In this document: one piece after another, positions 1-64,000 of the stretch | How the letters are laid out: each line of letters begins with the position of its first letter | Position numbering within the stretch: position 1 is the first letter of the stretch | Assembly: GCA_018350325.1 (NCBI GenBank) | Contig: JAEVLN010000020.1 | Coordinates: forward strand, 775,796 to 839,795 | Direction: 5' to 3' | DNA from: Globodera rostochiensis | Lineage: Eukaryota > Nematoda > Chromadorea > Rhabditida > Heteroderidae | DNA: 64,000 nucleotides | Translations under genes and position numbers: made by a program | The notes under the pieces: model-generated | Seen by the model: the letters and a program-made list of their open reading frames with translations, nothing else | What the model was told of the DNA's origin: nothing | The model's database searches: none

Positions 1-987
1 TTCGAACAAATTTCCGACCAAACGGTGGCTCAGTTCATGGTTCCAAGGGTTGATCAGCGGCAGAAGAGCGATGGCCAACGTGAAAAGTTCGTAATTTTGT
101 GACTTTTTGTTCAGAAACTTTGCACTCAAAAATTCCTCGCAGAAATCAACGAGGAGCTCTTCGTTACGCCATTCTGTCTTCAGCACCCCGCTGTACTAAA
201 AAGGGAGTAAAATTCGAAAGAGAAAAAGGAAATATTAATAAACATAGTCATCAGCATAGGTGAATCGGATAGGCAGCGACCGTTGCGCAATAGCCTCCTC
301 AATGCGATGGACGACCTTCCCGCAATTTTGGAACTGACGAAGCTGAACGACAACGCGGATGGGAGTGCGAAGCTTAAAGAATAAACCCATAACATCGGCT
401 AAATTTCAGTCTAAAGTCTAATGAAAGTGTAAAAATTGCCAAAACCTTTTTAGACTTACACGTATCTGAGACCGGATCTCCTCCACGTTCTTCATCTTCC
501 CACTGACCAACACGTTGTTCAACTTCACACCATCCTGGCGGCAATTCGTATCGGGAAAATGGATGAGCGACTTGTAGCGAGTCATGAAGTACTGAAAATT
601 AAAAGGAGTCCCATTTTGCACATGCCCAAACCTGACTCTTCCTGCCACGTGGTCCGATCAGATAGGGATGGTCGGGGAACGGAACATCCATGCACAGTTG
701 AAGACAATCCGGCTGAATTGAAATCTCGAGTTCGTAATAAACATCCAAAAATGGGGGGGGTCATCTTCGGTCAAAAAAGACAAAAAATAGGGGGCGTAGA
801 CCAAAAAAAAGGGAAATGCGGAATGAATTGCATTACGCTTTTCGAGTCGAAGTCTAACTTCACACTGCGAGGCGACGTTCGGAAGGATGAGGTTGAATCG
901 TTGAAAAGAATACTGTCATTGAGTTGCTGAGGCTTCCTTTGACTAACTGGAGTCGGAGGAGGCATCAGACGGGGCACAGGAGTTCTA
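1..987 (-). CDS. Bicaudal-C / GLD-3 type KH-domain RNA-binding protein (partial, runs off the left edge)
   Basis: BicC-family proteins bind mRNA through tandem KH domains and control translation and polyadenylation; in nematodes the family includes BCC-1 and GLD-3. Exons read right to left. A Ser/Pro-rich exon lies at about 987-830 (MPPPTPVSQRKP). The KH core MDVPFPDHPYLIGPRGRKSQ lies near 692-632, where GPRG replaces the usual GKGG loop. Exon 591-460 carries YKSLIHFPDTN and VEEIRSQIR, the KH beta strands and last helix. Exon 372-244 gives LRTPIRVVVQLRQF, matching the link to the next KH unit, and exon 195-1 continues with KTEWRNEELLVDFCEEF. These joins keep frame and use GT-AG. The IHFPDTN and preceding DVPF segments resemble BICC1 closely. 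The exon before the KH core has no clear acceptor, and the start codon is not found. The C-terminus is outside the window. BCC-1 and GLD-3 cannot be told apart here. Confidence 0.75.
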
Positions 988-999
988 TCTAAAACAATA

Positions 1000-1941
1000 A
1001 TTTCTGAATAAATATCTGGTTTTGGACAAAGCTACAATAAAGAGAATACCAGAAAATGAAAAAAAGAATGATAAAGAAATGAACTGTTTTCAGCTCGTAC
1101 TTTTTTGCACTGATTTTTGGGGGAGCGGGACGTTTGGGCGCCAGTGACGCGCTGTTTGAGCGCGCCATTTGGTCCCATTTGGACGAGGCCATTTGGGCGC
1201 CATAACATTATTGAAGAAAATTGATGTGTAAAGGTTCCGTGTAGAGCGCAATGACAGCCAGAAACGTAGAAAATGCCTAATTTGTAAGCAAATCGCTGGA
1301 AACGGAGCATTAGACCTAAGCCTTCCAAGCCAGGATGGCTCAGGCCTAGGCCTATGCTTTTTTATCAAGTGAAGGTTGTCGATTCATCTTTTTTCAAAAA
1401 AGTTATTAAACTCCCCCTACCCCTAGATCGATTTGTCTCATCGAGGGCTGTCGATTGATACCAAAATTGTTCCGATCCATCCACATAAAAAACCCCATTA
1501 GTTCAAGAACGCCATTTTTGCTCGACAAAATGGCGGAATCCCTTACTTTCCCGTGGTAATCCCATTCCCGCCGATCTCTAGTCTGGGCTAAAGAGATTGA
1601 ACTATTCCTGACTTTAAACTTTGCGGCTTTGTAACAGTTTCCTAAATCGGTTAAACAACGGAGCATCATTCTGCGCCAAACCAGGAGGTCCTACAACAGA
1701 AATATTCGATGAGGCCAGAGCTGGTGGTTCCTGTTTCTGGCCTATGATGAGCTCTGCGTCCAGGCCAAAAGGCCTTTTCTGGTTCGCAAGGGTAACGCAC
1801 GAGGCTTTACATATATTTGTGCAAGGGGACCAAGGAGTTGTTCAAAAGACCTTTGAATGGTTCGGCCCATTGATATCCTCACAAAAAGAAAAATATTTGT
1901 CTTCCAAAACAATTTTCATCGTGAAATCTCTTTAAAAAAAC
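1000..1941. other. Unresolved stretch between the BicC and cuticlin genes
   Basis: No exon is supported here. It should contain the 5' end of the BicC-type gene and the 3' flank of the cuticlin. On the minus strand around 1790-1625 there is an open segment (LASSNISVVGPPGLAQNDAP), but I could not join it by phase to either neighbour. Positions 1131-1205 hold a run of TTTGGGCGCC-like motifs, listed separately. Confidence 0.4.
1131..1205. repeat. Cluster of GCGCC(A/T)TTTGG-like motifs
   Basis: GTTTGGGCGCCA and ATTTGGGCGCCA lie about 60 bp apart, with GCGCGCCATTTGG and GCCATTTGG between them. Similar motif groups occur near 16783-16820 and 20509-20556. This may be a degenerate dispersed repeat or clustered E2F-like sites. 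Confidence 0.4.
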
Positions 1942-4923
1942 TCAAAAATCTCCATTAATTTTTGTCTTTCTCCGTTGGCGACACAATAAAAGGGCCGTTG
2001 CAATGCTTGTGCCCGTCACAATCACTGCCACGGTGGAGCACAGAACGCCGACGAATGGTTGGCTCAGACAGACGACGGAAGTGCCGGGCATTGCTACGGA
2101 GGGAAAGGCAAAAAAAGCAATGGGACATTGTGAACGTTGCCGGAACCGCCCGGGGGCACTGATTATGAATATACAAAATAATATTTTCAATTTATTTCCT
2201 TCTCATTGGCACTGACCAAACTGATTCTGTGAAGTTTGTGGAAGGCCGAGGCGTGCAGCAGCGGCCAACACAGCTTAATTAAAGGGTTTAATTGGCCCAA
2301 AAAAGTAAGCGGAATCCATAAACCGACCTCGCCCTTTGGCGCTTTCGCCGCTTTCATTTTCTTCGTTTTGTGCCGAATCATCCAAGTCCAGCACAACAAT
2401 CTTTTCGGCCGCCAAATCCTTTAAAATTGTTTAAATTTTTTGTTACTTTTTGTCGCACCATTGTGAAAGGATCATCGGCGGGAAATGGTAGTGCCGTCGC
2501 ATTGGCCGCGCCATCGGCGCTTTTGTCAATGGTTCGCCGTCTTCGAGGACCCGACCCGCAACGAGGAGGCTTAAGGGTTAAATACGTCGTTTTATCACAA
2601 AAAATCGAACAGTTTTTCCGGCACACATTCCTTCAGAGATCATGCACGTGGAAACAGCACACTTTAAAAAGTACAAATTCATTGGTTTCCGGAACTTCAC
2701 ACCTGGAAGTATGTGGTCACTTTATCCGCGAATTTGAAGACGTTCACTTCGGAATAGGCCAAGTTTGACTGACTGTTGTAAGTGAGCTCGGAGACGATCA
2801 CCGGGTCAATGGTGCACCTTACAAATTAAGAAATGAGGACAAATTCCGATCATCGGGAAATTTACCCGTGTTCGTCGACCAGCGGCTTCCGGTCCTTCCC
2901 CGCCCCGTCATCCACAAAGCAATTGTGCACCAGCATTGAAAACATATCCGAGTCGCAGCTCCATACCTCCAATTGTTGCAAAGACATCACAAAACATTGA
3001 GCAAAAATGTGCTGACATGGAACACCGGCTCCCCCACCGTTGCATATGTCACAATAGGCCCATTGACCGAGCCTCGACGAACCTTTGCGTGGAAAATGAT
3101 TGGGATGATCCGATTATTGTTTAAGATCGCTATGGGATAATAGGACAACTTTCGAAAATAAGATCCGATCGATCTGATCTAATCAGAATATGTTTGCTAG
3201 CTATGTAGCGGAAATATCTAATAGCGTCATGTCAAATCACACCACAATTCCGATTGTCCAAACTGTACATACTGTATAAGTGCATAAAGGCATCCGAGCA
3301 GTGTCAATCAGCTCCGTGGTCGGAATCATACTGCAAAACGCATTGGGTTAAGTAACTTTTGATCTAACCAAATGCTCCATTTTGGTACCTCACGTCAAAG
3401 CGATTGGTGACAACCTTATCTGCCTCCTGAAGAAGTTCATAAATTGTGATCAGTTTGATGGATTTGATTTGAAGAGGGGGAGTGGGGGGGGCTTTTGTTT
3501 GTCACCATATAAAAGCAAGTGCATCTGTACGCCCGATCGACTTTGGTGATGAAAATGTCGTGGAAAGAAATGATTATCGTGATGGACTGCTCCACGCCGC
3601 GTTGCTCTGGCCCAAGCTGGAAGAAAGGCAGAATTTCCCCCAAAAGTAAAGCGGTCTCTCGCCCTGAGAATAATGACAGGGCAATTGCTAAACCAATGGC
3701 CTTCCCTTCCTCAGCCAATCAACGCACCCATTATAATTAATAAGCACTTCCCCTTAGGCGCTGTGTGTCCTTACAGAGCCAATTAAAAGTTCAAAACATT
3801 ATTTTGGACATAATAAATATTTGAGTTTATTGGGTGGAGTGATGAAAACTTCCGTTTATCCCAAAACCTTTAAAACATTTTCACGACATTATTCCCCCCC
3901 CCCCAAAGTTTTCCATCCGAATCCCTCGCCGTTGCCATCTCAAAAGCGCGAGAAAATTTGCCACTTGAAGGAAAGAAAATGTTTGGAGTTTGTAATGCTT
4001 TGCCCGCTCCGATTTCAATTCTCTCTATTTTTGGTTGAGGCGATGGGTGGGTGACCTGATTATTTGCATTGGTTTTGAAGTGAGTAAAAAGTGCCTAAAA
4101 TCGAAGTTTCCCCCACCGTCCGTCTGCTTAAAAACGAAAAACGAATTCCGATTGAACGAAAGGGCAAAACCTAAGCCTAAACATAAAGAACCGCCTAACC
4201 TTTCTGGAACGGCGCATATTGCACTGGCCGTTAGTCAATTCGAAGTCGCTCTGTCAAACAAAAGGGGAAAAAGGCGACTGAATCATTAATTGGATACAAA
4301 TAAACTTAAAATTAACATTATTTATTACACTTTATTGGCATAAAATGCAATCAACAAAAAGAATTTTGGGCAATTCGAGCCCAAAATCATTTTTACCTGC
4401 GTCCGGCCGTTCTGCTGATAGTTTTTCACACATTTGTCGTTCTCCACCATTCCCTTTACAAATATCCCTTTAATTATAAAAAGTTTAAATCATTTTAATG
4501 TTTTTGTCGTTAATTTTACGTCCGGTAAACGGTCGCTGCGTTCGGAAAGTTAAGCGAATTCGGTCCTCTAAGCAGTCGACCTGCGGGTCACCTGAATCGC
4601 CGAGAAGAATCAAACTTAAGCCTTGGAGCGATTAATTTGTTTGCCGAGACTTTTTGCCTTTTCGATAATTTGTTAAAAATGTTTCTTTTTTCCGCACCAA
4701 CGACGCCGTTGTCGAGCACCGAAGACGACGACGATTTTGGAGTGAGGACGGCGGAATAATCGGAGGCAGAGGGCGAAGTCGGCACGATGCGATTGGCCAG
4801 CAGGAAAAGCAGCAGGGAGAGGCGTCTGAGGAGTCGCCGGAGGGGAGGGGAGGAAAAGCGGAGGACGCCGGAAGAGGGACCAAAGCAGGGGATAAGGCGG
4901 CCCAATAGGGGGAAGAAGAACAT
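1942..4923 (-). CDS. Cuticlin-like ZP-domain membrane protein
   Basis: ZP-domain cuticlins are secreted or membrane-anchored extracellular proteins that polymerise in the nematode cuticle. Exons: 4923-4698 (hydrophobic segment LSLLLFLLANRIV, then Ser-rich), 4591-4520 (DPQVDCLEDRIRLTF, start of ZP-N), 4467-4397 (FVKGMVENDKCVKNYQQNG), 4250-4200 (FELTNGQCNMRRSRK), 3616-3506 (SITIIISFHDIFITKVDRAY), 3426-3389, 3330-3273 (MIPTTELIDTARMPLCTYT), 3082-3017, 2966-2866 (MLVHNCFVDDGAG), 2817-2703 (SELTYNSQSNLAYSEVNVFK, FADKVTTYFQ) and 2661 onward (CAVSTCMISEGMCAG). A Pro-Cys-Gly exon with an RRRR furin-type site (near 2550) follows, then an acidic exon (2425-2330). The last exon encodes a membrane helix (GVLCSTVAVIVTGTSIATAL), RQRRKTK and a stop at 1942. 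Order and cysteines match ZP-N, ZP-C, furin site, TM. Most joins agree in phase; the limits of the last three exons are approximate. The start at 4923 is the first ATG before the hydrophobic segment. The specific CUT/CUTL member is not determined. Confidence 0.88.
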
Positions 4924-5795
4924 TACAGTTTTCAGCGAGTGGATCAGCTTTTGAAAGTTCAATTATTGGCATTTGGACAAATGGGAGACTATTGTCGTTG
5001 AGTGAGGGAGGCTTGGCCAAAAGATCCCTAAATATTTGATTGGGGAAGAGGGGCGCCTTGGGTGGGTGGGGGGGGGGAGGTTGTTTGAGTGAATGGATCG
5101 AGTGAGGAGGTCGCCGGAAAGGCTTAAAACCCTCGAATCCTTCCATCCCCTCAGCCCCCCCCCCCCCGGGGGGGAGTCCTTTCCCTCCGCCCCTTTTTGG
5201 GTGTGAGAAAGGACGGAAAGAGATTTTGTGATCGGCGGTTTACTTTTTTTGTTATTATTCTTTAAATCGGTGACCACCAAAGGCCCGAAAAGATTTGGCC
5301 TTCCTCCAACTTTTGTTTGCCCTCTCCCTTTTTGAATTCCCATAAATGCATTGGCATTTTACAATGAAATTGCAATTATACCATTTATTCCCTCCCATTC
5401 AAATAATTGCGTTTTTTAAATGTGATCATTTCGGCCCTTTTTCATTCTTTCGTCCATCCCTTCCCTCCCCTTCCCGCCGTCATCATCAAACTCATCCACA
5501 ATTCATTCGACAAGGACAAGGTCAATTGGAATAAATGGGCATTCCTTTCCTCCCGTCAAAAATGCCTTTGTTTTCGAGTCGATGAGAAAAAGGGCACTCT
5601 TGACCGAATTGCCTAGATTTATGAATGTCAACCGCCGGGCGGGGGGACAATGACCGAATGAATGGGTTGGGGCATTTATAAGTGATTCATTTCGCGGAAT
5701 TAATTTGTAAAAGTGCAAAGACAAGCTTAACATAAACATTATAACAATTAGATTCAAAAATCAGCCTCAAAAGTGTGTTCAGCTTCGATATTCTT
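4924..5795. other. Intergenic region between the HPRT 3' end and the cuticlin 5' end
   Basis: No supported gene. Minus-strand frames over 4673-5340 are Pro-rich low complexity. It contains G and C homopolymers at about 5067-5075 and 5155-5172 (a C run directly followed by a G run). It probably holds the cuticlin promoter and the HPRT 3' UTR. Confidence 0.5.
5150..5174. repeat. Abutting poly-C / poly-G tract
   Basis: About fourteen C followed directly by a run of G. This forms a perfect homopolymer inverted repeat in the upstream region of the cuticlin gene. Confidence 0.8.
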
Positions 5796-6688
5796 TCATC
5801 GTCCACTTTTGTATTTGGCAATGCCGCTTTGGCTGATCACACAAATGTGGCTGAGGTCGCGGAACCGCTGGTTGTAATCCATGCCGAATCCGACAACAAA
5901 TCTATGCCAAAACAATCAATACAAAAACAACTCATTTCAATCCATCGTTCGTTCACCTGTCAGGAATGCTAAAGGCAACGAAATCCTCCCGCAAGGCATC
6001 CTTTCTTCTCCTCGGCGTCCTCTTTGTGAGCAGAACGGCGGTCCTATGCAAATTTTTTCTGACTAATTGCTTAAGCCTTCAACGAATGCTAACCAAATAC
6101 GTCCTCCGGGTTCCGTTAATGCGTTCAACGACTCGACGACACGAGACATGGTAAGGCCAGTATCGAAAATGTCGTCTACGAGCTGAAACGGGAGACAACC
6201 AGCCAGTTGGCAATGATCATTTCAATGCTTAAAAATCAGCTTTCACCAAAACATTCGCTCCTCCCAGCGACCCGTCGATGGACGAAAGTCCGCTGCTGTG
6301 CACTTCGCCTGTGGTCGATTGGTCCAAATAGCTCTGAGCCCGGACGAATTCAATCTAAAAATGAGGAAAAGCATTGGAGGGCGGGGGGGAGGGGGTCATT
6401 TCCTGCATCGACGACTTGCAAGTGAGCCGAAGTTCGGCCAACCATTCGGCCAAAACGGCGAAAAAGCGATAGGCGCCCTTTAGCAGACAGATCAGAACCA
6501 GAGGCTGAACATTTCGAGTCAATAAGGCAAATACGCCAAAAACTATTCCCCCCTACCCGATCGCCAATTTCGCGATGGATTTCAGTGGCCAATTGCCGTA
6601 TTCTGTCGTGGATCAGTCCGTGGGGGATGAGCACCGAATCGATGTCCGCGCAATAGCAATCCGGCACAGAAAACAGAGAGAGCGGATG
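5796..6688 (-). CDS. hprt-1: Hypoxanthine-guanine phosphoribosyltransferase
   Basis: HPRT transfers phosphoribose from PRPP to hypoxanthine or guanine in cytosolic purine salvage. Right to left: exon 6688-6560 encodes [20 protein letters not shown], the family N-terminal motif. Near 6500-6420 is [19 protein letters not shown], and near 6355-6260 [16 protein letters not shown]. The PRPP-binding loop [12 protein letters not shown] lies near 6180-6145, where the human protein has EDIIDTGKTM. Near 6050-5965 is [20 protein letters not shown], and near 5895-5800 [20 protein letters not shown], ending GIAKYKSGR and a stop at 5796. All segments are colinear with human HPRT1. The first coding exon and ATG upstream of 6688 were not resolved: TAG lies in frame just before this exon, so the exon must begin at a splice site. 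RIOK2 lies upstream on the same strand. Confidence 0.9.
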
Positions 6689-7153
6689 CTAAACTGGGGA
6701 AGGCGTTAGCCATGCATAAAATGGAGACGCCCACCCACCCACCCCGGCCCCGTCCTCAACGACAAGTGCCCGCCTTTCCGCGCTTTCTTCCATCAATCGG
6801 AAGTGTCGTTGAACAATAATTAAGCACGGGACAAAGTCGAAAGATGCTATGTAAATAAATAAATATTTGCTATTTAAATAAATAAATATTTGATATTTAA
6901 ATAAATAAATATTTGGATGTGTTCGTTCGGCGGGGAATAAATGTTATGAGACGGCGAACCTTCTCTAATAGACAAAAATGAATGGTTTTCAATTCCTCGC
7001 TTATCTTTGTCCACGACAGAACGTTAAAAGTCATTGACACTCCAACAAATTTATAGCTAATTTATGGACAGAATTAATTGGCTGAAGAACAATGAACCTT
7101 CAAACAAATTCGATTTTGTAAAAGAAATAACAACAACAATCACAAAAAAATGT
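6689..7153. other. Gap between RIOK2 and HPRT
   Basis: Probably holds the missing HPRT first exon and the RIOK2 3' UTR. No coding exon is supported. It contains the AT-rich tandem repeat at 6850-6915. Confidence 0.5.
6850..6915. repeat. AT-rich tandem repeat, about 24 bp x 2.7
   Basis: AAATAAATAAATATTTG followed by c/a-TATTT recurs three times in tandem, with slight changes at the junctions. It lies upstream of HPRT on the minus strand. Confidence 0.85.
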
Positions 7154-9601
<2,448 letters not shown>

Positions 9602-12600
9602 ATGGTTTACTCTTGGAATATTTTGTCATTTTGGCTTGGCTCCGATTCTGTTACTTTTTGGCTTTTCGCCAAAGGCACAAACGCCTATTTCCTATTTCCT
9701 GCACTTCTGATCACTGCCCTAGTAATTCTCAATGTGCTTGCCACCGTTCGAAATCGCTTTTTTGGTCATCGCCAGCATTTGGCACTTCGTCCAGGCTCTT
9801 TGCCTCCCTTATTTTACACAGTGAGCGGATTTTTTCATAGGATGCTTAGGAAAAGTTTTGTATAAAAGATAAAGAATTAAAACAAGAGAAGTGGTAATCA
9901 TCGGATTAAATTAAAATCGTAACTTCTAGAGTTTTCGTGGGTGTAGAAAATTTTGAATTTGAAAAAAGCCTTGAATTCGGGTCAGGGATTCGGAATTGGT
10001 CAAAACTAAGGTCGGATTTTAATTCTATGCCCCAGAAACCCTACGAACATGCTTTTCTCTTGAAAAAAACTTTTTTTTCAAAAATGGGGGGTGGAGGACA
10101 AGCCCGACTATTACCGAGAAGTTCTGCTGATGGCCGGTTAAGGTTCTGCTCGCCCACCTACTCCTGGTCCTACTTTCCCTGACCTTCCTCCTGTTCGTCC
10201 TCTTCCGTCCCTCTTCTTCCGTTATCCCAGCCCTCTCTGTCACCGTCTTCGTCCACTGCTTCTTCTGGTCCCTTAGCGTCGGCCGTTTCTGGTCCAATCG
10301 TCACTTCCATGAACCCCCAACATCGTTGGTCGTCTCCTACGCATTGTTTTCATTTATCACCACACTTCCGCTGTTCTTCTGGTCACAAATATTTCCTAAT
10401 GGGTCGGTAAAATTTGATTTTTAAAGAAAAATGCCTTTTTTATTTTACCTTTAATTTCAACAGAATATATCTAACTTTTAGCCCTAGAGGAGTCAACTTT
10501 CTGCTGTATTTGTTCGAGCTTATTTTCACCAATTTCGTTTTAATAGCCGTCGTCACTAAATCCACGTTGAAGAAAGAAGGCCAATCGGTTACCTTCTAGT
10601 TTTTTTGTTGTTGCAGTTTTCTTGATTTGTCAGTCATGGGCGAATTTTGTGGCAAAACTTCTCCAAATTTGGCCTTACGTGTGGCCCAAGAAGAGCATCC
10701 GGCTTCAGCTTTATGTGCTCATTTGCCTCTTTCTGTTGGCCATTGGCCGCGTTATAAATGTGCTGATTCCTTCGTACAGCAAATGGATAGGTGAGTTTGT
10801 TTGATTTAATTGAACATTTCTTTTTATATTAAATTACCCACCCGGTTTCAGTTGACGCGCTGTCCGGTCCCAACCCGTACTTCTGTTACGAGCTGATTTT
10901 GGTGGCAACTACTCTTAAGTTTTTGCAGGGGAGTGGAGGCAAGTCGGAAACAATTGAAAAAAGGATCGTTTAAGGCCAAAAGTCGCAAAATCCTGCCTTT
11001 TTTTGCTCCCTCCCCTCCCCTTCGAAAATGTTTTCTGCGTTTGCCATTTAAATCCATAGCTTTTTTACAATTTACGACCTCTTCCCCATTTCTAAGCCCA
11101 AGGCGGACTTCTGAATACGGCTCGAACTTTCATTTGGCTTCCCATCCAGCAGTACACAACCATTGAAATTGAAGTGGACATGCTCAACCACCTCCACAAC
11201 CTTTCGTTGCGGTGGCACCTATCCCGCAAGACCGGCGAAATGTTTGTTGGAGTGGGCGCATTTTGAAAGTCCTCCCCCCGAATTCAGCCTTCGCGTGATG
11301 GACAAAGGCACTAATTCAATCAACACATTGCTGAACTGTTTGTTTTAAAACACATTTCTAAATATGGCATTTCCTTTTGCATTCAAAAATCCGCATTTCT
11401 TTTAGAAGGACTTAAAGTTTAGGAATCGACCAGTAATTTTCAAAATATGTTCTTTTAGATGTTCTGTTCAGTGTTTTGCCCGCGATTCTTGACATTTTGC
11501 TGGCTGCTGCTTTTTTCTTCTCAAATTTCAACGCGTACTTTGGATTTTTGGTTCTCGTCACAATGATAATTTATTTGGGTGGGCTTTTTTTTTTTATAGT
11601 TTTAGGTGATGGTATAATATAAATTGGCTAAAAATGTTGCTTTAGTCTTATTCACTGAAAAATCCGTGCACAACCCGCTCAATTTTAAGCCTTCACTGTT
11701 CTGGTCTCGGAATGGCGCATTCCGCATAGAAGAGAAATGAACGAATGCGATAAAAAAGCGGGGGCGATTGGAGTGGACTCTTTGATCAACTACGAGACCA
11801 TCAAACATTTCAATGCCGAAACACTGGAAACTCAGCGATACAGGGAAGCGTACCTCATGTAATCTTTGTTTAAATAATGCATTTACAATTTGATTAAAAA
11901 TTTCCCCGTTTAGCTATCAAAGGGCTGAGTATAAAGCGAATGCCTCGCTTTCCTTGCTGAACTTATGTCAAAATTCCATCATTGGCCTCGGCCTCATCGG
12001 CGGGTCTATTCTCGCCGCCTTTTTGATCACGCGGCCCCGATCTCCGCTTACCGCCGGCGATTACGTGCTTTTCACCACTTATCTGCTCCAATTATATGCT
12101 CCGCTCAACTTTTTTGGCACAATTTACCGAGTCATCCAACGTTCTTTCATCGATATGGAGAACATGCTCAGTCTGTTCAGCGAGGATATTGAGGTGGGTT
12201 GGGTGAAATAACTATCGCGCGCTTGATAGAAAGGTTGAAAGAGAGGGGGAAAAATGATAAAATTTTAAGATTTCAAAATGTTAAAGATCAAAGATGTGCT
12301 GGGCGCCAAGGAATTGGAGCGGTTCCCTGGCCGCATTGACTTTGTCGATGTTTCTTTTTCATATAAGCCCGATAGACCGATCCTCCGCAATTTGTCCTTC
12401 ACCGTCCTTCCCGGAGAGACTGTGGCATTGGTTGGTAGACGGGGATTATGGCATGGAAATTGAATTATTGGGGAATGGAGGAATAAATATGCTTTTACAT
12501 TTTAACGGAATTTTTAAAAGTCAAGTTTTTCGGGTTGGTCCATCGGGCAGCGGCAAAACGACAGTGGTGCGTCTCCTTTTCCGGCTTTACGATGTCACGG

Positions 12601-13699
12601 ACGGGCAAATTTTGTTCAACGGAGTCGACATTCGACAACTGAAGTTGAGCTCTGTGCGTGATCGAATTGGCATTGTGCCGCAGGATACGGTGCTCTTCAA
12701 CGATACGGTAAGAAGTCGGGAAATCTGCTGCTTTTAAATCACAAAATATTATTTTATCATCTTCCAGATTCGCTACAACATCCGTTACGGCAGGCAAGCG
12801 GCAACCGATGAAGATGTCGGTGAAGCCGCCAAAGCGGCCGCTATCCACCAATTCATCGTTTCCCAACCGGACGGTGGGGACGACAGAACATTTATAATAA
12901 AGTTGTCAGTGTCAAAAATTTACCACGGAAAATAGCAAATCGCGCGCACTTCACCCAGCGGAATTTCTTTGATTAGGCTACGACTGTTTGGTTGGCGAAC
13001 GGGGCCTGAAGCTGAGCGGGGGCGAAAAGCAACGGGTGGCTATTGCTCGTGTGGTGCTCAAAGGTCCCGAGTACATTCTGTTAGATGAGGTGAGATTGAC
13101 GGGGATAGGGCGTACCCAGTGTTCGTCGACATACGCATAGCGAAAACAAAAATCGATGTCTAAAAAAACAAAAATTCTGTCAAATCTAATCAAGCCAATA
13201 CTTTGTTACTCCTCCCCCAGAAATCCATAATTTTGAGAATTAAACAAGTAATCGAAGAGTGGATGAATTCTTTCTGTTAAAATCCCTTTTCCCAAAGGCG
13301 ACATCAGCACTCGACTCTAAAACCGAGCGGTCTATTCAACACAATTTATTCGAGTTGTGCAATCGTCGGAGCTGCGTTATTGTGGCGCATAGGCTGTCCA
13401 CTATTGTGCATGCCGACAAAATTTTGGTGCTTAGTGAGGGCACTGTGGCGGAGAGTGGAAGGTTATGCTTATAGTCGGTACTTGTATAGAGTACGGGAGC
13501 TAAAATGAATTTGTTTTTCCTTTTTTTGGATTTGAGACAGAAATTTTCTCCTATATTTTTATGCAATTTCTAATTAAATTTTAATTATTTTTCCAGTCAT
13601 AGCCAGTTACTTGAACTTAATGGTCTTTATGCTGAAATGTGGAGACTGCAGAATGGCAACTCGGAAGCGAAGAGGATTGAGCCGAACGGCGACGGATGA
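9602..13699 (+). CDS. hmt-1: ABCB6/HMT-1 type half ABC transporter
   Basis: HMT-1/ABCB6 proteins are half transporters with an extra N-terminal membrane domain (TMD0); in C. elegans HMT-1 gives heavy-metal tolerance. TMD0 segments: 9602-9840 ([20 protein letters not shown]), about 10140-10410 ([17 protein letters not shown]) and 10480-10595. TMD1 begins near 10650 with [20 protein letters not shown]; later exons give LKFLQGSG (10905), [15 protein letters not shown] (11190), [20 protein letters not shown] (11780) and [20 protein letters not shown] (12060). The NBD has Walker [10 protein letters not shown] (12540, just after an intron), Q-loop [11 protein letters not shown] (12675), signature [13 protein letters not shown] (13012), Walker B ILLDEATSALD (13077, split by an intron) and H-loop VAHRLST (13382). 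The stop at 13697-13699 follows RIEPNGDG, and AATAAA lies at 13757. The start follows TTACAG directly. The gene matches human ABCB6 closely, and no catalytic residue appears lost. Confidence 0.93.
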
Positions 13700-13756
13700 T
13701 AGGAGAAACGAACGGGATCAAAATAGGATAACCTGAATTTTGTTTACAAACTGTCG

Positions 13757-13762
13757 AATAAA
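13757..13762 (+). terminator. Polyadenylation signal of the HMT-1 gene
   Basis: Canonical AATAAA, 58 bp after the stop codon. Confidence 0.6.
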
Positions 13763-14619
13763 ACGTTGTCAATCAGAAGGTCACATTATTCAATCAGGGC
13801 ATAACCAGGAAGTTGGGAGAGGGAGGCGGGTAGCGAGTGATTAAAAAAGTCGATTTTAGGAATGTTTTGTTTATATTGTTCACCAGGCGTCCAAATTCTC
13901 AGGGGTAAAATTGGCTTGAAAATTTTTATGGGAAAAGCTTATTCCCATGGTCATCAAAGGGTAGAATTCAGGCCTAACCTCCTTTTCGACCAAAACAATT
14001 TCTACATCCGACGAAATTTGCAATTACCACTGGGGAAAGATAACACACATACACCAGTTTATTCGAAAGAAAAAACAATTCATATGTTTGATCTGGTTGA
14101 TTTGGTGAAGTTCAAAAGGATCCACAGATTTTTATGTAGGTGTCGCATAGTTTACATGTCGAAAGACCATAAGGACGAGTCAGTGGTATATACGGAGCTC
14201 ACAGATGGATGAGTAAGATTATGTCGGTGGGAGAGAAGTGCACGACCAGGAGAAACATATCAGCTGAGGAGAGAGGAACTAAACAATTCGTCTTTGGACA
14301 GGACAATACAAAAGAGCCCTAACGGATTCCGTCCTATACATTTTTGCACACGTTTGGGGACCATTTAATTCAAACCTCCCCTTCCCTTCGTCCTACCCCC
14401 CCCCCCGCCGAGTTTTGGACAACCCTAACAAAAGACGAATCCCTGTGTCAGTCCTTATCTCTTCAACTGAAATTCTATGGCTTCAGGCTCGTATCAACGC
14501 GCTTAGAACTACTAAAACAAAAGGAACGGTTTTTTTTCTTCGGTTGCCTGAATTTTTAGAATTTTCACCCCCCCCCCCCCCTCCCCATGTTCATTATCGA
14601 TACGAGCCCGATATCATCG
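13763..14619. other. Intergenic region between HMT-1 and the MATH-BTB gene (convergent)
   Basis: No supported gene. A 116-codon plus frame at 13862-14212 has no recognisable family, splice context or partner exons. C homopolymers lie at about 14397-14406 and 14568-14581. Confidence 0.4.
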
Positions 14620-16461
14620 TTATGGACGACAGTACATGTCCTGAAGACGAAGGCGCTTCTGCGGTGGTGGAATGGCTGTGCTTTCGTAGGTAACCACCTT
14701 TTCGAGGATAGTGTTGACCAGCACGGGACAGTTGGACTTCATTTCCACCCATTCCGGACTCGCCAGCAACTGCTTAATGTGGCTTCTCACCTGAATTCGA
14801 CAGCGAGCGGTAAAACTTTCAACCAAATTATTTCCAATCGGTAACCGACCAAAGGAATGCAGGCCGACATCAACATGTCCGCATTGTGCGTGTCCGCCAC
14901 TATTAGCATGGAGCAGACGTTGGACAAAGAAAGACTGAACTTGGGATTTAAACGTTTCAATATACAATTCAAGTTTAAAGTCAGGCTTCAAAAACCGTCG
15001 AAATCTACTCTACAATCGGTTATGAAACCCAGGTTTGGTCCTATTTCTTAAATGCGTTCCCACCGAGAGATCAGTTTGTCCTGGCATATGATCTTGAGCG
15101 GATCCAGCCCGTACTTCTCAGAAATTTCGATAAGACCCTGAGCGTGATCGTTGTCAAACTTGTCGGGCAGTCCACCAGAATACCTTCAACAGAAAATGGG
15201 TTATTGAGATTCTGTGCCTTCTCTTTTCCTCATAATCAGCTCAAGTTCAATCACTCACATGTAAGTGAGCATCTGATGCACTGAGATTGGCGCGCAGTCG
15301 GAAATGCAAATGCGCGACTCGATACTTTCCACAGTTTCTTTATGGCTGAACATTGCGCGAAACACTTCAGAATGCGCCATCAGAACAAATTTATGAACGA
15401 GAAATTGCTCAGATCCGCACTCGATAACACAGTCCGAACCGTCGCCTGACAGAAACATCTGATGGACGCGATCCAAATATTCCTTGGTCAGCTTAAGGGA
15501 AGTGGTGGGATTTAACTAGAGTTCATGCACGAACTCTTCCATCGGTCGTTTTGCATAATTTTTTAAAAATTCTTCGATGCGAACTCTTTTTAAACCTGTG
15601 ATTGGTCGTAACGTCGGCTACGAAAGCAGTGGGACTGCACTTTGCTGAAGTCAGGGACCAGCTCAATCTGGCAGACGATGTGCAGCGACAGATCAGACCG
15701 GATGCAACTCTTCACCTTCGTGCGCGGAATGTTGCGCAATCCCCAGGAATGCGAGCCTTTGGACGGCTTCACTTTGAAGTCGCCGGTGTTCACGTTGCTA
15801 AACTTTGCGATGCCTTGTTCATCCACGAAATAGAAATGATATTCGGCACGGACGGTGAACTAAAACCAAAACAAATCTTTCCTTACTGAATTAAGACTGA
15901 AAGCGAGTAGTGTACAAAAGAGACCATAAATTTGAGTTTTCGACACGGGTGTAAATTTTAGTTATTCAACTTATATCGGGTTCCTCAAGTTGGGTTCTAC
16001 TACTATAGTAATGGAGAGAACCTCGCGCTGGGACTGGGTTGTGGACATTTTGAGGAATAGCGAAACATTCCCGCTGTTTTCTTCACGTTTTCCACCGGGG
16101 TAAAGGCAGAGTTGCCAGCAAATTTCAGGCATTGACTCGTCGCGGAAGTTCTTGCTTCGCATACATGTCCCAGGAGTAGCCAAATCCAAAGCCTTTGCAA
16201 AGTTGCTGATCTGAATAAGTTATGCCGCACAACATAGATTCAGATATAAGTTTCAAAACTCACTGTCCATTCCTGGCGCAGCTGTAATGGCTCCCAAACG
16301 GTGAAACATTCGTTTTGCGCTGCGATCTCAGCTGTCCCATTCAAAGCAATACTTCGCGAAGTCGACGCACCGGTCATATTCGGGTTGGTGTTAAAGAGAT
16401 GATTCTCAATCTGTGACAGGGAATACATTGCGGCGAGAGCTCTCTTGGACGGTGAATACAT
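14620..16461 (-). CDS. SPOP-like MATH-BTB (BATH) protein
   Basis: MATH-BTB proteins are substrate adaptors of Cullin-3 ubiquitin ligases: MATH binds the substrate, and BTB binds CUL3 and dimerises. The N-terminal exon (16461-16265) encodes MYSPSKRALAAMYSLSQIEN up to LQLRQEWTV. MATH follows: LDLATPGTCMRSKNFRDES (16200-16150), ICWQLCLYPGGKREE (16115) and VDEQGIAKFSNVNTGDFKV (15825-15770). BTB runs 15480-15255 and on to 15180: MFLSGDGSDCVIECGSEQF, HKFVLMAHSEVFRAMF, ISVHQMLTYMYSGGLPDKF. The BACK-like end gives EISEKYGLDPLKIICQDKL (15140-15080), VADTHNADMLMSACI (14910) and SHIKQLLASPEWVEMKSNC (14790-14735), then PPPQKRLRL, like the basic tail of SPOP. Stop at 14620. Either Met at 16461 or 16428 could start. 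Nematodes have many BATH genes, so orthology to SPOP rather than a lineage paralogue is an inference. Confidence 0.88.
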
Positions 16462-17350
16462 GAGGCTTAAGCCTTAAAACTTTCATTTAAGAGAAATGAA
16501 TAATACGATGAGTGGCTAATGTTATTGGGAGTTTATAGGCAGTGATCGATACATACATAGGTTTACAAACGTTAATATTTTCGGCAACACAAACAATGCT
16601 AAATTTTGTCCGTTCGTCCGGACATTGTTGGTGCGTTTGAATTAGTGGGAAAAATTTCGCGTAAATGACTGTTTGAAAAGTCACTTCGACTGGTTTTTGA
16701 TGTCTACATATTATTTCGTGAAAGCATTTTTATTGCTTTTTTGTTACAAGAATATGGAATTTCCATTAATTAGAATATAGCGCCAAAATGTCCAAATTAC
16801 CAAGAGCGCCATGCCGGCTTTGACTACTAAATGAAGCTTTTTAATTTAACATGGGGAGACACTTAAACAAATCGATAAAAAACAGGGAACCGATTGATAT
16901 ACCCATGTTAAGCAGTTTTTCGATTTTAAAACCCTATATGGGTTGGGTGATTCAGGTCTGGACTCAATCCATATTTAAAGCGCACTGTGCCCTCAAGATT
17001 CTTCATGCACTGTTGACTCCCGGATGGATTATCCTTGAGGGTCTGTAAAACTGGAGACCCCTACAGCAATATACTTAATAAATTAACACAATCATTTTAA
17101 AATCCGTAGGATTTTCAGGTTAAGAATAAAAATTGGTCGTTTTTTCAAGGAAAAAAATAGTGAAAACAACAATTCCAAGCAGAGATAAACCTTAAAATAA
17201 ATGAAGATCAAAAAGCCTCAATAATTGGCGTAAGCAAATTAAGTTGCATTTTGAGAAACGTCGGAATCCAATCATTTATGTTTCTATTTGCTTACACCAA
17301 TCTTTGGCCGATATCAAAATTCAGTCATTTTTCATCGTCAGCACAGACAC
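16462..17350. other. Gap between Mago and the MATH-BTB gene
   Basis: AT-rich, with no exon supported on either strand. GCGCCAAAATG and GAGCGCCATGCC lie at 16783-16820, resembling the motif groups at 1131 and 20509. Confidence 0.45.
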
Positions 17351-17918
17351 TCATTGTGCTATGGGGCGGATCTTGAAGTGCAGTCCAATCAGTGAGAACA
17401 CCAGACACTTCAGGTCCTGGACCAAATAGTAGAACGAACGCAGCCCCACCGGGTCCTTGCTGTCGTTGACCTCGACGAGACACCCAATTTTGCTAGTGGT
17501 GAACGACACGTGATCACTTCCGCTCAGTATTTCGAGCTCTTGACGACCAACACGGTCCGGCTCTGGCCAGTTGGCATCGTCTTCCTGGAATCCAAAACAG
17601 TCAAATTGAATAATGCGTCGTTACAACGCACATTCATAATCTCGGAATCGTCAATGATACGTTTCAGCTCGTCCATCACCGACTTACTCACATAGCATTC
17701 CTTACGGATCAGCGTGTCATTCTTGTAATTGGAGTTGTTCGCGTAGCGCAACTTGCCGTCCGGACGGAATTCAAACTCGAGAAATTCATGGCCGAACTGC
17801 GGATGGAAGGCCCAATTTAACTAATTCACCACCCGTCGCTCACCTTCCCTTTATGACCCACGTAATATCGCACATAAAATTGTTCGCGTTTGACACTTCC
17901 TTCCTTTGTTGACGTCAT
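17351..17918 (-). CDS. mag-1: Mago nashi, exon junction complex core subunit
   Basis: Mago pairs with Y14 (RBM8A) in the exon junction complex and locks EIF4A3 on spliced RNA. The start at 17918 gives [20 protein letters not shown]; the next exon carries [20 protein letters not shown] (17790-17735) and [17 protein letters not shown] (17682-17632). After an intron ending in [26 protein letters not shown] (17587-17527) and [18 protein letters not shown] follow, then [20 protein letters not shown] and IRPIAQ with the stop at 17351. The sequence is nearly identical to animal Mago over its whole usual length (about 145-150 residues). It is 299 bp downstream of the HDAC stop on the same strand, so an operon is possible. 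Confidence 0.97.
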
Positions 17919-18216
17919 TTTGCAGCGTCCAAAAATTGCAATATCTAATTATGTGAAAACAAAAATTATACATAATAAATATACGAATGTGGAACCATTC
18001 AAAATATTTTCAAAATTCAATTAAAACTGAAATATTACGAAATACCATGTGAAACAAAGTAATAAACAAACAAAAAGATAGAGAGACCATAAGAGTGAAC
18101 GATAGTGAAGAAAATGGAAAAAGAAAAGCAAGCAGACACCAAGGGCGTGAGAAAAATCTTTCGCCCGCCCCGGGCACGCCATGTAAACCACGCCATCTTC
18201 AGTTTGCACATTATCA
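17919..18216. other. Short gap between HDAC and Mago
   Basis: No gene, AT-rich. The size would suit a trans-spliced operon gap, but no U-rich element was identified with confidence. Confidence 0.35.
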
Positions 18217-20399
18217 TCAAGACTGCTCCATTGCCGTCACATTTTCGGTTTCGTCCGATGTTGGTTGCTCTTCCACCTTGTGACTCTTAATAGGCACTTT
18301 CAGCTACATTTTTAAAGTGTTAATTTAGAAACGGACCTTTTGCTCCTGTTCTTCCACCAGCCGCGTCTTCTTCGGGCCGGGCTCGGCCGACTCTGAGGAC
18401 GGCGACCCCACGCTGCCAGCCAGGGGAGAGGCGGCGGTCCTTTTCTGCGCGGATGCTGCGTCATCGCGATTACGCTCGTCCCCACCCTCCTTTTCGCCCT
18501 CGAATTGTTCGTTGCAATGCTCCACCATTTTATCACTGAGCACTTCTTCACAAAAAAAGCATTATTTATTTTAGCCGTGTCTCTTTATCAGATATAATAC
18601 CCGGAAATCGATGGTCGGGGTTTGCCTCGTCCAATTGTTCCTCTTCGTCTATAACCATCGCATCGGGTTCAGGTACTGAAAAGCCAAAACCATTTTAACT
18701 GGTCGAGTTTTTTCCAAATGCATACAGTGAATTTGGACGCCGGGAGCATGTGGAATTTGTCGTAAAGACTCAAATATCTTTTCCCTAGATCCAGAAGAAA
18801 TAAAATAACCGTTCAACATCAAAATTACCCACTTCACTTTGTCCAAGTACTCCAAATTGTTGTGGTTGGGCATGTTGGACGGAGTGACATGCAATTTAAA
18901 GTCGGGCCCATAATATTCAAAGTAATCGTTGTAGGGCAATTCTGTTACAAAGATATTTACTCAAGATAATTCGAAATACTTAAAAATGCCATTAGAAATT
19001 TCGGCATCCAATGCCACCGAAGTTTCGTATGTCCAACATCGTGCCACATTTCGGATGGTGTAACCACCGCCGCCGAGCATCAGCAGAGGCAAGTTGAATT
19101 TTTTCAAATATTCCACGCATTTTCCGTGTCCTAAAGTACTTTAGCTTTTTCATATTCGAATCTTGAGTACTCCCCAACATTTCGCCAGAAAAAACCTTTC
19201 AATGTTAAGTTAAAGCAGCCTAAACGGTCGCCCGTCAGCGAGTCGGCCCCACATTGAAGCACAATAACCGAGGGTTGATAAGCGCCTATGATTTTCTCCA
19301 TAACGGGCGCAAAAATGCGCTCGTAAGTGTCGTCATCGATTCCGTCCCGGAGCGGAAAGTTAATGGCATAGTAACGACCCCTCCCGGCGCCGACATCCTC
19401 AAAATGTAATTTACTCGGAAAAAATTCTTTTCGTTCTTTTAAAAAATAAATGCAAAGTCATAGAATACCTTTAAGTCGCCAGTGCCCGGGAAATATTCGC
19501 CGTATTTGTGGAAAGAAACCTTTCAACAGCAAAACAAATGTATGACTAAACAAATAAATGCATCGAAACTGACCGTCATGACCCTATCCGTGGTGTAAAA
19601 GGCTTCTTCCACGCCATCGCCGTGGTGAATATCAATGTCGACGTAAAGCACGCGTTGGTGGTACTTCAGCAATTCAAGAATGGCCAAAACAATGTCATTT
19701 GCGTAACAAAAGCCAGATGCCCTCAAAAGAGTGTGTCAATTTAAGAAGTTTTGGACATTTTACTCCGATTTCTTCGCGTGATGAAGTCCGCCCATCCAGT
19801 TAATTGCGATATCTACGTGCTGTTTGTTGATTTTAGTGGCAGCAGCTAAATTTGTCAACATTGTGGATTCATAAATAAATTCAGAGAGCAAAGGCAAGAA
19901 ATTTTGTGCGCCCACCGATTGATCCCCCGCTGGAAATTTGGCAAAATTCGAAGAGTCCATCAAACACCGGACAGTCTTCGCCCACATTGAAACGTTGCAT
20001 TTGACGACCAAAGTCGGCGATATTATCAGGCTTTATGTTCTAAGATGGTCTTTTCATTAAATTGTCTGACCACCCCCGACCTTAAGGAAGAGCATGTAAT
20101 CATCGCTGTGATATTTGGTCATCTCTTCCAAAGATGCAGGTTTTGGTCTCTGAAAAGATGATGAAAGTTTCAAGTTTAATTAAAATAAACATACAAAAAC
20201 TTCCATTTTGCGGTAGAGTCCGTAGTTCAAGAGAAGGTTGTGAGTCATACGAATCCGGTGGGGCTTCATCGGATGGCCCTGGCCGTAGTAATAGTTGCCG
20301 ACATCCCCTGCAGTAAACTTTATTTAAAATAATTTCTGGTGGGCCGAAAAAATGACCGTCATAATAGTAGGCCACCACTTTGCGCGAATGAATTGTCAT
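18217..20399 (-). CDS. hda-1: Class I histone deacetylase (HDAC1/2/3 type)
   Basis: Zn-dependent nuclear deacetylase of histone lysines, the catalytic subunit of NuRD/Sin3-type complexes. The start at 20399 gives [15 protein letters not shown]. Intron one joins this in phase to [20 protein letters not shown] (near 20300-20250). Later exons: [13 protein letters not shown] (near 19990), [20 protein letters not shown] and HAKKSE (19840-19760, active-site His pair), [18 protein letters not shown] (19720), [17 protein letters not shown] (19650-19600, Zn ligands Asp/His), FPGTGD (19490), [10 protein letters not shown] (19265), [18 protein letters not shown] (19095-19040, catalytic Tyr) and [17 protein letters not shown] (18940). 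The C-terminal tail is charged and Ser-rich ([16 protein letters not shown] near 18370-18330), ending ENVTAMEQS at 18217. All catalytic residues are present. Assignment to hda-1 rather than a sister class I gene is likely, not proven. Confidence 0.95.
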
Positions 20400-20878
20400 T
20401 TTATTCGTCGATTATGCTAAAAGTAGCGCAATGCAACAATTAGAGCTTCTGGTTAATACCGATTATTTTGTTTTGATTTCTTAGTGACTAAGTTATTACT
20501 GATCGCGCCAAAATGGCCGGCGCTAAAACCGCCGGCGCCAAACTGTCCGGAGTCCGGAATTTTTGTACAGAAAAAAATAAACGAGCGGTGAGAAGCATAA
20601 AACACCGAACGGAAATAGTTGAGCAAAAGTATTTTTCTGCTACAAACCTACATATTGTGATTTTGACAAGAAATTCATAATTTGAATTTTCTAGCAAATA
20701 GGAAAGAATTTTCGAAAATTACCTAAAACTGGTCTCATCCAACTCATGAGTTGGGGATAATCGTAATTACCTATTTATGTTTTTGGCTTAAATGTGCACA
20801 TAGCGACAAAGAATAAAAGCTCCGCAATAGTTTCTGACAGTTTTTTTTGTTTTTAGCTTCAAATTAAAACAGTCAGTC
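20400..20878. promoter_or_regulatory. Divergent HDAC / MFAP1 promoter region with paired GCGCCAAA motifs
   Basis: A 479-bp gap between two start codons on opposite strands. At 20514 and 20537 it has GCGCCAAAA and GGCGCCAAA, which match the E2F/DP core TTTGGCGC read on the minus strand. Both sit in a GC-rich island (20509-20560) inside AT-rich DNA. E2F control of both genes is an inference. Confidence 0.4.
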
Positions 20879-22994
20879 ATGGGCGACTTTGTGCCGAAAT
20901 TTGAACGAAATTTGGACAACAAACCGTTGGGACCTCGGCCATTGCCAACAGCAGGCGCAATACCAGTAAAGGATGAGAAGGGAAGAATTGTAATGAAAAA
21001 GGTCAAAGTACAGCGTTATATGGCCGGCAAAATGTAATTTTCTTTAAAATGTTAAAAATGAGAAAATATCATACATTTCAGCCCGGAGTTTGCTCGAGAC
21101 TCCGAATCCGACGAAGATTTTCAACAGAATAATGAGGAGGAGAACCTCAAGGAGCACAGGGAGGAGAAACGAGAGCGGGAACTGCATCGGCACGAGCGCC
21201 GGGATAAAGAAAAGGACCGAGAAAGGGGCGAGCATCGGCACGGTCGGAAGGACGACAAAAGGTTCGTTATTTAATTTTAAATTCTTCCTTTTTGAATCTA
21301 AATTCCTTAAGGTTACATATAACTTCGAAATTTTAGCTCACTAAGACGCCGAGACAGACGAGACCAGCAGTTGGATGAGTATAAGAGGGAATTGAAGGAG
21401 GAGGAAGCTTTTGCAGTTGGGGAGGAGGAGGAAGAAGAGGACGAACAGACGCGAGATGAGCGACACCATCGGGCACTGATACGCCGCAGGCGGATGGAGC
21501 AGGACGAAGCACCGCTTGAACAGGAGGATTTGGAGGAGGAGGCGGACGAGGCAAGCACCAATAGAGCGTGGGGGGCTTGCCTAGTTCGGGGTCCAGTTTA
21601 ATTCAGACGAATTGCAGGATGAACGGCAACGGAGGAGAGAACTTCTGAAGCGAATTCAACAAAGGCACGAGGAAGAGGTGGCACAAAGCTTAGGCGTATA
21701 TGATTTTGCGTTTTTGCTTCGTTTTTAAGGAACTGCTCTCCAAACAGCCCGACGCCGGTGAAGTCAGTGAAGAGAGTGAGGAAGAAAGTTCGGAGGGAGA
21801 GGAGGAAGACAGCGAGGAGGAGATGATGCCACGGCTGAAGCCGGTCTTCGTTCCGAGGTACGGCCTTGAGCTACACTATTCCCGAAGAAGCTGATTTTGA
21901 ATGACTTAATAATCCTTTTTAAGGAATGATCGTGTCACGCTGATTGAGCTGGAGAAAGAGCAGGCTAAATTGGAACAGTTGAAGTTCGAAGAGGAGAAGC
22001 GCAAGGAGGAGAAGAAGCGGTTGACGGCGCGGTTGGTGGAGGAGCAGCTAAAACGGGAGGTTGAACAGGACAGGGCCAAAAGGGAGGAGGGCGCCCAGTT
22101 AGACCTGGCGGCGGTGAACACTGATGACGAAAGCGAGGAGATCGCCTACGAACTGTGGAAAGTTCGGGAGATGAAGCGGCTTAAGCGTAACCGAGAGGAG
22201 CGCGAAGCGTTCGTTTTTTGTTTACTTTTATAGATTAGGGGCTTTCTTTAGTTCAACCGAACGGACAAAATTATTATTTTGAGAGCTGTCCACATTAGAG
22301 TTTGTTCAATTACCAGGTTGGACGGTTCCGAGTTGAGGGTGTACCCAGTTAGAAATAACCCTGGTTAGATAGTTGCTCCGTTACACTATTGCCGCTCTAA
22401 CCTTTGCAATTTTTAGTTTGGCCCGTGATAAGGAGGAAATGGAGCGCATTCACAACATGACGGAGGAGGAACGACGCAATTACTTGCGCATGAACCCGAA
22501 AATCATCACCAATCAGCAGAACAAGGGCAAGTACAAGTTCTTGCAGAAGTACTACCACCGCGGAGCCTTCTTCCTGGATAAGGAGGACGATGTGCTGAGG
22601 CGTAACTTTGCCGAAGCGACAGGCGAGGACGTCTTCGACAAGTCGGTGCTGCCGAAAGTGATGCAGGTGAAACAAAGGGAGGGAGGGGGTCGATCTTCGG
22701 GGACTTTTTCTGCTTTTGGACGTTTCATTTTTTGCTTTTTATTTTATTTATTTTTAATTCTTTGATTTTTGGGGAAACAAAATCTGAACATTTTATAAAA
22801 ACTAGGTGAAAAACTTCGGCAAAGCGAGTCGCTCCAAGTGGACCCATTTGACGGCGGAGGACACAACAGACCACCAGGGCGTGTGGGCCACGCCGACCCC
22901 TTTGAGCGCAAAATTTGTAGCTAAATACGCCGCGGGGATGAAAAATGTGTTCGAAAAGCCATCGGCGAAGAAGCGAAAGATTGCTGGGGATTGA
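20879..22994 (+). CDS. mfap-1: MFAP1, spliceosomal B-complex protein
   Basis: MFAP1 (related to yeast Spp381) is a nuclear pre-mRNA splicing factor of the B complex. The start at 20879 gives [20 protein letters not shown], then [20 protein letters not shown] (21025-21120). A long charged region follows (21170-21870): Arg/Glu-rich HEERREKRER-like coils, then [20 protein letters not shown] and KPVFVPR. The conserved C-terminal half contains [13 protein letters not shown] (21925), [20 protein letters not shown] (22120), [20 protein letters not shown] (22460), [17 protein letters not shown] (22530) and [20 protein letters not shown] (22810). It ends KKRKIAGD, stop 22992-22994. Length and order match metazoan MFAP1. 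Poly-Glu coding explains the purine-rich strand. Confidence 0.95.
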
Positions 22995-23517
22995 TTGATA
23001 TAAAATCTTATTTTTATTTATGAGGCATAAATTTAAAAAAAATCCCAGAAGTGTACAAATGCATTTTAATGCTTTTATAAGATATTTTTTATAATTAAGT
23101 TGTCGTTTTTCCACAATTTTTCCATATGCGGAAAGCAAAGCCAACTTAAGTTACGCAATATAAAATGAAAAGACCCATTGGGTCGGGATCGGGCTTTGAA
23201 CGGACCACAAAAGTGTAAAATTATTTGATTCTATAAAAGGTTGGGCAATCGAATTAACGTCCTCCGTTGACCGGATCGATGTGTCAGAACGTTAAGTTAC
23301 ACCGCGCCGTCCGCCTCCAATAGGGCCGTGGAGATTGAGCAATGATATCCCTTCAATTCCTCTTTTAATCCAAAAAATACAATCAGAGATGCTCGACAAG
23401 TACAGCCGATATATGTACAATGTCGCCTTCTTTTTTATTCTTTTATGTCGGCGACTGTTCAAAAATGTTGAGAAATGAAAATGCGTTTATTATTTATTTT
23501 GACTTTTGTTGAAAGTA
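22995..23517. other. Intergenic region downstream of MFAP1
   Basis: AT-rich, with no supported exon; it holds the MFAP1 3' UTR. It precedes the possible secreted-peptide ORF at 23518. Confidence 0.45.
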
Positions 23518-23655
23518 ATGTTCCGAAAGTGTCTCTTTCAAACGTCAATCAGAGGAACGGTTGTTCTCGTCTCACTGATTTTGTGTGCTGCTGACGGCTC
23601 GCTGGAATTGGACGAGAGACTGCGCGACGTTCTTCGAATGAGCATTTGGATGTAA
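23518..23655 (+). CDS. Possible 45-residue secreted peptide or first exon
   Basis: I do not recognise a family. The ORF begins MFRKCLFQTSIRG, then a hydrophobic run VVLVSLILCAADG, which looks like a signal peptide with cleavage after ADG. A short charged mature part follows (SLELDERLRDVL, then RMSIWM) before TAA. The end reads AT-GTAAGC, so the stop may instead lie inside an intron donor (exon end 23651), and the gene could continue on the plus strand. No following exon was found, and the downstream plus strand is antisense to the GPCR. The 5' side has TTGAAAGTAATG, a possible acceptor two bases before the ATG. A short ORF with one hydrophobic run can arise by chance. Confidence 0.3.
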   Translation: MFRKCLFQTSIRGTVVLVSLILCAADGSLELDERLRDVLRMSIWM

Positions 23656-23700
23656 GCTGAAGTAATTGCGGATGACTCATTAGGCAAATGATCGAAAGAG

Positions 23701-25248
23701 TCAATAAATACTTCTCATTCTATTGGTGAAGGCGATGAAGACGAATGCATTGACAGAAGCGGAAAGGACGGAAAGGATTTTGCTGATGTGCGATTGGATA
23801 TAATCTGCGCGGGTGGGACAGTTGTCCTGAAATGCTTGGGGAGGGTTCACGAACGACGGAAAGTAACTGGACGAGGCGACCTGGGCGAGCAGTTGCCATT
23901 TTCGGACCAAAATGTACAATTCCATGGAATGGAGCACCAAGTAGAGCAAAATGATCAGAAAGATGGAGAGCGTGGCCCGATATTCTGAGGAGTTCGGGAG
24001 AATTCTGTTTGTTCTGCATCGATTGATTGCACACCTTGTTTCTGCCTTGCCCCGTCACTTCGTCTTCGCAGAGGGTGACTTAAGTGGAGCGACTGAGAAA
24101 CCGGCAGTTTGAATTTGGTTGTGAACTTCTCAAACTCTTCGGCTTTTTCCAACCTTGAGCTGCTGGAACGCCTCCGTTTCATCGTCGTGCCCTGCGAGTC
24201 GCAGGCGATGCTGAACTGCGCGTACGCAAAGTGCCGACTCTTCACAATTTCGCATAGAGTGAGCAGCGAAAAGACACACATCAGCACAAATGGCACCAAA
24301 TGGGACACAATTGGGTCGACCACCGAATAAAGCCAAATTCGATAAGGGGAAAGCATCTGTTGAACACAAAAGTACACAATAAATCTGTCAATTGGCCCTC
24401 TTCACCTCGGTGGTCTCAGGTCGCCTCTGAATTCGAAAGACGGGCTGCCATTTGATCTGAAGTTCGACCATAAAGGTCGGCAGTCGGTAGAACGTTATGG
24501 CAACAAACAGAACGGCCATCAGAGAACGGGCCCTGCTGACAGTGTCCTTGAAACGGGACACGACCGGGCGAGAAATCTGACATTAACGGACGAAAGGATG
24601 AACATGGGACAGGCAACGGATCAAGTGGAACGTTTGCAGATGATGTCATGAAGGAATAGTGCCAAAACCGACTATAACATCACGTCACCTTCCAATATCG
24701 ATGGGCGGCCAGCGAAGCGATTGTCCACACGTGGAGTGTGTTCACCATAAGGTCCAACCGGGGGACCATAGCTCGCAGAAAGCGCCGTTCAAACATACAA
24801 AAGCTGAAATTTAATTCATTCAAATCGCTTGAGGCCATTTGGCAATGGACCCGTAAGCGATGTGTTCCCGGGAGTGGTGGGAGTCGCAAAAGTCGGGGAA
24901 GAGAGTGTTGACCAAAGAAACGATGATGTGGCAGTGATCCAGCACCAGCAAAGCTTTCAGGTAGATGAACACTCCGGACGAAATTTTGGGGGGAGTGCAC
25001 AGGCAGACCAGGGCGCATGTGTTGGATAGAAGACCGAGCAGTGCGAGCGGAAGCAGAACGAACAAAGTGATCCTTAATGTCGGAAAGTATTTTGGCTCTG
25101 AATGGTCAGTAACGGATGGAATGTGGACCTGTTCAGCTGGAAGTACAGCTCGTAGTCGTGAACCTTCGGTTCATGGTAACAGGCGGTGCCTGCAGATGTC
25201 CACCATGATAACGAAGACAGCGAAGGTTGGGGCGAAGAAGAATGCATT
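23701..25248 (-). CDS. Rhodopsin-family GPCR, neuropeptide-receptor type
   Basis: A seven-helix receptor. Exon 1 (from 25248) gives MHSSSPQPSLSSLSWWTSAG and an extracellular segment with one Cys, ending ELYFQLNR. Exon 2 (25071 down) has TM1 FVLLPLALLGLLSNTCALVC and TM2 SGVFIYLKALLVLDHCHIIV. TM3 follows at 24790-24690 (LMVNTLHVWTIASLAAHRYW), where HRY stands in the DRY position. TM4 is near 24540-24490 (LMAVLFVAITFYRLP) and TM5 near 24320-24250 (VVDPIVSHLVPFVLMCVFSL). A basic third loop (KRRRSSSSRLEKAEE) is next, then TM6 near 23960-23900 (FLIILLYLVLHSMELYIL) and TM7 near 23770-23720 (ILSVLSASVNAFVFIAFTNR), stop 23701. The pattern is like FMRFamide/DMSR-type orphan receptors of nematodes, but the ligand class is inferred. 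TM7 lacks a clear NPxxY (NAFVF instead). Splice joins 1-2 and 2-3 agree in phase. Confidence 0.8.
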
Positions 25249-26744
25249 CAGAGAGCGAAGAGGACCAATTGTTGCACTGTTATATTGATGAATAGCGGGG
25301 GGGGGGGGAAGCTGGACAAACGGAACAGCTGAACAACACAAAATTTTGGGATTGGATGGCTTGGAGGGGGGGGGGAGAGAAGCCAAATTTGCGAATTTCG
25401 TTGGTTTTTTACGGCAAATGTTGTGCAAAAGGCTAAAGCGGGGAGAAAAACAGTGTCGGAAAAATAAAACCCAATTGGCTTTCTGCCCTCCCTTCGGCCT
25501 TTTGGAAGTTTTGTTTTTTGGGGAGGAGTTTGGGCGGGGAGTGGACAAATAAATCTCTGTGAGAAAGGCAAACAAGTGATGGGAGGGAGGAGGAAGTTGA
25601 GTGGGAGGGCATGGCCGCCAGGGATAGCGAGTGCCATAAAGGGGGGAGGGGTCGCTTTATTGGGGGGGGGGGGGGGGGGGTACCGGGGTGCGGAAGTGCC
25701 TGCCCCTCGGTCTGCAGTTTCAATTTCGGCAACTGAAGTGAGGGTGGGAGCGTGTGTATCTGGAGGGCATTTTTGCAACAAAACCCCCAAAGCATTCGGC
25801 CCGTCTTTCCAACAACAGCAGCAGAACATCGTTTCTCAACAGCTCAACAAGCTAATGAAAGGGAGGCGGAGAAAGGGGCGGGTGAGATGTATAAAATCCA
25901 AATTTGTGGTGCCTCCCCCCCCCCCCCCCGGCGGTATGTTTTGAGGGCTTTGTGGTTTGCTTTGCTTTGCTTTGCTTTTCACATTTGCGTGCTTCTTCTC
26001 ATTAAGCAAAACCTTAAAAGTTGGATTCCAGAATAATTAGACATTTTATTGTTTATTCTAAGCTATTGAAAAACCCTTTCAATCGTAATTTTGAAAAAGC
26101 TAAAAAAAGAAAATTTAGTAAAAATGTGAGGGCAAATGGACACAATGCCAAAGGGTCAAATGGCCGGGGGGGGGGTGGGGGTTTAATCAAATTTGCCGGC
26201 GGGCGGAGACGGGTCAGTGCCGTGAAAGAGTAAAAACTTTTGTGCAAATTGAGGGAAATAAACACAGCGAAAGAAAGTTAAAAAACAGAAAAGAAAATTG
26301 GGCTAAGGGAATTGAATTTGAAAGTGATGGGATTAAATGAAAGACTTTTTATGTTTAAAATGGAAATGGCGCATTTATTTTTTAGTAATATAAAGGGAGG
26401 CTTTTATTCATTATTTATTATTTTATTGTGTAAAATGTTGTCAATTATTACAATTGAAAGGGCACGACAAATTCAGGGAAAGGCTTATCCGACCGATTGA
26501 ACATTTAAGCCGCCCGATCTGATCACTGATCGCCAGTGCGATGTCCAAACTCCGTCCCTCACATTCGCATTTGGAGGGATTAAGCTATAAAGAGAAAGCC
26601 GAATTTATGACGAGAACAAGCATATGGACAGCCTGTGGAGGCATCAGTTTTTGAGCGTCGAATTGGTCAATTAGCTTATTGGGGGCGGGTCAGACAAAGA
26701 AACAGTGCGAATGGGCGGGCATTTTTATACCTAAAATGTTCGGG
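25249..26744. other. Gene-poor, homopolymer-rich region
   Basis: No supported gene. Contains poly-G runs near 25297-25310, 25367-25376, 25662-25680 and 26166-26175, a poly-C run near 25915-25930, and a (TTTGC)n stretch near 25957-25979. Pro/Gly-rich open frames on both strands reflect these tracts. Confidence 0.55.
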
Positions 26745-29199
26745 GATAGGGGGGGGGGAGGGAGACGAACCCTGCGGGGACAAAGGAGGGAAGGGAAAGG
26801 GAGACGAACCCTGCGGGGACAAGGGGGGGGGGAAGGGAGACGAACCCTGCGGGGACAAGGGGGGGGGAAGGGAGACGAACCCTGCGGGGACAAGGGGGGG
26901 GGAGGGAGACGAACCCTGCGGGGACAAAGGAGAGGGAGGGAGAGGGAGACGAACCCTGCGGGGACAGGGGGGGGGGATGAACCCTGCAGGGACAGGGGGG
27001 GGGAGGGAGACGAACCCTTCGGGGACGGGGGGGGATGAACCTTGCAGGGACAGGGGGGGGAGGGAGACGAATCCTGCGGGGACAAAGGAGGGGGAGGGAA
27101 AGGGAGACGAACCCTGCGGGGACAGGGGGGGGGGGAGAAGGGAGACGAACCCGCGGGGACAGGGGGGGGGGATGAACCCTGCGAGGACAAAGGAGAGGGA
27201 GGGAGAGGGAGACGAACCCTGCGGGGACAGGGGGGGGGATGAACCCTGCAGGGACAGGGGGGGGATGAACCCTGCGGGGACGGGGGGGGATGAACCCTGC
27301 AGGGACGGGGGGAGAAGGGAGACGAACCCGCGGGGACAGGGGGGGGGGATGAACCCTGCGGGGACGGGGGGGGATGAACCCTGCAGGGACGGGGAGGGGA
27401 GGGAGACGAACCCTGCGGGGACAAAGGAGAGGGAGGGAGAGGGAGACGAACCCTTCGGGGATGGGGAGGGGGGATGAACCCTTCGGGGACGGGGAGGGGG
27501 ATGAACCCTGCGGGGACAGGGGGGGATGAACCCTGCAGGGACGGGGAGGGGAGGGAGACGAACCCTGCGGGGACAAAGGAGAGGGAGGGTGAGGGAGACG
27601 AACCCTTCGGGGATGGGGAGGGGGGATGAACCCTTCGGGGACGGGGAGGGGGATGAACCCTGCAGGGACAGGGGGGGGGATGAACCCTGCAGGGACGGGG
27701 GGGGGGGAGGGAGACGAACCCTGCGAGGACAAAGGAGAGGGAGGGAGAGGGAGACGAACCCTGCGGGGACAGGGGGGGGGATGAACCCTGCAGGGACAGG
27801 GGGGGGGGGATGAACCCTGCGGGGACGGGGGGGGGGATGAACCCTGCAGGGACGGGGGGAGAAGGGAGACGAACCCGCGGGGACAGGGGGGGGGATGAAC
27901 CCTTCGGGGACGGGGAGGGGGATGAACCCTGCGGGGACAGGGGAGGATGAACCCTGCAGGGACGGGGAGGGGAGGGAGACGAACCCTGCGGGGACAAAGG
28001 AGAGGGAGGGAGAGGGAGACGAACCCTTCGGGGATGGGGAGGGGGGATGAACCCTTCGGGGACGGGGAGGGGGATGAACCCTGCGGGGACAGGGGGGGAT
28101 GAACCCTGCAGGGACGGGGAGGGGAGGGAGACGAACCCTGCGGGGACAAAGGAGAGGGAGGGAGAGGGAGACGAACCCTTCGGGGATGGGGAGGGGGGAT
28201 GAACCCTTCGGGGACGGGGAGGGGGATGAACCCTGCGGGGACAGGGGGGGATGAACCCTGCAGGGACGGGGAGGGAGAGGGAGACGAACCCTTCGGGGAT
28301 GGGGAGGGGGGATGAACCCTTCGGGGACGGGGAGGGGGATGAACCCTGCGGGGACAGGGGGGGATGAACCCTGCAGGGACGGGGAGGGGAGGGAGACGAA
28401 CCCTGCGGGGACAAAGGAGAGGGAGGGAGAGGGAGACGAACCCTTCGGGGATGGGGAGGGGGGATGAACCCTTCGGGGACGGGGAGGGGGATGAACCCTG
28501 CGGGGACAGGGGGGGATGAACCCTGCAGGGACGGGGAGGGGAGGGAGACGAACCCTGCGGGGACAAAGGAGAGGGAGGGAGAGGGAGACGAACCCTTCGG
28601 GGATGGGGAGGGGGGATGAACCCTTCGGGGACGGGGAGGGGGATGAACCCTGCGGGGACAGGGGGGGATGAACCCTGCAGGGACGGGGAGGGAGAGGGAG
28701 ACGAACCCTTCGGGGATGGGGAGGGGGGATGAACCCTTCGGGGACGGGGAGGGGGATGAACCCTGCGGGGACAGGGGGGGATGAACCCTGCAGGGACGGG
28801 GAGGGGAGGGAGACGAACCCTGCGGGGACAAAGGAGAGGGAGGGAGAGGGAGACGAACCCTTCGGGGATGGGGAGGGGGGATGAACCCTTCGGGGACGGG
28901 GAGGGGGATGAACCCTGCGGGGACAGGGGGGGATGAACCCTGCAGGGACGGGGAGGGAGAGGGAGACGAACCCTTCGGGGATGGGGAGGGGGGATGAACC
29001 CTTCGGGGACGGGGAGGGGGATGAACCCTGCGGGGACAGGGGGGGATGAACCCTGCAGGGACGGGGAGGGGAGGGAGACGAACCCTGCGGGGACAAAGGA
29101 GAGGGAGGGAGAGGGAGACGAACCCTTCGGGGATGGGGAGGGGGGATGAACCCTTCGGGGACGGGGAGGGGGATGAACCCTGCGGGGACGGGGGGGGGT
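26745..29199. repeat. G-rich minisatellite with higher-order repeat
   Basis: About 2.45 kb of a ~30-bp core (GATGAACCCTGCGGGGAC or GACGAACCCTGCGGGGACA) separated by runs of 4-12 G. Core variants carry CCCTGCAGGG (a palindrome), CCTGCGGGG or CCTTCGGGG. From about 27970 the cores form higher-order units: a five-core unit of 152 bp and a four-core unit of 113 bp. Shared landmarks lie at 27980, 28132, 28397, 28549, 28814 and 29079, so the steps are 152, 265, 152, 265 and 265. The left part (26745-27400) is less regular. The three minus-strand frames stay open for 611-898 codons because the units hold no stop trinucleotides, which gives Pro/Ser/Gly-rich shadow ORFs. Confidence 0.95.
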
Positions 29200-30970
29200 C
29201 TTTTGGATCGCCGCCCGTCCCCCGAATCACCGATCCTTTGTTAAAAACCAATCCGACTTCATGCTGCATTGACGATAGATTAGTATAAGGGATTATAAGT
29301 TTGCAGCAGTTCACGCGCAAAGTCATTGTGTTGATATTTTGATCTAAAATTAAATTAAATTTGGCATAATTGAGACTCTTTGGCATTTAGAATCGCTTCC
29401 AATAAAAGGACTTGATTAAAATGTTCTCCCCTCAGGGCATAAATTTATTGTCCTGCTTTTCTTTCATTTTTTTGTTCCCTCCCGTCGCCATATTTCTGCT
29501 CTTTCCGTGCATTTGCTTCCCTCGTGGCGGCCCAGCTTGGCCTTGTTTGGATGATGGCAGGGAATGTATTCGCATTTCTTTTACACTCGCTAATCAATAC
29601 GCCCTCCAGGCGACGTTTTCACAAATTTTCTTCTTTTGTGGAACTTTTTCTGTTTTTTCCTTTACCTTTTACCTTTACCGACAAATCCACAAATGCAACG
29701 TTTGGATTCGTTTTACGCGCCCAAATACTTTTGGATGCCCCCTCCCGGTGCTGCCTCCTCTTTCGACCTTTACCGCTCTTTGTATTTGTCACCGGAGGGG
29801 GCGGGGGGAGGGGGAATCTGTCGCTTTGTCATCTCCAATTAATTAACGTGGTTAATGACCCTTCTTCCCCCCCCTTCCCCCAATTTGTCCCCGATGACCG
29901 GGCAACCGTAAATATTCTGTGCATTGAGAAGACTATCAATGTTTGCTGTTGTGGGTGGTTGTTGTGGGGGGGGGGGGTAACTTTTGTTGGAAAGGGCACA
30001 ATTTTATTATTTCCTTAATAATCAAAGAGCCCTGGGGGGCCGTGAATATATTTTTATGCCTTTCAAAACGGCCCATTGGCACTTTCGGTGACGGCCAATT
30101 TGTTTCCGTTTGACTTTCCCCGGTGATCGATGGAGGCGATGGGCGACGGACCGGCGGGTTTTCTCTTTATGATCCGTTTCTTAAATCACTTTGAGTATTG
30201 GGCAAACAAACAAAACGCCGGGGGGGGGGCTATTTGTAAGTGAATGAATGAATTGGTGCGTTAGTTCCGCCCGCAATTCTTCACTTTTGCGGCTGCTGTC
30301 ATAATACTCGCAAATAAATTAACCGCCGAATTAATAATTTGTGGATTCGTTTTTTAATGCTTAAATATGCCCCAACTTTCACTATTATTATCGCAAATTT
30401 GGTAACACTTCTCTTTTATAATGAAATTCCCCGATTAGCCGCCACAAAATGATTTTTGCCTCCGATCGACGAAAATTGAAAAATCAATGGACGGCCCCTG
30501 GCCCTTTAGGGGAGAGGAAAGAAAGGCCAGTGATTTGTGAAAGATACCCCGCGGGATCACTTTTTAATCATGCCCAATGTGTTTGAGGCCGACTGATCAG
30601 TTTTATAATTGAGTTAAAAAAAGCGTCCCGTCCCGCCAGCACCGCGAGCGATGGCAATAAAAGAAAATTTACTACTCAAAAAGAATTTCGATTTTTGCAA
30701 AAGCGCCCAACGTGATCATTAGTTAAATCGTTTTATTACGTAAAATGCCCTCCGGGGAGGGGCAGTAACGGTAGGGCCGTCCCGTCCAATTAATTGTAAA
30801 ATCATTGACTGGCCTTTGGCGCTTTACCCTTCAAATTTCTATCGGAGTTTTATTTCACTATTTAATTTATGCCCAAACGCGACAAAAGCGGCAAACGAAA
30901 GAGCGCAAAATCGGGCAAAAAGGTCGCTGCTTATTTTGAATATTAAATAAATTTTGGTCATTCCGCGCAG
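29200..30970. other. Region between the minisatellite and ANC-1
   Basis: No supported exon. Poly-C and poly-G tracts near 29868, 29968 and 30220. A short Lys-rich frame with an ATG at 30869 (MPKRDKSGKRKSAKSGKK) ends at a possible donor at 30918, but its phase leads into a different frame from the one the CH1 exon needs. The ANC-1 promoter should lie here. Confidence 0.4.
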
Positions 30971-33900
30971 GCAAAAAATGCCAACGGCCCAAAACATTCA
31001 TTGGACGCCGTCGAGACCACGCAAAAGAGCGTTTGTTGCAGTTGCTGCTTGCCAACGACGATGAGCATCTACGGGAAGGGGGGAAAATGCAACAGCGACG
31101 ACGAATTGAACGGTAGGGAATTACCAAAAAACCATTACATTTTATGCAAAAGTAACTTTCTGCCGCCCCGTCCCCCGCGGGGTCGTTTCCACTCAATTGA
31201 CTCCACCCACCGACCGACCCGCCAAATTCATTCATTGATTGGAAATGGCGTCGGTTTGGGAGTCGCAATTCCCTGCACATTTTGTTTTTTGCAATTTGGG
31301 AAATTTCCTTTTTGCTAAATAATTCCGGCATACAGATTAATGCTTATGAAACTTTCATTTGTTTTAATTTTATAATAATTAAAAAAATATATTTTTAAAA
31401 TAATTTATCAAAATTTATTTGCCCACCCCCGCGGCGTATTTCTCTCCTTTTATTTATGTTATTCCCCCCACCCCCCCCCCCCGCCGCGCCGCACATAAAT
31501 ATTTTCTATCGCTCCTTCAAAACAAAATAATTGCAAATTTATTCAAATCGATTTAGCAGAAAAAAGAGTGAAATGGAAATTGTGCCGAGTTTAGAAGCGG
31601 AACAACAAATGCAGAAGAGGACATTCACTAATTGGATCAATTTGCGTTTGGAGGAAGTGATTTGATTTGTTTTGATTTGATTAATTCGCTTGCCCCGTCG
31701 CCTTAAGCATTCATCCTCCGGCCGAGTCAACGATCTTTTTGTGGATATGCGCGACGGCATATTATTGTGCCATTTGCTGGAAGTTTTGACGGGCGAAGTT
31801 TTGGTGAATTCCCTCCGTTTTGTTTGTCCATTTGCAATTAATTAATAAATAAAGCTTGTCTCAACCCAAAATGCCATTGGTGCAGTTTCCGGCGACGGCC
31901 GAATGAATGGGCGAGAATTTTTTTGCCCTTTTTTTGGTATGGCCAATTCTTTGTTTTCAGAAAGCCCAAAAAACGGCACTTTTCCGATGATTCAAAACGC
32001 GTTTATTATTTTGCAAATTTGGCCGCTGCGTTGAAATGTCTTCGCGGAAATGGGCTGCATTTATTGAGCAATAATGTGACCGATTTGGCCAATGGAAATC
32101 CGCACGTTTGGCTTGGCCTCGTCTGGCAAATTATTTTGCACTTTCAGGTGGAGGGGGGGGGCAAATTGCCAAAATTATATTTTTGGTTGAAATTTGCTTA
32201 ACTCTGTTCTTTTTTTGCAAAGGTCGAGAAGGATTTGACGCTTTTGCGACAGTCCGCTTGGCACCAAATCCATCAACAACATTTGCAACTGGGACAAAAG
32301 TGTAGGGACAATTATTTGAGTTCGCCGAGTACGTCCAACGGGGGATTTGCGAGTCCGACGCCCGGGGGGAAAAAGGAGGAAGTGGAACGGCAATTGATCA
32401 GATGGATCAACGAGGAAGTGATCGGGTGAGCAATGGCATTTTAATGGTCTAATGTTTAATTAATGACGTTTTCCTTGGCCTTAAGCGATCTTGGCTTGCG
32501 GATAAACGATTTGGACCGGAGTTGGTGCGATGGGCGTCTCTTTTCTGCGCTCGTCCATCGATTTGCGCCTGCGCTGATGCCCCGGGGGGTCATTTTGGGG
32601 GGAGGGAACGATGCGAAAAGTGCGCAACTGAAGACCGAACGGGCGATGGAAATGGCCCGAATCCATTTGGGCATACGGTCGGCGGGAATTCATCAAAAAA
32701 TGCAATTAATCAATTTGCGAGCTTCTAACAAATATTTTCGATTGATTGTCCGAGTCCATTTGTCTGAATTCCTTTCAGTCCCTTGCTGGACCCACGCGAT
32801 TTGAGTACTTCTGAGTACGTGCCGGACAAACGGTCAATTGTCGCTTACATTTCCCAATTTGCACGTCTTCCCCAACGACAAATAAATCACCCAGAAAAAA
32901 TTGTTGGTGCTCAAATTGCATTAGAACGCCAAGAAAAAGTTACTTCTGAAGCAGAGGAGCCGCTCGAAAAAGTATTTTAAATTAACTTTAATTAATTAAA
33001 ATAATTTTAGGTTGGAGTGTTCAGAGAGTGCTTGGACTGGTTGAACTCCGTCGTTGTGGACGAACGGCTGACATTTGTGCAAGGACAGCGGATGAGCCTT
33101 CGACATTATATCGTACCGGGCGGCATTCATCAAAGCATTTAATACACAGTTTAGTGGTTTACACAAATGCGCGAAGAATTTTGGGAACGGAGGACAGTGA
33201 TCGTCGATCATTTGCTGGTGGCGATCAGAAAGAGCCAATCGGAGGGGCTGGGAAAGAGAGTTGAGAGGGAAATTGGGCGATTAGAGGTCTGACCACTTTC
33301 CTAATCGTCGTAAATCATTTTCTTTCTTTGGCAGTTGGCCATCAACGAATGGGAACGGCATTTTCTTACGTATTTTGTGGGGAGTCATTTGAATGAATTG
33401 AGCGCCCTTTCGAATTGGGTTTCTTTGGGGGAACGTTTGTTGTCCAATGCCGTGCCCGATCAGTTGGAGGCGAGCCAAGTAGACGAGACATTGCGGCGAT
33501 TGGAGAGGGCGATCAGCCGGGTGGAGGTCGATTTCCGTCGTTTAAATGTTTTGATTGATCGATGCGCAACAAATTTCAGAAATTCTTTCACGTCCTTTCC
33601 GATCAAAGGGCACTTCTTTACGACTTGGAACAGCAAATTGGTTCCGAATCGCCGTTCGAATCACTTTCCCCCGAATCTCTTCTCCAACCGATGCATTTGC
33701 TTGGCGATTTGAGACGCCGTTTTGATAGTCTCTCCGAAAGTCAACGGAATGCCATGGCCGAAATGCTTTTTGAACAGTCCCGGTTCCGTGCCCTGGAGCA
33801 ATTGGGCATTTTAAAATCAAAAATTCGAATTTGGAAAACGCAATTAAACAGCGCAGAACAGACACGGAATACGCTAACGGAATGGACGGTAATTACAATT

Positions 33901-36677
33901 GTTTGTTAATAACAAATACCGTATATTTTAAGGAATTCGCTACGAATGAAAGGCCAAAAGATTTGTGTGAACAAACAATCGATTCGCTAGAGAAAGCCAT
34001 CCCCCGAGGTCATTTGGAAGAATGCCAAAACTTTCATTTAAATTTATTGCCTTAAGAGTTTCACGGGCGCGAGCTTCAAACTTACAGTCAGCTGTCCAAG
34101 GAATTTCATCGGGAAATTGATCGTTTTTACGCATTTGGCGGCCTTTTGCAACGATCTGTCGATTTATGGACGAAATTTGAACTGATCGAAGGCCAATTAC
34201 TTTCTTCGGCCTTAGGGCAGGACGAATGGACGGCCAAAATCAACGAATGTGAGGAATTGGCCGCCGAAATTGGGGCGACTGGGGCCGAAATGGCAGAAAA
34301 GGCGGCGAGAAGAATAAGCGAATTGCGAAGACTGAAGGGAACTGAAATGACCGGCGATCAAATGGACTTAGCTGATCCAAATCACTTCAATCAGTTGGGG
34401 AAGGACAGTGCCGAGGCAGCAGAGTGTTCTGAAGCGATCAGAGACGCAGAATTCTGGAAATGGCAAATGATCGGCGAAGAATTGGCACAAAAACAACCAA
34501 AAACCGGCGAAGAGCTTAACAATCTGATCGACTGGCTTGAGGTGAAAGCCATCTGAACTGTTAAGCAGAGGCCGTCTTTTATAGGACTTGGAAAGAGACT
34601 TTCCGTGTGCCGAGGCGTCGTTAAAGCGTTGGGTAAAAGCCTCTACCGATGAAAAGGATCGACGCATTGAGAGTTTTGAATCAGTTCACCGTCGCTTTTT
34701 GGCACAATTGGAATCACTAAGGAGCCTTCGACGGCGATTTGTCCATTTGGAGAAAATTTTGATCGATTTGGAACAATGGACCGTTCATAATGATCCGGGT
34801 TGTTCCGAGATGGTTTGATGTTTATATTCCAATTCCAATTCCATTATTTACTTACTTTTGCTTATTTTAGGCATCCAAATCAATTGGCGAACGCGCTCGT
34901 CTCGTCCATTGGTCGGTGACCGAACTTTCGGAGTTGGCTTCGCTCTGTCCGCAGGAAACATTTGACCTTTCTTCGCTCATCGAATTGGCGCAAAGTGTTC
35001 GTCGAAGCTTTACGGTCTTTAATTAACGTCCATTTTGGCACTTTTTGGTTGTAATGTAAACATTGTGCCCTCCGGCGTTTCTTTCGCTCTCTCTTTTTGT
35101 CCCGCTGCTTTTCCCTTCACCGCTTTGCATTGGCCTTTAGCTTGTCGAAATCCGTCGCGTCGAAGTCCAAATTGAAGTAATTGAAACACTGACGCTGGTA
35201 ACGCAAAGACGACGGCTACGAAAGGGCGCGAAAGGGCGGACGGTCGGTTTTATTGGCACGGCTTTTGCTTTTTGCCGCAACACGTCGCCTCTGAATTTAA
35301 ATTTGACCACTTTTTCCATTGGCAACTTTTCAATTCTCTTTAATCCATTTGAACGTTTTAACGGACATTAATTTGATGAGTTTTGTTCACCGATTCCAGG
35401 ACATTGAGCAGTGCAACGAGGAGGAAGAACAAATTGGGCGAGAATCAATTCGTCGATCGATCGCTGCCGATTTGGAGCTTTTGCAAATTGCTTCCACTTC
35501 AAAAGTATTGTCGCCGTCCGAACAGGGCTTGGAGGCGGCCGAAGGTTCGGCTGAGGAGGCGGGCGTCACTTTGGAGCGGCTAAACTCGTTGAGGACTCGC
35601 TTGGAGAGGGCCGAAATGGACGCTGCGCGAGTGGGGCCGAGCAGTACTCAGAAGGCGGGAGGGGGGAAGGGCACAAAAGCCTTTGCTAAATCGGCATTTA
35701 GGTGGACCTTTGGGCACTGTTGAAGAGAAAGCGCGCCGTTTTGGCCAGAGAAGAGAATTGCGAAGAGGAGGCTCGGGCCTCACTTCATGAGATGGCACTA
35801 ATCGGTGCCGAGTTGGGCGACGAGCTCAGAGGCAACTCCGAATTTGACAAATTGAGCGCGGAATGGACGGGAAAGAAAGGCAAACTCGAAGGGCATTTGT
35901 TGCTGAACGATAAACTGAAGAGCCTTTGCCTGCGATTGAACGAGGAAAAGGCTGAATTTGGCGAATTGGACGCGGATTTGGACGAATTGGGGCGAATGCT
36001 TTCAACGGCTTCCGGTGATTTGAGAAGGCTTAGGCTTAGGGGGGGGGGGAATAAATGTAAAGCATTTTTTGATCAATCCCCCGAAGGCATTCCCTTTCAT
36101 CGTCAGGGGGGGGGAATAAATGCAAAGCATTTTTTGATCGATCCCCCGAAGGCATTCCCTTTCATCGTTAAGGGGGGGGGGGGTGTAAAGCATTTTTTGA
36201 TCGATCCCCCGAAGGCATTCCCTTTCATCGTTAAGGGGGGGGGGTGTAAAGCATTTTTTGATCGATCCCCCGAAGGCATTCCCTTTCATCGCCATCTCAT
36301 CCAACGAGCCGGAACTCTCAGAAAAAGGATACACCGCAAAACGATGGAAAAATTGCGACAACAGAGGCATTCCCTTCAGCGTAAAATTGACTCTTTGAAG
36401 AAGAGCCCCGCGGGGGATTTGCCTGTGGCAATCGAAGTGGCGGAGGTTTGTCGTGCAAATTGTTTATGATTTTCCGACAATTAAAAAGTTGGCGAATCCT
36501 TCCCCCCCCCGGGCACATTTTTTGAAGAATCAAATCAATATTTCTTTTCTTCCTTTTTTTGTTTGTTTGTGGCGGTAAACATAAAAGAACGAACGAAAGG
36601 TCGTTGAAAACAATAAATAGTCGCAGCCGGCCTTTCCTTTCATCCCCGGCCCCCTTTTATTTCCCTCTCTCTTTTTC

Positions 36678-36729
<52 letters not shown>

Positions 36730-39700
36730 CTTTCCCTTTATCTCTCTTTCCCTCTCTCTCTCTTTCACTTTCTCTCTCACTCTTTTTCCCTTTCTTCTCT
36801 CTCCTTCCCTCTCTTCCTCTCTCTCCCTCTTCTTCTCTATCTCCCTCCTCTCTCTCTTTCTCTCCTCTTTCCCTTTCTCTCTCTCTCTCCCTCTCTCTCT
36901 CTTTCACTCTCTCTCTCACTCTTTTTCCCTTTCTTCTCTCTCCTTCCCTCTCTTCCTCTCTCTTCTCTATCTCCCTCCTCTCTCTCTTTCCCTTCACTCT
37001 CTCTTTCCCTCTCCATCTTTTCCTTCACTCTCTCTTTCCCTCTCCATCTTTCCCTTCACTCTCTCCCAATGTATGCCCGCCGGAGATAAAATCAAATTGG
37101 TCAAAATTTATTCCGCGCCGTTAATCAAAGTCCAGCCAACCTGAAAGTGATTGAATTCCTTTCCATTTGCGTTGTTTTATTTAGGGAATCACTCGCAAAT
37201 CATTGCCAACAAAAGTCTTTCCAATTTCTGTCTTTTTAACTTTTTAATGCTTTCTAAACCCCCCCCCCCGGCGCCCCGCAATCGATCCGTTAATGAATTG
37301 CTTTTCGTTTTGCTCCTTTTTTCTTGTTTTGCTTCTTAAAAATGCTTCATCATCCTTCGGCGATTAGTCCGTCCCGCTGCCACCGCCGACGACGTCAAAT
37401 GTTCACTCCCCCCGCCGACTTTCTTTCGTTTTCACATTCCTTTTGTTGTTTTTGCCGCTTCAAACTTTGCCCGTTCACTTTGCCCTCCGGCGACAATTTA
37501 TTTATTTATTTATTTCAATCGAAAAATTGAAGAGAACTTTTCGTTCCATTGACTTTAATTTGAATTGCTTTTTTTGTTCTTTGGCCGTCCGTCGATCGAT
37601 CTTTTTGAATTTTTCGTCTTATCTTTGGGCCCTCAGTTTTTTGGGCATTCCCCCCCCCCGAGGGGCAAACACCCAAATATAATCGAAGGTTTATTTTGTT
37701 TAAGGAAGTTTTGCAAGAAGTTAGCGCTCTTGTCCAGCGGAGCATTTCCGCTCAACAAATTGTTGACGAATCTGTGGACTACGACGACGGCGAGCAGTAC
37801 CCGGACCCATCCCTTTCATGCAGCACATCGCATTCATCCGCTGAACTTTTACGACTGACTTCTGAAGCCAAACAGTTACAAAAAGCGTTGGGAGAGAAGA
37901 TGGAGCTGTTGAATCGGTTGGAACGATTGGAGAAAACATTGGAAGAAATCTGCCGGGATAACGGAGGCTGGGATGTTATGCTGAGTCCCCAGGTCCAACT
38001 GTAATTGGAAAGATTTGAATGCATTGCCATCTTCAGATTGAAGCAGTGCTTGGGGTGTTGGCCAATTGGTTGAAGCAGTTCAGCGAAGAATTGGCGCCGG
38101 AGCTTGGCCATTTGGACGGACTTTTCTCGCAAATTGAGGGCAACTTTATGGCGGCCGAGTTGGAGGGAATGAAACGGCGATTGGGCCGCACCAGAGAACA
38201 AATTGTGGGCCTCAAACAATTGATGGAGCACAGACAGGTGAAGGCAATGAACAAACGGACTTTTGCAATTTTGACCGATTTTTTGAAATTAAAATTCAAA
38301 AAACAAAACAAAAATGTGCCTTTAAGAATGAATTCATCCATTTTTATGATCATTTTCTACAGATATTTCTCATCAAATTATGCGCCTTTAAAGCACTCGT
38401 TGAAAAGTGCAGCAGAATTGGAATTGAAAGCGTTCAAAATGAATCGATCCCTGCAAATGAAGCACAAAAATTGGTGGGAAATTAGTCAATTTGTTTTATT
38501 TTAATAAATTTCGATTCGCCAAAACAGCAACAATTGGAATTGAACTCGCTGAAGAAACAAATTTTGGGGTCGGTCACGGAACTTTTTGAGTCACAAACAA
38601 AGGCGAAAATATCGGTCCCCGACGTCGATGTTCAACAAATGATAGGCGATTTGCTGGTCGGAAACGGCGACGGCCGTTCCGTGAGAAATTCGTTAAATAT
38701 TTAAATTAAATTAATTCGTAAAGGCGTCGTCGTCCAATCACTTTCTGACGATGTCCTCGGAATTGCAATGTTCGCTGGAACGTCCGGTGGAACGTTTCGA
38801 CCCCGCCGAACTCTCTCCCGGCCAATTTCTCGGGAGAATTGCGGTCCCCCCCCCCATTCTCCCAATACCTTTAATTACCTAATTAACCCCCCCCCCCATT
38901 TCAGCAATCCATCGCATCAGAGGAAGGCTCTCTCAACGAGCTTGAGCAGTTGTCCTCCTCCAACTCTTTGGCCCCATTTCCTCCACAATCGAACACAGCC
39001 ATTGAAACTGTCCGTCTTCTCAATGAACGGTTCCAAAAACGGCGTATCGACCAACAAAACCGAATCGAAGTATTTATTGGAGAGGGTTTCCGAAACTTAA
39101 TCGGTCGATTTCTTTAAGGAAATGTTTTCTCATTGCCTGAGGGAATTTCGGGACGGATTGACGGCGCTCGAGGCGCAATTGGGCAATTCAATTGAGAGGA
39201 AAGACGTGGAAACGATGGAACTTTTGCAGCGAATTGAATATGCTGAACTCAGAAAAGTACCGTTCAAACCGGGGAATTATTAATTGTAAATGGGTGAACG
39301 CTTTGGAAGTTCAGAAATTGGAGCAGTTCAACGATTCCTTGCGAAAATTGCCGAGTGTCACCGAAACGGCATATTGGAAGCGAAAATGGGCCAAACGCTT
39401 CCAGCAGTTGCAAAGCAATTTGAATATTTTTGGAGAAAATTTAATGTCCGCGAAAGTGAGCCAAAAGGCAATTGGAAGAGAATTGGACGAACATTTGAAT
39501 TTGCAGATAGCTTTGGATGAGAGAGAGGGCCGAAAGGAGCAGAAGATGCTGCACAATTTGAGCTCATTTGGCAAATGGCTTCATTTGGTGCGATTTTGGG
39601 GCCCGACATTTAATTTAAATGATCGATTGTCCCTCCCCCGGGGGGGGGAAATCCCCCCCCCCCCCGTCCCATTGGATTTTTGTCAAAATCGGTTAAGGGG

Positions 39701-42700
39701 GGGGGGGGTAGGTAATGCGAGAACGGACGGACGAACAGAGGGCGAGGGAGCGGCGGGCGGAACTCTCCCCCCCCCCGGGGGAAAGGAAATCCCCCCCCCC
39801 CAAAATCCCCCCCCCCCTCCCCTCGGCGTCCATTTCCATTTTTTGTTTTTCAGGTCGAGAGTGAGGTTCTCCAATTACACTCTTTTTGTCAGTCAGCTGA
39901 CTTTGAACTCGACCAAAACGAAAGGCGCGTCAAATTGACGAAATTGCGTGACAATTGTGTGCAACACTTTCGATTGGTAGGGAAGGCAATTCATTTCATT
40001 CATTGCCAATTCAAATCTCTGAAATTGCTTTATTTGCTTTATTCGTTTTCATTTTTTCTAAAATATAAGCATTTGCAATATTTAAATGGGCGTATATTTT
40101 AGGGGTCGAACATCGAAAAGGCGGAGGTGCCATCAACAGAACAACAAAAAATTGGCAAAACCCGATCTTTGGTCAACTAAATTTTAGGCTTCCTCCGATT
40201 TTTGCGCCGTCTTTAGATTCTCCCCCATAAATATTGTTGGGTCTACGGCTTTCTTAGCTCCGACCCTTGGCGGCACTTTTGCCGAAGGCGATTTGATTTT
40301 TACTCCCAAAAAAAGATTCTTTTGCCAATTTTTTTATTTAAAATTAAGCCCCTCCCCTTTTTTTAGGTGGTTAAATTACAAACGCATCAATTTGCAAGCG
40401 AAGAACAGGCTGAACTGGCAAAAAAGCTGTGCCAACAATACAGAAAAGTGATGGAACAATTTGAGAAGATGCAATTGCCCATTTCCCATCTAATCCCCGT
40501 GAAGAAAACAAATGAAAAGGAAATGCTTAATGCCGTCGCCGGAGGCGTTTCGACCCGAGCTCCGTCACAAGTGGGACAGACTTTAATTCAGCGGGGGTTC
40601 TGATAAATATCGGATGCTTTTGCATCTTTTTGTGCGTTTTTGGAAATAAATGAAAAAACAAAATGCTTAACTTTAATTAATTGTTTTTCTTCAATGCTTT
40701 TAGCTTTCACTGGACTCCTCGACACCTTCCGACTTGGACAGCGACCTTGCCTCAATTCATAGTGAGGTGTTAGTCGCTGAAGCATTGTCGCATTTGTGCC
40801 AACCTTCAACTTCGTCTGCGTCGTTTGCGCCTCCGGGGCCAAGTTTAGTCCACCAACTTTCAATTGGTTTAAAATTGGACGAATTGCCAATGGACCAAAT
40901 CGAACGCGAAGTTCAACAATTGCTATTGGCCATCGACCATTTACACGCGCGTTATTACACTCCGAAACCGCTGGGGGAGGCACAACAGGACGCGGCTTCA
41001 TTGAAGGTCTGGTGCCTCCAAAACAAACGAAATTTGCCATTTTTGCAGCTTTTGGCAAAACAATTGACGGAATTGAAGACGGATTTGAACAAAATCGCAG
41101 AAATGGCCTCCGATGACAACAAAAAACAGCTGCAAAAAGTTTTGTCCAATTTGAAGAGGGAGAAAAATGGGCTGAAGCGATTTCACCGCGCATTAACTGA
41201 CGAAGTTGAAGACGAAATTGAACTTCGTACAAATTACGCGCAAACTGCAGAATATTTATTGGATTTGGACAATGAAATCCGATCAGCAGCCTCGGAAGGG
41301 CGTGTTCCACAAACATCGGCCGTACTGCCGAGGATCGAGCTGCAAATTGAAATGCTCAAAAAGCAGTGCCGAGGCATCAGAAAATACGTGGAAATGAGCG
41401 TTGATGGGTCGACATCGACGAGTCCAACGCGCAGGAAACGGATCATCTACAAATTGAGCAATTCGGTCACGACGATCATCCAGGTGATTGATTGGTTGTT
41501 GATTAATTTGACTTTTTATTTGGATGATTAAGGTTATTGAAAACAAATTGCGGCAAGAAAAGGAAGCGGCAAAGAAGCAGCACAAAAGGGACAAGTCGGA
41601 ATCCGAGACAGAGCTCAGCAACTTGCACAAAAAGTTGACTGCTCTGAAGCGGGAAACTGAGACAGAACTGGAAGTCGCGGATTTCGACGAGGACAGCAGT
41701 CCCCGTGGACATCAATCCGTTTCCAAGAAGGTGCGGTCGATAGTCATCAGAAGGTCAACAACAATTCCGGTTGAGAAGGCTTCATCCTCCAACTTATCAA
41801 CAACAATTCCGATTGAGAAGGCTTCATCCTCCAACTTATCAACAACAATTCCGATTGAGAAGGCTACGTCCGAACGAGGCAATTAAATGGACGTCTTTTT
41901 GAATAATTATTCTCTTTTTATGTTTAGAAAAAGGCATTTCCGCCTTTCTGCAACAAGTACAACAGATGGTCAAGAAGTCCGAGTTGGTTCGACAGAAATT
42001 GGAGGAATTAATTTCAACGGACGGGGAAATGCCCGAGGCCGGACAGCACCACGGGCCGTTGATACAGAAAGTTCGCAACGAACTGGACGAATTGTTGTCG
42101 GAACTGAACGGAATCAAAATGGAAGAGAATTCTTTTGTGGTGATGAACTGCAAAGACAAATTGACTCATTTGGTTGGGGCATTCGATGTTTTGGACTCCA
42201 ACTACCAGAAAAAGATGGAGCAGCAAAAGGCGTTCAGACAAATGTTGGACGAACAAAATCAGAAGATGAACGAATCGATCGGAGACGGGGAGAGACTGCT
42301 CATGGACCCGGAAGCAACACTTGAACAGTTCCAATCAGCAATAAACGACTTGGACAAGGTCGGCGACGACATTCACTCCGAAATTGTCCGAAATAAACCT
42401 CCGGCGTTTGTGTCCAACGAATTGAAGAAGGGCATTTACCACGTCAATACGATTAAACAACGGCTTATTCGAGAACATTCGCTGTCAATAGAAACGAAAA
42501 TGGCCGTGGCGGAGGGCGCGGAGAAATTGCGGCGGTTGCGCGAACAGAAAAACGAAGTCGCCGCACTTTTAAAGAACGGAGGGGCGGCCGAAGCTGTCGG
42601 AGTTTTAAAGGCAATTTAACAAAAATTAAATTTAAATTAAATTATTACAAATTTTGTTAAGGAAATGGAAATTTATGGACGAAGTCTGAAATTGGTGGCC

Positions 42701-45700
42701 GACAAATTGAAAACATTGGAAGTTGAGCTGCCGATAATAGCCGAGATTGATGAACATTTGCTGCTGATTGAAGTAAAATTAGAAAGGATGGACAAAAAAA
42801 AACATTTCATTTTTTAGGATACAAAAAAGGAAATACGAAAAAGAATGGACGAAGATCAAACTGAAGAATTACAAAAAAGCGAATGGCCTGAGAGAGTTAC
42901 GGAAGTGTTCTTGGATGTTATGCTCGTCCGGACAGAAACGGAGGATATTGAAAATGAATGCATTAAAAAAGTTGTGCTGAACATACCGAAAAAGAGGACC
43001 TGGAATGATGAAGCTGCTTCGAAGAAGGATCAGCTCCGTGAGCAGACTGCCCGGTTCAACGAGTGTTTGGTGGCGTTGGTTAGGCAGGCACACGAGAAGC
43101 TGGACGAGCCAGCTGCAATGCCACAGTCCTATGAGCAACTGTGCAATGGGCTGGACGAACCGATTGAACATGCCGAACAATTTGTCACCGAAAATGCAGC
43201 CGCAGTTGGCGAACAGGCGGCCACGCTGATCAGCTCCAACATTGCGGAGGCAAAGGAAGTGCGAGGGCGGCTAGAGCAGCGATGGCAACATTGGCTCCAG
43301 TTTGTCCGACAACGGGAGCTGGGCACAGCACAACTGGACAAGGCACGAGTTGCCATCGAGTTGGCCGAGCAGAAGGCCTGTCGAAGTCTGCCCGACGCCG
43401 AGTCGGACTACGAAAACCTAATGGTAGGTGGTTGAGTTGCTTCGTTTCAAAAGGGTTTGGAGTGCAAACTCCGATCTTGATCAGTCTGATCCAGCCCGGA
43501 TGTTGACCATGACTGGCCGAACAGTTGTTGGATCAGATAGATCATGCTCAGCGTGGAAACGCTGGTTCAGCAACACATGCACTTCTCTTTTTATGCCCTG
43601 AATTGCAGGAAGCGCAGAGCTCGCTCACTTCATTGAATGGCACCATCGACCAACTTCAGCAGTTGGCTGACAAGCTTGATCCACTGGCGATGGCGTATGC
43701 GGAAGTGCGATTCCTCGATGTGGACTTCGAGCAACTGGAGAAGCATTATGGAGATGTGCTTGGCCAAATGCTCAACGAAATTGAGCATGAAAGGGCTTTG
43801 ATGGCACAAATTGAGCGGACTGATCGGGAAACTGACGAGCTGGCGGCACAACTCCCATCGATGGAAATCAATCTGAAGGCGTTGCAGCATGTCCAACAGA
43901 CGACCATCCCTACCCTGGAGGCAAACATCGTCGTGCTGGAACAACAGAGTCAGCAACAGAAGGCGCTCAGGAAGTACGTGCTACGCTCCACTGCTGATCC
44001 CTCTCCGGATGGACTCGCACAACGCGTAGAACAGAGCAAAACTCAGGCACAGGAAGCGGCACAACAACTGGTGGACAGATCAGTTACCCGAATTCGGACT
44101 GTGCTGGTGCAAAGTCCTGCTGCTTCCGAACAGCTTCCCTCTGATCAACGGATTGATGAATGCGCGAAAGAGCTGGAGGACATACCGCTTGAACATCCAC
44201 TCAACAACGAACTCCGACAGCAATTGGAGCAGTTGAGAGGGAAAGTGAAGCGAAGAGATGCGATCCAATCGCAGATTGATGAGCGCTTGACAACCATTGG
44301 CAAGGAATTGGAAGGGTTCAGCGACCAGTTTGACAGCACAAAAATGCCGTCCAAAAGGGAGGATAAAAGGCCGAAGAAAAAGGGCAAAAGAGCTGCCGCC
44401 GACTCCGAGCAGCAGCAGCAGCAGCAGCAGAAATGCGCTGCTGAAAAGGTGCCCAGAGAAGAGCAAATCAACGAGCTTCGCAAAGCCCTGGAACGTCTGG
44501 AAAACGGGATTGTGCCGTCTTTGAGCTCGCTTCAGGACGAAGCCGTTCGGGAAGGCATTCCTTTACAGCCGACAGAAGAACAACAGCATCAACTGGTGCT
44601 GGCAAACCAAATTGTCCAAAGCTTAAAGGTGGGTGGTGTACTTTTATTTCTTTATGATAATTCATTCATTCATTTGTCAAGACTGATCTCGACAAGAGAG
44701 TGGCCGAGAATGAGCGGGCGAGCGCGGTCATCAACGAGATACGCGTGCTAAGAAGCCTTGTGGAAGGCATGGTTGTTGAACAAACTGCGGAAGAGGCGAG
44801 TCTGCAGCTGAATTTGGAGTCGGTGTCACAGCAACAGAAGGAGGTCGAAGAAGCAGCCAAAACGTTGGGTGAACAGCTCGGCAAGGTTGCGGCCAAATCG
44901 CAAGAAATCAGCAGCAACAGTTTGCACCCTGAAGAGCAAGCACTGATGAAGGAAAGCGAAGAGGAGGCCAGCAGGAAGATGGAAAGGCTGAACTCCCTCA
45001 ACACGGTGCTTCAACAACAGATTGAACTGCTCCGTGCCTGGGCCCGCGACAAGGACAGCCTCGAGTTGCGCACATCCTCGCTCATTGACGATTTTAAGAG
45101 GGTGGAGGAGAGGCGTCCGCAAGGACAGGTCACTGCAGCTGCAGCAGAACAAGAGCTGGCAAAGTTGGATGCTTTGAAGAGCGGAGTTGGCGAGGCCAGG
45201 GACGAGATGAAGCGAATGCAATGTTGGCTTGTCCAAAAGCTGCCAAAGTGTGGGAGGGCGCAGATCGAACTGCAGCTTCAGCCGGTCGAAGACAGCTTAG
45301 TGCAGCTGAACACCGACCTAGGCGGCACAATGCAGCAGCTGAACAAGTGTGTTGAGTTTGAACACAGTTTGTTGGAGGAGCGCACCGCACTACTCAATGC
45401 TCTGGACCATCTGAATGTGCAAGTGCAACTCGCTCGTGCAATTGAAGACCCACACGACCAGAGCAGCGAGATGGACAGGCTCCAGAACGAACTGGAGCAC
45501 ATTGAGCAGCAAATGCGCAATCTGGAGAACAAGTCCGTGGACCCGACACAGACAACAAGCCAAATAGCACATAGTGTCAATATCACGATGACAAGCATTG
45601 CAGATGCTCGCCATCAGTTGGAGGTGACTAAGAAGCTTCATTAGTTTTTATTCTGAATTCAATTTAAAAAAGTGCAACAATAATCCATTTCAGGCACGCA

Positions 45701-47100
45701 TTGCACAGAAGGCCAGGGATGAACATCTCCGTGAGCAGACTGCCCGGTTCAACGAGTGTTTGGTGGCGTTGGTTAGGCAGGCACACGAGAAGCTGGACGA
45801 GCCAGCTGCAATGCCACAGTCCTATGAGCAACTGTGCAATGGGCTGGACGAACCGATTGAACATGCCGAACAATTTGTCACCGAAAATGCAGCCGCAGTT
45901 GGCGAACAGGCGGCCACGCTGATCAGCTCCAACATTGCGGAGGCAAAGGAAGTGCGAGGGCGGCTAGAGCAGCGATGGCAACATTGGCTCCAGTTTGTCC
46001 GACAACGGGAGCTGGGCACAGCACAACTGGACAAGGCACGAGTTGCCATCGAGTTGGCCGAGCAGAAGGCCTGTCGAAGTCTGCCCGACGCCGAGTCGGA
46101 CTACGAAAACCTAATGGTAGGTGGTTGAGTTGCTTCGTTTCAAAAGGGTTTGGAGTGCAAACTCCGATCTTGATCAGTCTGATCCAGCCCGGATGTTGAC
46201 CATGACTGGCCGAACAGTTGTTGGATCAGATAGATCATGCTCAGCGTGGAAACGCTGGTTCAGCAACACATGCACTTCTCTTTTTATGCCCTGAATTGCA
46301 GGAAGCGCAGAGCTCGCTCACTTCATTGAATGGCACCATCGACCAACTTCAGCAGTTGGCTGACAAGCTTGATCCACTGGCGATGGCGTATGCGGAAGTG
46401 CGATTCCTCGATGTGGACTTCGAGCAACTGGAGAAGCATTATGGAGATGTGCTTGGCCAAATGCTCAACGAAATTGAGCATGAAAGGGCTTTGATGGCAC
46501 AAATTGAGCGGACTGATCGGGAAACTGACGATCTGGCGGCACAACTCCCATCGATGGAAATCAATCTGAAGGCGTTGCAGCATGTCCAACAGACGACCAT
46601 CCCTACCCTGGAGGCAAACATCGTCGTGCTGGAACAACAGAGTCAGCAACAGAAGGCGCTCAGGAAGTACGTGCTACGCTCCACTGCTGATCCCTCTCCG
46701 GATGGACTCGCACAACGCGTAGAACAGAGCAAAACTCAGGCACAGGAAGCGGCACAACAACTGGTGGACAGATCAGTTGCCCGAATTCGGACTGTGCTGG
46801 TGCAAAGTCCTGCTGCTTCCGAACAGCTTCCCTCTGATCAACGGATTGATGAATGCGCGAAAGAGCTGGAGGACATACCGCTTGAACATCCACTCAACAA
46901 CGAACTCCGACAGCAATTGGAGCAGTTGAGAGGGAAAGTGAAGCGAAGAGATGCGATCCAATCGCAGATTGATGAGCGCTTGACAACCATTGGCAAGGAA
47001 TTGGAAGGGTTCAGCGACCAGTTTGACAGCACAAAAATGCCGTCCAAAAGGGAGGATAAAAGGCCGAAGAAAAAGGGCAAAAGAGCTGCCGCCGACTCCG

Positions 47101-47131
<31 letters not shown>

Positions 47132-49798
47132 ATGCGCTGCTGAAAAGGTGCCCAGAGAAGAGCAAATCAACGAGCTTCGCAAAGCCCTGGAACGTCTGGA
47201 AAACGGGATTGTGCCGTCTTTGAGCTCGCTTCAGGACGAAGCCGTTCGGGAAGGCATTCCTTTACAGCCGACAGAAGAACAACAGCATCAACTGGTGCTG
47301 GCAAACCAAATTGTCCAAAGCTTAAAGGTGGGTGGTGTACTTTTATTTCTTTATGATAATTCATTCATTCATTTGTCAAGACTGATCTCGACAAGAGAGT
47401 GGCCGAGAATGAGCGGGCGAGCGCGGTCATCAACGAGATACGCGTGCTAAGAAGCCTTGTGGAAGGCATGGTTGTTGAACAAACTGCGGAAGAGGCGAGT
47501 CTGCAGCTGAATTTGGAGTCGGTTTCACAGCAACAGAAGGAGGTCGAAGAAGCAGCCAAAACGTTGGGTGAACAGCTCGGCAAGGTTGCGGCCAAATCGC
47601 AAGAAATCAGCAGCAACAGTTTGCACCCTGAAGAGCAAGCACTGATGAAGGAAAGCGAAGAGGAGGCCAGCAGGAAGATGGAAAGGCTGAACTCCCTCAA
47701 CACGGTGCTTCAACAACAGATTGAACTGCTCCGTGCCTGGGCCCGCGACAAGGACAGCCTCGAGTTGCGCACATCCTCGCTCATTGACGATTTTAAGAGG
47801 GTGGAGGAGAGGCGTCCGCAAGGACAGGTCACTGCAGCTGCAGCAGAACAAGAGCTGGCAAAGTTGGATGCTTTGAAGAGCGGAGTTGGCGAGGCCAGGG
47901 ACGAGATGAAGCGAATGCAATGTTGGCTTGTCCAAAAGCTGCCAAAGTGTGGGAGGGCGCAGATCGAACTGCAGCTTCAGCCGGTCGAAGACAGCTTAGT
48001 GCAGCTGAACACCGACCTAGGCGGCACAATGCAGCAGCTGAACAAGTGTGTTGAGTTTGAACACAGTTTGTTGGAGGAGCGCACCGCACTACTCAATGCT
48101 CTGGACCATCTGAATGTGCAAGTGCAACTCGCTCGTGCAATTGAAGACCCACACGACCAGAGCAGCGAGATGGACAGGCTCCAGAACGAACTGGAGCACA
48201 TTGAGCAGCAAATGCGCAATCTGGAGAACAAGTCCGTGGACCCGACACAGACAACAAGCCAAATAGCACATAGTGTCAATATCACGATGACAAGCATTGC
48301 AGATGCTCGCCATCAGTTGGAGGTGACTAAGAAGCTTCATTAGTTTTTATTCTGAATTCAATTTAAAAAAGTGCAACAATAATCCATTTCAGGCACGCAT
48401 TGCACAGAAGGCCAGGGATGAACATCTCCGTGAGCAGACTGCCCGGTTCAACGAGTGTTTGGTGGCGTTGGTTAGGCAGGCACACGAGAAGCTGGACGAG
48501 CCAGCTGCAATGCCACAGTCCTATGAGCAACTGTGCAATGGGCTGGACGAACCGATTGAACATGCCGAACAATTTGTCACCGAAAATGCAGCCGCAGTTG
48601 GCGAACAGGCGGCCACGCTGATCAGCTCCAACATTGCGGAGGCAAAGGAAGTGCGAGGGCGGCTAGAGCAGCGATGGCAACATTGGCTCCAGTTTGTCCG
48701 ACAACGGGAGCTGGGCACAGCACAACTGGACAAGGCACGAGTTGCCATCGAGTTGGCCGAGCAGAAGGCCTGTCGAAGTCTGCCCGACGCCGAGTCGGAC
48801 TACGAAAACCTAATGGTAGGTGGTTGAGTTGCTTCGTTTCAAAAGGGTTTGGAGTGCAAACTCCGATCTTGATCAGTCTGATCCAGCCCGGATGTTGACC
48901 ATGACTGGCCGAACAGTTGTTGGATCAGATAGATCATGCTCAGCGTGGAAACGCTGGTTCAGCAACACATGCACTTCTCTTTTTATGCCCTGAATTGCAG
49001 GAAGCGCAGAGCTCGCTCACTTCATTGAATGGCACCATCGACCAACTTCAGCAGTTGGCTGACAAGCTTGATCCACTGGCGATGGCGTATGCGGAAGTGC
49101 GATTCCTCGATGTGGACTTCGAGCAACTGGAGAAGCATTATGGAGATGTGCTTGGCCAAATGCTCAACGAAATTGAGCATGAAAGGGCTTTGATGGCACA
49201 AATTGAGCGGACTGATCGGGAAACTGACGATCTGGCGGCACAACTCCCATCGATGGAAATCAATCTGAAGGCGTTGCAGCATGTCCAACAGACGACCATC
49301 CCTACCCTGGAGGCAAACATCGTCGTGCTGGAACAACAGAGTCAGCAACAGAAGGCGCTCAGGAAGTACGTGCTACGCTCCACTGCTGATCCCTCTCCGG
49401 ATGGACTCGCACAACGCGTAGAACAGAGCAAAACTCAGGCACAGGAAGCGGCACAACAACTGGTGGACAGATCAGTTGCCCGAATTCGGACTGTGCTGGT
49501 GCAAAGTCCTGCTGCTTCCGAACAGCTTCCCTCTGATCAACGGATTGATGAATGCGCGAAAGAGCTGGAGGACATACCGCTTGAACATCCACTCAACAAC
49601 GAACTCCGACAGCAATTGGAGCAGTTGAGAGGGAAAGTGAAGCGAAGAGATGCGATCCAATCGCAGATTGATGAGCGCTTGACAACCATTGGCAAGGAAT
49701 TGGAAGGGTTCAGCGACCAGTTTGACAGCACAAAAATGCCGTCCAAAAGGGAGGATAAAAGGCCGAAGAAAAAGGGCAAAAGAGCTGCCGCCGACTCC

Positions 49799-49845
<47 letters not shown>

Positions 49846-52512
49846 ATGCGCTGCTGAAAAGGTGCCCAGAGAAGAGCAAATCAACGAGCTTCGCAAAGCC
49901 CTGGAACGTCTGGAAAACGGGATTGTGCCGTCTTTGAGCTCGCTTCAGGACGAAGCCGTTCGGGAAGGCATTCCTTTACAGCCGACAGAAGAACAACAGC
50001 ATCAACTGGTGCTGGCCAACCAAATTGTCCAAAGCTTAAAGGTGGGTGGTGTACTTTTATTTCTTTATGATAATTCATTCATTCATTTGTCAAGACTGAT
50101 CTCGACAAGAGAGTGGCCGAGAATGAGCGGGCGAGCGCGGTCATCAACGAGATACGCGTGCTAAGAAGCCTTGTGGAAGGCATGGTTGTTGAACAAACTG
50201 CGGAAGAGGCGAGTCTGCAGCTGAATTTGGAGTCGGTGTCACAGCAACAGAAGGAGGTCGAAGAAGCAGCCAAAACATTGGGTGAACAGCTCGGCAAGGT
50301 TGCGGCCAAATCGCAAGAAATCAGCAGCAACAGTTTGCACCCTGAAGAGCAAGCACTGATGAAGGAAAGCGAAGAGGAGGCCAGCAGGAAGATGGAAAGG
50401 CTGAACTCCCTCAACACGGTGCTTCAACAACAGATTGAACTGCTCCGTGCCTGGGCCCGCGACAAGGACAGCCTCGAGTTGCGCACATCCTCGCTCATTG
50501 ACGATTTTAAGAGGGTGGAGGAGAGGCGTCCGCAAGGACAGGTCACTGCAGCTGCAGCAGAACAAGAGCTGGCAAAGTTGGATGCTTTGAAGAGCGGAGT
50601 TGGCGAGGCCAGGGACGAGATGAAGCGAATGCAATGTTGGCTTGTCCAAAAGCTGCCAAAGTGTGGGAGGGCGCAGATCGAACTGCAGCTTCAGCCGGTC
50701 GAAGACAGCTTAGTGCAGCTGAACACCGACCTAGGCGGCACAATGCAGCAGCTGAACAAGTGTGTTGAGTTTGAACACAGTTTGTTGGAGGAGCGCACCG
50801 CACTACTCAATGCTCTGGACCATCTGAATGTGCAAGTGCAACTCGCTCGTGCAATTGAAGACCCACACGACCAGAGCAGCGAGATGGACAGGCTCCAGAA
50901 CGAACTGGAGCACATTGAGCAGCAAATGCGCAATCTGGAGAACAAGTCCGTGGACCCGACACAGACAACAAGCCAAATAGCACATAGTGTCAATATCACG
51001 ATGACAAGCATTGCAGATGCTCGCCATCAGTTGGAGGTGACTAAGAAGCTTCATTAGTTTTTATTCTGAATTCAATTTAAAAAAGTGCAACAATAATCCA
51101 TTTCAGGCACGCATTGCACAGAAGGCCAGGGATGAACATCTCCGTGAGCAGACTGCCCGGTTCAACGAGTGTTTGGTGGCGTTGGTTAGGCAGGCACACG
51201 AGAAGCTGGACGAGCCAGCTGCAATGCCACAGTCCTATGAGCAACTGTGCAATGGGCTGGACGAACCGATTGAACATGCCGAACAATTTGTCACCGAAAA
51301 TGCAGCCGCAGTTGGCGAACAGGCGGCCACGCTGATCAGCTCCAACATTGCGGAGGCAAAGGAAGTGCGAGGGCGGCTAGAGCAGCGATGGCAACATTGG
51401 CTCCAGTTTGTCCGACAACGGGAGCTGGGCACAGCACAACTGGACAAGGCACGAGTTGCCATCGAGTTGGCCGAGCAGAAGGCCTGTCGAAGTCTGCCCG
51501 ACGCCGAGTCGGACTACGAAAACCTAATGGTAGGTGGTTGAGTTGCTTCGTTTCAAAAGGGTTTGGAGTGCAAACTCCGATCTTGATCAGTCTGATCCAG
51601 CCCGGATGTTGACCATGACTGGCCGAACAGTTGTTGGATCAGATAGATCATGCTCAGCGTGGAAACGCTGGTTCAGCAACACATGCACTTCTCTTTTTAT
51701 GCCCTGAATTGCAGGAAGCGCAGAGCTCGCTCACTTCATTGAATGGCACCATCGACCAACTTCAGCAGTTGGCTGACAAGCTTGATCCACTGGCGATGGC
51801 GTATGCGGAAGTGCGATTCCTCGATGTGGACTTCGAGCAACTGGAGAAGCATTATGGAGATGTGCTTGGCCAAATGCTCAACGAAATTGAGCATGAAAGG
51901 GCTTTGATGGCACAAATTGAGCGGACTGATCGGGAAACTGACGATCTGGCGGCACAACTCCCATCGATGGAAATCAATCTGAAGGCGTTGCAGCATGTCC
52001 AACAGACGACCATCCCTACCCTGGAGGCAAACATCGTCGTGCTGGAACAACAGAGTCAGCAACAGAAGGCGCTCAGGAAGTACGTGCTACGCTCCACTGC
52101 TGATCCCTCTCCGGATGGACTCGCACAACGCGTAGAACAGAGCAAAACTCAGGCACAGGAAGCGGCACAACAACTGGTGGACAGATCAGTTGCCCGAATT
52201 CGGACTGTGCTGGTGCAAAGTCCTGCTGCTTCCGAACAGCTTCCCTCTGATCAACGGATTGATGAATGCGCGAAAGAGCTGGAGGACATACCGCTTGAAC
52301 ATCCACTCAACAACGAACTCCGACAGCAATTGGAGCAGTTGAGAGGGAAAGTGAAGCGAAGAGATGCGATCCAATCGCAGATTGATGAGCGCTTGACAAC
52401 CATTGGCAAGGAATTGGAAGGGTTCAGCGACCAGTTTGACAGCACAAAAATGCCGTCCAAAAGGGAGGATAAAAGGCCGAAGAAAAAGGGCAAAAGAGCT
52501 GCCGCCGACTCC

Positions 52513-52553
<41 letters not shown>

Positions 52554-55220
52554 ATGCGCTGCTGAAAAGGTGCCCAGAGAAGAGCAAATCAACGAGCTTC
52601 GCAAAGCCCTGGAACGTCTGGAAAACGGGATTGTGCCGTCTTTGAGCTCGCTTCAGGACGAAGCCGTTCGGGAAGGCATTCCTTTACAGCCGACAGAAGA
52701 ACAACAGCATCAACTGGTGCTGGCAAACCAAATTGTCCAAAGCTTAAAGGTGGGTGGTGTACTTTTATTTCTTTATGATAATTCATTCATTCATTTGTCA
52801 AGACTGATCTCGACAAGAGAGTGGCCGAGAATGAGCGGGCGAGCGCGGTCATCAACGAGATACGCGTGCTAAGAAGCCTTGTGGAAGGCATGGTTGTTGA
52901 ACAAACTGCGGAAGAGGCGAGTCTGCAGCTGAATTTGGAGTCGGTGTCACAGCAACAGAAGGAGGTCGAAGAAGCAGCCAAAACATTGGGTGAACAGCTC
53001 GGCAAGGTTGCGGCCAAATCGCAAGAAATCAGCAGCAACAGTTTGCACCCTGAAGAGCAAGCACTGATGAAGGAAAGCGAAGAGGAGGCCAGCAGGAAGA
53101 TGGAAAGGCTGAACTCCCTCAACACGGTGCTTCAACAACAGATTGAACTGCTCCGTGCCTGGGCCCGCGACAAGGACAGCCTCGAGTTGCGCACATCCTC
53201 GCTCATTGACGATTTTAAGAGGGTGGAGGAGAGGCGTCCGCAAGGACAGGTCACTGCAGCTGCAGCAGAACAAGAGCTGGCAAAGTTGGATGCTTTGAAG
53301 AGCGGAGTTGGCGAGGCCAGGGACGAGATGAAGCGAATGCAATGTTGGCTTGTCCAAAAGCTGCCAAAGTGTGGGAGGGCGCAGATCGAACTGCAGCTTC
53401 AGCCGGTCGAAGACAGCTTAGTGCAGCTGAACACCGACCTAGGCGGCACAATGCAGCAGCTGAACAAGTGTGTTGAGTTTGAACACAGTTTGTTGGAGGA
53501 GCGCACCGCACTACTCAATGCTCTGGACCATCTGAATGTGCAAGTGCAACTCGCTCGTGCAATTGAAGACCCACACGACCAGAGCAGCGAGATGGACAGG
53601 CTCCAGAACGAACTGGAGCACATTGAGCAGCAAATGCGCAATCTGGAGAACAAGTCCGTGGACCCGACACAGACAACAAGCCAAATAGCACATAGTGTCA
53701 ATATCACGATGACAAGCATTGCAGATGCTCGCCATCAGTTGGAGGTGACTAAGAAGCTTCATTAGTTTTTATTCTGAATTCAATTTAAAAAAGTGCAACA
53801 ATAATCCATTTCAGGCACGCATTGCACAGAAGGCCAGGGATGAACATCTCCGTGAGCAGACTGCCCGGTTCAACGAGTGTTTGGTGGCGTTGGTTAGGCA
53901 GGCACACGAGAAGCTGGACGAGCCAGCTGCAATGCCACAGTCCTATGAGCAACTGTGCAATGGGCTGGACGAACCGATTGAACATGCCGAACAATTTGTC
54001 ACCGAAAATGCAGCCGCAGTTGGCGAACAGGCGGCCACGCTGATCAGCTCCAACATTGCGGAGGCAAAGGAAGTGCGAGGGCGGCTAGAGCAGCGATGGC
54101 AACATTGGCTCCAGTTTGTCCGACAACGGGAGCTGGGCACAGCACAACTGGACAAGGCACGAGTTGCCATCGAGTTGGCCGAGCAGAAGGCCTGTCGAAG
54201 TCTGCCCGACGCCGAGTCGGACTACGAAAACCTAATGGTAGGTGGTTGAGTTGCTTCGTTTCAAAAGGGTTTGGAGTGCAAACTCCGATCTTGATCAGTC
54301 TGATCCAGCCCGGATGTTGACCATGACTGGCCGAACAGTTGTTGGATCAGATAGATCATGCTCAGCGTGGAAACGCTGGTTCAGCAACACATGCACTTCT
54401 CTTTTTATGCCCTGAATTGCAGGAAGCGCAGAGCTCGCTCACTTCATTGAATGGCACCATCGACCAACTTCAGCAGTTGGCTGACAAGCTTGATCCACTG
54501 GCGATGGCGTATGCGGAAGTGCGATTCCTCGATGTGGACTTCGAGCAACTGGAGAAGCATTATGGAGATGTGCTTGGCCAAATGCTCAACGAAATTGAGC
54601 ATGAAAGGGCTTTGATGGCACAAATTGAGCGGACTGATCGGGAAACTGACGAGCTGGCGGCACAACTCCCATCGATGGAAATCAATCTGAAGGCTTTGCA
54701 GCATGTCCAACAGACGACCATCCCTACCCTGGAGGCAAACATCGTCGTGCTGGAACAACAGAGTCAGCAACAGAAGGCGCTCAGGAAGTACGTGCTACGC
54801 TCCACTGCTGATCCCTCTCCGGATGGACTCGCACAACGCGTAGAACAGAGCAAAACTCAGGCACAGGAAGCGGCACAACAACTGGTGGACAGATCAGTTG
54901 CCCGAATTCGGACTGTGCTGGTGCAAAGTCCTGCTGCTTCCGAACAGCTTCCCTCTGATCAACGGATTGATGAATGCGCGAAAGAGCTGGAGGACATACC
55001 GCTTGAACATCCACTCAACAACGAACTCCGACAGCAATTGGAGCAGTTGAGAGGGAAAGTGAAGCGAAGAGATGCGATCCAATCGCAGATTGATGAGCGC
55101 TTGACAACCATTGGCAAGGAATTGGAAGGGTTCAGCGACCAGTTTGACAGCACAAAAATGCCGTCCAAAAGGGAGGATAAAAGGCCGAAGAAAAAGGGCA
55201 AAAGAGCTGCCGCCGACTCC

Positions 55221-55255
<35 letters not shown>

Positions 55256-58200
55256 ATGCGCTGCTGAAAAGGTGCCCAGAGAAGAGCAAATCAACGAGCT
55301 TCGCAAAGCCCTGGAACGTCTGGAAAACGGGATTGTGCCGTCTTTGAGCTCGCTTCAGGACGAAGCCGTTCGGGAAGGCATTCCTTTACAGCCGACAGAA
55401 GAACAACAGCATCAACTGGTGCTGGCAAACCAAATTGTCCAAAGCTTAAAGGTGGGTGGTGTACTTTTATTTCTTTATGATAATTCATTCATTCATTTGT
55501 CAAGACTGATCTCGACAAGAGAGTGGCCGAGAATGAGCGGGCGAGCGCGGTCATCAACGAGATACGCGTGCTAAGAAGCCTTGTGGAAGGCATGGTTGTT
55601 GAACAAACTGCGGAAGAGGCGAGTCTGCAGCTGAATTTGGAGTCGGTGTCACAGCAACAGAAGGAGGTCGAAGAAGCAGCCAAAACATTGGGTGAACAGC
55701 TCGGCAAGGTTGCGGCCAAATCGCAAGAAATCAGCAGCAACAGTTTGCACCCTGAAGAGCAAGCACTGATGAAGGAAAGCGAAGAGGAGGCCAGCAGGAA
55801 GATGGAAAGGCTGAACTCCCTCAACACGGTGCTTCAACAACAGATTGAACTGCTCCGTGCCTGGGCCCGCGACAAGGACAGCCTCGAGTTGCGCACATCC
55901 TCGCTCATTGACGATTTTAAGAGGGTGGAGGAGAGGCGTCCGCAAGGACAGGTCACTGCAGCTGCAGCAGAACAAGAGCTGGCAAAGTTGGATGCTTTGA
56001 AGAGCGGAGTTGGCGAGGCCAGGGACGAGATGAAGCGAATGCAATGTTGGCTTGTCCAAAAGCTGCCAAAGTGTGGGAGGGCGCAGATCGAACTGCAGCT
56101 TCAGCCGGTCGAAGACAGCTTAGTGCAGCTGAACACCGACCTAGGCGGCACAATGCAGCAGCTGAACAAGTGTGTTGAGTTTGAACACAGTTTGTTGGAG
56201 GAGCGCACCGCACTACTCAATGCTCTGGACCATCTGAATGTGCAAGTGCAACTCGCTCGTGCAATTGAAGACCCACACGACCAGAGCAGCGAGATGGACA
56301 GGCTCCAGAACGAACTGGAGCACATTGAGCAGCAAATGCGCAATCTGGAGAACAAGTCCGTGGACCCGACACAGACAACAAGCCAAATAGCACATAGTGT
56401 CAATATCACGATGACAAGCATTGCAGATGCTCGCCATCAGTTGGAGGTGACTAAGAAGCTTCATTAGTTTTTATTCTGAATTCAATTTAAAAAAGTGCAA
56501 CAATAATCCATTTCAGGCACGCATTGCACAGAAGGCCAGGGATGAACATCTCCGTGAGCAGACTGCCCGGTTCAACGAGTGTTTGGTGGCGTTGGTTAGG
56601 CAGGCACACGAGAAGCTGGACGAGCCAGCTGCAATGCCACAGTCCTATGAGCAACTGTGCAATGGGCTGGACGAACCGATTGAACATGCCGAACAATTTG
56701 TCACCGAAAATGCAGCCGCAGTTGGCGAACAGGCGGCCACGCTGATCAGCTCCAACATTGCGGAGGCAAAGGAAGTGCGAGGGCGGCTAGAGCAGCGATG
56801 GCAACATTGGCTCCAGTTTGTCCGACAACGGGAGCTGGGCACAGCACAACTGGACAAGGCACGAGTTGCCATCGAGTTGGCCGAGCAGAAGGCCTGTCGA
56901 AGTCTGCCCGACGCCGAGTCGGACTACGAAAACCTAATGGTAGGTGGTTGAGTTGCTTCGTTTCAAAAGGGTTTGGAGTGCAAACTCCGATCTTGATCAG
57001 TCTGATCCAGCCCGGATGTTGACCATGACTGGCCGAACAGTTGTTGGATCAGATAGATCATGCTCAGCGTGGAAACGCTGGTTCAGCAACACATGCACTT
57101 CTCTTTTTATGCCCTGAATTGCAGGAAGCGCAGAGCTCGCTCACTTCATTGAATGGCACCATCGACCAACTTCAGCAGTTGGCTGACAAGCTTGATCCAC
57201 TGGCGATGGCGTATGCGGAAGTGCGATTCCTCGATGTGGACTTCGAGCAACTGGAGAAGCATTATGGAGATGTGCTTGGCCAAATGCTCAACGAAATTGA
57301 GCATGAAAGGGCTTTGATGGCACAAATTGAGCGGACTGATCGGGAAACTGACGATCTGGCGGCACAACTCCCATCGATGGAAATCAATCTGAAGGCGTTG
57401 CAGCATGTCCAACAGACGACCATCCCTACCTTGGAGGCAAACATCGTCGTGCTGGAACAACAGAGTCAGCAACAGAAGGCGCTCAGGAAGTACGTGCTAC
57501 GCTCCACTGCTGATCCCTCTCCGGATGGACTCGCACAACGCGTAGAACAGAGCAAAACTCAGGCACAGGAAGCGGCACAACAACTGGTGGACAGATCAGT
57601 TGCCCGAATTCGGACTGTGCTGGTGCAAAGTCCTGCTGCTTCCGAACAGCTTCCCTCTGATCAACGGATTGATGAATGCGCGAAAGAGCTGGAGGACATA
57701 CCGCTTGAACATCCACTCAACAACGAACTCCGACAGCAATTGGAGCAGTTGAGAGGGAAAGTGAAGCGAAGAGATGCGATCCAATCGCAGATTGATGAGC
57801 GCTTGACAACCATTGGCAAGGAATTGGAAGGGTTCAGCGACCAGTTTGACAGCACAAAAATGCCGTCCAAAAGGGAGGATAAAAGGCCGAAGAAAAAGGG
57901 CAAAAGAGCTGCCGCCGACTCCGAGCAGCAGCAGCAGCAGCAGAAATGCGCTGCTGAAAAGGTGCCCAGAGAAGAGCAAATCAACGAGCTTCGCAAAGCC
58001 CTGGAACGTCTGGAAAACGGGATTGTGCCGTCTTTGAGCTCGCTTCAGGACGAAGCCGTTCGGGAAGGCATTCCTTTACAGCCGACAGAAGAACAACAGC
58101 ATCAACTGGTGCTGGCAAACCAAATTGTCCAAAGCTTAAAGGTGGGTGGTGTACTTTTATTTCTTTATGATAATTCATTCATTCATTTGTCAAGACTGAT

Positions 58201-59919
58201 CTCGACAAGAGAGTGGCCGAGAATGAGCGGGCGAGCGCGGTCATCAACGAGATACGCGTGCTAAGAAGCCTTGTGGAAGGCATGGTTGTTGAACAAACTG
58301 CGGAAGAGGCGAGTCTGCAGCTGAATTTGGAGTCGGTGTCACAGCAACAGAAGGAGGTCGAAGAAGCAGCCAAAACGTTGGGTGAACAGCTCGGCAAGGT
58401 TGCGGCCAAATCGCAAGAAATCAGCAGCAACAGTTTGCACCCTGAAGAGCAAGCACTGATGAAGGAAAGCGAAGAGGAGGCCAGCAGGAAGATGGAAAGG
58501 CTGAACTCCCTCAACACGGTGCTTCAACAACAGATTGAACTGCTCCGTGCCTGGGCCCGCGACAAGGACAGCCTCGAGTTGCGCACATCCTCGCTCATTG
58601 ACGATTTTAAGAGGGTGGAGGAGAGGCGTCCGCAAGGACAGGTCACTGCAGCTGCAGCAGAACAAGAGCTGGCAAAGTTGGATGCTTTGAAGAGCGGAGT
58701 TGGCGAGGCCAGGGACGAGATGAAGCGAATGCAATGTTGGCTTGTCCAAAAGCTGCCAAAGTGTGGGAGGGCGCAGATCGAACTGCAGCTTCAGCCGGTC
58801 GAAGACAGCTTAGTGCAGCTGAACACCGACCTAGGCGGCACAATGCAGCAGCTGAACAAGTGTGTTGAGTTTGAACACAGTTTGTTGGAGGAGCGCACCG
58901 ATCTGAGCGAAGGACCGTCGACGCAGCGGCAAATGTCGGAGGAACCCCAGTACGACGTGGACGCGGCGGCTGAAATACTTTCAGCCATTTATGCGGGGCG
59001 AGAGCCACGAGAAGTGATCAGAGAGCACGGGCTGGACAAGTTGGAGCTGGACCTCGACGACGATTACGGCGACGGGGAGACGGAAGGTGGGCTAATGACA
59101 AAAGCAATCAGACAAATCAATTGTCCCTTCGCCCCCCCCCCCCATTTGCAATTTGGGGAAACAATTATTTAAATCCAGAAAAAGAGAAAAAAATTTGTGA
59201 TTTATGGTAAAAGTTGAAATATTATTTTGAATGCCTAACAGGAAATGCATTAAAAACAATGAAAATATTTCCATTTTTACCCAAAAGTGATAAGATTGAA
59301 ACTTCTTGATCAATCAACTTCATATTTCTCGAACGAAAGTGCGATTGGGGCGTGTGGAATTGAGACGACAATAAATGTATGAACAGCGATGATTTTGAGT
59401 CGATTGAGGGGACAAAACAAAATGTCCCCCTCCCCCCCCTCTTTTCATTCACCGATTTAGCGGGTAAAAGAAATCATCGCCTTTCGTCGCTGTTGGGAGT
59501 TGCGATCAAATGGAGTTTAATGCCGCTGTTTCTACAGATCGTTTGGAAGCCGAGTCGAGCCTTCAACCCCCACGCCCATCGGCGTCCTCTGGCATGGATT
59601 CCTCCACATCGCCCGTTCCCGAAGACCCAAAACACGCGGAGGAACAGCACAGCCAGCAGAAGGCAATGGCACAGCGACAACACTCTCGCTGGAGGCGAGT
59701 GCTCCGCACAGCGTTGCCACTTCAGGTCCTTCGATTGGACTTCCCGGGTCAAATTATTTATTAATCCGCATTTTCTTCCAGGCAATGCTCGTCCTTCTTT
59801 TGGGTGCCGCTTGTTTGGTGCCACATTGTGACGACGAATATTGCTGCCATCTGCTGAACAACTTCGCCCGCAGTTTTGACACTCAGTTGGACTTCATCAA
59901 CGGGCCGCCACCCTTTTAA
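30971..59919 (+). CDS. anc-1: ANC-1, giant nesprin (CH-CH, coiled-coil repeats, KASH)
   Basis: Giant nesprins anchor nuclei and other organelles: N-terminal calponin-homology (CH) domains bind actin and the C-terminal KASH domain spans the outer nuclear membrane and binds SUN proteins. Exon 30971-31112 (KERLLQLLLANDDEH) joins in phase (CG+A) to 31560, leading into CH1. CH1 continues at 31709 and 31962, and CH2 lies at 32222-32820. Exons to 43,030 encode coiled-coil, spectrin-like sequence (for example 33340, 34146, 35398, 35700, 37697, 38037, 39314, 40368, 40704, 41930, 42661). From 43,034 to 58,900 the coding sequence runs through six near-identical units. Unique exons (MSEEPQYDVDAAAEILSAIY) follow, and the KASH exon ends INGPPPF with the stop at 59917-59919. 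C. elegans ANC-1 has the same plan with 903-residue repeats. The first coding exon is uncertain, as are some mid-gene exon limits (36.0-37.7 kb, 38.7-40.3 kb). Confidence 0.93.
31560..32820 (+). other. anc-1: ANC-1 tandem CH (actin-binding) domains
   Basis: CH1: QKRTFTNWINLRLEE (31613-31657), then HSSSGRVNDLFVDMRDGILL (31709) and CHLLEVLTGEVL; exon 31962-32148 has ALKCLRGNGLHLLSNNVTDL and WLGLVWQIILHFQ, matching the nesprin/spectrin CH1 end. A Ser/Gly-rich linker follows (SSPSTSNGG, 32320). CH2: VERQLIRWINEEVI (32380), LRINDLDRSWCDGRLFSALV (32500-32555), then LLDPRDLSTSEYVPDKRSIV (32783-32842) and AYISQFARLPQRQ. Motif order is colinear with human nesprin CH1-CH2. Confidence 0.93.
36046..36292 (+). 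repeat. Four-copy 61-65 bp minisatellite inside an ANC-1 open frame
   Basis: AGCATTTTTTGATC recurs at 36061, 36126, 36189 and 36250 (steps 65, 63, 61), each followed by CCCCCGAAGGCATTCCCTTT and a G run of 8-10. Unit lengths differ, so successive copies are read in different frames (GIPFHR versus KAFPFIVK), yet the frame 35702-36469 stays open across all four. Coiled-coil coding sits on both sides (LDELGRMLSTASGDLRRL; KTMEKLRQQRHSLQRKIDSL). It may be translated, or be a small unrecognised intron. Confidence 0.9.
36664..37072 (+). repeat. Polypyrimidine (CT-rich) tract in an ANC-1 intron
   Basis: About 400 bp of nearly pure C/T on the plus strand. It starts with a perfect (CT)n stretch (36676-36725), then diverged CTCTCTTTCC-type units, including two near-copies of a ~105-bp block around 36765-36850 and 36900-36975. 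It lies in an intron of about 1.2 kb between exons ending near 36447 and starting at 37697. Confidence 0.9.
39633..39832. repeat. Cluster of long poly-C and poly-G tracts in an ANC-1 intron
   Basis: Seven or more runs of 7-14 G or C, several abutting in opposite sense (CCCCC-GGGGGGGG). They can pair as inverted repeats. The flanking coding segments are near 39314-39590 and 39855-39970. Confidence 0.85.
41755..41868 (+). repeat. 42-bp (14-residue) tandem repeat in the ANC-1 coding sequence
   Basis: TCAACAACAATTCCG recurs at 41755, 41797 and 41839, giving STTIPVEKASSSNL, STTIPIEKASSSNL and STTIPIEKAT. The period is a multiple of three, so the frame is kept. Confidence 0.9.
43034..45726 (+). 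repeat. anc-1: ANC-1 large repeat, copy 1 (CAG x7)
   Basis: Unit of 2693 bp. Exon A runs to 43423 (REQTARFNECLVALVRQAHE to SDYENLM), intron 43424-43608 (or to 43524), exon B to 44628 (EAQSSLTSLNGTIDQLQQL to NQIVQSLK) with a Gln tract at 44410-44430, intron 44629-44681, exon C 44682-45623 (TDLDKRVAENERASAV to RHQLE), intron 45624-45693, then the start of the next exon A (ARIAQKARDEH). All introns are phase 0. The left junction is mid-exon: copy 1 is preceded by a unique sequence (RTWNDEAASKKDQ). Copy 1 has GAG (Glu) at 43837-43839, and ACC (Thr) at 44086 where the other copies have GCC (Ala). Confidence 0.98.
45727..48425 (+). repeat. anc-1: ANC-1 large repeat, copy 2 (CAG x9)
   Basis: 2699 bp; same exon-intron plan as copy 1 with nine CAG codons at 47103-47129. 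Differences seen: GAT (Asp) instead of GAG near 46530, and a private T in CGGTTTCAC near 47523. Confidence 0.98.
48426..51139 (+). repeat. anc-1: ANC-1 large repeat, copy 3 (CAG x14)
   Basis: 2714 bp, the longest unit, with fourteen CAG codons at 49802-49843. It has Asp in ETDDLA, a private C in CTGGCCAACC near 50017, and ACATTGG instead of ACGTTGG near 50276 (shared with copies 4 and 5). Confidence 0.98.
51140..53847 (+). repeat. anc-1: ANC-1 large repeat, copy 4 (CAG x12)
   Basis: 2708 bp with twelve CAG codons at 52516-52551. Asp in ETDDLA, and the ACATTGG variant near 52984 shared with copies 3 and 5. Confidence 0.98.
53848..56549 (+). repeat. anc-1: ANC-1 large repeat, copy 5 (CAG x10)
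   Basis: 2702 bp with ten CAG codons at 55224-55253. It has Glu in ETDELA (shared only with copy 1), a private T in AAGGCTTTGCAG near 54695, and the ACATTGG variant near 55686. Confidence 0.98.
56550..58900 (+). repeat. anc-1: ANC-1 large repeat, copy 6 (CAG x6), truncated
   Basis: Six CAG codons at 57926-57943. Identity stops at 58900 inside exon C (LLEERT), where unique coding sequence takes over (DLSEGPSTQRQMSEEPQ), so about 87% of a unit is present. It has Asp in ETDDLA, ACGTTGG as in copies 1-2, and a private T in CTACCTTGGAG near 57432. Confidence 0.98.
59541..59919 (+). other. anc-1: ANC-1 C-terminal exons with KASH domain
   Basis: After CAG at 59538-ff, an exon encodes a Ser/Pro-rich segment (SASSGMDSSTSPVPEDPK), then RWRRVLRTALPLQ. 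An intron ends at CTTCCAG (59781), and the last exon gives the membrane helix AMLVLLLGAACLVPH, CDDEYCCHLLNNFARSFD, and the terminus INGPPPF. KASH domains end in a short lumenal tail with a PPPX motif that inserts in the SUN-domain pocket; this one fits. Confidence 0.93.
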
Positions 59920-61161
59920 CAAACCTCCCCCTCAAATTGAATCAACAAATTCTCACAACATTTGCCATTTTCTCAAAGTTTATCCATTAATCCCAGCCTT
60001 TTGATCTGTAAGCATACCCATAAAACCTCTCATATTTTGTGGCTTTTCAGCCCGTTTCGAGAAATAACGGTTTTGAATTTTTATATATGGGCGGACTTTC
60101 CCATGGAATTGGATAAAATTCCTTAATATGAGGGACTTTTTGTGAGTATTACAGGCCATAAAGAATGACAATGAGCTCCTTTTCATAGCATACTTATTTT
60201 TTATTATTAATTTGTTGACTTTGGTTTGCACGAGTTCCCGAGTAATTTTTGTTTGTTTGCATTTCATAATTTGAATGTCTTTTCGAATTCGACCATTTTG
60301 AATTATTATCAATTCGTTGCATTCTATTGATTTATAGAACTTTTACAGAATGATGATTATGGTTGCATTTTGATCAATTTTCGATCGACACTGCATAAAT
60401 TGAAGCAATTATTGGCATAAATTCAATAAGAACGATTTTTCAGGTTTAACCTTTTTCTGCGCATCAAAAATAGTATTTTCTCCGAAAATTTTTTGAATTA
60501 GAGCGGTTTAAAACTCGTTATGTACATATGTCAAATAAATCTTTTTTTTTTGTTTGAGATGTAAAATATATTTTTATAAATTACCTAAGCAGAAGGCCAC
60601 AAAACCTTTTCCAATTTTATATTTTGGTGAAAAATCTGACTTTTTCTTTTACGATTAACAATAATACTTGGCGCCGGTCGTTTTCCGCTCGTTAGAAACC
60701 TATTAAATTGACTAGTTTTGAGTATTTCATAGGCTGTGGGTAACTGATTCCCCATTGAAAGTGACTCCAGCAGGGCTCTTTTTTCGGATTCATTCTCAGC
60801 TCGACGAGATGAATCGATTGATCGATCCCATTCCCGTACATAGAAGGCAGAAATTCTAAAAAAAAACAATGCTCAGAAAAAAACATTTCTTTAAAAAAGA
60901 ACATTTGCGTACTTTATTTGCTTATTGGTCCTTACCAACAAATTATATGTGGATTTTTTGCATTACAGAAACGAATTGCCACGTATTGATGAAACCCAAC
61001 AACTTCACATTCCGCATTTGCTGTCGCCTTCCCTTTCTCCGCTTTCTTCCAATCGCAAAAGTAAATAGAACAGAGCAACGACCAACTAACTCTAATTCCT
61101 TTCCCCTCATCTCCCAACATCAGCCCACTTAATCGCGATCACAACGTGAAGGCGAACACAG
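59920..61161. other. Intergenic region between ANC-1 and GMPPA
   Basis: AT-rich. A minus-strand frame at 60869-60585 (YVREWDRSIDSSRRAENESE) follows a strong TTTTTTTTAG acceptor, but joining it to the only open upstream segment creates a stop codon at the junction. No gene is called. Confidence 0.4.
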
Positions 61162-63844
<2,683 letters not shown>

Positions 63845-64000
63845 GCCCGTGATGTTCAAGACGGACAGAAGACAAAATTCTGTGATAATTTTTGTTTGTG
63901 CGTTAAATGCCTGTTAAAGCGTATCATATGCAACTTCCATTTTTGATTAGAATTATCTGTTGGGAGAAATCCCCCACCAAATTGTTGACAAAATTGATCA
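63845..64000. other. 3' flank of GMPPA
   Basis: No feature seen in the last 156 bases apart from GMPPA 3' untranslated sequence. Confidence 0.5.

What the first reader, a model, noticed from the sequence alone, without database searches (positions are those of the whole stretch)
43034..58900. Six near-identical 2.7-kb exon-plus-intron units inside the ANC-1 coding gene
Unit starts at 43034, 45727, 48426, 51140, 53848 and 56550 give steps of 2693, 2699, 2714, 2708 and 2702 bp. Subtracting three bases per CAG codon leaves exactly 2672 bp in every full unit, so introns and exons have no other indels. I noticed only about seven substitutions. Introns should drift freely, so this points to very recent amplification or ongoing homogenisation by gene conversion or unequal exchange. 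C. elegans ANC-1 is known to have near-identical 903-residue repeats. Here the unit is about 795 or 823 residues, so the same behaviour appears in a distant nematode with a different unit.
Basis: partly seen in the sequence, partly recalled or inferred. Interest (0 to 1): 0.9.

Follow-up and report, generated by a model that had tools for sequence, protein, structure and literature searches.

The report
Nuclear-anchor gene that recopies its middle
In a nematode that is likely a potato-cyst-nematode relative, the giant gene of a predicted nucleus-anchoring protein holds six 2.7-kb blocks that are about 99.9% identical, introns included; several related worms carry such blocks too, nearly alike within a species but different between species, so the blocks are likely being copied over one another.

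Summary
Six head-to-tail units lie at 43034-58900, with 7 substitutions in all, no indel outside one CAG tract (7, 9, 14, 12, 10, 6 codons) and identical introns. The gene is an ANC-1 gene (Spectrin_Anc-1, KASH and CH matches). A full unit is 795-802 residues; 823 is not supported.

Related proteins decide the interpretation. Window copies differ by 0-3 residues from each other but by 26-40 from the copies in another Globodera protein, which shares the array's left edge. Heterodera trifolii, Ditylenchus, Aphelenchoides, Dirofilaria and three Caenorhabditis proteins carry their own near-identical arrays; 8 of 16 other nematode proteins examined do not. Unit lengths differ (about 1430, 903, 795, 596 residues), yet the units align as collinear parts of one ~1430-residue unit. 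Trees group copies by species; copy 1 with copy 1 is rejected. Two substitutions in the window array occur in all four combinations, a mark of inter-unit exchange.

I conclude that this is concerted evolution of an old array. Near-identical C. elegans repeats were already known; I found no paper describing homogenisation across nematodes with lineage-specific unit lengths, in a library lacking most subscription papers. Raw reads could not be checked.

The parts
43034..58900 (+). tandem array of six ANC-1 units (5 full, sixth truncated)
   Evidence: last matching base 58900 read
43034..45726 (+). copy 1, 2693 bp, (CAG)7; private change T290 (ACC) at 44086; shares E207 (GAG) at 43839 with copy 5
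45727..48425 (+). copy 2, 2699 bp, (CAG)9; private synonymous change at 47524
48426..51139 (+). copy 3, 2714 bp, (CAG)14; private synonymous change at 50017; ACA at 50277 shared with copies 4 and 5
51140..53847 (+). copy 4, 2708 bp, (CAG)12; ACA at 52985; no private substitution
53848..56549 (+). copy 5, 2702 bp, (CAG)10; GAG at 54653 (as copy 1) together with ACA at 55687 (as copies 3, 4): the mosaic copy; private synonymous change at 54695
56550..58900 (+). copy 6, truncated, (CAG)6; private synonymous change at 57431
43424..43608 (+). intron A (185 bp, phase 0); same in copies 2-6 at 46117, 48816, 51530, 54238, 56940
   Evidence: predicted from frame and GT-AG; no transcript data
44629..44681 (+). 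intron B (53 bp, phase 0); same in copies 2-6 at 47328, 50042, 52750, 55452, 58142
   Evidence: predicted
45624..45693 (+). intron C (70 bp, phase 0); same in copies 2-5 at 48323, 51037, 53745, 56447
   Evidence: predicted
44410..44430 (+). CAG tract of copy 1 (poly-Q); others at 47103-47129, 49802-49843, 52516-52551, 55224-55253, 57926-57943
42818..43033 (+). single-copy ANC-1 exon sequence abutting the array; the residues KKDQ before the first unit also precede the array of P0002
58901..59086 (+). single-copy linker after the array
59538..59724 (+). linker exon before the membrane span
   Evidence: predicted splice sites
59781..59919 (+). last exon: predicted membrane span and KASH domain ending in PPPF and a stop
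31681..31842 (+). ORF piece with part of the first calponin-homology (CH) domain, 66-76% identical to N-termini of six nematode ANC-1 proteins over 32-39 residues
32460..32801 (+). ORF piece with second CH domain

Best explanation
The six units, about 99.9% identical inside an ANC-1 gene, belong to an array that a second Globodera protein also carries, and they are likely kept alike by repeated exchange (unequal crossing-over or gene conversion) between units rather than by one recent amplification. Shown: near-identity within a species and divergence between species in several nematode lineages; the same left edge in two Globodera arrays; two substitutions in the window in all four combinations; different unit lengths in different lineages that align collinearly with parts of a ~1430-residue unit, with copies within an array agreeing closely. 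Inferred: sequence-identical neighbours pair out of register, so units are gained, lost and overwritten; a change, even loss of half a unit, can then spread through the array; edge copies are overwritten less often and decay. Purifying selection on the rod sequence limits which changes survive (5 synonymous and 2 non-synonymous substitutions). The protein itself is predicted to be a mostly helical, spectrin-like rod between N-terminal CH domains and a C-terminal KASH membrane anchor, so unit number would set rod length or the number of binding sites.
For: Window copies differ by 0-3 residues (15 pairs; one of these columns is the junction residue of truncated copy 6) against 26-40 to the 5 copies of another Globodera protein (30 pairs) and 181-264 to 5 H. 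trifolii copies (30 pairs, partial copies included). H. trifolii copies differ by 1-8 among themselves (10 pairs). There are 28 fixed differences and 0 shared polymorphic columns among 794 columns between the two Globodera arrays. Tree: the window copies form one clade 100/98, H. trifolii 100/100, Globodera P0002 69/86; AU rejects copy 1 with copy 1, p 1.1e-5. Near-identical copies are present in 8 of the 16 other nematode proteins examined: P0002, P0003, P0004, P0008, P0009, P0011, P0037, P0040. Collinear units between lineages, e.g. Ditylenchus with Dirofilaria E 3e-61. Four-gamete conflict between sites 806 and 1831; the state E207 sits in the non-adjacent copies 1 and 5 while the 10 copies of P0002 and H. 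trifolii have D, so E is likely derived. A double hit of any one site by chance has probability about 0.0065, about 0.002 for the same base.
Against: No reads were available, and polishing of an assembly can move single substitutions between near-identical copies, so the one mosaic copy is weak on its own. Comparison with other species is at protein level, on gene models made by others. P0002 is marked partial and is probably a fused model; its copies differ by 4-17 residues, some carry gaps or an insert, and its clade has modest support (69/86). The diverged terminal copies do not form one clade across species (AU p 2.7e-6), so they do not by themselves date the first duplication, and long branches are in play there. 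8 of 16 nematode proteins show no near-identical array, and the scan sees only ungapped repeats of 60% identity or more. Copies in C. nigoni, Aphelenchoides and P0002 models are not all of one length (768-903, 581-596, 775-798). Gene conversion and unequal crossing-over cannot be told apart here.
Confidence: 0.85

Rival explanations
1. One recent amplification: a single or low-copy unit was multiplied to six in this species after it split from its relatives, with no continuing exchange.
For: Very low divergence (0.105% mean) and identical introns fit a young array equally well if only the window is seen.
Against: Another Globodera has 5 copies with the same left edge, and H. trifolii at least 5 with the same register; independent amplification in every lineage would be needed. 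The four-gamete pattern needs exchange or a recurrent mutation.
Confidence: 0.1
2. Assembly artefact: one or two real units multiplied by the assembler.
For: No reads or depth could be checked, and near-identical units are a classic assembly problem.
Against: The six copies have six different CAG lengths and 5 of 6 have a private substitution. The sixth ends at a defined in-frame edge. Two relatives show 5 copies in other assemblies. Collapse is probably the commoner error: a C. brenneri protein from a 144-kb contig (P0010) shows only the terminal unit where one from a 15.9-Mb contig (P0009) also shows two near-identical full units.
Confidence: 0.04
3. Selection alone: copies stay identical because every residue is constrained, without exchange between them.
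For: Only 2 of 7 substitutions change a residue (2 or fewer, P 0.007), so constraint exists.
Against: Silent sites and introns are nearly or fully identical too, and the same unit differs by about 4% from another Globodera and by a third from Heterodera, so it is free to change between species.
Confidence: 0.01

Closest known systems
C. elegans ANC-1 repeats (six of 903 residues, almost 100% alike in DNA; PMC8139857, passages)
   Same: same gene, same copy number, near-identity, position between N-terminal region and KASH; C. briggsae and C. nigoni show the same 903-residue unit
   Different: unit 795-802 residues here and only partly collinear with the Caenorhabditis unit; a poly-Q tract of different length in each copy; three introns per unit here (intron content of the C. 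elegans repeats not checked)
Nebulin triplicate region, human NEB (10-kb, eight-exon block three times, 99% identity; PMC12402328, passages)
   Same: multi-exon blocks with introns repeated inside one giant structural-protein gene and nearly identical
   Different: unrelated protein; 3 blocks; there the copy number is known to vary and cause disease, here variation in a population is untested
Nematode polyprotein allergens such as ABA-1 (PMC3079579, search listing only)
   Same: nematode protein made of tandem repeated units
   Different: units are cut apart after translation and bind lipid; here the units form one predicted rod
LPA kringle IV-2 array (recalled) and filaggrin repeats (PMC5225520, search listing only)
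   Same: intragenic repeat arrays with copy-number change
   Different: unrelated genes

Membership tests
ANC-1 / giant KASH protein (nesprin orthologs) | C-terminal KASH domain | tested here: met
   PF10541 88.5 bits against cut-off 23; closest solved relatives are Nesprin-1, -2 and -3 KASH peptides
ANC-1 / giant KASH protein (nesprin orthologs) | N-terminal pair of CH domains | tested here: met
   ORF pieces at 31681 (23.3 bits, under the cut-off of 26, as a fragment) and 32460 (27.6 bits, over it); matches to the N-termini of nematode ANC-1 proteins. That they are spliced to the array is predicted, not shown
ANC-1 / giant KASH protein (nesprin orthologs) | ANC-1-type spectrin-like segment in the repeat | tested here: met
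   PF24611 119.5 bits against cut-off 33.2, unit residues 76-189
ANC-1 / giant KASH protein (nesprin orthologs) | spectrin fold of the repeat | tested here: inconclusive
   AlphaFold2 of one exon (342 residues) is helical but poor (mean pLDDT 65); no PDB match at E 0.001 or better, best E 2.5; a spectrin chain ranks 18 of 18, E 9.7
ANC-1 / giant KASH protein (nesprin orthologs) | anchors nuclei or ER | not testable with these tools
   function known from C. elegans (PMC8139857, passages)
Concertedly evolving tandem array | copies more alike within than between species | tested here: met
   0-3 against 26-40 residue differences; 0 shared polymorphic columns, 28 fixed, of 794
Concertedly evolving tandem array | array older than the species split | tested here: met
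   same left edge in window and P0002; same register and linker in H. trifolii; an insert at the place of intron B in P0001, read as an unspliced intron. At protein level only
Concertedly evolving tandem array | direct sign of exchange between copies | tested here: met
   four-gamete conflict 806/1831; it is the only conflict among the 7 sites, and polishing errors are not excluded
Concertedly evolving tandem array | copy-number variation among individuals | not testable with these tools
   no reads or population data; copy number differs between species as annotated: 6 window, 5 P0002, at least 5 H. trifolii

The most novel reading that the evidence does not exclude
The ANC-1 rod of chromadorean nematodes is one ancient tandem array, present before Rhabditina, Spirurina and Tylenchina split, that has been rewritten by inter-unit exchange ever since. 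Even its unit length turned over array-wide: from about 1430 residues (Ditylenchus, Dirofilaria) to 903 in Caenorhabditis (middle lost), about 795 in cyst nematodes (second half lost) and 596 in Aphelenchoides (two parts lost), each large deletion shared by the copies of its array. A giant structural protein is thus edited as a population of exon-plus-intron units inside one gene, with rod length tuned by unit length times copy number.
Probability: 0.6. Interest if true: 0.75.

Novelty: new variant of a known kind. Interest (0 to 1): 0.62.

Why it matters
It turns a curiosity of C. elegans (six near-identical 903-residue repeats) into a comparative system: one gene, several lineages, four unit-length classes, each array nearly uniform. 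That makes three questions testable: how fast a protein-coding array is homogenised, how a deletion of half a unit reaches every copy without breaking the frame, and whether cells select for total rod length or for unit number. It also warns that some assemblies may collapse this gene, and that substitutions across its rod are not those of independent codons.

Tried and rejected
Self-BLAST of each protein to list internal repeats returned no off-diagonal match for any of 14 proteins, even those with obvious repeats. I judged the method faulty and replaced it by matching the window unit to each of 12 proteins, pairwise unit alignment and an offset-identity scan. A test whether the diverged terminal copies form one clade, which would have dated the first duplication directly, failed: one clade (8 terminal against 29 other rows) is rejected (AU p 2.7e-6). 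Rows left out of that tree: P0002 copy 5 (split by an insert), P0003 copy 1 and P0011 copy 1 (partial), P0001, and the terminal copy of P0010; P0037-P0040 had not been fetched yet. A search for a diverged copy just upstream of the window array gave nothing clear (best E 0.0007). Structure prediction and fold search were uninformative. C. elegans ANC-1 itself did not appear in either long-protein search, so its repeats rest on the paper. The reading of intron identity as strong extra evidence was rejected (probability 0.43 by chance). A paper search for LPA kringle units with four terms found none.

Full report
Observation. I aligned the six units base by base. Across the six copies there are 7 substitutions, plus a CAG tract of 7, 9, 14, 12, 10 and 6 codons. 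Mean pairwise difference is 2.8 of 2672 bp. The array ends at base 58900, inside copy 6. An exact 32-base probe from the unit start has 6 matches in the 92.6-Mb own genome, all in this array, and the two flank probes have one match each.

Gene. The unit carries the Pfam family Spectrin_Anc-1 (E 1.1e-34). The last exons carry a KASH domain (E 3.6e-25) ending in PPPF, and two ORF pieces at 31.7 and 32.5 kb carry CH domains, the first as a fragment below Pfam's cut-off. The C-terminus matches solved Nesprin-1, -2 and -3 KASH peptides. All three introns per unit are in phase 0, so a full unit contributes 795-802 residues and keeps the frame. The splice sites are predicted; no transcript was available. 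Of the 7 substitutions 5 are synonymous and 2 change a residue, fewer changes than neutrality predicts (P 0.007). No substitution is intronic, but with so few that is expected almost half the time (0.43).

Relatives. A search with one unit found one protein among the 7995 candidates scored, P0001 of Heterodera trifolii (835 residues). It runs from inside one unit through its end into the start of the next, so Heterodera has the same head-to-tail junction. A search with the KASH end of the 4938-residue model found 35 proteins, 11 of them nematode (P0002-P0012). A third search (7 proteins among 994 candidates scored) added C. nigoni (five copies of the 903-residue unit, some shortened in the gene model), Aphelenchoides besseyi (five copies of 581-596) and two Caenorhabditis proteins without an array. 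In all, 8 of the 16 other nematode proteins examined (P0001-P0012, P0037-P0040) hold near-identical arrays. The 8 that do not are P0001 (a fragment), P0005 (Meloidogyne hapla), P0006 (Rhabditophanes), P0007 (Auanema), P0010 (C. brenneri, short contig), P0012 (Strongyloides; other repeats at offsets 658 and 691), P0038 and P0039. The two vertebrate nesprins scanned (of 24 listed) have none by the same scan.

Within against between. Within the proteins, copy identities are 97.8-99.5% (P0002), 98.8-99.9% (H. trifolii), 99.7-100% (Ditylenchus), 100% (C. briggsae), 100% (C. brenneri, two full copies), 98.7% (Dirofilaria, two full copies), 95.2-100% (Aphelenchoides, five copies) and 98.8-99.9% (C. 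nigoni, five copies). The first stretch that I cut in C. brenneri, Dirofilaria and Aphelenchoides is only 76, 80-81 and 42-43% identical to the rest, because it reaches beyond the array edge or is a decayed copy. Window copies differ from each other by 0-3 residues, from P0002 copies by 26-40 and from H. trifolii copies by 181-264. There are 28 fixed differences and no shared polymorphic column among 794 columns between window and P0002. The tree gives one window clade (100/98) and one H. trifolii clade (100/100), with P0002 weaker (69/86). Holding copy 1 of the window with copy 1 of P0002 is rejected (AU p 1.1e-5); copies 2-5 were not tested.

Age of the array. Window and P0002 have the same residues at the left edge (KKDQ before LREQTARFNE), and the H. 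trifolii, P0002 and window arrays are followed by the same linker (SEGPST...) (sequences printed). The right edges differ: truncated copy 6 in the window, five copies plus about eleven residues in the P0002 model, and in H. trifolii a terminal copy whose first ~100 residues are like the array and whose rest is diverged. Units of Ditylenchus and Dirofilaria align over essentially their whole length (24% identity, E 3e-61). The window unit aligns with Ditylenchus 1-714. The C. briggsae unit aligns, residues 438-902, with Dirofilaria 940-1425 and, residues 1-252, with the stretch that follows across the Dirofilaria junction. The Aphelenchoides unit aligns with Ditylenchus 4-278 and 550-858. The simplest reading (inference) is one ancestral ~1430-residue unit from which different parts were lost, each loss reaching the copies of its array. 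These taxa span Rhabditina, Spirurina and Tylenchina. Against a simple history, diverged terminal copies do not form one clade: those of Ditylenchus and H. trifolii group with their own arrays (99/98, 100/99), those of C. briggsae and C. brenneri with each other (98/88), with long branches.

Exchange inside the window. Sites 806 and 1831 occur in all four combinations, the only such conflict among the 7 sites. The state GAG (E207) in copies 1 and 5 is likely derived, since all ten P0002 and H. trifolii copies have D. A tree of duplications without exchange cannot make this without a second identical mutation (about 0.002). Polishing errors in the assembly remain possible.

Rate. The unit is 95.6% identical between the two Globodera proteins. 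Five single-copy upstream stretches are 76.9-93.9% and the C-terminal linker with KASH 87.6% identical. In Caenorhabditis the unit is 94.1% identical between C. nigoni and C. brenneri, and the first 2380 residues 88.1%; the C. briggsae and C. brenneri C-terminal parts are 93.9%, about the same as their unit (94.1%). So in these comparisons the unit is at least as conserved as its flanks.

Mechanism and function. I favour unequal crossing-over or gene conversion between aligned units, with selection on the rod; the two cannot be separated here. In C. [quoted passage not shown] That the rod of this nematode does the same is inferred. The structure model of one exon is helical but of low confidence and matched nothing significantly.

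Literature. The C. elegans repeats are known. Nebulin's triplicate region is a close analogue in another gene (PMC12402328, passages). In the held library no paper has anc-1 together with repeats and concerted evolution, or anc-1 with Globodera. Three broader searches (2 papers, 6 papers, 8 listed of 20) showed no title or abstract start on nematode-wide ANC-1 arrays. Subscription papers are mostly absent, so this is not proof of novelty.

Noticed in passing
P0003:3873-4141, P0004:7487-7738, P0008:4308-4569, P0009:5085-5348, P0011:5767-6017, P0007:3036-3299, P0040:6703-6956: A diverged terminal partial unit lies between the array (or single unit) and the KASH end in these nematode ANC-1 proteins; window and P0002 show none. 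Those tested do not form one clade, as if edge copies were recruited from the array and then decayed in each lineage.
   Followed up: partly
window 40367-43033 against P0002:272-1026: Single-copy upstream parts of the gene are less conserved between the two Globodera proteins (76.9-93.9%, five stretches) than the repeated unit (95.6%).
   Followed up: partly
P0010 and P0009 (both C. brenneri): The protein from a 144-kb contig shows only the terminal unit while the one from a 15.9-Mb contig shows two full array units as well: some assemblies probably collapse this array.
   Followed up: no
P0012 (Strongyloides), P0006 (Rhabditophanes): Self-similar stretches at other offsets (658 and 691; 622-628, 1250, 1833, 3083) suggest different internal repeats in these ANC-1 proteins.
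   Followed up: no
window 41755-41865: In-frame 42-bp (14-residue) minisatellite, 2.6 copies, in an ANC-1 open frame before the array.
   Followed up: no
window 36044-36291: 63-bp minisatellite, 3.9 copies, inside an open frame in the upstream part of the ANC-1 locus; coding or intronic is unclear.
   Followed up: no
window 26748-29198: G-rich minisatellite of about 2.4 kb with nested periods (about 25, 152, 265, 417 bp) upstream of the gene.
   Followed up: no
window 61900-63850: Downstream gene pieces with weak nucleotidyl-transferase and hexapeptide / GMPPB_C matches (all below Pfam's cut-offs), possibly a GDP-mannose pyrophosphorylase-like gene.
   Followed up: no
P0002: The public record is named a pyruvate dehydrogenase phosphatase, partial, although it is ANC-1 with a KASH end: probably a fused gene model.
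   Followed up: no
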